A stretch of DNA of 51,882 nucleotides from a virus, in IMG/VR virus record IMGVR_UViG_3300047393_000041, positions 64,001 to 115,882 of that record. One strand, written 5' to 3'. The stretch's first letter is position 1. Each line of letters opens with the position of its first letter. The notes below the pieces were generated by a model that made no database searches, was not told the origin of the DNA, and saw only the letters and a list, made by a program, of their open reading frames with translations. The position numbers and the translations under genes were made by a program. Shown in pieces: positions 1 through 51,882 of this stretch.

Positions 1-373
1 AGTTTAATGTTATTATTACATTAGTTGGATTTTCAATAATGTAAATACGTTCTTCAATTAATTTTTTCATGTCCTCAAGTTTAGAAGTTTTTTCATATAC
101 TACAGGAGCATCTTTATCTATATTATCTACTTGTTTTAATGTAGAAAAATCTTTTTCTAACCATTCTGCCACAATATCATTTGTTAAGCTATCAGTTGGA
201 ATGAAATCTTCTATACTTGGAGAACCTAAACTTTGTAACCCATATACATCTAATGATGTTCCTAATTCACTTGTTCCAATGTATCTCCAATGTACATTTT
301 TAATTACATTTTGTAATTCTCCATGATTAATTTCGCAATCTAACGATTCTATTTTCCAGTTATATGTTATCAT
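1..373 (-). CDS. Small fibre-associated protein, C-terminus cut by window edge
   Basis: The frame opens with ATG at 373 and stays open to the left edge, giving at least 124 residues beginning MITYNWKIESLDCEINHGEL and continuing with VHWRYIGTSE. It starts 2 bp after the stop of the upstream fibre gene, so it is almost certainly translated in the same operon. The opening (Met-Ile-Thr, Trp, then a V-x-W-R motif) resembles small proteins that often sit beside tail-fibre genes in many phages. That is a memory-based family impression, and no function is established. A charged, probably helical C-terminal part (KLEDMKKLIEERIYIIEN) follows. No signal peptide or membrane segment is visible. A chaperone or accessory role for the fibre is only an inference from position. 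Confidence 0.75.
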   Translation of the reverse strand, partial: MITYNWKIESLDCEINHGELQNVIKNVHWRYIGTSELGTSLDVYGLQSLGSPSIEDFIPTDSLTNDIVAEWLEKDFSTLKQVDNIDKDAPVVYEKTSKLEDMKKLIEERIYIIENPTNVIITLN

Positions 374-375
374 AA

Positions 376-1824
376 TTAAGCTATTCTATATGTTATAAAT
401 GTGTTTGTAGCTGTTTTTCTTGTTCTAAATATTGCTTGTGATGCAATAGGAATAGTTGTAAGACCAAACATTGTATTCCCTGATCCATTTGTTATTGTAA
501 CTATACCTACAGAAGATCCTCTATTAATTACAACCCAATCAAAAGCATTATCTATAGGCAATAATCCACCTAATATTCCTGCATTAGTTAATGTTGCACT
601 TGGTAATGCTAATGATACAGCTGTTGCGCTTGTAGCAGTGATTATACCTGTTAGTAACTCTGAAATCAATAATGTTGCACTAGCTGTTTTTGCTATAGGG
701 GCAGGTTGTGCAAAGAATATATTTCCGTTTTGCAAACTTGGTCCTGTTACATCTAATATTGCATTACGATTTGCTGTTCCACCTAACAATAAGTTACCAT
801 AAATTATAGTAGATGTTATACTTGAATTTCCAATTGTTGTAGAATAAATAGATCCTTGATTTGCTCCTATTGATATAGTTGACATACTCCCATCTCCTAA
901 CTGAATAATATCATCACCATTGCAACTTCCTCCTATTGCTATTGTATTATTACCACTTTGTCTTCGATTACCAGTTGAACCTATTGCAATGTTACCATTT
1001 CCTGTACTAGTATATCTTCCAGCAGACTCACCCACGAATATGTTAGATGAACCAGTAGTAAGATATCTTCCAGAACCATTTCCTAAACAATAATTAGAAT
1101 AAGCAGCATTAGCTTGTATTAACGGTGCTGCATAAAGTCCCATTATAAAGTTATATGGAACACTTTTAATTTGGTTAGTTGAAGAACCTAGACTATCATA
1201 TAAAGTTATTAATGGATAACATTCTGATATAGATACTAAACTTGCTACAATTGTACCATTAAATCCACCAGAAGGAGTTATTGTCAAGTTATAGTATGTA
1301 CCTACTGAATTACTGTAAGAAGTTATTGATCCTGATTCTGTAATACCCCATTCAAATAAATCACCAAATCGTATAGCTACTTCTCCTACAGTTCTATCAT
1401 AAATTGTATAGTTTAATTGATAATATCCATTACCTGGAGCAGGTGAAGTGGCAATCAAAGGAGTTACTCCACTAACGTGTGTATACCCACTAGCAAAATC
1501 TGTTCCTGTCCATCCAGTTCCTGAAGCTACAGTTAATAATTCTCCACTATATACAGCTCCATCAGTAAGCTCTGTTCCATAAATTCTAGAAGATCCAACT
1601 ACATTTAAAACTTCATGATAACCTATAGAATCATATCCTACAGTTATAGATCCTGATATTAAAGTTTGTGTCCCTAAATTCACAGCACTTGTTGCTCCTA
1701 CATAAGGAACAAATGTACCTGTGTTATATCCTGTATTGTTGTTAATCCACTCTAATTGTTTAGATATCTGCCATAAAAGATTACTCTCTGCAGACTGTCC
1801 TATTTGTTTACTTGGTATTGACAT
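376..1824 (-). CDS. Tail fibre with YadA-like head repeats (fibre B)
   Basis: This 482-residue protein is a probable receptor-binding fibre. The N-terminus (QIGQSAESNLLWQISKQLEW) looks like a short helical virion anchor. Residues of about 85-210 form a beta-rich module with GTGWTGTDFASGYTHVSG, also found in the fibre at 44403-46238. A stretch with NSNIFVGESAGRYTSTGNGN then follows, matching the left-handed beta-roll repeats of YadA-type trimeric adhesins. It is followed by IYGNLLLGGTANR, again shared with the other fibre. The C-terminal 100 residues are a different beta-rich tip rich in Ala, Thr and Ile. No catalytic motif is seen. It stands 20 bp downstream of the collagen-like fibre gene. 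Trimerisation and receptor binding are inferred from the repeat class. Confidence 0.85.
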   Translation of the reverse strand: MSIPSKQIGQSAESNLLWQISKQLEWINNNTGYNTGTFVPYVGATSAVNLGTQTLISGSITVGYDSIGYHEVLNVVGSSRIYGTELTDGAVYSGELLTVASGTGWTGTDFASGYTHVSGVTPLIATSPAPGNGYYQLNYTIYDRTVGEVAIRFGDLFEWGITESGSITSYSNSVGTYYNLTITPSGGFNGTIVASLVSISECYPLITLYDSLGSSTNQIKSVPYNFIMGLYAAPLIQANAAYSNYCLGNGSGRYLTTGSSNIFVGESAGRYTSTGNGNIAIGSTGNRRQSGNNTIAIGGSCNGDDIIQLGDGSMSTISIGANQGSIYSTTIGNSSITSTIIYGNLLLGGTANRNAILDVTGPSLQNGNIFFAQPAPIAKTASATLLISELLTGIITATSATAVSLALPSATLTNAGILGGLLPIDNAFDWVVINRGSSVGIVTITNGSGNTMFGLTTIPIASQAIFRTRKTATNTFITYRIA

Positions 1825-1844
1825 ATTGTTTTATTTTTATTTTA

Positions 1845-2834
1845 TTAATATACTTTGGTAAGTACACAATTTTGAGATTGTATTGAATTAGCTGCATTTA
1901 ATGTTATCCATTCAGCTGTAATAGATAATGCATTTACAACAGTTGTATCAAATGCTGTATTATCTACTAATGCAAAATTTACACCATCTATACTAGTATT
2001 TGCATTTTTATTATAACTAAATTGACCATTTGTAAATAACTCAGCAACTCCTAATCCTCCAATTTTTGTTATTGTAAAATCAAGAAGAATTTCAAAATAT
2101 TTATTTGTTGTAATATTTAATGTAAATACACCTGCATCAGCTATTATATTTCCATCTGACTTCACTCTTATACGAATGTCCTCATTGTTTGCACAACTTA
2201 AATATCCACAAATTTTAGCTGTAAATGAATCACCAACTTGAAAAGCATTAGCTGGGACACTCAATGAACCAACACCTGTACCAATTAAACTTGTTTCACC
2301 TGAAGCTGGTACAATTATAGTTCCTAATGCTGTTTGAGCAAATAATCCATTAAATCCTGGACTACCAGGGATTCCTTGTATTCCTTGAGGTCCTTGCACT
2401 CCTTGTTCTCCTTGCACTCCTTGTATCCCTTGAGGACCTTGATCACCAGGAGGTCCTTTAATATCTCCTGCATCAAACCATTCTGTACCATTCCAACTCA
2501 TTAATGATCCATCAGATAAAAGAATCCATGCATCACCAATATTAACACCAGGAAGACTTCCTGCTCCAGCTAGAAAAGCTGCATAATCTGCATATGAACC
2601 AAGAATAGTTACAGAGTTACCTGCACTTCCTTGTGGTCCAGTGTTTCCTTGAATCCCTTGAGGACCAGGATTTCCTTGCTCACCCTGTTCACCTTGTGGA
2701 CCTTGAGGTCCTGGAGGTCCAACTATGTCAGAAGCTATACTAGTTATTAACTGATCTAAGTTAAGCCAACCTTTGTATCCTCTACAAGGTTTACATAACT
2801 GTTCCCAAAACCCTGCTTTGATAAATGTTGCCAT
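1845..2834 (-). CDS. Collagen-like tail fibre
   Basis: This 329-residue fibre begins with MATFIKAGFWEQ and GYKGWLNLDQLIT. The same anchor-like motif opens the short protein at 3842-4276. Two Gly-X-Y collagen-like blocks follow (about residues 39-70, starting GPPGPQGPQGEQGEQG, and about 126-160, starting KGPPGDQGPQGIQG). They are separated by a small domain with VNIGDAWILLSDGSLMSWNG, a common phage-fibre insert before Gly-rich stalks. The last 165 residues form a beta-rich domain (VGDSFTAKICGYLSCANNED and onwards) of the kind that caps collagen-like phage fibres. Collagen-like stalks in phages trimerise, and the C-terminal domain is the likely receptor-binding or trimerisation tip. The gene follows an AT-rich intergenic stretch of 83 bp containing an inverted repeat. 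Confidence 0.85.
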   Translation of the reverse strand: MATFIKAGFWEQLCKPCRGYKGWLNLDQLITSIASDIVGPPGPQGPQGEQGEQGNPGPQGIQGNTGPQGSAGNSVTILGSYADYAAFLAGAGSLPGVNIGDAWILLSDGSLMSWNGTEWFDAGDIKGPPGDQGPQGIQGVQGEQGVQGPQGIQGIPGSPGFNGLFAQTALGTIIVPASGETSLIGTGVGSLSVPANAFQVGDSFTAKICGYLSCANNEDIRIRVKSDGNIIADAGVFTLNITTNKYFEILLDFTITKIGGLGVAELFTNGQFSYNKNANTSIDGVNFALVDNTAFDTTVVNALSITAEWITLNAANSIQSQNCVLTKVY

Positions 2835-2849
2835 AATGTGTTTAAAATT

Positions 2850-2875
2850 AGATAGTAAAGATATATATTTTATCT
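2850..2875. repeat. Perfect 8-bp inverted repeat upstream of collagen-like fibre
   Basis: The sequence holds TAAAGATA and TATCTTTA separated by seven A/T bases. On the minus strand the right arm reads TATCTTTAC, the same bases as the proposed -7 box of the promoter at 40267-40298. No TTTG -33 element lies about 20 bp upstream here, so a promoter is possible but unproven. The element could instead be a weak operator or an RNA hairpin in the fibre leader. Confidence 0.3.
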
Positions 2876-2897
2876 TTATCTATAATTAATATAGTTA

Positions 2898-2923
2898 TAA
2901 TAAAATAATCAAATTGATTATTT
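2898..2923 (-). terminator. Weak AT-rich hairpin after the 45-residue basic protein
   Basis: On the minus strand AAATAATCA pairs perfectly with TGATTATTT across a 3-nt loop, and the hairpin overlaps the TAA stop of the preceding small gene. It is followed by TATTATAAC rather than a clean U tract. It may be a leaky terminator or an mRNA end stabiliser. The stem has few G/C pairs. Confidence 0.35.
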
Positions 2924-3055
2924 ACCTTGTCCCTTATAGAGTTTCTTGTATCTCTTAGAAGATTTAAGTTTAGATGTTTGTGATTTAGCATGTACTCCTG
3001 GTCTGCTAACTTTAATTACTACTGCTTTTGTTGATGTATTGGTTTGTTTTGCCAT
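2918..3055 (-). CDS. Small basic protein, 45 residues
   Basis: ATG at 3055 opens a 45-codon frame ending in TAA. The product starts MAKQTNTSTKAVVIKVSRPG and continues VHAKSQTSKLKSSKRYKKLY. It is extremely rich in Lys, Ser and Arg, with no acidic residues. The core R-P-G-V-H-A-K followed by T-S-K and a terminal K-x-Y-K-G-Q-G pattern matches tiny basic proteins I recall from many Bacteroidota phages, whose role is not established. A nucleic-acid- or virion-associated role is only a guess from charge. It starts 3 bp after the lysozyme stop codon, so it belongs to the lysis-fibre operon. Confidence 0.75.
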   Translation of the reverse strand: MAKQTNTSTKAVVIKVSRPGVHAKSQTSKLKSSKRYKKLYKGQGK

Positions 3056-3058
3056 GGT

Positions 3059-3556
3059 TTAAACTGGTATAAAAAATAAATTACTCTCTGCTTTTCTTCT
3101 TTTAACAAGCCCTGCAAGCTTAACTCCATCAGCTGTTATATATTTAGTCTCAAACCATTTTCTAACAGTTACTTCTGGAGCTCTTGTATTTATTAACTTA
3201 TACAATGTAGAAGATCCACCTGTATTATAAACATAAGAAACTAAAGCATCAAATTGATTTTGATTAAGTTCTATTTTTATATTCTGCATCACTGTATGCT
3301 CTCTAGAAGAAAGGTCTTGTAATAATACTTTTCTAGCTTCTTCTTTTGTGTGTATTGTTATGTTAGCATAAGCTAATGCTTTATTAGCTGCTCCTCTAAT
3401 GAAGTTTCCTTTTTTATCACGCATTGCATGACCATATCCTTCAGTCCATATTCCAATTGGATCCATTTTTGGTTGTAATCCAAGTAAAGTTAAATCTCCA
3501 TCATGTAAAGATTCGAATTTTTCAATAAGGTTTATTCCTATGTTACTTGTTTTCAT
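3059..3556 (-). CDS. Endolysin, GH24 (T4-type) lysozyme
   Basis: This is a muramidase that would cleave the peptidoglycan sugar backbone at the end of infection. The 165-residue length matches single-domain phage lysozymes. The catalytic triad pattern is visible: Glu15 in IEKFES, then Asp32 and Thr38 in MDPIGIWTEGYGH, with the six-residue Asp-Thr spacing typical of T4 lysozyme. The C-terminal helical half contains NQFDALVSYVYNTG and LVKRRKAESNLF, both standard GH24 features. No signal peptide or SAR helix is seen, so it depends on the holin encoded immediately upstream. Its ATG overlaps the holin stop codon (ATGA), implying translational coupling. Confidence 0.93.
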   Translation of the reverse strand: MKTSNIGINLIEKFESLHDGDLTLLGLQPKMDPIGIWTEGYGHAMRDKKGNFIRGAANKALAYANITIHTKEEARKVLLQDLSSREHTVMQNIKIELNQNQFDALVSYVYNTGGSSTLYKLINTRAPEVTVRKWFETKYITADGVKLAGLVKRRKAESNLFFIPV

Positions 3557-3840
3557 AATTGATCTTCTTGAGGAATGTCTAAGTTAGTTGTTGGTTGTCT
3601 ATTATTAAGACTATTTGAATAAGTGGTTAAGGATAAAAGAGCAGCTACAAGAGCAGCTTCCAGTCCTAACAACATAGCTATATCAGCATATGATTGCCCC
3701 ATCTTCCAATTATGTACTGTATGTGATATATTTAGAATTAAATCTATTGAAAAAGCTAGTGCTAAAGATCTTCTTAATGAAAGTTTCTTATTAGCTCCTA
3801 GCCATATAGGTTCAATGTATTTAAATAATTTATATATCAT
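3553..3840 (-). CDS. Putative holin
   Basis: This 95-residue protein has hydrophobic segments at about residues 24-40 (RRSLALAFSIDLILNI) and 54-72 (IAMLLGLEAALVAALLSL), followed by a polar, charged tail. Size, two membrane segments and an ATGA overlap with the downstream lysozyme gene fit a class II-type holin. I cannot place it in a named holin family. Its TGA stop is the only non-TAA stop visible in the window, and it is forced by the overlap. Upstream lies the short fibre-related gene, ending 1 bp before this start. Confidence 0.75.
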   Translation of the reverse strand: MIYKLFKYIEPIWLGANKKLSLRRSLALAFSIDLILNISHTVHNWKMGQSYADIAMLLGLEAALVAALLSLTTYSNSLNNRQPTTNLDIPQEDQL

Positions 3841-3841
3841 T

Positions 3842-4276
3842 TTAATTATATACTCTTATTTCTACTAATGTTTGATTCAAATAATCATTTACAAATACAG
3901 GAGTGCCTGTATGTAAGTTTTTAGTTCTTATTTCAAATTCTGTAGTGGAATTAACGAACGTAGTAAACAAAGCGTCTTCAACATTATTAGCTGTAAGTAC
4001 ACCTGTTTTATTCATATCTATAGAATTGATTATAGTACCTAAGTAGATGCCTACATTTGCATAAGACCAATTAATATTTTCTCCTAAAGTATTTTCTAAA
4101 ATAGTAGCCACAGGATCGTTTGTTCCTGTCTGATTTAATAAAGCTGTATACACTTTATATGTTGATCCAGAAGGACTACTAGCTATTAAATCTGTTATGT
4201 ATCTTGTTAAGTTAAATTCTCCTTTGTATCCTACTTGTTTCTCTATCCAAAGACCTGCTTTTATAAATATGCTCAT
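3842..4276 (-). CDS. Short fibre-related protein with FIKAG anchor motif
   Basis: The longest open frame starts at 4303. The better start is ATG at 4276, because the protein then begins MSIFIKAGLWIEKQVGYKGE. This aligns with the N-terminus of the collagen-like fibre (MATFIKAGFWEQ and GYKG), and the gene starts 2 bp after the upstream stop instead of overlapping it. About 144 residues remain. The rest is a small beta-rich domain (YKVYTALLNQTGTNDPVATI) ending TLVEIRVYN, which resembles capping domains of phage tail or baseplate proteins. No stalk is present. It may be an alternative short tip sharing an attachment site with the collagen-like fibre. It sits oddly between membrane lysis genes. 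Confidence 0.75.
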   Translation of the reverse strand: MSIFIKAGLWIEKQVGYKGEFNLTRYITDLIASSPSGSTYKVYTALLNQTGTNDPVATILENTLGENINWSYANVGIYLGTIINSIDMNKTGVLTANNVEDALFTTFVNSTTEFEIRTKNLHTGTPVFVNDYLNQTLVEIRVYN

Positions 4277-4278
4277 AA

Positions 4279-4896
4279 TTATTTGTGTAATTTGATTTTC
4301 CAATAAGCTTGTAAGCCTACTTGTAATTGACCATCTGTATTCATTCCTGTATATACATTGTATACCTGATCTGATTTTGTCTTTAACAGAAGACCAACAT
4401 TAAATTGATTTAATAATTGTGCTTGACTTCCTTGTATGCCTCCACCAATATATAATTGATTATTTCTAACTGGAGGAAGTGTTATAGTTTTTGTTACTAT
4501 AGGATATTTTAAATCCCAAGCTACTTTTCTATAAGAAATATTATTTTTACTTACAGTGTCATTAATGTAAACATGTCCTATACTATCAATTTTAATTGTA
4601 TCTTTATATACATTAAGAGCTATGTGCTCTTCTACTAGTTTAGTATATTGCAATACAAGTTTAGCATAGTTTGGATCAGGAGTATATTTAGTTTCTTGTT
4701 TTCCTGGAATTGTTTTATAAACTACAGGCTGTGTAACAACAGTATTTTTTGCAGTTACCCATACAGTGTCTTTTACTATTTTAGGTTCATTTGGTTTAGC
4801 TGGTGTACTAGTACATTTTTGCAATAAAATAACTGAAACTAATATTAAAATAATAACATTAAAAAAATTAGTCTTTACGTAGTTTAATATATTCAT
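4279..4896 (-). CDS. Membrane-anchored periplasmic protein, spanin-like
   Basis: This 205-residue protein has one N-terminal membrane segment (about residues 12-27, FNVIILILVSVILLQ) followed directly by KCTSTPAKP. The rest is a long polar exterior part with a helical stretch (LVLQYTKLVEEHIALNVYKD) and a Gly-rich beta C-terminus (LYIGGGIQGSQAQLL onwards). The cysteine just after the hydrophobic segment could be a lipidation site, but the preceding LQK does not match a good lipobox. Topology and location next to the holin and lysozyme suggest a spanin or another outer-membrane disruption factor, as Gram-negative hosts require. The assignment is positional, not homology based. Its start is 1 bp after the upstream stop codon. 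Confidence 0.7.
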   Translation of the reverse strand: MNILNYVKTNFFNVIILILVSVILLQKCTSTPAKPNEPKIVKDTVWVTAKNTVVTQPVVYKTIPGKQETKYTPDPNYAKLVLQYTKLVEEHIALNVYKDTIKIDSIGHVYINDTVSKNNISYRKVAWDLKYPIVTKTITLPPVRNNQLYIGGGIQGSQAQLLNQFNVGLLLKTKSDQVYNVYTGMNTDGQLQVGLQAYWKIKLHK

Positions 4897-4897
4897 T

Positions 4898-5218
4898 TTA
4901 TTCTTTTATGTTTTTATATAATGTTGCTAAGTATTGAAGAATTACACCAATTCCTATAATTATTCCAATTGTCCAAGAGAATCTCTTTTTGAACTCTTCT
5001 TGTTTTTGAAGTTTATCTTCTAATTCTTTCATTTTAGACTTAAGCTCAGTTAAATCAGCAACAAACCCCCCAGTTTTTGTTAGTGCGTTACCTAATATAG
5101 CGTCTACAACTTGTGTTAATTTAGTGTCTATTGAAGTCATTTTCTCCTCTAGATCGTAAAGTCTTTGATCCATGCTTGTTAATTCTTTTTCAACTTTTTT
5201 TTCAAATAATGTTTCCAT
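4898..5218 (-). CDS. Coiled-coil protein with C-terminal membrane anchor
   Basis: This 106-residue protein has heptad-rich helices (residues 1-35 and about 55-80, for example MKELEDKLQKQEEF). A single C-terminal membrane segment follows (about residues 83-100, WTIGIIIGIGVILQYLA) and then a short basic tail. The architecture resembles XhlA-type phage lysis proteins, which are coiled coil plus C-terminal anchor, but I cannot show homology. It is the first gene of the lysis block, with a candidate promoter about 80 bp upstream and a terminator separating it from the cargo genes. A lysis-regulation or membrane-scaffold role is inferred from position. Confidence 0.7.
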   Translation of the reverse strand: METLFEKKVEKELTSMDQRLYDLEEKMTSIDTKLTQVVDAILGNALTKTGGFVADLTELKSKMKELEDKLQKQEEFKKRFSWTIGIIIGIGVILQYLATLYKNIKE

Positions 5219-5298
5219 AAGGGAGTGTCAGTTATAATAACATATAAACAAATTAAGTATATAATCGTAGAGTTAATGTTACTATACTATTTACTTAG

Positions 5299-5306
5299 CA
5301 AATATA
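5299..5306 (-). promoter_or_regulatory. Candidate -7 box for the lysis-fibre operon
   Basis: The minus strand reads TATATTTGCTAA, a perfect TAnnTTTG box of the Bacteroidota primary sigma factor. It shares TTTGCTAA with the stronger promoter at 25131-25164. It lies about 80 bp upstream of the start at 5218 and downstream of the terminator at 5412-5455, where a new promoter is needed. The -33 region about 19 bp upstream reads GTTC, not TTTG, so this is only half a match. The remaining 247-bp gap shows nothing else I can interpret. Confidence 0.35.
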
Positions 5307-5411
5307 ATTGTTTTATTAATGCTATGAACATATGTAGTAAAATTACACATCATAATATAGCATAAGTTAAAATTATTTTTTATGTATTTATCATTACATA
5401 ATGTATGTTAT

Positions 5412-5455
5412 TTTAAACAAAAAGAACGTATATGATTGTAATAACATACGTTCTT
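5412..5455 (-). terminator. Rho-independent terminator after the cargo operon
   Basis: On the minus strand AAGAACGTATG pairs with CATACGTTCTT (one two-base bulge in the downstream arm), with a ten-base loop. It is followed directly by TTTGTTT. It begins 11 bp after the stop codon of the 1595-residue protein and so ends the long capsid-to-cargo transcript before the lysis genes. Confidence 0.8.
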
Positions 5456-5465
5456 CTTATTTAGA

Positions 5466-8400
5466 TTATCTTATACCATATTGGGATTGCATTTTAATAC
5501 CAAGATCTTTTGCAAGAGATGGATAAAACATAGGAAGTAATCCTGCAGCTTGATTAGTTATAGGATTTGTTTTCATCCAATATTTTATAACTTGATTTTT
5601 CTCAGCTGCATCATCGTCACCAGTTCCTAAAGCATATGATTCTTTTAAAAATCCACCTAAAGCTTTTTCATAATTAGTTATAAGACCCATAGCTGGAAAT
5701 GCTCCTTTTGACACTAAACTTGTTAAACTTCCAGGATTGTAAAAATATCCAACCTCATCTTTAAATTTATCTGTTGCTTTCAACATAAAGTTCCATTGAC
5801 TCTTAACAGCTGGATCTTCATCATCATCTGGAGCTAATGCTTTCATTCCTAAAAATAATGCCCACAATCCTGCATAGAATAATACATCTATTAATTGATT
5901 CTTAATATTTGCTCTAACAAGATCGATAAATTCATCTTCCGTCATTTCAAGTTCTTTATTAGTATCAGCTTTATAATCAGCTCTCTTTTTTTCATAAAGT
6001 TCTCTAATATAATCCATACCTTTATCATTACCCATTAAAGAGTTTTTAAGATTACCTAAAGCTCCTTTTAAATCATCTGAAATAAATCTTGCAATCATTC
6101 TAGTTCTTCCCCACTCATAAGCATCAGAAGCAGCATTGTATTTAATGTTACCCATACGTACATCTACAAGTCTTGGGATCCAGTTTTTAAATACCATGAA
6201 TGAGTTTCCATATATATTTAAATTCATTAGACGTTTATTTTCTTCTGTCATAGAACCTAAAGCATCAGCAGTAAAACTTTGTACTTTTCTTCTTAGTTCT
6301 ATTACAGAATCAGATTTTCTATCTACGCCAGGAATAATAAGTTCACCATTTTCTACTGTACTTAAAGCTAGCACTCCTTGTTTTTCATTGATAGTCTTTA
6401 CATCTTTTTCAAATTTATCAGCTCTATCTTTTCTTTCTTGTTCAGTTCCTTTATAAAATTCTTTATACTCTTCTGTAGTTTTTAAATATTCTCTAGAGTT
6501 AACCACTTTACCATCTACAACAATTGAATTTTTCAAGAAAGAAAAAAAGTTTAATCTTTGTACAGCTTCATCTCCTTCTCTCATCATTACCATTAACCAA
6601 TCTTGCACAGCTTGTTCATCTAATTTATTCAAAGAAAGATGTGTTGCAGCTTGTTTATTATAATTGTCTGTAAATGGTATAAAATACTCAAGCGCAGCAA
6701 GAATTTTCTGTTTATCTACACCATCCATTTTATTACCTAGTAACCACATTTCTGTAGATGCATAATCTGCTTTAGTAAAATACTTACCAGCATTAATAAA
6801 CCCTTGTGCTGTACCTCCAAAGTAGTTAGAAGATGATGATAATATATTAAGACCTAAAGCTGTCACTTGAAATGTATTATTTAATTGTGTTATGGCTTTG
6901 TTAATACTTATTTGTCTTCCATCTAAATTTTCTGGCAATAATTTAAACCCAAGTTTATCATTTATAGTTGTACCAAAATTACCAAACTTTCCTAACAATT
7001 GATCAAATGCTTCACTTTGTATATACTTTTGTTGATATACAATAGCTTTAAACATATCTTCATACAGTTTAGTATTCTCATTATTATCATTTGTATATAC
7101 TAATTCACCATACTCATCCTTTTGTGTTTTTCCAAATTGAGATGTTGCAATAGCTTTTTTGTTTTGTTCAAGTCTTAATAATGCTCTTCCTTGATTTTCT
7201 ATTTGCGATAAATACTGAAACTTAATAGCAAATTCATTATACATTGCCATAGTTTTAAATAAATCTTCTGACGCCTCTTCTTCAAATTTACTTACTAGAT
7301 ATCTAGGAATCTTATTTATTATTTTTCCTGAAATTGGATCAAAAGAACCAAATCCAACTTCATCAGGATCAACTGATATACTTTTCAAAAACTGCTCTCC
7401 TACTGTTATGTTTCCACCAAATATAAGTTTTTCTGTAAAACCTTTTCTAACCCATGGAAGAAATGTTCTAGCTGTTTTATCTTGTATATATCCTATTTTT
7501 GCATATTCATTATTTCTTTCTATAATGTAATTATAAAAATCTAAAGCTGGTTTATTTATATAATTACCATTGGTATCTTTAGCATGTAATTCTTTCCATT
7601 CTTTAGATTCCCAAGTTTCAACTGGGAAATTCTTAATATCATTATATAACAACCATCCCACAGATTTAGGTGTAGATATGTCATATAAGTTCTTAGCTTC
7701 AAATTGTTCTCTAGTCACTGCATTATAATTCTCTTCTTCTGAACCAACTCTAGATTTATCTTCTATCCTTTTATATTCTGTCTTTAATTTTTCTTCTAAA
7801 TATTCTTTATATGCATCTACATCAACATTATCTCTTATCCAATTAAAATCTTTTGCTTCTATCTTAGAAGTTAATGTTTTGTAAAATTCGTTTTGATATT
7901 GATCTATTAATTCATTTTCTCCTTTTTTCTTAATAAGAGAAAACATATTTTTAGATGTAAGACCTTTGTTACTTGCCCATGTTTGAAAAGATTTTTTTAA
8001 TTCTGTTAATTTCTTAACTTCTGATTGTGTATCCATACCAGCACGTCCAAATGCTGCATTAGCCATTTTGAATAAATCTTGAACACTTTTAATCTGTATA
8101 GTAGAAGTTGTTCCTAACCATTTAGAAAATATATCTTTTACAACTTTCTCTCCTTTTTCTGTACCTCCAATATTATCTACAGTGAATTCTGTAAATAACT
8201 CACCTAATGTTTCTTTAAGTTTTCTAGATTGATAAGCTGTTTCTCTTAATTCTTCTTTTAAAGCTTTTTCTTCATCAGTAGTTTTTCCTTCAAAAAGAAA
8301 ATCTAAATCTAAATCCAAAGTTGTATAATGTTGTAAAGCATCTTCTGCTACTAACATTGTTTTTGTGAAATCTTCTACTTCATCACCTTTTAAAGTTTCT

Positions 8401-10253
8401 CTATCTACATCTTTAAATTTAGTATTGTATGTTTCTATAATTCCTTGGATCTGTACATTCAACACTTTAGCTTGATATAATAAAGGTCCTATATCTTGTT
8501 TCATTTGCAATTGTCTAATTGCAGAATATAAAGCATTTAATTGTTCAGATTTATTAAGTCTTTCAGATGGTAATACTTTTTGTTCAGAAAGTTTTGCATA
8601 TACATCATTTAATTTATCTAATAATAAATTAATTTTTTTGCTTGCTGCAACATCGTTTTCTATAATAACTTTTTCTCCAGGAGCTGGAACAGGTATTAAA
8701 TAATCTTCTTTAATATTTTTAACATTAACATCTCCTATTATTACATTTAATAAATTAGGAAGTGCTCCTGTTTTTGCATTAGCTTCTGAATAAACAGCTT
8801 TGATAGGAATCATTCTTGTTTGTTCAAAATCTTTATTTTCTACACCATAATTATCTTTAATTATAGTTTTATACTGATTCATTTGTCTATTCCAAGAAGC
8901 AACGTTGTACCAAGGAATATCTTTAAATTTAGCTGTATCAAGTCCGATAAACTTCCAATCTAATATATTAATCTTTCCTGTAGGTGTAATAGCTAAAAAA
9001 TCTACGGTGCCTGCTAAATCTCTTTTAGCATCGTATATTGTAACTTCAGACATGAATATAGTATCTTTAGGAAATGATTCCATACGAGCTCTTAGATTGT
9101 CTCTCAGTAGATGATACATATCATTATTATTTGGATCCCCAAATGATACATGATTATCATTAGCTATAATGTCATTCAGCTCTTCTCTACTTCTTAATTT
9201 ACCACTATCATTAGTAAGAATAGACATAGCATGTTCTGTATCTTTATGTAAAGCAGTTCCTTTATCAGCCTTTAATGTATTAACTGCTTTTTTAAATTCA
9301 GAATCATTTAATGCTTTATCTCTACGTAATATGTCATACCAAGTTTTAGTTATGTTACTAACTCTCCATTTAATTTCTTTACCATCAATAAAATATTTTG
9401 AATCTTCTCCACCAGCATCATTCTTAACTGTATCTAAACTTATTCTATCAGATATTTCTTTTATGCTACTAACTAATTGTTCTTGTCTAGATTTTTGTAA
9501 AAAGAATGCACCTTCTTCTTCTCTAATATCTTCAGCTGTTCCTATATTCTTTCCTGAAATAATATCCATAGACATTTTATCAAATCCACTTTTCATGAAT
9601 AAGTTTTTAAAATAATCTATAATATCATTCCACCATGATTGTGATTTAGCTATAAGCTCTAGTTTTTCAGGGTTGTTTTCATTATTGTTAATTATAGTTT
9701 CAACTAACACTTTAGCAATAGCTTCTTCTTTAAGTTTAATAACATCTGGTTTACCATCTAATTGATATCCTGGATCACTACCATAAGTTTCAAACACTTC
9801 ATTCTTTAATTGATAGTTATTTATTTCACTCATCAATTTTTTATACAACTTAGGGTTGGTTTGTTTAATGATAGCTACAGCAAAGTGCATAGCTTCTTCA
9901 GGAAGAGATTGTGCTTCTGTACCCTCTACTACTTGAATAAGTTTTTGCATAAGCAATGCCACACCATTAGCATCTTGCTTAATACCATTTACTACAATAT
10001 TCTGCATTGATTTTGTATCTACACCAATGCGTTTAATAAAATCTTTTATTAATGCAAGGGTTTGTTTAGAAGCAGTTTGTGGTATAGTTTTTTCTTCTGT
10101 AGATTTTACTATATTTTCTAATGCAGGAAAATTATCTAATCCATTTTCTTCCTGCCACAGAGAAACCTTTGCAGCAAGAATTATTGGATTGATATTAGAT
10201 TGTTCAGCTAATGCTATAAATTCTGGAGAACTTCTATTTACACAATGTGCCAT
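5466..10253 (-). CDS. Large virion cargo-type protein with RecB-like nuclease signature
   Basis: This 1595-residue protein directly follows the giant RNA polymerase gene, with 1 bp between stop and start. Residues of about 325-465 carry the ordered motifs of a RecB/Cas4-type PD-(D/E)XK nuclease: GTALH336KDTE340, GTVD418FL, ILD432WK434F and Q457MNQY461. All expected catalytic positions are intact. The middle is a long, charged helical region. Near residue 1460 there is a hydrophobic segment (LIDVLFYAGLWALFLGMKAL) followed by acidic PDDDEDP. Long multidomain proteins in this position of crAss-like genomes are virion cargo thought to be ejected with the DNA. Ejection and nuclease activity here are inferences. 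The motif order is what the sequence shows, and the true substrate is unknown. Confidence 0.85.
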   Translation of the reverse strand: MAHCVNRSSPEFIALAEQSNINPIILAAKVSLWQEENGLDNFPALENIVKSTEEKTIPQTASKQTLALIKDFIKRIGVDTKSMQNIVVNGIKQDANGVALLMQKLIQVVEGTEAQSLPEEAMHFAVAIIKQTNPKLYKKLMSEINNYQLKNEVFETYGSDPGYQLDGKPDVIKLKEEAIAKVLVETIINNNENNPEKLELIAKSQSWWNDIIDYFKNLFMKSGFDKMSMDIISGKNIGTAEDIREEEGAFFLQKSRQEQLVSSIKEISDRISLDTVKNDAGGEDSKYFIDGKEIKWRVSNITKTWYDILRRDKALNDSEFKKAVNTLKADKGTALHKDTEHAMSILTNDSGKLRSREELNDIIANDNHVSFGDPNNNDMYHLLRDNLRARMESFPKDTIFMSEVTIYDAKRDLAGTVDFLAITPTGKINILDWKFIGLDTAKFKDIPWYNVASWNRQMNQYKTIIKDNYGVENKDFEQTRMIPIKAVYSEANAKTGALPNLLNVIIGDVNVKNIKEDYLIPVPAPGEKVIIENDVAASKKINLLLDKLNDVYAKLSEQKVLPSERLNKSEQLNALYSAIRQLQMKQDIGPLLYQAKVLNVQIQGIIETYNTKFKDVDRETLKGDEVEDFTKTMLVAEDALQHYTTLDLDLDFLFEGKTTDEEKALKEELRETAYQSRKLKETLGELFTEFTVDNIGGTEKGEKVVKDIFSKWLGTTSTIQIKSVQDLFKMANAAFGRAGMDTQSEVKKLTELKKSFQTWASNKGLTSKNMFSLIKKKGENELIDQYQNEFYKTLTSKIEAKDFNWIRDNVDVDAYKEYLEEKLKTEYKRIEDKSRVGSEEENYNAVTREQFEAKNLYDISTPKSVGWLLYNDIKNFPVETWESKEWKELHAKDTNGNYINKPALDFYNYIIERNNEYAKIGYIQDKTARTFLPWVRKGFTEKLIFGGNITVGEQFLKSISVDPDEVGFGSFDPISGKIINKIPRYLVSKFEEEASEDLFKTMAMYNEFAIKFQYLSQIENQGRALLRLEQNKKAIATSQFGKTQKDEYGELVYTNDNNENTKLYEDMFKAIVYQQKYIQSEAFDQLLGKFGNFGTTINDKLGFKLLPENLDGRQISINKAITQLNNTFQVTALGLNILSSSSNYFGGTAQGFINAGKYFTKADYASTEMWLLGNKMDGVDKQKILAALEYFIPFTDNYNKQAATHLSLNKLDEQAVQDWLMVMMREGDEAVQRLNFFSFLKNSIVVDGKVVNSREYLKTTEEYKEFYKGTEQERKDRADKFEKDVKTINEKQGVLALSTVENGELIIPGVDRKSDSVIELRRKVQSFTADALGSMTEENKRLMNLNIYGNSFMVFKNWIPRLVDVRMGNIKYNAASDAYEWGRTRMIARFISDDLKGALGNLKNSLMGNDKGMDYIRELYEKKRADYKADTNKELEMTEDEFIDLVRANIKNQLIDVLFYAGLWALFLGMKALAPDDDEDPAVKSQWNFMLKATDKFKDEVGYFYNPGSLTSLVSKGAFPAMGLITNYEKALGGFLKESYALGTGDDDAAEKNQVIKYWMKTNPITNQAAGLLPMFYPSLAKDLGIKMQSQYGIR

Positions 10254-10254
10254 A

Positions 10255-13200
10255 TTAACATTCGTTTATTTTATTTTTTTCTTCTTGAGATAGAGCATCC
10301 CATTCTTCTTGTGTTACTCCTTCAGGTTTTGTAATTGACTCTTTGAATAATTCAATATTTACTCCTGGAATTGCAATTTCTCCTGTACCATCTGTTCTTT
10401 CAAGTCTTGGAGAACCTTCACCTGTTTGACCAGGTTGTCTCAATCCTCTAAATATAAATTTAGTTCCAAGTTTATCATATACTACATCACCATCTTTTAG
10501 TGTAGAATTATCTACTTTAGGTTGTCCAGTCATTTGTGTAGGTGTTTCTGTTGGTAAAGATACAGTTTCTTCTGCAATTTCACCACCATAATAATTAACA
10601 ATATCTCTATCCTCTATTTCTCTTTTAACTGGCATTGTACCATTTTCAATAACAGAAGGTCTAAATGTTGTGTAATATTCTGAAGCCTTAGCACCATCTC
10701 CATAAAGATTAACCATTTTGTATACAGATTGTAAGTTTTCACCTCTATCATCAAATATCCTCAATGGCTCTCCTGATGAAAGCAAAACTCTTTTATATCC
10801 TATTACATCATTTAGAGAATAATCTCCTTTAGAAAGTCTTACAGCATAGTCTCTTTTAGTAACTGTGTTACCTGTTGTTATATCTACTCTTGTACCATCT
10901 TTAAGTTTTGTAACTTTATTTACAGCTACATAATTACTATTCATAGCTTTTTGATTGTACTTATCTGTAATAAGCATAACTTGTCTGTCCATTGTATCAA
11001 GACCTAATCCTTCTAATGTAGGAAATGAATCAGATGTAAATGTTCTATATTCTGAAAATGGATCATCACCTGTTTCTATTTTTTCTTTAAAGAAAGGAAT
11101 CACTCTAGGCATAATTAATTGATCATCAAAATTATTTCTTTCAAAGAATCCTTCGCTAAATGCTTTTAATGATTCTGTTGAAGATATAGAAGTTACAACA
11201 GGAGTTACAATAGCAGAATAATCTTCAATAGGAATAATATTCTTTATAGATATTGCTGATTGATAACTTCCTTGAAGAATAGCAACTGATACAATATCAT
11301 TATATAATTCTTTTGTTTCTTCATTGTAATCTCTAAGCTCTCTCATCATTTCCTGATTTAAGTTTTCACTTTCAGCAGATTTATCGTTAACTCTAAGTTG
11401 AATACTCTTAGCTCCATCTATTCTATCAGATGGAGTAACTTGTAACTCTTTTAGAATTTGAATGAATGGATATCTTATTTTTGCTCTCTCTAACTTAACA
11501 GCAACACATGACTTTGGATTGATAAGTAATGCATATGTTCTATCACTCAGTTCTGTCTTAGTCTGTATAATATAGTCTAAGAAAGCCATTTTAGCTTTAT
11601 TAGAAATTTTATTAAAATTCTCTTGACTCAAATACTTGTTCTTACCATAAACCTTCATTATACTTTCTGTAATAATTCTCAAGTCATCTCTTTCTAAATT
11701 AAATACAGCACTCATTGCTTGCATTGATTTAGACATAAACTTAGATTGTTTACCTATAAAAGTAGAATTAAGTATATTTTCTACAGAAGATATTATGTTT
11801 ACATCTTTGGCTGCTTGTGTTTGCCATTCTTTTCTAGCAAACATATCTCCAGATCCAAATCTACTTGTATCATAATTAGTAGCTTGTGTAAAGCTGAAAT
11901 TATACTCAGCCATTTTAGCATACTTAAGAAATTCAGAAAATATTTTTAACTGTTCTGCATTTCTAGCTTCATCGAATTTTACATCAGAGTAGTAATCAGA
12001 AATATTACTTTCTAAATTATCAAGATTTATTTTACTAGATTTAATAAATGTAACCTTTGATCCAAACTTATCTTTAACTAATTCGATGTTCTTTTTATCA
12101 AATAAGTTAGATGCATTGTTAGCATTTACAATTTTTAAATACTCAGATATAATAGGTTGATTCAAGAAGAAAGCTGTCTGTCTTCCTGCACCTATATTCT
12201 CAAGGAACATGAATGTACCTATAACAAGATCTGATTGTATAATTCTAGTAATAAAGTCATCTTTAGCTACATCCACTACAGCAGTTGCATATCCAGATAA
12301 TCTGTTAGATATTAATTCTGTAGAATCCTTCACTGTAGTTCCTGATAAAGATACAAACTCTTCACCATTAACTATAGTTGTATTATGTTTTAAAGCTATT
12401 GTTCCATCTCCTAATAGCACTTGATCATCTAAAGATACAAGTTGAAATCTTTTAGGATCAATGTACACTTGACTCTTTTGTTTCAATGAAAGGTTTGTAA
12501 TATTAACAGCTACAATACCTACCCATTTTTTACCCATTACAAATGAGTTTCTTAAAGAAGTCATAAAGTTTCTATTAAGAATTCTATTTGGAATACTAGT
12601 CTCATCAGTTTGTCTTAATGTATCTAATTCACCTGCTAATTTTTTTAATCCTGCATCATCAATAGGAGATATAAGTCTATCAAAGTTTTCTGGTAATGTT
12701 ATAAGTTTCTCAAGAGAATCATAGTATTCATTCTCAAGAGAATTTTTATACATCTCTTTAACATATCTATTTCTTAATGTATCATTTAATAATTTAGCAT
12801 TTAACTTGGCTTCTTTACCAGCTAACATTTGAATCTGATCATTAATATAATCTACAGGATCTTTATCAGCAGCATCTGCTTGTGACATAATCTCATTAAT
12901 GATTGCTTCATTTTGATCATAAAAAACTTGTTGTCTTATAGCTCCTACTTCTGAAACAACTCTTGTAGGATCAAGAAAGTTATACAACTCTTCTCTAAAT
13001 GCATCAGAGTCTTTTATCTTTTGTATATCTTTTAAAATAGTTTCATCATATATTCTACTAAAGAATTCTTTTGTAGCTTCTTCAGAACCTAAATATTTAA
13101 CCAACTTGATGTCACCTTTACTATCTACATATACAGATTTAAGATACATGTTTAATTTATCAATATCAAAATCTGATCCTGCTTTAGTAGTAATTTCTGA

Positions 13201-16200
13201 TGGTACAACAACTGTTGCTCCCATGTATTGTGGAAGAAACCCTTTCACTCTAAACACCTCAACAGAAGATAGTGCTTGTGTAGGAATTCTAAATCCAATA
13301 CCAGAAAGAATAGCTTTTCCTTCTGTTGTACCATTAAGATAGTTTAATAATTCTCTATCATTTTTAAATTTACCTTTGAACTTATCTTTAAACCAATGAG
13401 GCATATAAACTTCACACCATTTTTCAGTTCTTGTGTAAAATTTCAATGTATCATCTGTAAGCATAACATTAGCTTTTTGTGCAGTAGTTAATGTAGCATA
13501 TTTCTCTCTTGTTATCTTCTCCCAAATTCCTTTATCATTCTTCATAACAATACTTCTACCTTTAGTAGCAGATTCAAGCATTGTTGCAGGCATCTGTACA
13601 TGTGCTCCTCCAGTCATTTTAGGAGAACCAATAGCTTTATCTATCATAGAATAAAGAATACTTCTAATCTGTGTATAAGAAGGGGATGCTTCAAATGGGA
13701 TAATGAATTGATTTTCTTCATTAAGTTCAAGAGTATCTTTTGAATTATCTGATACTTCTCTTCTTAACATTTCTCTCATTAATGTTTCTGATATAGATGT
13801 ACCATCTTTCATTACAAACTCAGTACCAAGATCTTCTATACCTAAATCAATAAGAAGTTCTTTGTAACCATTAGAATGCATTAAATCAAGAATGTCTTTA
13901 TTTCTATTGTATTCTTTTTCAGCTTCAACACTAGATGCTTCTCCATTATCAAATATATCCATACTAGCTAACTTAGTAAGCTGAGATCCTCTAGTTTGTG
14001 TTTTATTATCACTACTAGCAGTTTCTACTTGTATACCATAAGCTTTCCATGGAACTTGTACAATTGATTCTTCAGAAAAAGCTTCAGTATTAAATGAACC
14101 ATCTCCATTATAAAGACTATGTTTTTCTTGTGTACCCACTTTTCTACCTGATTCAACAATAGCATATCCTATTTGTTGTTTCATCATTTGTATATAAAGT
14201 TTCTCAAGGTTAGTTCCTTTTACCATACTGTAGTAGACAGGTACTTGAGAGAACTTATCTAACACTTGATCAAAATTATTTTTATTAAACTTATTACCTG
14301 TAACAATTGGTTTTAATATTTCAAGTTTATGTTTAGGCATTTTAGTTTCCATCAAAGCTTTATCATGAGCTTCTAGTGCAGAGTTTGAATACTTATATCC
14401 AGGAAGATTTATTCTTGTAAAAGCCATTTGCCATTGAAAGAATTTTTCTTCTGGTCCTTCTAAATCCCATTGTTTATTTTTAAGTTTAACTTCTCTGTGA
14501 GTAGTATCCATCAACCATGATACAGCATCTGCTTCATTATTATCACCAAACAATTTATTGATATTAGCTAAGCTACCTGCTGTAGTAACATCTTTAATAG
14601 TTATAGTGTTAGTATGAGATTTAAATTTATGACCACCTAAGTCTCCAGTCCATGTATTAGTTTTAGCATCATATACATATTCATCTACTTTAATACCATC
14701 AGTTTCATTTGCATTGTTATTTAAGAATGTATTAAACTCAGCAGAATCAAATGTAGTTCTTCTAGGAGATAACCAAGATTTGATACGTTTAGTTTGATCT
14801 AAAGACCCATCTTTCTTAACAGCAAATTGATAAGGATCACCAAATAAAATCTTATGATATTCTATATTAGCAATAATATAATTTACATTAGCAAAATTAA
14901 TTATATCATTAACAGATTTTTCTGTTAATGCATTTTTATTTAATGAATTAGCTTTAGCAAAGTTACCATCTAAATCTAAATACTTAGATGTTTTTTCTCC
15001 CACTACAATTTTCTTGTTTTCTACTAATACATTCTTTGTTCCTACATTCATACCATCAATAAATTCTTTTACAGAATTATTAATAGCACCTATGTTTGTA
15101 TCTATGTATTTTTTAATATCATCTAATGATTCATTATCCTCAATCATTTCATTGATTGCTTCTAATTGCTCATCAGCTAATATATCTTTGAAGAAACGTA
15201 ATTCTTTTGCTTTATCACCAACATTTAATAGTTTTTCTCTAGTTTTATAATCTAAAGCTAAATTAATGTCATCCATCAAGTATCCCTTGAATATAGTATT
15301 AATGTCTGTATATGATCCAGCTGCTATAGAATCAAATGAAACATTGTTACCTATGTTCATCATCCATTCTGTAGATCCATCAGCAGGCATCAATATATAA
15401 TATTTACCATTAAGATTTTGATTAATCTCTAATGTATATCTATCTCCAATTTTTAATTTAGATGTAGAAGTTCCTTTATCAGTATCTTGATTATCTTCTC
15501 CTTGTATATAAGATAATTTGAATTCTTTTATTTGTTTACCATCTTTATCATAAAACAAACCACCCTCTTTCAATACTTGACTACCTGCAGAGAATATATC
15601 ATTAAGTTCAGTTCTTGTTTGTTTTAATTCAGTTACTGTATTTGCTTCATTGAATTCATTTTCAAATATAGATGGAGCATTATTTTCTGAGAATGCACCA
15701 ATACGTTGATTCTCCACACCAAAGTATGTACTTTCTTGTGAAGGGTTATTAACTGTATTATATAATTCAGCTAATCTACTCAATGGTCCATCGATATCAA
15801 GTGTCTTACCTGATATGCTCATCAAATTATTATTACTACCAAAGAATGCATATATACTTTGTACTTGTTCAGTGAAGCCATTCTTACCTGTTTTTTGATA
15901 AGACTTCAGTTTATTATATGTATCAAGGTCAAACTCTATTCCAATAGCATTTAAGAATGCAACCATGTCTTTAGATTTTCTTAAAGGCATTGCTTGAAGA
16001 GCTTCTTGATCTATTGTGTAAGTCTTGTTATTGAAATTAACAATAGTTCCTGTTCCTTTGGCTAGAGTTTTTATATTCTCCATCCAATACTGTTGTGTTT
16101 GTTTATTAGCAGTAAATAGATTAGCTGCACCAGTGTGAACACTATCAATAGATTTGTATTGAATTAATGCATCTGGTTTCTGTCTAGCAAATGTTTGCAT

Positions 16201-19200
16201 GAAATCAATAAACAATCTCCAGTCATTAGCTTTAAACTCACTGAATGGAATCACTTTATCTTTACCACCAATCTTTTGAAATACACTTACATAGTTAGCA
16301 TCATCCTGAGCCAAGTTAAATAACTTATCTGTAAATTTAGAAACACTTGATGAATTAGAAAGTTTATCTAATAACGTAGCAAACGTTCTACTATAGTCCA
16401 TAAGTTTATATCCTTTAATAGGAAATCCTTTTACAGTCATTTCAGAATAACTAGGAGTCGGTGTATTTAATGTAATAGCACTTTCTTGATTAGTAGATTC
16501 TCTTTCAATTTGTGTAGATAATAAAAACTTAACAGCTGGTGTAGCACTCTTTTTACCTTCTACAGTAAATGGATCAGAAACATAATCATTTTTATTTGTT
16601 TCATCATTATTTATATTATGAACTTCTTCTTCATTGAAGTTGATTCCTTGTATTCTTAATTTATCTTTAACTCTTTCTTTAAGTTGTCCCCATGCATTAT
16701 CAGAAAGTAATTGTCTTCTACCTTCTTTAATATACATTTCTTCAACCTTATTAAACATTTCTGTACCAGTAATTCCTTGAGGATTAAATAATAATCCTTT
16801 TTCTCCATCTCTAAATAATATACCAGAAGCTCTAGCTAACATATCTTGTACAAAGTTATTGGCTTGTTGTACAGTTAAGTCTTCTACAGTTCTATATTCA
16901 GGAGCAGAAGTTATTGATTCAGGAGATAATGCTTTTTCTTTAAACTTACCTGCATTAATAGCTTCAAATAATTCTTGTTTTAGAGAAGGTTTATTATTAA
17001 AAGTTTTAAAGAAGTTTAATATTTTATTAAATAATCTACGAACAAATTCTCCTAATGATCTAGCTGGAATTTTACCAAGTCTAAAATCAGAAAAGTCATC
17101 CATTATTCTTTCTTTAGCTTGTAAGTCAGTAGCTTCAAGAAAAGGAATCTTTTTACCTGTTTGTCTATCTGTAAAAAATCCATTTTTATTTTTAAATTCA
17201 TTAAGAAGAGCTTGTCTTTGTTCAGATGTTAATAAACCTTTCCAAACAGCTTCCATAACTTCATGATACTCAGTACCTCTAAGACCTCCTTTAACAAATT
17301 TAGCTACACCATTTTCAAATACACCCCAAGCTTTTTCATTAGGGCTAATTGTAATCATGTGTTCTAAATCTTCCCATGGAATCAAAGGAAGCGTTTCTGC
17401 TGCCCATTCTTTGAATATTTCAAAGTCAGCATCAGTCATTCTATCTTTATCATTTAAACCAACTCTTCTAAAATCTCCACTAGGAAATTCACTAGGAGGA
17501 GTTTCTTCTTCTTTTATCCAAGTAAATTTATTGTCTTCAAAACTTCCTGAAACTCTTTCTCCATTATCTAATATAATAGAATACAATCCTTTTTTAGCTT
17601 TGTTTTCTATTACACTTACTATTTTACCAGTGATGGTTCCTTTATTGAAAGGAGCAACAGCTGTAATCTCTTTACCTATATTTGTTTCCTCAGCTTTAGG
17701 AGCTTCTTGTTGTTTTAATTTTTCAGCTTTTAATGATGCAGCTATTTGCATAGCCATAAAATCTGTAACATATGTTTCTTCTTCTCCTTTTGGAATAGAA
17801 GCATCAAATTTGTCAGCATCCTTTAATGCATTAATTACTACATCTAAAGAATTTGTATCAGCAGCTACAGCTTTTGTTGTTGCATTTCTTTCCACTTCAA
17901 CAATAAAATTACCATCAGCATCTTCTTGTGATGTATATTCTACAGGACCAGCTTTAAACTCAAATGTTTTTGGTGCAGGAGCTTCTTCTTTCTTTTCTTC
18001 TTTTTTTGCAGGAGCAACAATTACTTGTACATTAAAATCATCTGGTTGTGTTATTGTAGAATATCTTTGTTGAAAAGAATAAGGAATTGCTTCTGTAGGC
18101 TTAGCTATAGAAGTGGAAAGAGGTGTATCACCTATTGGTCTAGCTTTACCACTTGGATATGTACTAGATAATAAATATGTTTGGTAGTTTGCCCATTTAC
18201 TTGAAACAAAGTTTCCTTCTTGGTTTATATACCACTCTTCAAAAGGAGCTGATTGTAAATCAGTTAATGTTTTAGTATTAATGCTGTTGAATGTTTTAGC
18301 ATCTGTTAAATGATCAATTATTTCTTTTTTATAATTATCTATTTCAGCTAATTGAAAACTTTTATTACCAAGATTTAAACTCAATGTATTAACATCTATA
18401 CCAATTTGGTTTGGAGATGCTGTATCAGCTTTTGATTTCCAATACAATACATTTTGTAAAAACTTAGTAAATTGTCTATTGAAACTTATTGCTTGTCCTG
18501 TATTAGATTGTTCTACAGTTTGATTAGCAATTCTTCTAATAGTTTCATATATACCTTCTGCTTCTCTATTATTGAAAGATCTATTGTTTAAGAATTGTAA
18601 TGTATCTCCATATTGTAACATAGGTACACCATTAGCAGCTTTTTGTATTTCTCCTCTACTATTAGTTATAGTTTTTTTAGTTGGAATTACAATTAAATTT
18701 GCTTGGTTAGTTATTAATTCTTCTTTGATTAATATACCTCCTACATGATTTTTTTCTTTAATTCCCTCTGCAGTTTTTATTTCAATAGGAATACCACTAG
18801 ATACAAAGAATTCAAATGTAGGAAACTCTGTAGCTCCTGCATTAAATAATTTTGTTCTATACGCTTTCCATGCTGCTGCATAAGCTCTAGCCTCATCTTC
18901 TTGTTCAGATCTATATCTTGGATTACCATTTCTATAGTGTAAAGAAGTGGTGCGCATTGTTTGGAATATAACATCTTTAAGACTATCACCTAAGTCTTCT
19001 CCAACTTTACCAATTATTTTTCCTTCTTTATTTACATAAAATAAACCATCTTTGTTTTGCTCTACAAATACTTGAGCAACAAATCCATTATCTATACTAT
19101 TAACATCTTCTATAGAGTCAACACTGACTGTTGATTCTTTTCCATAAGACATTTGAACCAAACCGTTAAGGTTTAATCCAGCCACTTGTTTAGGTGTTAA

Positions 19201-22200
19201 TAATATAGCTCTTATATTAGATCTATTAGGAAACTCAGCAATGTTATTTAAAAATACTCTAGAGTTTTTAATATGCTGTGCTGATTTTGTAGCATCTTCT
19301 ATTCCTTCAGACTCTGTTGTGCTAGAAAGAAATAATGCTTCAGCATCAATAAGCTTACCTTCTATAAAAGGTTCAGCAGGAATTTGATTACTGGTTGCTA
19401 TAGATCCTGAATCATGTTCTAATTCATTTTGTTGTTTTATTATTTGTTCTTTGTTCTTTTGTAACTTCTCTTGATCTGTTTCAAGTCTTTTATATCCTCT
19501 TAATCTTTTTGGATCAATGTTTAATATATCACCATTTACATCTTCCACCTTAACTGTACCATCATCATTTAAAGCTAATATTTTAACTTTACCTAAATTA
19601 GTATTCTCATCAGTTAAGTCTTTAGATTCTTCAACTGCTTCTTTTCTGGTTTTATAAAAAGATATAGTTCCATCAGGACCTGTTACTTGATATCTATCGT
19701 CAGCAAGTTTCTTAATAGAAGCTTTCTTTGTAGCTCTTATTTCATATTCTCTACCGACTTCTAATTCTTCTTTTTGTTTTTCATCATTGACAAATGTAGA
19801 AGCTGGGAAAACTTCTTCATAATCTATATCAATAGTTTCTTTAGCAATATCTTCTGATTGTTTAAAATATTTATTAAATCCTTCTTCTGTAGAAAGATTA
19901 TCAAATATGTCTGATGTTGTTTTCTTGTGTTGATTTAATTGATTAATTCCTGCACCATAGTTATATAACTCTGTAGCATCCTCAAGACCAACAATATTAT
20001 CTTTTGTACCATCTTGATTATTTAATTCAAAATTCAATAATGAATTAAATGTTTTTAAATCTAGATTTTTATTATTTAATGCAATATTTATTTTTTCAGA
20101 ATAAGTACGTAAAGTTTTTACTTGTTCTCTGATACGTTTTTTATCAGCAGGTGTAGTATATTCAGTAATTGTTTTATTTAATATATTAGCTTGCTCCTCA
20201 TATGATTTAGATAATTCAGATAATGAATCTCTATCTGTAATACTAGATAATGATTCATTGCTTATAAGAGGATTGATATTTGTTACTTTTTCTTGTATAG
20301 AATCAAGTCTTTCATTTACATCATTTTTAATTGTTGAGTAATATGTAAGATCTGTTTTCCAACTTTCAAAAGTGTCATGATTAAAAACTTCTTTTATTTC
20401 TTCAGGAGTTGTTGGATTTACAGAATTAGTAAATGGATTTTTAAATGTATTATTGATAGCATCTGATGTTTTTTTAATATCATTAGCTTGAGTAATTAAT
20501 GAATCTACATAACTGGCTACAGTATTTTTATTAGATGAAGTAAAATCCATTCCAAAAGTTTTTTGGAAATCTTCTTTATCAAGATCTTTTAACATGTTTA
20601 ATTGTTCAATTGTTACATCATGCATTCCTGATGGAATACGTGATTGTATAAAATTAAAGAACATGTCATGTTTAAGATTTTTATAATTAAATACATTTCC
20701 ACTATTAGCAGCATCTTGCATTTCTTTTGCTATACCAATAGAGTTTAATGTATTATCATATTTATTTGAAAGAATACCAGTTAATCCATATCTGTTAAGC
20801 ATATTAACAGCAGAAGTTAAATGAGCATCTCTACCTTCTCCTTTTTTATTATCATGAATTTGTTGAGCTCCTCCTATAAGTAATGCTGTAATACCACCAA
20901 CAATCATGTTGTTCACACCTTCTGTAGTATTAAACTGTTCAGATAATCCATAAGTAGTAGAACTAGTAATTTCTTTTAAATCATCCCAGTTCTTTTTATT
21001 ATTTGGATCACTAAGATTTTTATATTTTCTTGTATAGTAATCATAAGTTCCTCTCTCAGTAGCATATTGTCCTCCTTCTTCATACACACCTTCGGCCAAT
21101 ACATTAGCTAATTTAGGTTTAACAAAGTCCCAAACTTTATCTTTAATCCCTTCTGCAGCTTTTCTTTCAAATGTGTCAAGACTTCCTTCTTTAAGACCCA
21201 CTTTACCAGCTTCGCCTATACCTCTTGTAAGACTTCCTGTAACTCCTTTTTGAGCTGTAGTAAAAGATTTGAATAAGTTATCAAACTGTACAGCATTAGA
21301 TACAGTTAACAATGCCATGTTAATACCAAATCTAGTATTCATAGCATTAGTAGAATAGTCTTCAATTTCTTGAAGAGGTTGTCCTATTGGTTCTTCACCA
21401 AAGTTACTATCTTTATATTGTTGAATTAATTGTTCTTTAATATGTCTGTATCCATCTCTAGCTTCAACACCTGCTTCTGTTTGTGCAGCTCCCCAAGTAA
21501 TGATACCATAACGTGCACCATTTAATACTTTTTCAGCTTGAGCTAAGTTTCCTAACTTTTGAATTTTTAAAAGTTGCTGTTCTGTTTTACCTAAACCTTT
21601 TGCTAAACTTAAAACAGTTTCAATTTTATTAGTTCCTCCTGCAATTTTATTAAACCATAACGCAGCTTTACCAATTTGATTAGCTACTAACGGAAGTTCT
21701 CCTATTCCTCCTGTAACAGCACCAATTGCTACATCTTGTACTGCAGCACCAGCAATAGCACCAGCTGTAAATCCAAGATTTTTAATAATTGATTCTCCCC
21801 AGAAGTTTGCAGAACCTGGAGCAAATGGAATCATTGCTAAATAAGGATGTGCTTTTTCTTCTCTGGTCATATAGTTAGGAAGAACATCTTCCATGTTCTT
21901 TATCCAACTATCTATACCACCTTCATATCCATTTGGATCACCAGCAAGATCAGACATACTACCATTTTTAATGGCTGATATTGTATTAGGAATATCTGTC
22001 ATAGATTGTGCAAATGTACCAACAGCTGTAACTCCAGCTTTAGCAAGACTATGTCCAAGTTTAGTATACCATGATTGTTGTAGTCCATATATATTTTCGA
22101 GATCGGTATCTCGTTCATACATAGGATAACGTTTATTATCTAATAAAGTTTTTGCACTTACAGAACTAAAAGGTTTGTCAAAAGATCTCTGGTCTGGAGC

Positions 22201-22389
22201 TTGAACATTAGCAAGTTCATCTAGGCTTAAACCCATTTCAACTTTTCCAGTATTGATATTCCAATTACCTCCCATATCAGTATTTATCTCTCTTGTAACA
22301 GGAGATCCTAATGGAGCTTGGGGTAATCTGATTTCATCATCAGATCTATCAGAAATATTATTTATAAGTTCGTTGTCAAAAATTGGCAT
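10255..22389 (-). CDS. Giant virion RNA polymerase, crAss-like DFDID type
   Basis: This protein of 4044 residues contains GSDFDIDKLNMY, with Asp3073, Asp3075 and Asp3077 forming the DxDxD metal-binding motif of the second double-psi beta barrel. That is the signature of the crAss-like virion RNA polymerase, structurally solved for Cellulophaga phage phi14:2. Such enzymes are packaged, enter the cell with the DNA and transcribe early genes. It is far longer than the roughly 2200-residue phi14:2 enzyme, so extra domains are fused. Residues of about 190-250 are hydrophobic and Gly/Ala rich (possible membrane passage). Near 1709 lies EYHEVMEAVWKG, a zincin-like motif in which the second His is Glu. 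A charged low-complexity stretch occurs near 1450-1500 (KKEEKKEEAPAPK). It starts 10 bp from the end of the upstream cargo gene. Confidence 0.92.
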   Translation of the reverse strand: MPIFDNELINNISDRSDDEIRLPQAPLGSPVTREINTDMGGNWNINTGKVEMGLSLDELANVQAPDQRSFDKPFSSVSAKTLLDNKRYPMYERDTDLENIYGLQQSWYTKLGHSLAKAGVTAVGTFAQSMTDIPNTISAIKNGSMSDLAGDPNGYEGGIDSWIKNMEDVLPNYMTREEKAHPYLAMIPFAPGSANFWGESIIKNLGFTAGAIAGAAVQDVAIGAVTGGIGELPLVANQIGKAALWFNKIAGGTNKIETVLSLAKGLGKTEQQLLKIQKLGNLAQAEKVLNGARYGIITWGAAQTEAGVEARDGYRHIKEQLIQQYKDSNFGEEPIGQPLQEIEDYSTNAMNTRFGINMALLTVSNAVQFDNLFKSFTTAQKGVTGSLTRGIGEAGKVGLKEGSLDTFERKAAEGIKDKVWDFVKPKLANVLAEGVYEEGGQYATERGTYDYYTRKYKNLSDPNNKKNWDDLKEITSSTTYGLSEQFNTTEGVNNMIVGGITALLIGGAQQIHDNKKGEGRDAHLTSAVNMLNRYGLTGILSNKYDNTLNSIGIAKEMQDAANSGNVFNYKNLKHDMFFNFIQSRIPSGMHDVTIEQLNMLKDLDKEDFQKTFGMDFTSSNKNTVASYVDSLITQANDIKKTSDAINNTFKNPFTNSVNPTTPEEIKEVFNHDTFESWKTDLTYYSTIKNDVNERLDSIQEKVTNINPLISNESLSSITDRDSLSELSKSYEEQANILNKTITEYTTPADKKRIREQVKTLRTYSEKINIALNNKNLDLKTFNSLLNFELNNQDGTKDNIVGLEDATELYNYGAGINQLNQHKKTTSDIFDNLSTEEGFNKYFKQSEDIAKETIDIDYEEVFPASTFVNDEKQKEELEVGREYEIRATKKASIKKLADDRYQVTGPDGTISFYKTRKEAVEESKDLTDENTNLGKVKILALNDDGTVKVEDVNGDILNIDPKRLRGYKRLETDQEKLQKNKEQIIKQQNELEHDSGSIATSNQIPAEPFIEGKLIDAEALFLSSTTESEGIEDATKSAQHIKNSRVFLNNIAEFPNRSNIRAILLTPKQVAGLNLNGLVQMSYGKESTVSVDSIEDVNSIDNGFVAQVFVEQNKDGLFYVNKEGKIIGKVGEDLGDSLKDVIFQTMRTTSLHYRNGNPRYRSEQEDEARAYAAAWKAYRTKLFNAGATEFPTFEFFVSSGIPIEIKTAEGIKEKNHVGGILIKEELITNQANLIVIPTKKTITNSRGEIQKAANGVPMLQYGDTLQFLNNRSFNNREAEGIYETIRRIANQTVEQSNTGQAISFNRQFTKFLQNVLYWKSKADTASPNQIGIDVNTLSLNLGNKSFQLAEIDNYKKEIIDHLTDAKTFNSINTKTLTDLQSAPFEEWYINQEGNFVSSKWANYQTYLLSSTYPSGKARPIGDTPLSTSIAKPTEAIPYSFQQRYSTITQPDDFNVQVIVAPAKKEEKKEEAPAPKTFEFKAGPVEYTSQEDADGNFIVEVERNATTKAVAADTNSLDVVINALKDADKFDASIPKGEEETYVTDFMAMQIAASLKAEKLKQQEAPKAEETNIGKEITAVAPFNKGTITGKIVSVIENKAKKGLYSIILDNGERVSGSFEDNKFTWIKEEETPPSEFPSGDFRRVGLNDKDRMTDADFEIFKEWAAETLPLIPWEDLEHMITISPNEKAWGVFENGVAKFVKGGLRGTEYHEVMEAVWKGLLTSEQRQALLNEFKNKNGFFTDRQTGKKIPFLEATDLQAKERIMDDFSDFRLGKIPARSLGEFVRRLFNKILNFFKTFNNKPSLKQELFEAINAGKFKEKALSPESITSAPEYRTVEDLTVQQANNFVQDMLARASGILFRDGEKGLLFNPQGITGTEMFNKVEEMYIKEGRRQLLSDNAWGQLKERVKDKLRIQGINFNEEEVHNINNDETNKNDYVSDPFTVEGKKSATPAVKFLLSTQIERESTNQESAITLNTPTPSYSEMTVKGFPIKGYKLMDYSRTFATLLDKLSNSSSVSKFTDKLFNLAQDDANYVSVFQKIGGKDKVIPFSEFKANDWRLFIDFMQTFARQKPDALIQYKSIDSVHTGAANLFTANKQTQQYWMENIKTLAKGTGTIVNFNNKTYTIDQEALQAMPLRKSKDMVAFLNAIGIEFDLDTYNKLKSYQKTGKNGFTEQVQSIYAFFGSNNNLMSISGKTLDIDGPLSRLAELYNTVNNPSQESTYFGVENQRIGAFSENNAPSIFENEFNEANTVTELKQTRTELNDIFSAGSQVLKEGGLFYDKDGKQIKEFKLSYIQGEDNQDTDKGTSTSKLKIGDRYTLEINQNLNGKYYILMPADGSTEWMMNIGNNVSFDSIAAGSYTDINTIFKGYLMDDINLALDYKTREKLLNVGDKAKELRFFKDILADEQLEAINEMIEDNESLDDIKKYIDTNIGAINNSVKEFIDGMNVGTKNVLVENKKIVVGEKTSKYLDLDGNFAKANSLNKNALTEKSVNDIINFANVNYIIANIEYHKILFGDPYQFAVKKDGSLDQTKRIKSWLSPRRTTFDSAEFNTFLNNNANETDGIKVDEYVYDAKTNTWTGDLGGHKFKSHTNTITIKDVTTAGSLANINKLFGDNNEADAVSWLMDTTHREVKLKNKQWDLEGPEEKFFQWQMAFTRINLPGYKYSNSALEAHDKALMETKMPKHKLEILKPIVTGNKFNKNNFDQVLDKFSQVPVYYSMVKGTNLEKLYIQMMKQQIGYAIVESGRKVGTQEKHSLYNGDGSFNTEAFSEESIVQVPWKAYGIQVETASSDNKTQTRGSQLTKLASMDIFDNGEASSVEAEKEYNRNKDILDLMHSNGYKELLIDLGIEDLGTEFVMKDGTSISETLMREMLRREVSDNSKDTLELNEENQFIIPFEASPSYTQIRSILYSMIDKAIGSPKMTGGAHVQMPATMLESATKGRSIVMKNDKGIWEKITREKYATLTTAQKANVMLTDDTLKFYTRTEKWCEVYMPHWFKDKFKGKFKNDRELLNYLNGTTEGKAILSGIGFRIPTQALSSVEVFRVKGFLPQYMGATVVVPSEITTKAGSDFDIDKLNMYLKSVYVDSKGDIKLVKYLGSEEATKEFFSRIYDETILKDIQKIKDSDAFREELYNFLDPTRVVSEVGAIRQQVFYDQNEAIINEIMSQADAADKDPVDYINDQIQMLAGKEAKLNAKLLNDTLRNRYVKEMYKNSLENEYYDSLEKLITLPENFDRLISPIDDAGLKKLAGELDTLRQTDETSIPNRILNRNFMTSLRNSFVMGKKWVGIVAVNITNLSLKQKSQVYIDPKRFQLVSLDDQVLLGDGTIALKHNTTIVNGEEFVSLSGTTVKDSTELISNRLSGYATAVVDVAKDDFITRIIQSDLVIGTFMFLENIGAGRQTAFFLNQPIISEYLKIVNANNASNLFDKKNIELVKDKFGSKVTFIKSSKINLDNLESNISDYYSDVKFDEARNAEQLKIFSEFLKYAKMAEYNFSFTQATNYDTSRFGSGDMFARKEWQTQAAKDVNIISSVENILNSTFIGKQSKFMSKSMQAMSAVFNLERDDLRIITESIMKVYGKNKYLSQENFNKISNKAKMAFLDYIIQTKTELSDRTYALLINPKSCVAVKLERAKIRYPFIQILKELQVTPSDRIDGAKSIQLRVNDKSAESENLNQEMMRELRDYNEETKELYNDIVSVAILQGSYQSAISIKNIIPIEDYSAIVTPVVTSISSTESLKAFSEGFFERNNFDDQLIMPRVIPFFKEKIETGDDPFSEYRTFTSDSFPTLEGLGLDTMDRQVMLITDKYNQKAMNSNYVAVNKVTKLKDGTRVDITTGNTVTKRDYAVRLSKGDYSLNDVIGYKRVLLSSGEPLRIFDDRGENLQSVYKMVNLYGDGAKASEYYTTFRPSVIENGTMPVKREIEDRDIVNYYGGEIAEETVSLPTETPTQMTGQPKVDNSTLKDGDVVYDKLGTKFIFRGLRQPGQTGEGSPRLERTDGTGEIAIPGVNIELFKESITKPEGVTQEEWDALSQEEKNKINEC

Positions 22390-22398
22390 ACTATTATT

Positions 22399-25092
22399 TT
22401 ATTTATAGGTTTTTAAAAAATCGGAAACCGTTCCAGGACCAATCATTTTCATTCGTTCCTGTACAGTAGCAAGACTGGAGAATTCATTTCCTATATATCC
22501 AGTTTGCCATATTCCATTATTTTGTGCATACATTCTAAGAATGTAACTATCATTAGGTCCACCATCATTATCTGCAGATCCTTCAACATCAAATCTAACT
22601 AAAGGAGCTAATGCAGTGTGTGCCAAACTAGGAGCATTATATCCACTCAAACGAGCATTTGTAGCTGCTGAACTATCTGTACCTCCTATTAAATTAGTTG
22701 TATGTGCAGGAGAAGCCATTACTTGATTCTTAATATCATTCCAAGGATTACTTTGAGCAATCTTTGGAGAAAATGTAGATACTTCTGCAGCACTCATTGG
22801 TATAACTTGTTTAACATCTCCGCTAGTTACAACTAAATTAGCAGATCCATCATATTTTTTTTCTATTGTATATGATGCATTAGGATCTTTTCTAATTTCT
22901 TTTAATGTTGCTGGTGAGAAATCTTCCCATTTTTTAACATCCAATTGTCCAAGAGTTTGAAACTCATTTAATTTATTACCAATTATTGAATTGATTGTAG
23001 TTTCATCTGCTTTATTATTTTTGTAATCAATTGTTCCAACTTGCATTTGTCTTTCAGGCATTCTTTTTGCTAAAAAATCTGATTCAAAGTTTCTCTTCTC
23101 TTGATTTATTTTATTTATAGTTGGATCATATTTAAGTTTAATAAATTGAGTTCTATTAAATAAAACTTTCTCTGTAGGACTTAAAGCTTTACCTTGATAA
23201 TGATTTATATAAGCTCTTGCCAATCCTTCTTCTTTTGTACCTTTATATGATTTTAATAATTTATCAGTATCAAGAGTAGTTTTTGATGTAGATGCTCCTG
23301 TAGTAGGACTTCCTCCTATTCCTCCAGTAGTTGTATAAAATGTTTCAGCATCTTTTCCAAAATTATATAACTCACTTGCTGTATACATAGTACGACCATT
23401 AGTGTAATTTACTCCTGCTTCTTGTTTAAGAATTGCATTTTGTTTATCATCATAAACTTTTGATGCAGCTTTAGTAGCATTATATAAAGATTGTTTTTGT
23501 CCTAATGTAATTTCAAGTGCTCTTCTTTCTTCTAAGTATTTAGCTAAATTAGGATTGTGTAAACTTTTAATTAATTTAGATGGATCTTGAGCATATGATC
23601 TTGATAGATAATCTAAGTAGGTTGCTTTCTTTTGACTTGTACCTAATGAAGGATCTGTTATTTTATCTAGATATTTATTTGTAAGAAGATCTATTTGACC
23701 AGGTACTTTAACTACACCACCTTTTGTTCGTTCTCCAGATATACTTAATATTTCTTCATTTAATCCTCCTGCTGTAGGAGTATCAATATCTGTAGCAATT
23801 GCTTTATCTGTAACTGGAATATCACCAGTAGCAAGACCTCCTTTAAGTTTAGCAGCTGCCATTGATTGTTCAGCGGTAAATTTAGCTACTCCCCAATTAA
23901 ATGCTCTATCTTGATTTCTTTGATCTCTTGCAGCATTATCATATGAAAACTGTAACTGTTTTTTCTGCATATCCATTTGAGCATATGGATTAGCTTTATA
24001 CTCTTGCTCATAACTTTGCCAAGACATATCTTTAGCTAAGCCTGTTAATGTTTTTTGTGTATAAAGTTTATATTTATATTGATCAACATCTTTATTAGCA
24101 TCAATTTGTGCAATCTGATCACTTAACTCTTTATCAAGAGAACCATTAGTTAATTGTGCATTAGCATCAGTAATGTCAGCTTTAATTTTATTTTTATCAG
24201 CAGTTGATAATTTAGGATTAGTAGTTAATTCTAAATTCTTTTGTATTATTTTATCATTTAATATTTGCTTTGATAAATTATAATTACCAACTGCATCTTC
24301 TTTAAATGCATCTGCTGTTTTTCCTCTATAATGATACCATGAATCTATACCTAACTGTTGTTTATCATTTTCATTTAATGAGCTATAAAAATTAGCTAAT
24401 ATCTTTTCAGCAGGTTTACCTTTTACTTTGACAGAAAGTATTGCATCATCTATTCTAGACTGTCCTTTAGATGGATCAGTTGAAGCATTTCCTTTACTAT
24501 CAAAATATAATGTATTACCAGCATTATCTCTTTTAAATGGATTCTCAATAGAATTATCTACTTCATGTATTTTATCAGCAACCTCTCTAAGTTTTTTATC
24601 TATATCAGTATACTGTACATATTTACCATTGTATGATTGTTTTATGTCTGTCTTATTAATGTATTGACTTACACCTTCTTCAAACTTAGCTCTATTTTGA
24701 ACAGATGATTTTCCTTCTTTCTCAGCTTGAGCTAATGTTTTTTGTTCTTGTCTTATTTTAGAAGTTGAGCTTACAGCATTTATAACATTCTCATCTTTTG
24801 CTATTTGGTTAGTCATTCCGTTAACAGAATTAACTAATTGAAAATTAGAGAAATCTCCAGCAGCTACAGTTTTTAAATTATTACCAAGAGCATCTAGTTT
24901 AGATTGTAAGTATTTTTTATCTAATTCTGAAACTACATCAAGTCCTGCAATATTATCAATATTAGTTTGTATTCTTTGTACACCTTCGTCATATTGTTGT
25001 TGCTTTTGCATACCAACTTTCACCATTGCCTCTACAGGTAATTGTGAAACGTAAGGATTAAAAGTGGGGATTTTATCTGTCCATGAGGCCAT
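22399..25092 (-). CDS. Virion cargo-type protein, 897 residues
   Basis: The product starts MASWTDKIPTFNPYVSQLPV and continues with a helical region (KVGMQKQQQYDEGVQRIQTN). I associate this opening with cargo or internal virion proteins of crAss-like and other Bacteroidota phages. Most of the protein is predicted to be charged alpha helix rich in Gln, Lys and Asn. The C-terminus has a small beta-rich part (VRFDVEGSADNDGGPNDSYI). No enzymatic motif, signal peptide or membrane segment is evident. The gene has its own promoter (25131-25164) and leads directly into the RNA polymerase and nuclease genes, forming a three-gene unit. A role as ejection protein or polymerase partner is inferred from that arrangement. 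Confidence 0.8.
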   Translation of the reverse strand: MASWTDKIPTFNPYVSQLPVEAMVKVGMQKQQQYDEGVQRIQTNIDNIAGLDVVSELDKKYLQSKLDALGNNLKTVAAGDFSNFQLVNSVNGMTNQIAKDENVINAVSSTSKIRQEQKTLAQAEKEGKSSVQNRAKFEEGVSQYINKTDIKQSYNGKYVQYTDIDKKLREVADKIHEVDNSIENPFKRDNAGNTLYFDSKGNASTDPSKGQSRIDDAILSVKVKGKPAEKILANFYSSLNENDKQQLGIDSWYHYRGKTADAFKEDAVGNYNLSKQILNDKIIQKNLELTTNPKLSTADKNKIKADITDANAQLTNGSLDKELSDQIAQIDANKDVDQYKYKLYTQKTLTGLAKDMSWQSYEQEYKANPYAQMDMQKKQLQFSYDNAARDQRNQDRAFNWGVAKFTAEQSMAAAKLKGGLATGDIPVTDKAIATDIDTPTAGGLNEEILSISGERTKGGVVKVPGQIDLLTNKYLDKITDPSLGTSQKKATYLDYLSRSYAQDPSKLIKSLHNPNLAKYLEERRALEITLGQKQSLYNATKAASKVYDDKQNAILKQEAGVNYTNGRTMYTASELYNFGKDAETFYTTTGGIGGSPTTGASTSKTTLDTDKLLKSYKGTKEEGLARAYINHYQGKALSPTEKVLFNRTQFIKLKYDPTINKINQEKRNFESDFLAKRMPERQMQVGTIDYKNNKADETTINSIIGNKLNEFQTLGQLDVKKWEDFSPATLKEIRKDPNASYTIEKKYDGSANLVVTSGDVKQVIPMSAAEVSTFSPKIAQSNPWNDIKNQVMASPAHTTNLIGGTDSSAATNARLSGYNAPSLAHTALAPLVRFDVEGSADNDGGPNDSYILRMYAQNNGIWQTGYIGNEFSSLATVQERMKMIGPGTVSDFLKTYK

Positions 25093-25109
25093 AGTGGAGT
25101 ATTTTATTT

Positions 25110-25125
25110 ACATGCCTAAACATGT
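25110..25125. repeat. ACATG/CATGT inverted repeat at likely transcript start
   Basis: ACATG and CATGT are separated by six bases and lie 6 bp downstream of the proposed -7 box. It may be an operator half-site pair or the first hairpin of the mRNA. The arms are short (5 bp), so chance is possible. Confidence 0.25.
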
Positions 25126-25130
25126 CGTTA

Positions 25131-25164
25131 GCAAATGTAATATGAATTATTAGAACTACCAAAA
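25131..25164 (-). promoter_or_regulatory. Bacteroidota-type promoter for cargo/RNA polymerase unit
   Basis: On the minus strand TTTTG is followed by 20 bp and then TACATTTG, matching the -33 TTTG and -7 TAnnTTTG consensus. It lies in the only sizeable gap (111 bp) between the cargo genes and would drive the 897-residue protein, the RNA polymerase and the nuclease protein. The -33 element overlaps a long hairpin (25154-25186) at the end of the upstream gene. Confidence 0.6.
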
Positions 25165-25186
25165 TTAATAATCAATTCTGGTAATT
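25154..25186 (-). terminator. 13-bp stem after the 1030-residue cargo gene
   Basis: On the minus strand AATTACCAGAATT pairs with AATTTTGGTAGTT (13 pairs including two G-U), with a 7-nt loop, 17 bp after the upstream stop. No U tract follows, so it may stabilise the mRNA end or act as a weak terminator. Its downstream arm contains the -33 TTTG of the next promoter. Confidence 0.45.
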
Positions 25187-25203
25187 CTTTATAATTAAAT
25201 TAG

Positions 25204-28200
25204 TTATAAATTTTTATATGATTTTACAATAGAACCATTTTTAGATTTTTCTTCTTTTTTCTTTTTTAGAATAGTTTCATATTCATATCCTTCAGGAGCA
25301 ATATCTTTAGAAGTACCAGCTTTTCCTTGTATACTAAATTGTTGTAAAGGATTCATGTTAACAATTCTACCTTTACTGTCATATCTATAATTATACATAT
25401 TCTCCATTACACCAAGTTGTCTATTCTCAAGTTTATTCTTAGCATATTTATCAGCTATAGAATTAAGAGCAGCTTGTGTTGTAGCTTTAGTATTAGACAT
25501 AGCTTCTGATTGTCTTTCATATTGTTTATCAGCTATATCAAGATTTGTAAGTTTGGCTTGATTTAGAATATTTCTATTCTCTCCATATACTTTATCTTTC
25601 ATTTCTTGATTAGCTCTGAATTGATTACCTAACACTTGTTGATTAGCTTGATACTTCTGAGCATTTAAATTAGCTTGAGCTGCTGGATTGTATCCAGACA
25701 TTCTTTGCGCTGCTCTATAGTCAGCTTGATTAGCATTCAATTGATCTTGTAATGAAATATCATAAGGTGTACCTAATTCTGGATGATAGAAGTTAGCTTG
25801 TACAGGTTGTACTTGATTTGTAGCCATGGCATACATTTCTGGATACAATTGTGATGCATCTAATTCTTCTTGATCTGTAGGTCTTATTTGTGGTAGAATT
25901 TGATTAAACATATCTATATAAGGATTTGAAGGAGTAAGTTCTTCCTCATTATTATATGTATCTGTACCAAAAGAGGTTGGAAGTTCTACGTTTTGTTTAA
26001 GTTGCAAGTTAGATACTTTTGGTAAATTTTTAGGATTAACATCAAATGCACCTCTAGGAACACCTTGTGATATTGGAGTATTGTATACAGTAGCTTCTTT
26101 AAGTTTACCACTTTTAATATCTCTATCCATTTGAGCTACCTTCTCATCATCAGTTAACTCATTAGTACCATTTTGTGCTTGTGTAAACTTACCACCAAAC
26201 TTAGCATATTGCTTTTGAGCTTCTTTATCTATTTTAACTTTACCTCTAGCAAGATCATCAGCAACTAAACCACGTTCTTCTGCTGTATCATTAATTGCAT
26301 TTTGAAGAGAAGCTGCGTTTATTTTTTTATCAGCTAACTCTTTAAGTTTCATATTAGCACCTTGTATACTGGCTTGTAATGATCCAAGTTTTAATTTATC
26401 AAAAGAGTTTCTTGGGTTTAGTGCATTAAGTTCTGTTGTAGATTTTTCAATTAATGTATTTTGTTTATCTTCTATCTTAGATAAATCATTTACATAATTT
26501 TTAAACTTCTTACCTTTAGCTTTATTATCTCCTAACATATCTATATATTGATTAGGTATTTGAAGATTACCAAATACCACTCCTGATTTTTGTACTTCTC
26601 CTGTTTCAGGATCTACTGTACCACCTTCTTCTAATTCTACCATAGGTTCTCCTCTTTCTACTTCTACAGGATTACCACCATAAGTAACACCTATTCCTGT
26701 TTCTCCATTAGGAGATCTTTCTTCATGACTCTTACCTCTAAACATAACTGTTTCTCCTGTACCAGGTAAATAAGGATTACGTGAAATAGTTTCAGCTCCT
26801 CCACCCCAATGTGTTTGTAACTCTCCACCTAATCCATAAGAATTAATTTCTCCACCATCTTCGTATATTTCCATAGCTCTATCACTAGGAGGAGTATAAT
26901 TTCTTAGATGTCCACCAGCTCTTAATGTATCCATTCCTTCATGCGCATAGTCATAAACTTCTTGCTCATCAAGACCACCAAATGAAGCTATTACTTGTGG
27001 AGTCCAATCATGACTAACCCATCCACCATCTTTCATATAAGATTGATTCTGTGATTGAATACCTTTAGCCATATTTGCACTAGCCATTCCTTGCATATTT
27101 CTTTGTGTAGCAGCATTGTCTTTCTTTATTCTTTTACCATAAGGATCTAAAGCATTACCAGCTATTCCACCAATAAATTCTCCAACCGCTCCACCAATTC
27201 CTGGAACAATAGCATTACCAATTGCTTTACCAGCTGTACCACCTATTTTACCACCAGCATTTTGTCCACCAATTAATGATTGTCCCATACCTGTAGCTTT
27301 GCTTGATATAGCTCCCCACATATCTGCTGATCCACCATCTTGCATTTGATGAATTCTTCCACCATGATAGTATTGTTTTGTATTAGAATCATTTAATGGT
27401 TCATATCCTAGATTATCATATAATGTATTAGGAGCATATGTGTTTTGTATTTCTCCTCCACCTTTTAACATTAAACCATTTCTACCAAGAACATTTGTAC
27501 CTACACCTCCTGCATTAAGATTAAAGTTAGGTTGCATCATAGCATTTCTTTGTTTAGAAAATGTATCTTGCATTTGTCTTCTTGCATCTATATCAGTACT
27601 TGTAGCTGCTTTTAAAGAAACATCACTAACTAATTTTGTTTGTTTAGCTGCTTTAGCTGCTTCTTTCTCTTGTTGTAAAGCTCCTATACCTCCAATGATA
27701 TCTCCCACTGGTCCAGCATATTTACCTAATGCTCCTGCTGTTTTTGTCCATCCATTTTCTTGTGGGGCATTAGGTTGCATACCTGCAGATTGTGGAACTT
27801 GTGGTGCGTTTATTCCTCCTCCTGTAACGCCTGCAGAAGTTAGTTGACTTACACCTTGTATAGGTTGTACAGAAGGTCCAGAAGGTCCAGGACTTGATCC
27901 AAAACCTGTTTGAAATCCAGCATAATTATTATTATAATAACCTCCATCTTGTGCTGTAGGAACATCTCCTCCACCAAGACTACTAGCCATTTTCATAAGA
28001 CCACTAATATCAAAACCACCACCTCCACCATCTTTTGGAGCAGCAGCTTGTTGTTTGAGTGCTAACTCTTGTCTTTCAGCACCAGTAGAACCTGTAATCA
28101 TTTTATCAGCAGAATCAAACTGATCTGAAAAATTTAAAGGTTTAAATGCTGGTTGTGCTAAATTTATATTAGCACCTAATTGAGCTTTCTTAAACTCTTT

Positions 28201-28296
28201 ACCATGAACCTTCATGAAGGCTTCTTGATTTGGAAACTTTTTATAGAAGGCTGCCTCAGACTTAACCCCTGCTATTTTTAACATTTTTGCTTTCAT
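25204..28296 (-). CDS. Virion cargo-type protein, 1030 residues
   Basis: The product opens MKAKMLKIAGVKSEAAFYKK and continues FPNQEAFMKVHGKEFKKAQL. I recognise this as the start of internal virion proteins of Bacteroidota phages. It has Gly/Gln-rich low-complexity blocks (DGGYYNNNYAGFQTGFG), a Gly/Ala-rich stretch near residues 340-390 (IGNAIVPGIGGAVGEFIGGI) that could insert in a membrane, and a charged helical C-terminal third rich in Gln and Asn. Residues of about 520-570 hold SPNGETGIGVTYGGNPVEVE and LEEGGTVDPETGEVQ, a motif common in crAss-like cargo proteins. No catalytic motif is seen. It follows the zincin-containing cargo gene by 4 bp. A cargo role is inferred from composition and synteny. 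Confidence 0.8.
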   Translation of the reverse strand: MKAKMLKIAGVKSEAAFYKKFPNQEAFMKVHGKEFKKAQLGANINLAQPAFKPLNFSDQFDSADKMITGSTGAERQELALKQQAAAPKDGGGGGFDISGLMKMASSLGGGDVPTAQDGGYYNNNYAGFQTGFGSSPGPSGPSVQPIQGVSQLTSAGVTGGGINAPQVPQSAGMQPNAPQENGWTKTAGALGKYAGPVGDIIGGIGALQQEKEAAKAAKQTKLVSDVSLKAATSTDIDARRQMQDTFSKQRNAMMQPNFNLNAGGVGTNVLGRNGLMLKGGGEIQNTYAPNTLYDNLGYEPLNDSNTKQYYHGGRIHQMQDGGSADMWGAISSKATGMGQSLIGGQNAGGKIGGTAGKAIGNAIVPGIGGAVGEFIGGIAGNALDPYGKRIKKDNAATQRNMQGMASANMAKGIQSQNQSYMKDGGWVSHDWTPQVIASFGGLDEQEVYDYAHEGMDTLRAGGHLRNYTPPSDRAMEIYEDGGEINSYGLGGELQTHWGGGAETISRNPYLPGTGETVMFRGKSHEERSPNGETGIGVTYGGNPVEVERGEPMVELEEGGTVDPETGEVQKSGVVFGNLQIPNQYIDMLGDNKAKGKKFKNYVNDLSKIEDKQNTLIEKSTTELNALNPRNSFDKLKLGSLQASIQGANMKLKELADKKINAASLQNAINDTAEERGLVADDLARGKVKIDKEAQKQYAKFGGKFTQAQNGTNELTDDEKVAQMDRDIKSGKLKEATVYNTPISQGVPRGAFDVNPKNLPKVSNLQLKQNVELPTSFGTDTYNNEEELTPSNPYIDMFNQILPQIRPTDQEELDASQLYPEMYAMATNQVQPVQANFYHPELGTPYDISLQDQLNANQADYRAAQRMSGYNPAAQANLNAQKYQANQQVLGNQFRANQEMKDKVYGENRNILNQAKLTNLDIADKQYERQSEAMSNTKATTQAALNSIADKYAKNKLENRQLGVMENMYNYRYDSKGRIVNMNPLQQFSIQGKAGTSKDIAPEGYEYETILKKKKEEKSKNGSIVKSYKNL

Positions 28297-28300
28297 AATT

Positions 28301-30739
28301 TTAAAGATTGTCTAACCAGCCTCCTGGTTGTTTAGTATTGTAGTTTGTAAAGTTAGTTAGATTATCTAAGTTCTGCAAACCTTTTTGCTCTTGTCTTAAT
28401 CCGTTCTTAGCCATAGGAAACTCTGTTACCTTCTTTCCTTTGAACTTATAATTCTTTCCTGGTTTCATTAGTTTCGTATCTCCTGTATCAGATATACCAA
28501 GTACATCATAAGGAACTCCTTGCATTGTAATATCATTACTTCCTATTTCTGTTATCTCTCCTGGATGATCCCATTGTCCTCTATCATCTTTAATGACTCC
28601 TCCTTGTTTAAGTTGAGGAGACTCATTATTATTAATTTGAGAAGCAGCTCCGATAGTACCTACAGCTCCAGTAACAGCTGGAACATAGTTCATCATATAT
28701 CTAAACTTATTTCTATCATTTATTAAGTTAAAAAATTCAGGATCAACTTTTGATTTACCAGATATTCCTTTATCTATTATTTCATCAGCTCTTTCTGGTG
28801 TTAAATTTTCTCCAGGTTTTAAACCATGCTCATATCTTATTTCTGAAAGTCTTGCATTTATTTCTGTTGGATCTAATAAATAATCTGAAGTTTTTTCATA
28901 ACTACCACTATCTAATCTAGGTTTAAAATCTTTTAAATTAAATGGGGATTGTAACACATCTTCATATCCTGTAATAAAAGAATTACCATTCGTAAGACCA
29001 TGATTTCCTTCATGTATTGCTGTTGATGTAATCATGTCAGGATTTATATATTTATCAACTAAGTTTTGTCTTTTAGAAAGATTTTTATAAGGATCAAGAT
29101 ACCAACCTGAAACTCCATAGTTACCTTGATGTACTCTAGGGTTTCCATCTACAAAGTTATCAAGTTTATTTAAATTTGATTCAAATTCACTTCTATAATT
29201 TTTATTTTCTATATTTTTTAATAGTTGTTCTTCATTATATGACTTTGGACCATATCTACTAGAGGCTTCTGTTATTTTTTCTTTTGTTATTGGATGATTA
29301 TACCAATTATCCATCCACTGATTAGCTTTATCTAAACTTTTTTGTGCCTCAATATGATGTAATGGATTTATGATTTTAGGAAGTTTTTGTATAGAATTAT
29401 CAACTGCTTCTAATCTATTAAAAGTTTTATCAGTAAATATATTATTTTTTAAAAATTGTTTTGTTTTACGTCCAATACTACTTGCATTAGATAATATAGG
29501 TTGTTCTAATTTTGGAGCAATGCGTTCAGATATATCTCCTAACTTATTTCCTATATACTTTTCAGCTGAATGATAACCAGGAATTATATTAAGAGGATTA
29601 ATGAGATTATTAATAAACTGTGTATTTGATTTTGCTCCTATACCTTCTATTCCTCCTGTTAATAATGGAACACCTATACTTGTAACATAAGGCATATATG
29701 AATCTTCTTGTTGTGCTCTTAATGGAGCAGAACCTAAATCAGAAGCCATGTTACCAATCATCACTCCTGGATTCAACCATTCATCAACAAAATTATTTGG
29801 TTCATCAGGAAACATTCTAAACTTATCTCCTGTAGCTTGTGTTTCATCTGCAAGTTGTTGTCTCCAATTATCTTTTGTAAAAGATTTCTTTTGAGAAGCA
29901 GCACTTTTATTTAGTCTATCTTTTCTATCTTGTACAATAGCTTTATCTTTAGCTAGTTGGTTTGCTTTAACTTGATCTTTATATTCTTTAGTATCAAACC
30001 ATCTTCTAGAATCTTCAGATTGAGCTTCTTTATTTATAGATTGCTGTAGTGGTGTATTTGCTTTTTGATCTTTAGTAAATTTTTTAAAATCAAATTTAGA
30101 AGTCTTACTTCCATCTTGACTAATAGTCTTAGGTTTCCAATCTAATCCTTGTTGGTAGTATTGCATTTCTTTACCATTCTGTGCAGAAGCATCTGTAACA
30201 TCAGTTTGGTTTCTACGTGGCCCTTTACTAGGAGATCCATGTCTAGCATACATATGTCCTACAGCTCCTGGCATTACTCCTCCCATTTGAAATTCTTTCT
30301 GAGGAAACATTATATTTTCTCCTTTCTCAACTGCTGGATGTCTAGTTTCATTTTCCCATTTATCAGCTTCTTGCCATGTTTTAAATGGACCACCTAAATG
30401 TTCACCTGTTTTTCTAAATTCTCCCATTGGGTCATTTAATGGTTTACCATATTTAAAACTAGGAATTAAATAAGATGGTTCTCCATCTTCTCCACCTATA
30501 GACATAGCTCTTTCACTGCTAGGATCAGAATATGGAATTCTATATTCTTTTGGTAGTTTATCACTAGTTGGTTGTAAGAACTTAAGTTTACCTCCAGTTT
30601 GAAACTGTCCTCCCCATGCAGGAGAACTATTTCTACCTACATTGCTATATCCATCTCCTTGAAATCCTTCAGGAGCATGTGTTTGATAATCATTATAATT
30701 ATCATCTTTACCGAAATTGTCTAACCATCCTTTAGCCAT
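28301..30739 (-). CDS. Virion cargo-type protein with HEGNH zincin motif
   Basis: This 812-residue protein contains AIH576EGNH580GL, a complete HExxH zinc-peptidase motif flanked by STA upstream and a Gly downstream. Acidic residues that could supply the third ligand lie 20-80 residues further on. The N-terminal 300 residues are low complexity and basic or Gly rich (FQMGGVMPGAVGHMYARHG, KFDFKKFTKDQK). Residues of about 340-400 are more hydrophobic. Near the C-terminus DDRGQWDHPGEITEIGSNDI and GVPYDVLGISDTGD form a motif that I recall from many Bacteroidota phage virion proteins. Its start overlaps the previous stop by one base (TAATG). A packaged peptidase acting on host or virion proteins is plausible but unproven. 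Confidence 0.8.
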   Translation of the reverse strand: MAKGWLDNFGKDDNYNDYQTHAPEGFQGDGYSNVGRNSSPAWGGQFQTGGKLKFLQPTSDKLPKEYRIPYSDPSSERAMSIGGEDGEPSYLIPSFKYGKPLNDPMGEFRKTGEHLGGPFKTWQEADKWENETRHPAVEKGENIMFPQKEFQMGGVMPGAVGHMYARHGSPSKGPRRNQTDVTDASAQNGKEMQYYQQGLDWKPKTISQDGSKTSKFDFKKFTKDQKANTPLQQSINKEAQSEDSRRWFDTKEYKDQVKANQLAKDKAIVQDRKDRLNKSAASQKKSFTKDNWRQQLADETQATGDKFRMFPDEPNNFVDEWLNPGVMIGNMASDLGSAPLRAQQEDSYMPYVTSIGVPLLTGGIEGIGAKSNTQFINNLINPLNIIPGYHSAEKYIGNKLGDISERIAPKLEQPILSNASSIGRKTKQFLKNNIFTDKTFNRLEAVDNSIQKLPKIINPLHHIEAQKSLDKANQWMDNWYNHPITKEKITEASSRYGPKSYNEEQLLKNIENKNYRSEFESNLNKLDNFVDGNPRVHQGNYGVSGWYLDPYKNLSKRQNLVDKYINPDMITSTAIHEGNHGLTNGNSFITGYEDVLQSPFNLKDFKPRLDSGSYEKTSDYLLDPTEINARLSEIRYEHGLKPGENLTPERADEIIDKGISGKSKVDPEFFNLINDRNKFRYMMNYVPAVTGAVGTIGAASQINNNESPQLKQGGVIKDDRGQWDHPGEITEIGSNDITMQGVPYDVLGISDTGDTKLMKPGKNYKFKGKKVTEFPMAKNGLRQEQKGLQNLDNLTNFTNYNTKQPGGWLDNL

Positions 30740-31605
30740 TACTTATATGATATTTGTGCAGGAGTTAATATGAATTGGCTCACTAGGTGAACGTTTGATT
30801 GATTGTCGAGTATATGTCTCACTTTTAATTCTTTTGCTCTTAGAGGAGCTTTTTTGAAACTACGTGTATCATAATTCATATTCTCTTGGTTGATCACTTT
30901 ATCAATAGAAAGACTCTGACATCCAGTGTTAAACAATGGAATTTGAGAAGATTTTTGAAGAGCCCAGAATGTATTGTACTGATAGAAGTTATCACTCTTG
31001 GTATATAGAATTGTTTTACTATCTGTATTGAATATTGGGTATTGCATATACGCATGCATGTTGTTTAATGGTTTTGCCACTAAGTTTAATACACCAGAAC
31101 TCTGTTGTCCATTATATAGAACAGCTTTGTTAAACCATTTATCATTTGTTTCTATTCTTGTGTTATCATTAAACACACCATCTCGTATAGGAATATATTC
31201 ATATGCTTTTGTATAATCTTGTACATTCTGAAGAATCTCATCTTGATATTGATATGCAAAAGGATACTCGATAATGTATGGTTTTATATTTCCATAATAA
31301 GAATTGTATAATTCAATATTTGTTAAGTGTCTCCATATACATCCTGTTATAGTTTGTGTTAATTTGATATTATAATATTCGTCTCTAGTAATATCATGTA
31401 ATGATATAGTCTTTTCAGATTTACAATCTCCTGTAGATTTTAATGTAACCATAGTTACATTATCGTTTACAGTATAACTTATTCCTAATATAAGAGTTTT
31501 TTTAGAAACACCTTCTGCTATCACATTCCCAAACTGATCAAAGATTGAGAATGGTCCAGCAGTAGGTCCTACTTGTGTTAACTTTATTGTTATTACTTTT
31601 GACAT
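30739..31605 (-). CDS. Muzzle-associated protein with GPF-type N-terminal domain
   Basis: This 288-residue protein has two parts. Residues 1-75 (ITIKLTQVGPTAGPFSIFDQ, then GVSKKTLILGISY and LKSTGDC) match the N-terminal domain of the three bead proteins at 40420-44194. The remaining 210 residues are unlike those proteins: they are Tyr/Asn rich with DKWFNKAVLYNGQQSSGVLN, and they resemble what I recall of C-terminal parts of crAss-like muzzle proteins. It is encoded 9 bp after the muzzle. The likely role is a tail tip or muzzle plug component attached to the muzzle, perhaps a split-off muzzle domain. No signal peptide or catalytic motif is visible. Confidence 0.65.
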   Translation of the reverse strand: MSKVITIKLTQVGPTAGPFSIFDQFGNVIAEGVSKKTLILGISYTVNDNVTMVTLKSTGDCKSEKTISLHDITRDEYYNIKLTQTITGCIWRHLTNIELYNSYYGNIKPYIIEYPFAYQYQDEILQNVQDYTKAYEYIPIRDGVFNDNTRIETNDKWFNKAVLYNGQQSSGVLNLVAKPLNNMHAYMQYPIFNTDSKTILYTKSDNFYQYNTFWALQKSSQIPLFNTGCQSLSIDKVINQENMNYDTRSFKKAPLRAKELKVRHILDNQSNVHLVSQFILTPAQISYK

Positions 31606-31614
31606 ATTAGTTTA

Positions 31615-34600
31615 TTAACAAGGTCCATTATTAATTAATGTTACTTCAGGAGGTGTAACTACACTTCCACTTCGTGCACAGAATGTTTGAGTTGAAGGTC
31701 CTCCACCAGAGTTACCAATATTTACAGTTTGGGTAACTCCTGAACAATCAGTATAACTCACTGTTACAACTCCCACTGTTGTTTTACTTATTGTATATGA
31801 GAAACAAGCTATTGTTGTAGTTGTTGTTGTTGTTGCAGGATTACAGTTAACTATTTCAGTTATTACACCATCTACAACATTAAATATATTTCCACTAGAA
31901 AGTGATTCACTTGTAAAATACCAACCATTAGATACAGTTGAACAATCTGTAGATTCACCATTGTATACAGTTTCACCAATATTCAAACTTTCGACTTGAA
32001 TAATAATACTATTTATAGATATTGTAATAGGCATAACACTTTTAATATAAGTTATGGCAGAACATGCATCTAATTGACTTCCTGTAGAAATTACTGTTGA
32101 AGGAGGAGATATTATATTGTATCCTGTAGCAAAACTAGTTGTTGTTAAATTTGTTGGTCTCACGCAAGGTTCAATTACAACTACACCAGTTCCTGCTAAT
32201 ATACAATCTGTTAATGTAACTTGTCCTGCAAGTGCACAATCAATTACATGAGATTCTCCATCTAATCTACAATCTAAAATTATAGTGGTGGTAGTACTTG
32301 TAGTTGGTGGTGTAGGAACTAATGTTCCAGCAACAAAATCAAAATCATCACAACATCCATTTACTCCTGAATAGAAGAAGTTATTTTCAGCTATGTACCA
32401 GTTAGGAATATAACTATGAAAGCTTATCCAAGTTTTAGTGTTCATGTTAAATGAAAGAGTCCAAGATTTATTACAAAAATAATCTGAATCTTTTAAATCA
32501 ACAACTGTGGTTAATATTGAATCACCAACTAATTCTTCTATGTAAAATTCCTTAGTTGTAGAATTATATTTAACATTATTAGTTAGCGGAATATAATCAA
32601 GTTTAGTAATAATTACTCTATCAAATTTACTATCATACACTGCATGTAAACCTACACCATTAAAATGATTATCAGTATCAACTGTTGGAAAATATCTTAA
32701 TATTTCAAATGCTAAATGGTCTGTGAAGAATCTATTCATTCCAGAACCAAATGCAGATAAGTCTTGAGCTTGTGTACCTGCAATGAGAAATACTTGTCCT
32801 CTTTTAGCATCAATTGTTATTTGTCCATTTGGAATCTTCAATAACATTTTATTTTGACTTCCTACATATCCAAGATCTGTTTCAGCAAAATCTATTGGAG
32901 GAGCTCCTTTAAATAACATTGGATTACCAACATAAGCTGCTTGCGGATTACTTGTATCAATGGTAAGTAAGTTATTGTACATTAATGTCTTATTCTCAAA
33001 TCTAGCAAGTATAGCTCTATTTTGAATACCATCTAATGATATTAAGTTTCCATAGTTTTGAGGAAAATCAAAATATGAAACTGCTCTATATGTTAACCAA
33101 CTGTTCACTCTATTATCAGCATCTGTATTCTGTGTATCAGAATAGATTGCTCTAAATGGATAATGTGTATAGCAAGCTTTTCCATCCCAGTCAGGAGGAA
33201 GATGTGTAAATGTATTTTCTTTATTTTGTTTAGAGAATGTTACATTATATGTATATGTATTATCATTAGCTATACTAACAAAATCTTCCTGTAACCAATC
33301 ATCAGGAATACCTGTTGATACATGTGGCCAGAAATCACCTTCTCTATTATTAAATGCTTGTCTAAGATCTGTATTATAAGAACTCTCACAATAGAAGTTA
33401 GGAACACCATATGCAAATAAATAAAAATATCCATCATAGAATGTTCTTTGAGATCCTGCATTAGGAGGAGGATATAAAGTTGGATCATTAGGACAATCAA
33501 ATTCATGGGCTTTATATGATATAATATTAGAAAGTAATCCTGATCCATTATTTGCATAATCTGATAATATAGATCTAGCAGAATGCCAGTATTTTGGATA
33601 AGCTATATTACCAATCTCATCATAAAATACATCACTATCATCTGGAGCATTAACTCTATTATCAATAAAGAATGGAAGTTTAGTTTTAAATGCAAATCTA
33701 CTTATAAATGTATCTCCGCCAAATATTGTAGAGCTTCCTGTAGTTTTAGTATTTTTTTGAAATCCTGTATCAATAGTAACATAAGAATATATTTGTCCCC
33801 ATTGATTAACAAAAGTATTTTTCAATGATGCGTAATATGAAACAACACTAATAGCTTGTTCGTTAGCAGGTGTTGCACAAGCACTGCTGTCACCTATAGT
33901 AAATCTGGATACATCAGTTACTCCTAACGCAGCCATGTTGACACTAGAACTAGGGAAAGGTAATGCTGTTTTTGATTCATCTGTTTTTAAATAAACAGAA
34001 GATTCTCTTTGATAATTATTTATATTAAAATCATCACCTACATTTTGTACTCCAGGAATTAAGTATCTAGATAGATCTATATATCGCTGTTTGATACCAA
34101 TATTATTAGGTATAGATGTATTATAATCATAACTAGCTGTAGAGTTAAATGATTGTGCATAGTTTCTTCTTGTTATACCATTTATATATATTTGTAGATA
34201 TGCTTGATATGTTGTAAACATAGCAGTAGCATTAAATTGACTTGTAATAGCTCCTAATCTACTAGAACTATCTAATGCATCTTCTTGTGCTTCTTTTGAA
34301 AGTAATCTATATTTAGCATTACTTCTGACTTGTACAAAATGCGCAGATCCTTTACCAAACATTACATTCTCCAGTTTAAGAGTATCTCCTAAAAATGGTT
34401 GACCAAATGATGTTTCAGGTGAATTAAATATTTGTCTATAACTATTATTAAATTGAGGCAAAGGACTTTCTACTCCACATGCATCAACTCTTACGGGATC
34501 TCTTTCATCAATTCCAGTATCATCACCACAATATTCTATACATTCAGGTTTAGGTGAACCTGGTTCAGTGTAAACAATATATTCAGTATATCCACTATCC

Positions 34601-36819
34601 CAGTTATTTGAACCTTGTAAATACACTTGTGTGAGTGCACCTTGAGTTCTATCTGTAAATTGAGCTCGCCATCCTTCACATGGATCAAAAAATCCTGGAC
34701 AATCACGATATAAATACCATACATCATAATTAGAATATGATATACATCCTACATTAGATGATAACATTACAGGTCCAGTGTTAGTTTGTTTTATTTGATT
34801 AAATGGTCCATTACCTAAGAATGTAGGTTTGTTTATTGAACACCAATCAAATACACCTAAACTCTCAAAGTTATGAGTAGCTAATTTATTAGTATTAGGA
34901 TCTATATATTGAATAGCTGTATATGGAGGTTTTCCTACTGGAAATTCATTAAATTTAAATATATTAATTTCAAAAGGTTGAGATTCTTTTGCCCAAGCAT
35001 TATTGGTTGTATTTAAAAAAGGATCTGCATTTAAATCATTATATGGATAGTTAGGAAAATAAAAAGATTGTTCTTCTCTTTTATATTTATTTACATTACG
35101 AAGAATTCCTTTACCTACAATAGATTTATTTGTTGCTCTATCTCCTCTTAGTATTTTAAATCCTACTATAGCAGCTTTTTGTTCATCTGTAAGAGACGAA
35201 CTTCGAATTAAAGTATTTACTTGAGTAATATCTATTTTTACTCCTATAGGAAATACATTATTATTTTGAAAAGATAATCCTGTAAGAGGATCATAACCTA
35301 TAACTGGTTTTGTTATAGGAGATACTAATACATCTGGAAATTTATGATGTCTAATCTTTTGTCCAGCAAGATCTCCCCATACATTAGTATTGCATGGATA
35401 TTCTTCTGTAGATTCCCAATATGCAAATTTACCATAGTTGTAAGCAGTGGCATTACCAATGTTAGTTGTTGCATCTACAGGAGATGTATTAATTACAGAA
35501 GCAGTGTTGTAAATTTCCCAATAAGGAGCACTTGTTCCTTCACCAATGAAATCTTGATTTGTATTAGGAACACTAACTAAATCACTACTTATTGCTTCTC
35601 TACTTGGTATATGAAAACCATCTGTTTGTTTTCCATTTCTAAGTAGGAATGCAATTTCAAAAGCATACACTTCATCACGAAGATAACCTCTTAAGTTAGT
35701 TGCGTTTAATTCATCTGAATAGTTTTCAGTTGGTGGTAATTTATATGTTTCCCAAAGTAAAGTTATACCTGTTGCTATCTCTTGATAATTAATTCTATCA
35801 ATAGATACTAAACCATCCCATATAAGAACATCTTGTGCTGTAGTTAAATCTTCAGCTATATCATAATATGGAAACTTTTCAAATATATCATTAATAGATA
35901 ATCTTATGGCAGTAACATCTTGTCCTGTATATGTAACTTGTTTAGTTACATTATCAATAAAATATGTACCAACTAATTCTACAGAACTAACTGCATTTAT
36001 TGTTTTAATAACTGCTAAGTTAAAATATGTATATTCTCCTGTTGTATCTAAATTAGAAACATCAACAACAATTGACTTACCTACATTATAATTATAATTT
36101 ACCGTTGTAATACTAATATCTGCAATTGGTGTAGGGTTTGTAATAGAATAATATGATGTATATGGATTACCAGAAGCATCTGCATATTGAACAGCAAATT
36201 GATATGTACCAGCAATTAATGCTCCTCCAGTTGTAATGTCTACAACTGAAAGATCTGGAATATTAAAATTAGGTTGTATTTTTAATTGATTACAATCTAC
36301 TTCTGTAGTGTATGTAGGATTGCAAAGATCTGAGCCAGGAGTTAATGTATAAGGAATATTTTCAATATCTAAATATCTTCTTGGATTATATCCATCTGTC
36401 CAATATATTTCAGTTTTACAATTAGCTATCTTATGTACAACTTTATGTATTGGATTATCAATATTAAAATTAAGACATGCTGAATTAATTAATGTATGAT
36501 ATATACAATCATTATTATCCATATAACCTATCTCACATGAACCATCATTAGGATTAGTAAGAAAGAATATATGTTTACTTTTTTCGTTGATAAAATGCTC
36601 TCCTATTAATACATAGTTTTTTGGAAAAGATAAACAAAGTTCATTTCCTTGTTCATTCTGATAATTAACAGATGATGAATCAAAGTTTTCTAAAGCAGCA
36701 TTTAAAGCGTAAGTCAATGTACCTGGTTTAATTTGGTTCAAAGTTTGATCCATATTTAAACCAATAGATGCATTATTATATTCTGCCTTGATATTTCCTT
36801 GTGGTTGTTCTTCAGCCAT
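31615..36819 (-). CDS. Tail muzzle protein, extended by poly-Thr bead domains
   Basis: This 1734-residue protein is the best candidate for the crAss-like muzzle (the large tail nozzle protein beyond the ring proteins). The N-terminus NIKAEYNNASIGLNMDQTLN, then TYALNAALENFDS and EIYWTDGYNPRRYLDIENIP, is characteristic of that family. The gene order (ring-1-like gene immediately upstream) agrees. Residues 1 to about 1495 are the beta-rich muzzle. After that an unusual tail begins: PTTSTTTTIILDC, repeated C-x-L-x-G units (LDCRLDG, IDCALAG, TDCILAG), a bead domain ending GVITEIVNC, a poly-Thr linker (TTTTTTT near residue 1660), and a final Cys-containing bead ending NNGPC. These extra modules are shared with small proteins at 40420-44194 and are probably displayed outside. 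Confidence 0.82.
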   Translation of the reverse strand: MAEEQPQGNIKAEYNNASIGLNMDQTLNQIKPGTLTYALNAALENFDSSSVNYQNEQGNELCLSFPKNYVLIGEHFINEKSKHIFFLTNPNDGSCEIGYMDNNDCIYHTLINSACLNFNIDNPIHKVVHKIANCKTEIYWTDGYNPRRYLDIENIPYTLTPGSDLCNPTYTTEVDCNQLKIQPNFNIPDLSVVDITTGGALIAGTYQFAVQYADASGNPYTSYYSITNPTPIADISITTVNYNYNVGKSIVVDVSNLDTTGEYTYFNLAVIKTINAVSSVELVGTYFIDNVTKQVTYTGQDVTAIRLSINDIFEKFPYYDIAEDLTTAQDVLIWDGLVSIDRINYQEIATGITLLWETYKLPPTENYSDELNATNLRGYLRDEVYAFEIAFLLRNGKQTDGFHIPSREAISSDLVSVPNTNQDFIGEGTSAPYWEIYNTASVINTSPVDATTNIGNATAYNYGKFAYWESTEEYPCNTNVWGDLAGQKIRHHKFPDVLVSPITKPVIGYDPLTGLSFQNNNVFPIGVKIDITQVNTLIRSSSLTDEQKAAIVGFKILRGDRATNKSIVGKGILRNVNKYKREEQSFYFPNYPYNDLNADPFLNTTNNAWAKESQPFEINIFKFNEFPVGKPPYTAIQYIDPNTNKLATHNFESLGVFDWCSINKPTFLGNGPFNQIKQTNTGPVMLSSNVGCISYSNYDVWYLYRDCPGFFDPCEGWRAQFTDRTQGALTQVYLQGSNNWDSGYTEYIVYTEPGSPKPECIEYCGDDTGIDERDPVRVDACGVESPLPQFNNSYRQIFNSPETSFGQPFLGDTLKLENVMFGKGSAHFVQVRSNAKYRLLSKEAQEDALDSSSRLGAITSQFNATAMFTTYQAYLQIYINGITRRNYAQSFNSTASYDYNTSIPNNIGIKQRYIDLSRYLIPGVQNVGDDFNINNYQRESSVYLKTDESKTALPFPSSSVNMAALGVTDVSRFTIGDSSACATPANEQAISVVSYYASLKNTFVNQWGQIYSYVTIDTGFQKNTKTTGSSTIFGGDTFISRFAFKTKLPFFIDNRVNAPDDSDVFYDEIGNIAYPKYWHSARSILSDYANNGSGLLSNIISYKAHEFDCPNDPTLYPPPNAGSQRTFYDGYFYLFAYGVPNFYCESSYNTDLRQAFNNREGDFWPHVSTGIPDDWLQEDFVSIANDNTYTYNVTFSKQNKENTFTHLPPDWDGKACYTHYPFRAIYSDTQNTDADNRVNSWLTYRAVSYFDFPQNYGNLISLDGIQNRAILARFENKTLMYNNLLTIDTSNPQAAYVGNPMLFKGAPPIDFAETDLGYVGSQNKMLLKIPNGQITIDAKRGQVFLIAGTQAQDLSAFGSGMNRFFTDHLAFEILRYFPTVDTDNHFNGVGLHAVYDSKFDRVIITKLDYIPLTNNVKYNSTTKEFYIEELVGDSILTTVVDLKDSDYFCNKSWTLSFNMNTKTWISFHSYIPNWYIAENNFFYSGVNGCCDDFDFVAGTLVPTPPTTSTTTTIILDCRLDGESHVIDCALAGQVTLTDCILAGTGVVVIEPCVRPTNLTTTSFATGYNIISPPSTVISTGSQLDACSAITYIKSVMPITISINSIIIQVESLNIGETVYNGESTDCSTVSNGWYFTSESLSSGNIFNVVDGVITEIVNCNPATTTTTTTIACFSYTISKTTVGVVTVSYTDCSGVTQTVNIGNSGGGPSTQTFCARSGSVVTPPEVTLINNGPC

Positions 36820-36827
36820 GATGTATA

Positions 36828-37796
36828 TTAATTATTTCTACGTCTTCCATATCTACTAGTAGGAAGTTCATACATATTAAATCTATTCAAATCATTTTTA
36901 ATCCTTTGTTGTTTTTCCCAAGGAGTTTGTTTTTTGATTTCAATACTAGCCATAATAAAAGCTTCTTCATATGCTTGTTTATGATATAATAACTTTTGTT
37001 GTAACTGATTAAAAGTTTCATCATTAGTTTGATTAGTAAGCATTTCAAATACTTTAAACTTAAGGAATGCTTCTACATATTCTCTTATACGATAATTATC
37101 AGGAATCATTTGATTTCCTATTTCATCATACTCTGTAGCATAAAATATTAAATGTACTACACCTTTTCTAAAGTTAGTTACAAACTTGTTATCTCGTATA
37201 TCAAATGAATCAATACTTGCAGATCCAGGTGTAAAGTTACGATCAGGTAAAGGTTGGGAATAAGTTTCCCAATTATCTGTATATCCTACTCCACAGTTAT
37301 GTCTTGCAGATATATTTCCAGGCTTAAGTAAATAACTATGATTAAATCCTCTAGTCACACTATTGTTTGTTTTATACACAGCTTGTACTAAAACAGGCAT
37401 ACATGTACCATCACATTGTGGAGTTTGACAACCAACATTAGTACAAGGAGTTCCACCAATAGTTAATGGAGCTATTTGTATAGTAGTTGCTGTAGCAGCT
37501 TGTGAATAAAATGAGTTAGCTGATTGATAAGGATAAGCTGCTACTTCTGTAGTCATCCAAGCTTCTCTAACAGCATAAAAGTTATCAGGAAGTCTTGCTT
37601 GAAAATCTTCAACAAAAAGAACTTCATCAGTAATTACATAAGTAGTTCTTCCTAACTTTTTTAAAGCTTTGTCTAAATAAGTAGGGAATAACAAATCATC
37701 TACAGCACCTGTATCGAAATAACTTTTAAGTTCTTCCTTAACGGTTGAGTAGATAGGTTCTGGGCTTATAAAAGCATATTTATAATAGTAGCTCAT
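36828..37796 (-). CDS. Ring/stem tail protein, crAss ring-1-like
   Basis: This 322-residue protein is encoded immediately before the muzzle, the position held by ring protein 1 in crAss-like phages. The N-terminus (MSYYYKYAFISPEPIYSTVK, then DELKSY-like helices) is followed by LPDNFYAVREAWMTTEV, a typical pattern for connector or ring proteins. Near residues 115-135 there is a Cys cluster (CTNVGCQTPQCDGTC) that could bind a metal or form disulfides. The C-terminal 90 residues are helical (IREYVEAFLKFKVFEMLTNQ, AYEEAFIMASIEIKKQT). The likely role is forming a 12-fold ring between portal and muzzle. The exact ring number is inferred from gene order only. Confidence 0.72.
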   Translation of the reverse strand: MSYYYKYAFISPEPIYSTVKEELKSYFDTGAVDDLLFPTYLDKALKKLGRTTYVITDEVLFVEDFQARLPDNFYAVREAWMTTEVAAYPYQSANSFYSQAATATTIQIAPLTIGGTPCTNVGCQTPQCDGTCMPVLVQAVYKTNNSVTRGFNHSYLLKPGNISARHNCGVGYTDNWETYSQPLPDRNFTPGSASIDSFDIRDNKFVTNFRKGVVHLIFYATEYDEIGNQMIPDNYRIREYVEAFLKFKVFEMLTNQTNDETFNQLQQKLLYHKQAYEEAFIMASIEIKKQTPWEKQQRIKNDLNRFNMYELPTSRYGRRRNN

Positions 37797-37803
37797 AATT
37801 TAT

Positions 37804-38283
37804 TTAGTGTTTCCATTCTCGATATATATGTTGATATTTATCGTTGGTTTTTAAATAGTGTGATAGTAGTCTTGATGTAAGTCTGGAAGGTTTGAAGTAC
37901 CAAAGTCCAGAGTTCTTAAAACGTGCTGTGGGTTTAAACCACATCCAACCAAAGAAATAACCTTCTGTGTGATAATTAAAATTATATATCACCTTTCCTT
38001 TCTCTTTAGTTTTTTGCCAATCAATTGGTAAGTTTATAAATTCTTTTCCATCAGCAACTGTAATCTTTCTTCGTTTCTTTTTATTGATAGAGAATTCTCC
38101 AAATCCATAAGGTAGTTTTGCTTTTTCTCCTGTCTCTAAAATATATTCTTTAAATAATTCATTATGTGTGTAGATTATATTTCTCCATTCATCAAATGTA
38201 AGTTTGATAGAAGGATAACTTTTACAGAAATGATTATAGTTATCTTTACTAGAAGATCGCCAATCTACATGCACTCGACTCAT
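37804..38283 (-). CDS. Conserved small protein of the tail-ring module
   Basis: This 159-residue basic protein starts MSRVHVDWRSSSKDNYNHFC and includes LTFDEWRNIIYTHNELFKEY, LPYGFGEFSINKKKRRK and, near the end, EGYFFGWMWFKPTARF. It is rich in Trp, Tyr and Lys. I recall proteins like this from the same spot between ring genes in crAss-like phages but know no function. It has no membrane segment. The start codon abuts the stop of the upstream gene without a gap, and it ends 7 bp before the ring-1-like gene, so it is probably produced with the tail-ring proteins. It could be an assembly factor or a nucleic-acid binding protein given the basic KKKRRK patch. Confidence 0.7.
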   Translation of the reverse strand: MSRVHVDWRSSSKDNYNHFCKSYPSIKLTFDEWRNIIYTHNELFKEYILETGEKAKLPYGFGEFSINKKKRRKITVADGKEFINLPIDWQKTKEKGKVIYNFNYHTEGYFFGWMWFKPTARFKNSGLWYFKPSRLTSRLLSHYLKTNDKYQHIYREWKH

Positions 38284-39012
38284 TTAGTTTGTTGGTTTAG
38301 AATTTGGAGATTGACCATCTATTCCTTCTTGACTAATGTCTGATTTAATATTGAAATAAGTTTGAAGAAGTTTTTTTGAAGTTAACTCCAACACTTGTTG
38401 TTCTAAATATCCAGGAAGAGGGAACTCTTTATCCAAAGGATTCATACATAATTGTTCATTTGTATAATCTGGAGACCCACATCCACATTCGGGATACATG
38501 ATATTATTATCAACATCTTCTTCAAAGAATGCTACAAATCTAATTGCTCTAAGCATTGGATTATTCACATATAAATATCCATTAGATATCCAGAAGTATT
38601 CTTCATTCTTAATTACAGGAAGTTTTAATAAGTTTAAATATCTATTAATAGAAATTTCTTTTAACTTCTTTCCTTTGCCACTCATAGCATTGATAGAATA
38701 AACTCCTTGTATAACATACTGATAGTTTCCTTCTGATATACGTGGAAGTTTAAACTTAGTTCTTGATATTGTACATTCATCAACATAATCACAACATTCA
38801 GAAATAGATACTTCACACATCTCAAGACATGGGATTGTTGTAAATAATGTATCAGTTGCCCAAAGTTTTCTAAGATTTGTTTCTCTCTTAATTAATAACA
38901 AAGAGTTGTTTCTTATCTCAGAAGCAATTGCTCTATCTGTGATAAGACTATCTGTAGAAAGTATCTTGTGGACACTTCTAACATCTGATACTAATTTTCT
39001 TAATGTTGCCAT
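38284..39012 (-). CDS. Ring/adaptor-type structural protein
   Basis: The N-terminal half of this 242-residue protein is helical (MATLRKLVSDVRSVHKILST, then IASEIRNNSLLLIKRETNLR), followed by a beta-rich middle. The C-terminal motif is LNPLDKEFPLPGYLEQQVLE-like: MNPLDKEFPLPGYLEQQV leads into a helix. The protein at 49690-50421 ends similarly (CELETYLEDELLDLTVQNLA). Both patterns fit phage head-tail adaptor/ring proteins. Cysteines are unusually many (CLEMCEVSISECCDY, ECGCGSPD). The position just before the small protein and ring-1-like gene supports a second or third tail ring. I assign the class with moderate confidence and no specific ring number. Confidence 0.65.
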   Translation of the reverse strand: MATLRKLVSDVRSVHKILSTDSLITDRAIASEIRNNSLLLIKRETNLRKLWATDTLFTTIPCLEMCEVSISECCDYVDECTISRTKFKLPRISEGNYQYVIQGVYSINAMSGKGKKLKEISINRYLNLLKLPVIKNEEYFWISNGYLYVNNPMLRAIRFVAFFEEDVDNNIMYPECGCGSPDYTNEQLCMNPLDKEFPLPGYLEQQVLELTSKKLLQTYFNIKSDISQEGIDGQSPNSKPTN

Positions 39013-39015
39013 AAT

Positions 39016-40239
39016 TTATATTCGTTGTTCAAATTCTGCAATCTTGCCTAGTACAGGATCATATACAAGAGCTAATGCAGCTCTAACTGAATGGACAAAA
39101 TTATTATCTAAGTGCCATCTATCAGTTCCTGATAAGCTAGGCATTTGTTGTATTCTTACTCCTTTAATTTCTTTAGCCATGTAGTGATGTTTATCACCTG
39201 TGTGGATTTCTCTATATTTAGCATTACCAAAGAAATGACTATATTCTGGATGTGTTGCAAACAATAATGGAAGATCATCTATTTTACAATTTCCATGGTG
39301 CCATCCAATAAATGTATTACCTAACACCTTTGCTTTAATTACACTATGTTCTCTTATAAACTCTACATCATAATCATCTTTGAAATATACATCTAATGCA
39401 TGTGCTAGATAAAAAGATTTAGTTCTGTCATGATTACCTTGTACAAGTACAACTGTAACATCATTACAATGTTGTCTTAGCATATTAATTGTATCTACTA
39501 AAACTGAGAATCCTAATTCATATTCAGAATGATAATCAAGAATTGTATCTTGTGGAGTACCTTGTGTAGTTTGGTTTTGGTAGTTATCAGTATGAAAGAA
39601 ATCATTTGATATTGGTAGTACAATTGTATTTATATGGTAATTAGCTTTAACTTTTTGAACTAACGATTGAGCTATGTTAAAATATCTTCTAGCTCTGTCT
39701 GCTGGATCATTATCACCATCTACACATTTTTTAGCTAAATGATAATCAGCTATTGATATTTCTATATCTACATGATCTTTATCAGTAAAACCATATTCTT
39801 TATTTATAGAAATATTAGTTGGTTTGTAGTTTTCTAAAAACTTAGCAAAGTCTTCAGGAGAGTAATCTTTTGCTTCTTTTCTTTTTGAAAAAACTGAGGA
39901 AGTAAAACTTCCACTTGGTAACATCTTAGACCAGTAGTTTGTTATAACATACTTATCTAAATTTATCTTATGTAATTTAGCTAACTCAATATCATCTTTA
40001 GGTTCAAATGCACTAGTAACAGTGCTTTCTATTGTTCCTTTCTCAACATTTACTTTTCTAATTTCTCCTGTAGAAACATTAAGTTCCATAGGAACTTCTG
40101 TATCTTTTTCTCTTAATTCTTTTAAAAGTTCATTCACTTCAAACTCACTTATTCCTAGTTTTTCAGCATAGAATTTTTTACTTTTCTTCTGACGTAATAA
40201 CTCTTCTAACTTGAATAATAAATCTTGATTTTCAGACAT
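39016..40239 (-). CDS. Calcineurin-like metallophosphoesterase with N-terminal HTH-like region
   Basis: This 407-residue enzyme carries ordered metallophosphoesterase motifs: AD165YH167, SN212D213FFH216 (in place of GDxxD), QGN269H270D271, GWHH315G and H346TGDKHH352. Most metal ligands are present, so a two-metal phosphoesterase or nuclease is expected. Residues 1-45 (LRQKKSKKFYAEKLGISEFE, VNELLKELREK) look like a helix-turn-helix, suggesting DNA or RNA binding. It is unusual inside a tail structural cluster. It has its own promoter (40267-40298) after a terminator that isolates it from the upstream bead genes, and it ends 3 bp before the ring/adaptor gene. It could process phage or host nucleic acid, or be a fibre-linked enzyme. 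The substrate is unknown. Confidence 0.85.
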   Translation of the reverse strand: MSENQDLLFKLEELLRQKKSKKFYAEKLGISEFEVNELLKELREKDTEVPMELNVSTGEIRKVNVEKGTIESTVTSAFEPKDDIELAKLHKINLDKYVITNYWSKMLPSGSFTSSVFSKRKEAKDYSPEDFAKFLENYKPTNISINKEYGFTDKDHVDIEISIADYHLAKKCVDGDNDPADRARRYFNIAQSLVQKVKANYHINTIVLPISNDFFHTDNYQNQTTQGTPQDTILDYHSEYELGFSVLVDTINMLRQHCNDVTVVLVQGNHDRTKSFYLAHALDVYFKDDYDVEFIREHSVIKAKVLGNTFIGWHHGNCKIDDLPLLFATHPEYSHFFGNAKYREIHTGDKHHYMAKEIKGVRIQQMPSLSGTDRWHLDNNFVHSVRAALALVYDPVLGKIAEFEQRI

Positions 40240-40266
40240 ATATAGTTTAGTTTAATTAAATTAGGG

Positions 40267-40298
40267 TAAAGATAAATATAGTTTTTATACTATCCAAA
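40267..40298 (-). promoter_or_regulatory. Promoter for metallophosphoesterase-ring-muzzle unit
   Basis: On the minus strand TTTG, 20 bp, TATCTTTA fits the Bacteroidota layout with one change in the -7 box (A for the last G). It lies between the terminator at 40341-40375 and the start at 40239. The spacer holds ATAGT and ACTAT separated by six bases (40278-40293), a possible operator. Confidence 0.5.
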
Positions 40299-40340
40299 TA
40301 AAATTAATTAAATAGGTTATTCTTTATAATCAAAATAGTT

Positions 40341-40375
40341 ATAAAACAAAAACTCCCCTAGTAAACTAGAGGAGT
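40341..40375 (-). terminator. Strong rho-independent terminator after bead-protein genes
   Basis: On the minus strand ACTCCTCTAG pairs with CTAGGGGAGT (ten pairs with one G-U), with a TTTA loop, followed by TTTTTGTTTT. It lies about 45 bp beyond the stop of the 213-residue bead protein. The transcript upstream of it contains TTTCCGAGAA, repeated near another hairpin in the 51.7-kb region. Confidence 0.88.
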
Positions 40376-40419
40376 AAAGTTCTCGGAAAACCAACAAACC
40401 TTGAACTTTTTTTATATTG

Positions 40420-41061
40420 TTATGGAATATATGTTATATCTAATCCACCAGATCCACCACCACCATCAGCACCTGGAGCTGCTGGTACTGTACTAGAAGC
40501 TCTCACTCTAATTTGATAAGTATATGTTCCTGCAGTTAAACTCATTGTATTCGTTGAGTATTGAGTTCCTGTAGATGATGATTTACTTGCAATAAAGTTA
40601 GTACCATTTATTGATATAGTAGTTTCAAGGGTAGTCCCATGATAAGTGGTTATCGTAGCATAAGCTTTTACTAAATAAGATCCAGTACCTGTAACAAGAA
40701 TAGTTCCTCCAGTACAGATTTTATCATCTATCATAGGGTCAGGTGTATTGGAATAACTAGAATATGCTCCTACTGAAAATCCGCATACCGTAGATGTAAT
40801 TGCATTCACTACAGTAGTAGTTGTAGTAGTTGTTGGTGTTACACCACCTAATGTTATATCAATATAATTTACACAGGCCCCTGTTGATTTAACTCTAATT
40901 ATTGTTGCACCATCAGGTACTACTGTAGAAGTGTAACCTGCAACTAATGCTGCCTTACTGACTCCTGTAGCAAATGCTGCTGAATATGAATCAATATTAG
41001 TGTAAAGATTGAATGGTCCAGAATCTGCACCTGCTGTTGTCAATGTTATTAATGCTGTCAT
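40420..41061 (-). CDS. Short bead protein: GPF domain, poly-Thr linker, C-terminal jelly-roll-like domain
   Basis: This 213-residue protein has three parts. Residues 1-75 are the GPF domain (LTTAGADSGPFNLYTNIDSY, then GVSKAALVAGY and RVKSTGAC). A Thr linker follows (VTPTTTTTTTVV, about 76-88). The last part, of about 120 residues, is a beta-rich Ser/Thr/Gly domain ending GGGGSGGLDITYIP. It is the last gene before a strong terminator. No enzyme motif is visible. Similar N-terminal domains open the neighbours at 41099 and 43097 and the muzzle-associated protein. It is probably a decorating or fibre-like protein on the tail or capsid. Function is inferred only. Confidence 0.7.
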   Translation of the reverse strand: MTALITLTTAGADSGPFNLYTNIDSYSAAFATGVSKAALVAGYTSTVVPDGATIIRVKSTGACVNYIDITLGGVTPTTTTTTTVVNAITSTVCGFSVGAYSSYSNTPDPMIDDKICTGGTILVTGTGSYLVKAYATITTYHGTTLETTISINGTNFIASKSSSTGTQYSTNTMSLTAGTYTYQIRVRASSTVPAAPGADGGGGSGGLDITYIP

Positions 41062-41098
41062 TTTGTTTTTATTTTAAGTTGTTGTGTTATAATTTAAA

Positions 41099-41851
41099 TT
41101 AACATCCACTGCCTACAGTTACTATATTTGCAATTACGCCATCAGTTAATTCATATATTTGAATACCTGATCTTACTGCATCATAACTAATTGGTGTGAT
41201 GAGAGCTGGAGTTGTATAAAGTGTTACACCAAGTCCTAATGTAGGAGAATTTGAATATGCAGTAATTACTCCTGATGGAGTCCATGTTATTGCACCATTA
41301 CATCCAACTGTTCCTGCTGTTAGATTAAATGTATAATATGTAATTGGTGCAGGTGTAGTTCTAGTAGTAGTAGTTGTTGGTGTTACAGTTGTTATTGTTG
41401 TTGTAGTTGTTGGTGTTGAAGTAGTCGTCGTTGTGGTTGTTATTTCTTCTGCACTCCCTTGAATTGCACAATCTAAAACTATAACAGTAGTAGTTGTGGT
41501 TGTTGTTGGTATTACAGTTGTTGTTGTTGTTGTTGTTATTTCATCTGCGATTCCTTCAATTGTACAATCTAAAGCTACAGTAGTAGTAGTAGTTGTAGTT
41601 ACTTCATATGCATTTCCGTCAAGTTCACACAATGCAAGATATATATCAGTATAGTTTGAGCAAATCTCGTTTACAGATTGAATCCTAACAATTGTTGTAC
41701 CGTTAGGAATTTGATCTGTTGGATATCCAGTAGTCAATATTAATTTACTAATGTTAGTTGCAAATGGTACTGAATAACCTGTTACATCTGAATATAAATT
41801 AAAAGGACCTGTGTCTACTCCTGCTACTGTTAATAATATTATTCCTGTCAT
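41099..41851 (-). CDS. Bead protein with repeated C-x-L-x-G units and poly-Thr linkers
   Basis: Residues 1-75 of this 250-residue protein are the GPF domain (LTVAGVDTGPFNLYSDVTGY). Three copies of a short motif follow (ALCELDGNAYE, ALDCTIEGIADE, VLDCAIQGSAEE), each leading into a run of seven Thr. A longer Thr-rich linker comes next (residues of about 150-170). The C-terminal bead of about 80 residues begins YTFNLTAGTVGCNGAITWTP and ends DGVIANIVTVGSGC. That bead is homologous by eye to the C-terminus of the next gene upstream. The protein appears extended and flexible. The Thr runs are encoded by mixed ACN codons. The likely role is virion surface display. Confidence 0.7.
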   Translation of the reverse strand: MTGIILLTVAGVDTGPFNLYSDVTGYSVPFATNISKLILTTGYPTDQIPNGTTIVRIQSVNEICSNYTDIYLALCELDGNAYEVTTTTTTTVALDCTIEGIADEITTTTTTTVIPTTTTTTTVIVLDCAIQGSAEEITTTTTTTSTPTTTTTITTVTPTTTTTRTTPAPITYYTFNLTAGTVGCNGAITWTPSGVITAYSNSPTLGLGVTLYTTPALITPISYDAVRSGIQIYELTDGVIANIVTVGSGC

Positions 41852-41870
41852 TATTTTAAAATTTTACATG

Positions 41871-43037
41871 TTAAATATAAGAACACGATCCACCTATCTT
41901 TGTGGTAATACCTAATGTATTTCCATTTAAATTCCAGCAAGATGCAATAGATCTAACTGAATTTACAGTAGCAGCTACAGTAAGTTCTTTGTTTTGCCAT
42001 AATGATATACCAGGAATTAATGTTTTTGAACTTGAATATAACACTATTGTACCAGAAGCATTAAACACTACAGAATTAGAATTACAACTAATTGTACCAT
42101 ATGTTAAACTATGACTAAACCATACTACAGGTTTTAAAACTACTGATGCTTTTCCAGCTAATGTACAAATTTTTGCTTTAGTTGTAGTGGTAGTTGTTAA
42201 TTTTTTGGTAGTAGTTGTTGTTGTGGTTAATTTCTTAGTGGTAGTCGTAGTTGTTGTTAACTTTTTAGTAGTGGTGGTAGTAGTAGTTAACTTTTTAGTA
42301 GTGGTGGTAGTGGTTAATAGTTTTTTAGTTGTTGTACTTGTAGTAGATGCTGGATAAACAACTGTCATATTTCCAGCAAATGTACAAGCAGGATCTATAA
42401 TAGGATCAACTAAAACTCTAACTGAGTAACCATATTGACCAGCCTTTAGAGGTAAATAAGTTCTCCAAACCCAATCATTATTTGCCTCGATGTGAAAAGT
42501 TTCTATACCCTCAGCAGTTACTGTAGAACTCCACAACATTAATTCTTTACCAAGATCTGTAAATTGTGGACCACTAAGGTATGAAATTATAGCTCCAGCT
42601 GGAAGAGCTGTAAATCCACTACTGTTAGTAGCAGTGTTATTTGGAGCATCCCAATGAGCAATTCCTGTCTCTCTAAGTTTATCACCTAAATTTCCAGTTT
42701 CATTAGTTACATACTCGAGTAACTTAAAAAATTCATCACTCGATGGGATATGATATCCAACTGGTGCAAGTTTTTTACGTAATTTTGTATCTGTTTTTGA
42801 TGCTTCATTCCATATTCCTGCAACTGCATACCAGTTGTATAATTTACCATAAATTGCTCCATTTGCTGGATCATTTTTATAATAACACCAAGCTCCAGTT
42901 GTTAAATTTTTCCAATATGTTGGATTTGTTACTTGAGGAATTATTGTACCATCAGTATATTTAGACACATCTAAATTTTTAGCTGACCATTGTTGTGTAC
43001 CTATCTGTACTGTGGGTAATAATAATGCTGTTGCCAT
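41871..43037 (-). CDS. FSU-paralogous-type lectin-like domain plus poly-Thr repeats and bead
   Basis: Residues of about 8-210 of this 388-residue protein match the Fibrobacter succinogenes major paralogous domain pattern: IGTQQWSAKNLDV, GAWCYYKNDPANGAIYGKLY, NWYAVAGIW, GYHIPSSDEF, SSGFTALPAGA, LWSSTV and GYSVRVLVD. Then come C-x-F-x-G (ACTFAGN), a tandem run of KKLTTTTTTT decapeptides (about residues 235-285), another C-x-L-x-G unit (CTLAGKA), and a bead ending TKIGGSC. The FSU-type fold is often extracellular and ligand binding, so a host-surface binding role is plausible. The gene lies between two GPF-domain genes but lacks that domain. No signal peptide is present, fitting a virion protein. 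Confidence 0.78.
   Translation of the reverse strand: MATALLLPTVQIGTQQWSAKNLDVSKYTDGTIIPQVTNPTYWKNLTTGAWCYYKNDPANGAIYGKLYNWYAVAGIWNEASKTDTKLRKKLAPVGYHIPSSDEFFKLLEYVTNETGNLGDKLRETGIAHWDAPNNTATNSSGFTALPAGAIISYLSGPQFTDLGKELMLWSSTVTAEGIETFHIEANNDWVWRTYLPLKAGQYGYSVRVLVDPIIDPACTFAGNMTVVYPASTTSTTTKKLLTTTTTTKKLTTTTTTTKKLTTTTTTTKKLTTTTTTTKKLTTTTTTKAKICTLAGKASVVLKPVVWFSHSLTYGTISCNSNSVVFNASGTIVLYSSSKTLIPGISLWQNKELTVAATVNSVRSIASCWNLNGNTLGITTKIGGSCSYI
42185..42345 (-). repeat. 30-bp tandem repeat encoding KKLTTTTTTT
   Basis: About five units of 30 bp encode Lys-Lys-Leu followed by six or seven Thr. The units are imperfect at the DNA level (different ACN codons, TTA/CTA Leu), so they have diverged while keeping the peptide. 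The unit count may change by recombination or slippage. Confidence 0.8.
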
Positions 43038-43096
43038 TTATTAATTTTTATTATTATAATTATGTAAACTTTTAATCTTAACTTTATTATTGCTAT

Positions 43097-44194
43097 TTAA
43101 CATGATCTCATAATTTGCCATCCAGCCAAACCTCCAAAACCAGTTATTCTAACTGTTATATTAGGATTTACTGCATAATCATCACTAGTATATTTCCACC
43201 ACATTAATTGTTGAAAGTTAATCTTAAATCCACTGTATGCACCTATACCATCAATATTTTTTGCTAACAATAATGGAGATCCAGTTTCTGCAGTATATTC
43301 AGTTTGACGTGAGTATATTGGTAAACTATTAAAATCTCCTGACAATGAATATGCTCCAGTAAAACCATTCCATATATAGTGAGGATATGTTGACAAACCA
43401 TATTGTATATTATTACTAATATTATTAATATCATTATAACTAAAATATCCATCACTATAATAACGACAACTTAAATCGCCTGAATTATCAAATGGGCCTG
43501 AGTTAAAAACTGTAAAAATTGGATCTTGCTGACGAAGACTAAGATTTGGATTAAATATATTGTCGTTCCCATAAAAACTTCCTGATGTTGCTTTTTTGAT
43601 ACCATCATGAAGTATTTCAAATTTAATTGGAGCAGCATCTTGACGTAAGTTAAGTGTAACTACTCCTCCTTCAGGAGATAACTCAATAGTATATTCACGT
43701 TTTCCTGCTCCTTGTTTTAATATATAACAATCTAATGGTTGAAGATTTGTTGATATTGGTCCACTAGTTGTAGTTGTAGTTGTTGTATTAGGACATGTGC
43801 CTTGTATAACAAATGGTCCACATCCACTCCACGTATCACTTCTTGCACATTTAATATTAAAATATTGACCAGCACTTACAAAAGTAGACAGTATTTCATC
43901 ATTGCAACCAATCCAACGTATATCACAATCAGTTGCAGCTGGTCCATATCTAACATCATGACATGTAAGTTTAATAATTGGTGCAGGAATATTTATAATA
44001 CTATTACAGTCTCCTATAGAAATAATTTTAATATTATTTACTGTACTTGGAAGTGCTGTTGTAAGATAACCTATAATTAATTGATCTTTAGTCACTCCTG
44101 ATGCAAAAGGAATTGTGTAGTTATCAGCATCTGAATATAAATCAAATGGGCCTGTATTAGCTCCTGCTGATGTTAATTTAATAATTGATGTCAT
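43097..44194 (-). CDS. Bead protein: GPF domain, Cys bead, poly-Thr linker, large C-terminal domain
   Basis: Residues 1-72 of this 365-residue protein are the GPF domain (LTSAGANTGPFDLYSDADNY, then ISIGDC). Residues of about 75-135 form a Cys-rich bead (CDIRWIGCNDEILS, FNIKCARSDTW, IQGTCP) that resembles the last bead of the muzzle. TTTTTTT then leads into a 215-residue C-terminal domain starting LQPLDCYILKQGAGKREYTI, rich in Tyr, Asn and Gly. That domain may be a larger beta-sandwich or adhesin. No catalytic motif is recognised. It is the first of the run of bead genes and starts 36 bp downstream of a 55-residue gene. Likely a virion surface protein. Confidence 0.7.
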   Translation of the reverse strand: MTSIIKLTSAGANTGPFDLYSDADNYTIPFASGVTKDQLIIGYLTTALPSTVNNIKIISIGDCNSIINIPAPIIKLTCHDVRYGPAATDCDIRWIGCNDEILSTFVSAGQYFNIKCARSDTWSGCGPFVIQGTCPNTTTTTTTSGPISTNLQPLDCYILKQGAGKREYTIELSPEGGVVTLNLRQDAAPIKFEILHDGIKKATSGSFYGNDNIFNPNLSLRQQDPIFTVFNSGPFDNSGDLSCRYYSDGYFSYNDINNISNNIQYGLSTYPHYIWNGFTGAYSLSGDFNSLPIYSRQTEYTAETGSPLLLAKNIDGIGAYSGFKINFQQLMWWKYTSDDYAVNPNITVRITGFGGLAGWQIMRSC

Positions 44195-44230
44195 TTTGTT
44201 TTTATTTTAATTTAATTAGAAGTTCTTTTT

Positions 44231-44398
44231 TTATAACTCTATCTTGTCATAAAAAACCTTTGTTTCAAAATCATAGTAAGGATTTTCAAAGTTATCCACT
44301 AACAATTCTTCAACTAACATTTCATTGTCTAGCAAATAAATTTCTATTGCTGTAGCGTATAATAATTTACCTGTATTCTTATCTATTACTGTTTTCAT
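44231..44398 (-). CDS. Small acidic hypothetical protein, 55 residues
   Basis: ATG at 44398 opens a 55-codon frame ending in TAA, with product MKTVIDKNTGKLLYATAIEI and onwards. It is acidic with no Cys and no membrane segment. The N-terminal pattern V-I-D-K-x-T-G-K-L-L-Y resembles small proteins often found beside fibre genes in phages. The function is unknown. Its start is 5 bp after the stop of the YadA-like fibre, consistent with co-translation. Without it there would be a 208-bp gap between fibre and bead genes. Confidence 0.72.
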   Translation of the reverse strand: MKTVIDKNTGKLLYATAIEIYLLDNEMLVEELLVDNFENPYYDFETKVFYDKIEL

Positions 44399-44402
44399 AT
44401 TT

Positions 44403-46238
44403 TTAATTTGATATATTTATACCGTAATTCTTCCATCCATCACTCATAGAATTCATCTGCATAGCTACAAGTATCCAGGTCCCTGAAGTTGTAGAAAAAC
44501 TAGCTGTAGAAGGTATAAATGTTGTTGTAACAACATCTTCTCCTGTTAGGCTAGAAACTGTAGACATATAGAAACCTCTAATCAATCCAGCTCTAATAAG
44601 AAACTCTCTAGTAAAGGTTCCTTCTATAAAGTTAGAGTCAAGATCATACTTTCCAATCTGAGTAGCTCCTGACAAGGAGTTGATTGAGTTTGTATATACA
44701 CCTATAGTTCCAGTTGAATTTGCATTAATTTTTCCAAAACGAGTCTTTAATTTTAAGTAATCTCCATCTGTAAAGAAATTTGGGTCAATATATACACTAG
44801 CTGCCAAAGTTAGAGATGTACTACCACCACTTTCATTATATGTAGTTGTTCTTGCTGCTGTCTTATTATATATGGTACTGTCTACACTTCCATCTGCTTT
44901 TAAGAATTGTGAAACTAACCCTCCTGATTTCTTAAATGATGTGCCTAAAATTGAACCGTTTACTTGCAATTTGTCTACTCCATTATTAACTGTACCACCT
45001 AATAATAAGTTTCCATAAATAGCGGTATGAGTAATTGAGCTATTTCCTAACACTGTTGTATTACTTCCTAATCCTGTAGAATCATAACCGATTACTATTT
45101 GATTTGATTGTGTATCTGCAAGTGGAGATGTTCTAAACCCTATCATTACACTATTATATAAACTAGTGGCAATAGTTGATTTATTTGCTAACCATCTTCC
45201 TGAACTTTGTCCAAGTGCAACATTGCTTTGTCCAAGTACATTATTTCCTAATGCTGCTGCTCCAACTCCTGTATTTTGAATTCCAGTTGTATTAGCACTC
45301 AGTGATTGATTTCCAACTGCAGTATTCTGCCATCCAGTTGTATTATAAAACATTGATTGATGTCCAATTGCTACATTAGAATATCCACCTGTATTATAAT
45401 ATAATGAAGTATATCCTACTGCTAAATTAGAATATCCTATTGTATTATAGTATAATGTATATTCTCCAAGTGCAACATTGTAATATCCAGTAGTAGTATT
45501 AACTAATGATCTATATCCTATTGCAAAGTTATCACGTCCTGTTGTATTTCTACTCCCAGACGTAACTCCATTAAAATAATTACCAATAATATTAGAAATT
45601 CTAATTTCATTATTAACCTCTCCTGAACTATTTAAGAAAGTAGTTGTAGCAATTGAAGTTCCAATAGTTTTGATACTTAAAACTACTGTTCCATTAAAAT
45701 CAGTTGTAGGCACTATACTCAAACTAGTCACATCAGTTGCTCTTGGACCTGTAGCTCCTGTAGCAGTTACTCCACTTTTCACAGTACCTCCATAATTGAT
45801 AGTAATGCTTCCTGCTGTTCTTCCAGTAATTGTATAGGTAATCTGATAATATGTATCAATAACTGCTGCTAATGTAGAAATTAAAGGTCCTACACTTCCT
45901 GCTATGTGTGTGTAACCTGTTGCAAAATTAGTACCTGTCCAGTTAGTACCTGTAGCAGTTGTTGTAAGTTCTTCACCTAATGGTGCTGTATCACTTTCTA
46001 CTGTTCCTTTAAAAGATTTTAATCCTGTAATAGTTTGAACACCTGCGATATAAACAATCGAAGGATCTGATGTGCATAATTTTGTTTCTATTTTTTGTAA
46101 AGCTACTGAAAGAGTATCTTTATTTTGGATTCCTGTACATGTTAAATTTGGTCCAGCATAGCAAACAGAAGTTGAAGGTGTACATGGTTGACAATCTTCA
46201 CACCCACAGTTATTATCAATAGTTAAATATGGCCACAT
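44403..46238 (-). CDS. Tail fibre with YadA-like head repeats (fibre A)
   Basis: The N-terminus of this 611-residue fibre is Cys rich (CGCEDCQPCTPSTSVC), followed by GPNLTCTGIQNKDTLSVALQ and KIETKLC, a virion-anchor pattern that I recall from crAss-like fibres. The next module (residues of about 85-200; GTNWTGTNFATGYTHIAG) is shared with the fibre at 376-1824. Then come six 17-residue YadA-type repeats (for example YSNLAVGYTSLYYNTGG) forming a left-handed beta roll in known trimeric adhesins. After IYGNLLLGGTVNNG comes a short linker and a 145-residue C-terminal domain (SLTLAASVYIDPNFF onwards), the probable receptor-binding or trimerisation tip. No enzyme motif is seen. Confidence 0.88.
   Translation of the reverse strand: MWPYLTIDNNCGCEDCQPCTPSTSVCYAGPNLTCTGIQNKDTLSVALQKIETKLCTSDPSIVYIAGVQTITGLKSFKGTVESDTAPLGEELTTTATGTNWTGTNFATGYTHIAGSVGPLISTLAAVIDTYYQITYTITGRTAGSITINYGGTVKSGVTATGATGPRATDVTSLSIVPTTDFNGTVVLSIKTIGTSIATTTFLNSSGEVNNEIRISNIIGNYFNGVTSGSRNTTGRDNFAIGYRSLVNTTTGYYNVALGEYTLYYNTIGYSNLAVGYTSLYYNTGGYSNVAIGHQSMFYNTTGWQNTAVGNQSLSANTTGIQNTGVGAAALGNNVLGQSNVALGQSSGRWLANKSTIATSLYNSVMIGFRTSPLADTQSNQIVIGYDSTGLGSNTTVLGNSSITHTAIYGNLLLGGTVNNGVDKLQVNGSILGTSFKKSGGLVSQFLKADGSVDSTIYNKTAARTTTYNESGGSTSLTLAASVYIDPNFFTDGDYLKLKTRFGKINANSTGTIGVYTNSINSLSGATQIGKYDLDSNFIEGTFTREFLIRAGLIRGFYMSTVSSLTGEDVVTTTFIPSTASFSTTSGTWILVAMQMNSMSDGWKNYGINISN
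45231..45536 (-). repeat. Six 51-bp repeats encoding YadA-like 17-residue units
   Basis: Six consecutive 17-residue units share the pattern x-x-N-[FVLT]-[AG]-[IVL]-G followed by a Ser/Thr/Leu and Asn-Thr-x-Gly end. A partial seventh unit follows. Unit DNA has diverged but periodicity is exact. Confidence 0.85.
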
Positions 46239-46286
46239 AGATTTGAAGTGTATAAATTATATAATAAATTTTAAATATAAGTTGTA

Positions 46287-47027
46287 TTAAGGTCTATATT
46301 GAATATAATAATAACCTGAACCTACTGGAGGTGTAAGAACTGGTGTTCCAGCTACTCCATTACAAACATATATTTTTTGCCATGTTCCATATCCTGCACC
46401 ATCAATATCAAATTTACCAGTTAATGAACCATAATAATTTTCTACAACATAAGGAACCATTCTATTATAATAGTTTGTAGTTATTCCAGATGTAGCAGAT
46501 AAATATGTATTGATTAAACTATCAAGTTCATCATATCTTACATAGTTTGTATCAAGATATAAAGCTAATGCACATAATGTATCTATTGTAGCTTGAAGCA
46601 TAGCATGTGTTCCTGAAGAAGGTGTTATAGAAGGTGTTGCATCTGTAAGACATTTTACATCATAATCAGCTTCAATTACATCTAGCTTACCATCAATCAC
46701 TACTATATCGGCAACAATACTATCTATTTGTAACTGAAGGCTACAAGCAGCTTGTATAAGAGCTTTTGATATATCTACAATAGTTATATCTCCAGAGATA
46801 GGAAGAAATGAACTCACAAGAGTACATATAGTTATACCAGTAAGATCTATCTTTATACCTGTTCCATTTAATGCAGATACAAGATATGTAGTTATAGCTT
46901 GTTCTACATGTGATAAAGAATCACCTGTTTGAATTCCTAAAGTAGGAATATCTATTCCTGTATATTTAACACATTGATCACTTGTAGTTTCAATGCATCC
47001 ATTATAACAATTTTGGCAATTAGACAT
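46287..47027 (-). CDS. Tail/fibre structural protein with CxxC anchor
   Basis: This 246-residue protein begins MSNCQNCYNGCIETTSDQCV and contains IDIPTLGIQTGDSLSHVEQA, the same Cys-cluster plus GDSL-x-x-V layout as the N-terminus of fibre A. This points to a shared attachment to the virion. A helical middle (LQLQIDSIVADIVVIDGKLD) and a region THAMLQATIDTLCALALYLD follow. The last 80 residues (YYNRMVPYVVENYYGSLTGK, GYGTWQKIYVCNG) look like a small beta-rich tip ending YYYIQYRP. It precedes fibre A by 48 bp and could be a fibre base or a short fibre. No catalytic motif is visible. Confidence 0.7.
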   Translation of the reverse strand: MSNCQNCYNGCIETTSDQCVKYTGIDIPTLGIQTGDSLSHVEQAITTYLVSALNGTGIKIDLTGITICTLVSSFLPISGDITIVDISKALIQAACSLQLQIDSIVADIVVIDGKLDVIEADYDVKCLTDATPSITPSSGTHAMLQATIDTLCALALYLDTNYVRYDELDSLINTYLSATSGITTNYYNRMVPYVVENYYGSLTGKFDIDGAGYGTWQKIYVCNGVAGTPVLTPPVGSGYYYIQYRP

Positions 47028-47039
47028 ATTATATTTATT

Positions 47040-47717
47040 TTATAGTGTTATTGTTGTTGTTGTGGTTGTAGTAGCTGGACAAGATCCTTCTGTAAAAATA
47101 ACTTGAGGATTATTGTAAGTTACTGATAATGGATTTAATTCTGTAGTAATATCACTTACACTTCCGCTTCCTCCAAATCCCATCCACCAGAAATACCATC
47201 TTTCTGGATAATATATATTATTGTAATTTAATGTTGCAGAAGCAGTAAAATCACTTTGTGTATCATATATATCTCCTTGATATGTAGGATAACCCTCTCC
47301 ATCTAATCCTGTAAAAGTAATAGTACCACTAGTCATAAATGATGCATCAAATGTACTGATGTTTACACAAATAGATAAAGGAAATAAAGCTACTGTAGTA
47401 GTAGTAGTTGTAGTTAACATTCCTTCAGGTGTAACTATAGGTTTAATATTGCAACCTAAAGTTAATAACTTAACTTTACTTGCAATTCTATTTATAGACA
47501 CATCACATATATAATTAGGATTATAATTCTTATATGTTAATATTCTTCTATACGCAATTAGTTGAATCATTATTCCAGCAGGAACAGACTGATTCAACAT
47601 AAATGTAATATTATTAAATAGACCATTAGCATAATACGCTAATTTACAATCTATCTCTTCAATCAAGTTAGGAATGTTTGCACATTCAGGGCAATTAGTT
47701 AGTCTAGGTGATAACAT
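47040..47717 (-). CDS. Tail protein with conserved N-terminal domain and terminal poly-Thr
   Basis: The N-terminal 95 residues of this 225-residue protein (LTNCPECANIPNLIEEIDCK, then AYRRILTYKNYNPNYICD) resemble a domain that I recall from crAss-like tail proteins. TTTTTTTVALF (residues of about 104-112) links it to a bead of about 100 residues (GLDGEGYPTYQGDIYDTQSD, YPERWYFWWMGFGGSG) ending in GSCPATTTTTTTITL. The protein therefore stops in a naked poly-Thr tract, as if a further bead had been lost or is joined by other means. No enzyme motif is seen. Spacing to neighbours is short (9-12 bp). Confidence 0.7.
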   Translation of the reverse strand: MLSPRLTNCPECANIPNLIEEIDCKLAYYANGLFNNITFMLNQSVPAGIMIQLIAYRRILTYKNYNPNYICDVSINRIASKVKLLTLGCNIKPIVTPEGMLTTTTTTTVALFPLSICVNISTFDASFMTSGTITFTGLDGEGYPTYQGDIYDTQSDFTASATLNYNNIYYPERWYFWWMGFGGSGSVSDITTELNPLSVTYNNPQVIFTEGSCPATTTTTTTITL

Positions 47718-47726
47718 AATTTGATA

Positions 47727-47822
47727 TTATTTATTTAACTTACCTGCACAAGTTGCGCATAGTCCATCTTTCAATTGACATCCACATCCCACATTAGCTC
47801 CGCATGAATTACATTGTGCCAT
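47727..47822 (-). CDS. Cys-rich mini-protein, 31 residues
   Basis: ATG at 47822 encodes MAQCNSCGANVGCGCQLKDG and LCATCAGKLNK, ending in TAA. Six Cys are arranged CxxC, CxC, CxxC, consistent with a zinc-binding knuckle or a disulfide-bonded miniprotein. It starts 2 bp after the stop of the 187-residue gene. That gene itself ends in a Cys-Gly-Cys motif (NNCGCSGNNYQ), so the two may interact. The function is unknown. Its location inside the tail operon supports a real gene despite its size. Confidence 0.62.
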   Translation of the reverse strand: MAQCNSCGANVGCGCQLKDGLCATCAGKLNK

Positions 47823-47824
47823 GA

Positions 47825-48388
47825 TTAATAAAAGTTTAATTGATAATTATTTCCAGAACATCCACAGTTATTTTTTATAAAACTATCTAACATATTATTT
47901 GCTTGAATATATAATTTATTAGATTCAAAATCTGCACAGTTATTAGCTGCAGCAATTGATCCTTGTATAAAGAAATTAATTGTATTCAATGTTACAGTTG
48001 ATTGTGTTTTGATAGCTCTATCGCATTCCATAAGATCTAATTTAAGAAAAGCTCTATCGAACTTCTCTTGTATTTTATCTGTACGCATTATTGTTCTCTC
48101 TACAAAGTTTAAATATGCAGGAGCAACAGAATATTTTAATCTGTATATTCCATCAGGTAAAGGTTGTTCATTACCCACTTCAGTAATACCAAGATCTACA
48201 GAATTAAATAAATTATATGAATTTACAACAAAAGGAAGTACAGCTATACCAAAACTTGGTACAGTTATTTCAATTGTTGGAGTAGTTACAATAGGTGGAT
48301 CATCAGGGTAAGTTGAAGTATCAATCACTCCTAAAGTTAATACATTATATGTAGGGATTACTGTTATATCTAATTTTAAATCTGCCAT
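47825..48388 (-). CDS. Conserved tail-module structural protein
   Basis: This 187-residue protein has an N-terminal beta-rich half (IEITVPSFGIAVLPFVVNSY, LPDGIYRLKYSVAPAYLNFV) and a helical half (TDKIQEKFDRAFLKLDLMEC, NNCADFESNKLYIQANNMLD) ending CGCSGNNYQLNFY. The PDGIY-x-x-KYSV motif occurs in proteins that I recall from crAss-like tail modules, but no function is documented to me. It follows the strong terminator at 48407-48445. Its transcription therefore needs readthrough or a promoter that I cannot see in the 89-bp gap. Confidence 0.68.
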   Translation of the reverse strand: MADLKLDITVIPTYNVLTLGVIDTSTYPDDPPIVTTPTIEITVPSFGIAVLPFVVNSYNLFNSVDLGITEVGNEQPLPDGIYRLKYSVAPAYLNFVERTIMRTDKIQEKFDRAFLKLDLMECDRAIKTQSTVTLNTINFFIQGSIAAANNCADFESNKLYIQANNMLDSFIKNNCGCSGNNYQLNFY

Positions 48389-48406
48389 GGTTTTATATTA
48401 AGAAGT

Positions 48407-48445
48407 TAATAAAAAGGGGAGAGAGTGTTTTACTCATCTCCCCTT
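48407..48445 (-). terminator. Strong rho-independent terminator after the 395-residue structural gene
   Basis: On the minus strand AAGGGGAGA pairs with TCTCCCCTT (nine perfect pairs). It is extended by GAGT/ACTC after a one-base bulge, with loop AAAAC and a following TTTTATTA tract. This is the most stable simple hairpin in the window and separates the capsid genes from tail/fibre genes. Confidence 0.9.
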
Positions 48446-48477
48446 AGTATTAGGAATTTATTATTTTCTACTTATCC

Positions 48478-49665
48478 TTAAGGAATGTTAGTAGAAGTTG
48501 TTGTAGTTGTTGCAGGAGCAGCAGTACTAGTAGTTGTAGTTGTAATAACACAACCGTTGTTAGCATCAATTAAACCTAAAGCAGCTGCTAATACAGTTTC
48601 GATTGCAGCAGCAATACCACTAAACAAACCTCCTCCGATAGGAGTAGCAGCATTTGGAGCAGCGATGATCACTGTACTATCTTCTTGAATATAATCACCC
48701 CATTGGTAAGCAGACTTATCAAGTTCATTGAATTTAATATAGTAAGTATCATAAGTTACACCACCTGAAACATAAGTTTCAAAGTTTTCATTGTAACCAT
48801 TCATTCTATATAAATGTTTCAAGTAACCTGCTTGGTAGCTATAGAAGTTTTTCTCTAATTGAGCAATCTCTGCAGATTGACCTGTTGGATAAGAAGCACG
48901 TTGAGTAATAGCTGTAGTTGCAACAAGGTTACAAGCATCAGCAACAATAAAGTCAGCAGTAGTAGCTGGACCAGAATATACAAAAGTTCTAAAAGACATT
49001 CTGTCATATTCAAAAGGGAATGCAGCAACATCACATGGTTGACCATATTTTGTTAAAGGTTTTCCTGTAATACGTAAAATAGTTCCACCTACATTTTCAA
49101 ATGTATAGAATGTGTTAAAACTAATATTATCAGGATTGATACCAGGAGCTTGTGCAGTTAATTTAGCAATCAACTCATTGATTAATACATTAGGATCTGT
49201 ATCAGCACATGGATCACCACCACAATCACAACAAGGTGCTTGGATAGTTACTGAACGTGTGAATCCATTGAAATACAATGTATCAATATAAGAAGAATGT
49301 GCACGTAAAGTTAATGTTAATGTGTCTCCACATTGAGCAGTAAAGTTAGTTACATCAGTAATTTGGTTTGCTGCTGTTGGGCAACCTACCACTTTGTACC
49401 ATTCAGATACATTAGATCCTGTAGAAGAAATTCTATCAGATCTTTTAGATGCTTGAAGGTAAGTGTTTTGTCTACCTTGTGCAATGTAGAAATAAGGATT
49501 AGCAGTAGCAATATTAGTAGCATCTACAGCAACATATTTACTGCTAAAAATACCTACTTGACCTGCGGTAAGGTCTTGTGTTGAGATTGCTCCCATACCA
49601 GAGCTAGGAAGAGTAGTCTGTCCTACTGGAACCACAAATAATGTGGTTAATGAAAAATCAGCCAT
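48478..49665 (-). CDS. Abundant structural protein candidate with C-terminal poly-Thr tail
   Basis: This 395-residue protein opens MADFSLTTLFVVPVGQTTLP and has beta-rich domains with a Cys cluster near residue 140-150 (CCDCGGDPCAD). A helical region (AEIAQLEKNFYSYQAGYLKH, LYRMNGYNENFETYVSGGVT) and a hydrophobic Ala-rich stretch (SGIAAAIETVLAAALGLIDA) follow, then VITTTTTSTAAPATTTTTST at the end. The richer use of GCA/GTA/ACA codons and the dedicated strong terminator suggest high expression, such as a decoration or tail-shaft protein. It lies third after the capsid gene. I do not recognise a named family with certainty. Confidence 0.72.
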   Translation of the reverse strand: MADFSLTTLFVVPVGQTTLPSSGMGAISTQDLTAGQVGIFSSKYVAVDATNIATANPYFYIAQGRQNTYLQASKRSDRISSTGSNVSEWYKVVGCPTAANQITDVTNFTAQCGDTLTLTLRAHSSYIDTLYFNGFTRSVTIQAPCCDCGGDPCADTDPNVLINELIAKLTAQAPGINPDNISFNTFYTFENVGGTILRITGKPLTKYGQPCDVAAFPFEYDRMSFRTFVYSGPATTADFIVADACNLVATTAITQRASYPTGQSAEIAQLEKNFYSYQAGYLKHLYRMNGYNENFETYVSGGVTYDTYYIKFNELDKSAYQWGDYIQEDSTVIIAAPNAATPIGGGLFSGIAAAIETVLAAALGLIDANNGCVITTTTTSTAAPATTTTTSTNIP

Positions 49666-49689
49666 TGTTTATTTATTTAAATTAATAGT

Positions 49690-50421
49690 TTATTCGTTTG
49701 TTTGTATTCTGTAAGCTGCATTTTGTACAGCAGATTGATTTTCTGTATACATTGCTAAATTTTGAACTGTAAGATCTAAAAGTTCATCTTCTAGATATGT
49801 TTCTAATTCGCAATTTGTATTAATAGATGGATTACCATCTAACATTATATATCCTTCTTTATTAATATAATCAGGATAACGCATGTACATTATTTGTATA
49901 TTCTTAGGAGTAAATGTCCCATCTGTAAATATACTGATTTCATCAGATGACAAAAAATTAAATGTTTCTTGATATTCAAATGAAGGTTTATAATGATCAT
50001 TGTTTAATATAAATTGTAGATCACCATGTTTTGCAAGATCTCTATTAATCCATATCTTTCTATCTATACATCTACCTTTATCAGCTAATACATAACTATC
50101 TACATAAAACATATACTTTGGTTCTAATGTATGAATATTAGCAGCCCACTGATTCAAATTAGAATCTTTTACCGTTAAAGGCAAAGGCTGATGATTGTAA
50201 TTCATCACTAAACTCTGAAGATCTTCATAACGCTTTTTAAATGAGTCCATGCCCATTCCATTAGCAACACTTATACCATCAACTTTTTGTTTTATTAATT
50301 TAATCTGAGCTTCATTTAAAGCTAAGATTTTATCTTCTAATTGAATTTGTTGATGTGCATTAGTTGATAGTTTATTTAGTTTCTGATCAATCTTGTACAA
50401 TAAACTATCTACTGGGATCAT
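49690..50421 (-). CDS. Ring/adaptor-type connector protein
   Basis: The N-terminus of this 243-residue protein is a long helical region (SLLYKIDQKLNKLSTNAHQQ, LALNEAQIKLIKQKVDG), followed by a beta-rich middle (YMFYVDSYVLADKGRCIDRK, KPSFEYQETFNFLS). The C-terminal helix is preceded by NTNCELETYLEDELLDLTVQ. The C-terminal pattern resembles the protein at 38284-39012, and both fit head-tail connector rings. The position between capsid and tail genes agrees with a ring attached to the portal. The specific ring is not determined. It starts 28 bp after the upstream stop, beyond a hairpin. Confidence 0.65.
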   Translation of the reverse strand: MIPVDSLLYKIDQKLNKLSTNAHQQIQLEDKILALNEAQIKLIKQKVDGISVANGMGMDSFKKRYEDLQSLVMNYNHQPLPLTVKDSNLNQWAANIHTLEPKYMFYVDSYVLADKGRCIDRKIWINRDLAKHGDLQFILNNDHYKPSFEYQETFNFLSSDEISIFTDGTFTPKNIQIMYMRYPDYINKEGYIMLDGNPSINTNCELETYLEDELLDLTVQNLAMYTENQSAVQNAAYRIQTNE

Positions 50422-50436
50422 ATGCTTTTATATTTT

Positions 50437-50464
50437 TAAAACTAGCTACTTAAATAGCAGCTAG
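50437..50464 (-). terminator. Hairpin with short U tract overlapping the stop of the post-capsid gene
   Basis: On the minus strand CTAGCTGC pairs with GTAGCTAG (eight pairs including one G-U), with a 7-nt loop containing the TAA stop, followed by TTTTAAAAAT. It is probably a partial terminator that reduces expression of downstream genes. Confidence 0.5.
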
Positions 50465-51418
50465 TTTTTTAGTTTTTAATTTTTGTTCTAATATCAATAA
50501 CTCATCTTGGTTATCATCATCAGCTAAGAATCTAATTAAATCATCTTCATCTTTTGCCACTTCATATTCACCTTCATAAACTTTACCATTAGGTTTAATT
50601 CTATATACTGAATGTGCTGTAGCTTGTTTAACAAGATCTCTAATGTGAAGTAAATCATCTTTCATGTTAGCAAATCTGTTAAACACTTCAACTGGATTTA
50701 AGCCTGAATATTTACCATTCTTAAATTCTGTTTGTTTTAACATGTTATCTACTTGATTGTAAACAACTTCTTCTTTTGTTTCTTCTGTTACTGGAAGACC
50801 TAAAAGTCTTGCAACTTTTTTCTTCTTATCAGGAGTCATAGAATCAAACATTACAATTGCTTTATTAATCAATTGTTTTTTCTTAAATATTACAGCATTT
50901 TCAATTTCATCATCTACAACATAAAACTGTGTGTCAGCAGGATATTCTCCTCTTTCCCAAGCTTGATGACTTGATGCAATTGTAGGGTGTACTCTCAACC
51001 ATGAAAAAGCTATTTCTTGAAAAGGAACTGATAGATCAAAGAAATTATCACCATCTAATAATTTAACTGATTGCACATGTGACTGATCATTCGTAGAAGT
51101 TGATAAACCATAGTTCCAGAATTGTGAACGAGGTCCTAAATCAATATCTCCTAAATCATATTCAAGTTTTGTCTTAAGAGCTCTAACTCTTTCAATTTCT
51201 AATTCTCTTTCTAAAGGATCTGAGATTCGTTTAATATAAGCAGCATTTTCATCTAATCCTGTTCTATACTTACCATCTAATTCTTTATACGGATACTTGA
51301 AAACTCCTGTTCCAGGGATTCTTGTCATTCCTTTTTGTGCTAGTCCACTATCCATTGTCTGAAGTTGTGAGCTATTGAATTCTCTTTTTATTGTAGAGAT
51401 TTTACCTGTCTTTGCCAT
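50450..51418 (-). CDS. Conserved capsid-module protein following the tRNA
   Basis: This 322-residue, charged, mostly helical protein starts MAKTGKISTIKREFNSSQLQ and has FKYPYKELDGKYRTGLDENA, GPRSQFWNYGLSTSTN and FSWLRVHPTIASSHQAWERG. The C-terminus is acidic then basic (DEDDLIRFLADDDNQDELLI). It lacks membrane segments and known catalytic motifs. Conserved proteins directly after the major capsid gene in crAss-like phages include auxiliary capsid proteins, so an auxiliary capsid or internal role is plausible. It starts 36 bp beyond the tRNA, so mRNA and tRNA are likely parts of the same primary transcript, needing processing. Confidence 0.7.
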   Translation of the reverse strand: MAKTGKISTIKREFNSSQLQTMDSGLAQKGMTRIPGTGVFKYPYKELDGKYRTGLDENAAYIKRISDPLERELEIERVRALKTKLEYDLGDIDLGPRSQFWNYGLSTSTNDQSHVQSVKLLDGDNFFDLSVPFQEIAFSWLRVHPTIASSHQAWERGEYPADTQFYVVDDEIENAVIFKKKQLINKAIVMFDSMTPDKKKKVARLLGLPVTEETKEEVVYNQVDNMLKQTEFKNGKYSGLNPVEVFNRFANMKDDLLHIRDLVKQATAHSVYRIKPNGKVYEGEYEVAKDEDDLIRFLADDDNQDELLILEQKLKTKKLAAI

Positions 51419-51453
51419 AATGTAGTTTAATTAATAATGTTTGGTTTTATTAG

Positions 51454-51527
51454 TTGCGTGGGATGGATTCGAACCACCGACCTCTAGGTTATGAGCCTAG
51501 CGAGCTAACCGCTGCTACTACCACACG
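51454..51527 (-). tRNA. tRNA with anticodon CAU (Met or Ile2), irregular D arm
   Basis: The minus strand folds as a 74-nt tRNA. The acceptor CGTGTGG pairs with CCACGCA except for a C1-A72 mismatch. The anticodon arm is CTAGG-CTCATAA-CCTAG (five perfect pairs, anticodon CAT at 51493-51491). The T arm is GGTGG-TTCGAAT-CCATC, and the discriminator is A, with no encoded CCA. The D arm is weak: TAGC faces GCTC with a mismatched first pair and one extra base before it. The C1-A72 mismatch is an initiator tRNA trait, yet the anticodon stem lacks the three G-C pairs. It could serve as elongator Met, initiator, or lysidine-modified Ile tRNA. It lies between capsid genes, so it is probably cut from the structural transcript. 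Confidence 0.85.
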
Positions 51528-51529
51528 AG

Positions 51530-51731
51530 TTGTAGAGTGGTCCCACCGAAGGAACCTGAACATGGATACTATCCATTTCAACACTCTGTCACTTAGTTAC
51601 GTTGCTATGCAAGAGGCTTGACTAAGTATATTTGAGATCAATCCCCTCTAGGAGGGAGAGGAGGTGAGGGGATCTTTCTCGGAAATATTGAGTTACTCTG
51701 GGACGCTGTTCTTATGGATAGCGTAGTAACT
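51530..51731 (-). ncRNA. Structured non-coding stretch between capsid gene and tRNA
   Basis: About 200 bp without an open frame hold at least five inverted repeats, far more G/C rich than the surroundings. The stems (plus-strand positions) are: 51691-51697 with 51725-51731 (AGTTACT/AGTAACT), enclosing ACGCT/AGCGT (51703-51707, 51720-51724); 51641-51648 with 51666-51673 (ATCCCCTC/GAGGGGAT); 51591-51597 with 51621-51627 (ACTTAGT/ACTAAGT); and a three-way junction closed by 51534-51538 with 51583-51587. The junction contains GGTCCC/GGAACC and TGAA-ATGGA/TCCAT-TTCA hairpins. No U tract follows the main stems, so it is not a simple terminator. It may be a phage RNA, a processing or stability element, or a regulator of the next gene. 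I recognise no known family. Confidence 0.6.
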
Positions 51732-51742
51732 ACTCTTTATTT

Positions 51743-51882
51743 TTAGAATTGTGGAATTTCCTCAATCAACACAGTTCTTGACAAATCTTCAATAAATACA
51801 TCACATCTGTCTTTCATCCAGATTTCGTATCCTGGGAATTTGTTAGCACTTGACATACCTTGAGATTTAGCAAAACCTAAGT
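51743..51882 (-). CDS. C-terminus of putative major capsid protein
   Basis: The last 46 codons of a minus-strand gene are present, reading GFAKSQGMSSANKFPGYEIW and ending VLIEEIPQF before TAA. The rest lies beyond the right edge. Position upstream of the connector and tail genes in a crAss-like order, and resemblance of this ending to crAss-like major capsid proteins as I recall them, suggest the HK97-fold capsid protein. The frame is open to the edge in standard code. Without the N-terminal part the identity remains probable, not certain. It is followed by the structured non-coding stretch, which may protect this abundant mRNA's 3' end. Confidence 0.62.
   Translation of the reverse strand, partial: LGFAKSQGMSSANKFPGYEIWMKDRCDVFIEDLSRTVLIEEIPQF

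Follow-up and report, generated by a model that had tools for sequence, protein, structure and literature searches.

A heptathreonine-linked protein set in a crAss-like phage and its association with PHROG 4417, a predicted glycosyltransferase family

The window, the whole stretch of 51,882 nucleotides analysed here, corresponds to bases 64001-115882 of a 115,882-base virus record and encodes, on its minus strand, a series of proteins with runs of consecutive threonines (a run of seven is written T7). The muzzle gene (31615-36819) matches Pfam crAss_MUZ PF25731 (8e-36) and phrog_37948 (1.9e-118). Its C-terminal extension contains a T4 (32284-32295), a T7 (31813-31833) and two of the small domains that we call beads, giving the architecture MUZ-linker-b3-T7-b0. 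A conserved gene for an SbcD-like exonuclease (39016-40239, minus strand; phrog_704, 2.7e-50) adjoins the cassette genes; it is not part of the display system and served to fetch relatives. The protein at 40420-41061 consists of an MTxLITL anchor, a T7 (40813-40833) and a unique bead. The protein at 41099-41851 has an MTxLITL anchor, four T7 (41579-41599, 41516-41536, 41486-41506 and 41420-41440), two T5 runs, short LDC.I.G motifs and a C-terminal bead in common with its neighbour at 41871-43037. This neighbour begins with a Fib_succ_major domain (PF09603, 7.8e-31) and continues with five T6 or T7 runs spaced by KKL (42180-42314). At 43097-44194, an MTxLITL anchor is followed by a T7 (43766-43786) and a large bead, and at 47040-47717 an MLSPR anchor is followed by a T7 (47394-47414), a bead and a bare terminal T7 (47052-47072). 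The MADF protein (48478-49665) has a bead-free tail with two T5 runs (48529-48543 and 48496-48510).

The first-pass annotation had named six proteins and the muzzle as users of Thr runs, and all of them do carry such runs: the window contains 18 runs of at least five Thr, compared with 0.45 expected from composition-preserving shuffles. Exactly seven Thr make up 12 of these runs (four in 41099, three in 41871, two in 47040 and one each in 40420, 43097 and the muzzle), and the T7-coding matches in the entire record likewise number 12, every one inside the window. The protein at 41871 has two T6 runs besides its three T7. The runs are encoded by a mixture of ACA, ACT, ACC and ACG. Two proteins were said to end in bare runs, and we found that 47040 ends in TTTTTTTITL and 48478 in TTTTTSTAAPATTTTTSTNIP. 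The C-terminal beads of 41099 and 41871 are homologous (29% alignment, E 7e-11), as are the N-terminal anchors of 40420 and 43097 (45% alignment, E 8e-21).

The portal gene lies outside the window and retrieved 136 phage records by tblastn, many of them Crassvirales, with coverage up to 98%. On the sequence matches of muzzle and portal together, the record is assigned to a crAss-like phage, in Crassvirales or a sister lineage. In Cellulophaga phage phi4:1, virion proteins of the matching interval are known by mass spectrometry and include tail proteins and pectate lyases. The record encodes a GT2, a Gly_transf_sug protein and a RecA; no reverse transcriptase, as a diversity-generating retroelement would require, was found among the larger record proteins, a subset of the ORFs, that were scanned. 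Elsewhere in the window are a collagen-like triple-helix protein (1845-2834, minus strand; PF01391, 1.9e-13), a single 4044-residue ORF without a Pfam match (10255-22389) and, near the record end, 54 bases with 92.7% identity to a Cellulophaga phage tRNA-Met (51469-51522). Outside the window, a gene resembling NAMPT or nicotinate phosphoribosyltransferase adjoins a phosphoribosyltransferase gene (L090:13422-15687), a pair that likely serves NAD salvage.

Searching with the SbcD-like exonuclease gave 435 relatives, of which 80, at 79-89% identity, were kept (loci L009-L088). Coding-strand ORFs of these 80 loci contain 316 T5, 122 T6, 539 T7, 75 T8 and a single T9, and loci of the PHROG 4417 gene, described below, contain 225 T7, 37 T8 and 5 T9. 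Runs of mixed Ser and Thr likewise peak at 7-8, longer linkers are made of several such units, and in many linkers Ser substitutions and long ST repeats stand in for T7. Viral contigs selected solely by a T7 pattern show long tails reaching 60. Neighbouring Thr codons match each other in 38.2% of cases versus 38.4% expected (0.382 vs 0.384) and therefore give no sign of slippage; with codons randomly mixed and lengths sharply bounded, we rejected a microsatellite origin of the runs. The identity of T7 DNA is 0.797 within a genome and 0.795 between genomes, compared with 0.791 for random Thr codons, the longest exact match between T7 pairs has a median of 6 nt, and identical MADF tails are encoded by eight different DNA sequences among 11 genomes. 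The codons are mixed as at random, and therefore selection acts at the protein level: as read from these sequences, what it maintains is a property of the protein, a stretch of about seven Thr, with no recognisable site in the DNA. A positional codon preference was also seen in L009-L088, where ACA is favoured at both ends of T7 runs and ACC occupies the seventh position in only 14 of 539, compared with up to 120 mid-run.

Across relatives, five anchor families occur in a fixed order (MADF, MLSPR, MAYP/MANC, MTxLITL, muzzle) and are followed by variable bead strings, making 105 distinct anchor-bead combinations in 426 proteins. The claim that beads reappear in different combinations is supported: beads with 92-100% identical DNA are found at other positions and behind other anchors in other genomes. 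The picture of beads throughout needs amending at the N-termini, where the pieces are fixed anchors and, in 41871, the Fib_succ_major domain. "Empty" forms that end just past the run account for 44 of 118 MTxLITL and 18 of 58 MLSPR proteins, and MADF lacks a bead in 53 of 53 proteins, its tail being constant. Bead pairs inside one genome never exceed 71% identity; sharing is high between genomes and low within them, as if duplicates were purged or never arose internally. The structure prediction proposed for the beads yielded, for an anchor-T7-bead protein (L075), an AlphaFold model that is beta-rich with a pLDDT of 75 and has no PDB match below E 0.001. The anchors are not assignable to named parts of crAss001, because the MADF, MLSPR and MTxLITL anchors, compared by sequence with solved structures along with the muzzle and the PHROG 4417 protein, gave no meaningful match.

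The PHROG 4417 gene is located on the minus strand at record positions 62560-63573, ending 428 bases before the window start, and encodes a 338-residue protein without a Pfam match. PHROG 4417 is annotated as "unknown function". Its full-length profile recovers crAss-type and Gram-positive-type members at E 1e-53 to 1e-156, and 6/6 tested members fall in it. The AlphaFold2 model (pLDDT 92.8) has a GT-A fold; Foldseek matched it to glycogenin and UGGT with probability 1.00, the comparison with glycogenin-1 gave a VIA Z of 14.2 over 228 residues at 3.6 Å, and viral GT8 proteins match as well. The DxD residues D108 and D110 are invariant in 37 sequences, and DSD is kept in distant members. Fold and motif together identify the protein as a predicted GT-A glycosyltransferase of GT8-like type. 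In relatives that were read closely, the gene has on one or both sides a gene for a small protein with a T7 end, and in the record itself its neighbour has a T5 run. An ORF with T6 or longer lies within 1.5 kb of the gene in 69/69 loci having both flanks, and Thr-run density is 0.89 per kb near the gene versus 0.05 per kb further off. In a comparison that sets one clade against others and so is not phylogenetically independent, the PHROG 4417 gene is present in 13/13 near-complete T7 phages (100 kb or longer) and GT2 in 12/13, versus 0/13 T7-less crAss-like phages for both.

The family extends to phages of Lactobacillus, Lactococcus, Enterococcus, Staphylococcus and Chryseobacterium besides the crAss-like ones. 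We found distant homologues in 74 phage records, nearly all of them Gram-positive phages, with 27-35% identity to the crAss-type enzyme and 27-64% to one another. In each of 14 diverse phages sampled, poly-Thr or Thr-rich sequence lies no more than about 2.5 kb from the homologue, taking the form of T5 or longer runs in 11 and of TTVxP or TETQ Thr-rich repeats in three. The major tail protein ends ...GTTTTTSTTTTTTSSTTTTTTTQASSK in phiFL1A, ...TTTTTTTTTTHHD in Lactococcus phage 1706 and KTTTTTTTTTRHD in the lactococcal prophage bIL285 (L. lactis IL1403), and the major capsid protein of phage 4995_1 ends ...GTTTTTTKPTTTTTTTQA. The gene immediately 5' of the homologue is dense in Ser and Thr in 9/14 cases versus 5/146 other genes (p 2e-8). 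In a wider Gram-positive IMG/VR sample, a Thr-rich ORF was found within 1.5 kb in 51/70 loci and was absent in 19/70; four of those 19 were inspected, and two have a Thr-rich ORF about 2 kb away and two lack one by the threshold used. In the reverse direction, a homologue lies within 870 bp in 6/94 contigs selected for a T7 ORF versus 0/26 without one. Chryseobacterium phages also carry distant homologues near virion proteins with poly-Thr or Thr-rich tails. Linkage of a predicted phage glycosyltransferase to a Ser/Thr-rich virion protein was thus found across samples (69/69 and 14/14 loci, and 51/70 within 1.5 kb). Bacterial homologues at 28-42% identity (L340-L349; Chitinophaga, Sphingobacterium, Mucilaginibacter and others) are mostly without nearby Thr runs.

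Further sugar-modifying genes vary between genomes. Relatives add GT11, a TOD1/MUCI70-like glycosyltransferase and methyltransferases, and one relative (G001; L247:4194-6758) carries a small T9-tailed protein, a sulfotransferase (PF13469, 2.6e-14), a weak GT9-like protein and an APS kinase (PF01583, 1.7e-20), a set that may provide a sulfation pathway of the phage's own. The record's Gly_transf_sug protein was rejected as a conserved enzyme, having no match in 20 relatives. Some of the GT2 enzymes may act on DNA, because their genes are located near thymidylate synthase and nucleotide-kinase genes.

Taking the predicted fold and the gene linkage as the basis, we consider that the best explanation, and one with a better than even chance of being right, is that T7 is both an O-glycan acceptor and a stiff spacer, that the beads are swappable heads and that the PHROG 4417 protein adds sugar. 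The Thr-run proteins are probably tail and adsorption proteins, whose fixed anchors would dock on the virion and whose heptathreonine stretches would hold small, beta-rich beads, exchangeable for one another, away from it. The T7 runs, including the bead-less tails, would most likely be the O-glycan acceptors; the first sugar would come from the phage's own GT-A-fold protein, and the glycan would be finished by the variable enzymes (GT2, GT11, Gly_transf_sug, methyltransferase and, in one relative, sulfotransferase with APS kinase). So modified, T7 would form a stiff, protease-resistant spacer and possibly also a coat that masks. Among the ideas of the first-pass annotation, its passing remark on glycosylation is the one most strengthened by new evidence, which comes from the PHROG 4417 gene.

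The same annotation proposed that beads recombine at the linkers, and in this it was borne out: between close pairs, 95-100% identity runs into the linker, gives way to a different bead string or to none, and returns at a linker or the stop codon (for example L019/L022, L061/L077, L046/L073 and L049/L052). In pairs whose two flanks each reach 95% identity or more, 11/11 left junctions, representing roughly seven independent events, lie within 2 bp of the linker, and 61/134 distinct junction clusters lie within 6 bp of one, versus 15% of positions expected (p about 1e-16). This clustering, and the RecA encoded by the record, would suit the further suggestion that the shuffling is driven by DNA recombination hot spots in the Thr-coding repeats. 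We regard that suggestion as improbable, since T7 DNA is as varied as random Thr codons, with no conserved junction DNA of the kind that shufflon- or attC-like shuffling would use, and shares a median of 6 nt as its longest exact match; the eight DNA versions of the MADF tail, the 71% ceiling on bead identity inside a genome and the many right-hand junctions that coincide with the stop codon instead of a repeat also speak against it. The clean linker junctions are better explained by a functional filter on the protein, which favours exchange at domain boundaries, than by targeted recombination, because the linker DNA is not conserved: in this view, bead turnover between genomes has its breakpoints at the spacers because only recombinants that are in frame and joined at domain boundaries survive. 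Separately, two clean insertions, about 490 and 710 bp long and both outside the Thr-run genes (near L046 11211 and 19602), distinguish the otherwise closely similar genomes L046 and L077 and are possibly mobile elements.

Two other accounts leave the glycan out. Thr-rich linkers are common low-complexity spacers, and GT-A folds modify DNA, lipids and glycans too, so the runs might be neutral flexible spacers and the PHROG 4417 protein, with many acceptors open to it, might act elsewhere, its gene lying nearby by coincidence of virion-gene clustering; bead swapping itself needs no glycans. A neutral spacer has no need of a fixed length, whereas runs of pure Thr end abruptly at 7-8; many terminal runs, those of the empty MTxLITL and MLSPR forms, join nothing; and the linkage to the glycosyltransferase is seen again in unrelated Gram-positive phages, whose runs form C-terminal tails. 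We judge this account unlikely, if still the most credible of the competitors. In the other account, T7 is a protein-protein docking strand, such as an inserted beta-strand, or a protease processing site, which fixes the length at seven; the sharp length optimum, the hydrophobic V, I, A or L that commonly comes next after the run, the excess of odd over even lengths in the T3-T8 counts and the constant MADF tail fit such a role. The replacement of T7 by Ser substitutions and long ST repeats in many linkers is unlike a strand-register motif, however, and the runs are found at numerous places next to beads that are not related, leaving this the least probable account.

The preferred reading, glycosylated T7 as acceptor and spacer, has partial precedents. 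Mycobacteriophage virions are reportedly O-glycosylated by phage-encoded glycosyltransferases. There, O-glycans are on capsid or tail proteins; here, the enzyme is predicted and belongs to the unannotated PHROG 4417, and the candidate acceptor is a defined heptathreonine that is also the joint of swappable modules. PHROG 4417 resembles the GT8 family (glycogenin and LgtC; also the related GT-A enzymes UGGT and GlyE) in its predicted GT-A fold (Z about 13-14) and conserved DxD, with only about 10% sequence identity and no Pfam or NCBIfam match. Mosaic phage adhesins include T-even gp37/gp38 with their glycine-rich boxes and streptococcal phage fibres with collagen-like repeats. Like these, the present proteins have a conserved attachment end, exchangeable distal domains and simple repeats at the junctions; unlike them, several anchors per genome draw on one bead pool, and the linkers are of Thr with unconserved DNA. 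The phage crAss001 (structural atlas PMC10172136) has homologues of the portal and muzzle, whereas it and 12 other crAss-like phages tested have neither T7 runs nor a PHROG 4417 match. The open-access literature that we searched (poly-threonine, crAss-like linkers, virion glycosylation) yielded nothing on poly-Thr tails in phages.

In its broadest form, the proposal is that PHROG 4417 is a widespread glycosyltransferase family that specifically O-glycosylates short poly-Thr tracts of virion proteins, and that one crAss-like clade came to use this tract as the universal joint between modules, so that the surface can vary in two independent ways, by the bead displayed and by the sugar on the spacer; we hold this wider statement to be evenly balanced between right and wrong. 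It offers a testable function for an unannotated family, and it implies that major tail and capsid proteins should carry a specific chemical modification. If true, it would explain the otherwise puzzling poly-Thr tails of many phage structural proteins, and for crAss-like phages it suggests that surface diversity may arise through domain swapping combined with variable glycans.

Follow-up and report, generated by a model that had tools for sequence, protein, structure and literature searches.

We identified a modular, structured RNA, encoded on the sense strand and kept by compensatory base change, that occurs in single copy at one fixed junction in a family of crAss-like phages, after the gene for the major capsid protein (MCP). 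We observe its structure, conservation, strand and place, and infer its activity: with a probability of about 0.5, it would act as an intercistronic element, setting the 3' end of the capsid mRNA and protecting it. The element is not described in the open-access literature that we searched. It belongs with the intercistronic and 3'-UTR structured RNAs of phages, and its constant core, the three-way junction that we name module D, is a new RNA motif.

The window, meaning the whole stretch of 51,882 nucleotides that was analysed, covers positions 64001-115882 of a virus record 115,882 bases long; the coordinates below are positions in the window. The record has a direct terminal repeat of about 126 bases (record bases 1-126 = 115757-115882) and belongs to the linear class in IMG/VR; based on this repeat, it is probably a complete genome that closes into a circle, with a length of about 115.76 kb. 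The larger genes around the element are all on the minus strand, in the order MCP gene end, structured interval, tRNA-Met(CAU), a 34-nt leader, which is the A+T-rich and unstructured 3' flank of the tRNA, and a gene of the structural operon encoding a 322-aa protein (50450-51418, minus strand). The MCP gene is truncated at the window end, so that its 3' end (51743-51882, minus strand; stop codon at 51743-51745) is included, and the first ~126 bases of the record duplicate the stretch holding this 3' end. A first-pass annotation of the same DNA had located the RNA between a capsid gene and a tRNA, which is where we find it (the tRNA-Met occupies 51453-51527, minus strand, and is the sole tRNA detected in the genome), and had looked to crAss-like genomes for relatives. 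Profile searches bear out both labels. A homologous full-length MCP matches PHROG 11589, "major head protein" (E 3e-32), and the MCP family profile matches the PhicrAss001 MCP, gp32 (7qof; E 1.8e-11), although a single-sequence MCP search of the PDB returned no match. A crAss-like (Crassvirales) origin of the phage is thus supported by the match to a crAss-type MCP profile. The gene neighbourhood also resembles that of PhicrAss001, where gp32 is followed by gp33, the positional equivalent of the 322-aa gene. Pfam terminase and DNA_pol_A models had no match in the genome, and no Shine-Dalgarno sequences were seen in its gene leaders.

On the minus (sense) strand, positions 51528-51742, between the MCP stop codon and the tRNA, form four modules, namely the hairpins A, B and C and the three-way junction D. 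The minus-strand RNA of 51526-51745 folds with -62.9 kcal/mol (z -4.61), a stability reached by 0 of 200 shuffles; the z-score of the opposite (plus) strand is -2.4, versus -4.6 for the sense strand. All stems described in the first-pass annotation are present, and the interval is, as described there, free of open reading frames (none of at least 60 aa overlaps it) and raised in G+C content (0.43 versus 0.31 for the window). The interrupted stem of that description is module A (51690-51735, minus strand), a hairpin with the conserved apical motif GCU-NNCCRU(NN)NAGAWC-AGC; A is optional in the family, and a U run follows it in many relatives but not in the window. Its "two stems of 8 and 7 bp" are our modules B and C. 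Module B (GAUCCCCUC/GAGGGGAU; 51634-51682, minus strand) is a CC-GAGA...UCUC hairpin with a purine-rich internal loop, a C-rich inner helix and a 17-nt pyrimidine apical loop, CACCUCCUCUCCCUCCU (51650-51666, minus strand), an unpaired segment that refines the earlier description. Within the window's clade this C-rich loop hardly varies; it includes UCACCUCCU, as in the 3' end of 16S rRNA, and its wider consensus, UCCCWCC, recurs in more divergent members and is missing from a short-loop form of B. Module C (ACUUAGU/ACUAAGU; 51591-51627, minus strand) contains an inner UUGC-AUA-GCAA hairpin, swapped for UUGU-GUAA-ACAA in relatives, and is also optional, as modules C2, C3 and C4 can stand in for it. 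The three-way junction, module D (51533-51588, minus strand), consists of P1 with 6-7 bp, a P2 arm, and P3 with 5-6 bp, closed by the loop UUCGGU (UUYRNU in the family).

No known RNA family covers the element in Rfam, the search proposed at first pass: at the gathering score, Rfam 15 yielded only tRNA matches outside the element, and a scan at E<=10 added nothing over it but sub-threshold chance matches. The same search on twelve divergent relatives gave no match except one tRNA. Module D has no match to the tRNA model (RF00005) even at E 10 and no ARAGORN call. A hammerhead ribozyme was considered and rejected, as the CUGANGA and GAAA core is absent from the window and from the divergent D sequences that were read, and Rfam gives no match.

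Homologous intervals were collected using the 322-aa gene as an anchor, with 322-aa gene and MCP queries taken from successive clades and the best 80 matches per search. This resulted in at least 314 complete intervals between the MCP and 322-aa genes, from redundant IMG/VR contigs, of which at least 205 are distinct. Their layout is A - B - (C3, C2, C or C4) - D - (tRNA) - (HNH gene), in about 47 pattern-defined module combinations that mostly keep one fixed order. Automatic calls depart from this order in six intervals only; among these, L046 and L048 have C4, elsewhere a free module, inside the P2 arm of D, while the remaining exceptions look like misplaced calls. Module content differs even between neighbouring genomes with nearly identical proteins.

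Module D is retained in about 200 of the collected intervals (314; 205 distinct). Strict rules detect it in 184 of the 205 distinct intervals, and most of the other 21 show it by eye, with a mismatch or a variant loop; these counts are approximate, since the D finder misses or misplaces some copies under strict rules. True absences are L338, L469, L370, L376 and L457. The D slot of L338, a 21.6-kb fragment, holds a tRNA-Thr-like sequence (Rfam tRNA, 45.7 bits), that of L469 a tRNA-Thr, that of L370 an odd tRNA and that of L376, by our reading of the sequence, an apparently decayed tRNA, while L457 has one hairpin only at the junction. This replacement of D by a tRNA falls in a deep branch. With our covariance model R1, a single D was detected in the genome that contains the window, and each of 18 positive relatives likewise gave exactly one; the negatives include L340, L351 and L332, in which D is still present but has a variant loop (UUUGAU or GUUAAA), as well as L370 and L338 with their tRNA-like gene and tRNA, respectively. 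Across the 314 collected intervals, D is always at the MCP junction, and no other copies of the modules tested were found in the window's genome.

The tRNA is a far less constant part of the junction. A Met-tRNA is present in 32 of the 205 distinct intervals, which rules out its presence at every junction, and 152 of the 184 intervals with a strictly detected D have no tRNA. The structured RNA persists without the tRNA, and the tRNA therefore cannot be the reason for the RNA; release of the tRNA, offered at first pass as a role for an RNase-processing platform, is not its main role. When a 503-bp region was searched against the phage collection, only tRNA-Met genes matched.

Covariation, also suggested at first pass as a check, places D far above shuffled and slid controls, and A and B above all shuffles. 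This strong pairing and compensatory change among relatives agrees with the original view of a conserved multi-stem RNA instead of a single terminator. In a structure-blind MAFFT alignment of D (A5, 54 sequences), 93.9% of the cells are paired, versus 64% when shuffled, and 156 cells are two-sided, versus a shuffled mean of 36 and at most 51 in slid controls; all 11 pairs (seven in P2 and four in P3) show two-sided compensatory change. The model-fitted alignment A6, which is structure-biased by construction, gives 274 two-sided cells versus 71, and in a set of 98 sequences for which D was the sole anchor, the count is 248 versus 59 (shuffle maximum 76). The shuffles disregard phylogeny, but the slid controls preserve relatedness and stay far lower. 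P1, counted from its ends, is paired in 94 of 94 sequences at positions 2-6; because extraction of D required P1, only pair exchanges are informative for this helix, and whole-pair exchanges are frequent at positions 5 and 6. A family-wide RNAalifold run on B plus D did not recover B, as it mixed the two B forms; split by form, B covaries, with 26 two-sided cells versus 6 in shuffles (maximum 14) for the short-loop form and 31 versus 9 (maximum 15) for the long-loop form. Module A has 46 versus 17 (maximum 25). Finally, P2 and P3 together contain 107 G-U wobble cells versus 5 A-C cells, an excess unexpected for a DNA cruciform or for the opposite strand; selection therefore acts on the sense RNA.

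Distant relatives fill the same slot with simpler structures. In PhicrAss001 (MH675552), a strong hairpin, AAAAGGGGAGGGAAAUUCUCCCUCUCCUUUUUCUUUUUU, and then a U run follow MCP gp32. Like the element, this hairpin is stable, lies on the sense strand and separates the MCP gene from the next structural gene; however, it is a single G+C-rich hairpin with a U run and lacks the internal loop of B, module D, the exchangeable modules and the tRNA. The group of Leptolyngbya phage Lbo-JY46 (26-29% MCP identity) has a short interval after the MCP gene, with a single terminator-like hairpin at the junction in L290, L291, L293 and L294, accompanied by a U run in L290 and L294, and weak structure only in Lbo-JY46 itself. 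Within the family, L313 and L349 carry terminator-like hairpins in place of B. Judging from these hairpins, the slot after the MCP gene is commonly a place for 3'-end formation, which the window's family appears to have elaborated.

In the proposed model, the element, which fills the intercistronic space that follows the MCP gene on the late transcript, would give the capsid mRNA an abundance and a stability different from those of the remaining structural operon. B may act as a stable 3'-terminal hairpin or as a double-strand-specific cleavage site, D as a compact and perhaps tRNA-like site for recognition and cleavage, or as a block, and the optional modules as further barriers; the tRNA, where present, would travel in the same processed spacer. 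The simple 3'-end hairpins in the slot of distant relatives and the tRNA that takes the place of D in L338, L469 and L370 favor this model. Two observations count against it: the window has no U-run terminator after A, and the letter conservation in the loop and junction of D and in the C-rich loop of B hints at more than a passive exonuclease barrier needs, possibly indicating a specific partner. Of the four functions offered at first pass, a 3' stabiliser of the capsid mRNA and an RNase-processing platform would fit best, while a free-standing noncoding RNA and a leader for the next gene are weaker candidates.

A specific form of this 3'-end explanation, which we put forward as tentative, is that D is a tRNA-like element without a D-arm, in front of which RNase P cuts, punctuating the operon as a real tRNA would. 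P1 would then be the acceptor stem, P3 the T-arm and UUYRNU a T-loop-like loop. RNase P reportedly tolerates loss of the D-loop and needs a T-loop or similar loop (PMC4919913). Among 157 distinct D sequences, P1 and P3 total 11-13 bp in 151 and 12 bp in 79, the spacing from P3 to P1 is 0-2 nt in 152, and the loop reads UUYR followed by A in 112, with U,U,C,_,_,U as its invariants by alignment (54 sequences); a tRNA occupies the D slot in L338 (Rfam tRNA, 45.7 bits), L469 and L370. The UUYR pattern is, however, partly imposed by the D finder, which also favoured long P1+P3 totals, and the fifth loop base is G, C or U in 29% of cases, whereas true T-loops have A. The junction linker varies from 0 to 3 nt, there is no 3' CCA, and the tRNA model does not match D even at E 10. 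It is a more speculative and rather unlikely extension that D is a D-armless, tRNA-derived mimic by which host RNase P would release a stabilised capsid mRNA, with tRNA and mimic interchanging in the slot.

Several other explanations are less likely than the 3'-end model. A partial transcription terminator or attenuator, lowering expression downstream of the capsid gene, would account for the terminator-like hairpins found exactly here in PhicrAss001 and the Lbo-JY46-like relatives, and for the T5 run in 46 of 205 intervals, often directly after A. It is nevertheless doubtful, as no U run follows D, the most conserved part, and classical terminators exist elsewhere in the same operon; no G+C-rich hairpin with a U run, nor any other terminator-like site, was found in the window's interval, where an intrinsic terminator is accordingly rejected. 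If the element were released as a separate small RNA that acts in trans, such as a decoy that, through the C-rich loop, poses as the anti-Shine-Dalgarno end of 16S rRNA or captures a host or phage protein, this could explain why that loop, with its UCACCUCCU, varies so little within the window's clade and is found again as UCCCWCC in more divergent members. We consider this unlikely given the short-loop form of B without the motif, the C-to-A and A-to-G changes inside the mimicked stretch, and a genome whose leaders have no Shine-Dalgarno sequences to regulate. The first and last of these points exclude anti-Shine-Dalgarno mimicry as a family-wide property, and where the 16-mer of the B loop matched other viral contigs away from the junction, no hairpin accompanied it and the matches appear fortuitous.

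The median distance of 31 nt from the end of D to the next start codon, when the tRNA is absent, would suit a leader acting in cis on the 322-aa gene, for instance a riboswitch or a protein-binding site; but in several members D is separated from this gene by inserted tRNAs and HNH genes, weakening the leader function suggested at first pass, and no alternative anti-terminator or sequestered start signal was seen, so that such a leader is highly improbable. It is still harder to credit that homing endonucleases encoded nearby have spread the optional hairpins as mobile DNA. In 16 intervals the array is flanked by HNH-type genes, the module combinations are numerous (about 47), and C4, free-standing elsewhere, is nested in the P2 arm of D in L046 and L048, yet the modules tested are confined to one site in the window's own genome, module order is nearly fixed, and the G-U excess and covariation of D point to a function at the RNA level.

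We compared the element with known phage RNAs. Phage T7-type RNase III sites consist of a helix, an asymmetric internal loop and a helix between phage genes. Module B resembles them in this arrangement, but has shorter helices and, in much of the family, a conserved C-rich loop. PeSLs of T4-type phages are mobile stem-loop cassettes that carry early promoters and are dispersed. The element shares with PeSLs the interchangeable stem-loop modules between conserved phage genes, but occurs at a single late junction, with one copy per genome. GOLLD and ROOL RNAs are found in proximity to tRNAs and are represented in Rfam, so the absence of an Rfam match leaves them likewise not supported. These large structured phage-linked RNAs (PMC12286853) are much longer than the element, which contains no match to them. 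Theta ribozymes are HDV-like, with a cleavage site within 5 nt of the 3' end of a tRNA (PMC10879173). They are similar to the element in being structured RNAs that adjoin a phage tRNA and have a proposed role in processing; however, the element is 5' of the tRNA, the wrong side for a theta ribozyme, the 3' flank of the tRNA is A+T-rich and unstructured, and there is no Rfam ribozyme match, so this candidate was rejected. Non-tRNA substrates of RNase P (tmRNA, 4.5S RNA and MALAT1-type RNAs; PMC4919913) possess a stack resembling acceptor stem plus T-arm, with a T-loop-like loop and the D-arm missing. In contrast to these, D has no detectable tRNA homology and a six-nucleotide loop, and is a putative substrate.

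Hundreds of environmental crAss-like contigs thus carry, in one fixed place, a structured RNA that is strongly supported and belongs to no Rfam family, located downstream of the gene for what should be the phage's most needed product. The element offers an entry to the question of how long late operons without Shine-Dalgarno signals set capsid expression apart, and it constitutes a natural series of exchangeable RNA parts. The covariance model R1 can serve as a marker of this phage family in metagenomic and metatranscriptomic data.

The junction is also a hot spot for mobile genes, as HNH-type genes are inserted on either side of the RNA: between the RNA and the 322-aa gene in L017, L019, L022, L054, L066, L072, L213, L238, L256 and L318, and between the MCP gene and the RNA in L009, L329 and L369. 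One family member (L201; MCP 87%) occurs in a MAG contig, JACIXZ010000023.1, labelled Tissierellales, a bacterial label that is probably a binning artefact. Its D (3596-3668 of L201) is of unrelated sequence, with P1 GGAGGGG/CCCCUCC and loop UUCGAU, and B is absent.

The tRNA-Met(CAU) genes at the junction (window, L007, L039, L040 and other loci) have C.A, the pair in the window, G.A or U.U as the first acceptor pair, and in some of them the anticodon stem contains GGG:CCC. Both features, the mismatch at the first acceptor position and GGG:CCC, are hallmarks of bacterial initiator tRNA; a phage-encoded initiator tRNA beside the capsid gene would, if true, be unusual.

Elsewhere in the window, the structural region encodes a protein with a Fib_succ_major domain (41871-43037, minus strand; Pfam PF09603, E 8e-31), a hint of a Bacteroidota-type host. 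The structural operon contains two classical intrinsic terminators, ACUCCUCUAG-UUUA-CUAGGGGAGU-UUUU (40352-40375, minus strand) and AAGGGGAGA...UCUCCCCUUUUU (48389-48477, minus strand), so the phage does use intrinsic terminators at other sites. A 247-nt gap with a G+C content of 0.20 (5219-5465, minus strand) has strong predicted hairpins, including a 20-bp stem, and a fold z of about -5 (mononucleotide shuffles), and is possibly a second structured or terminator region.
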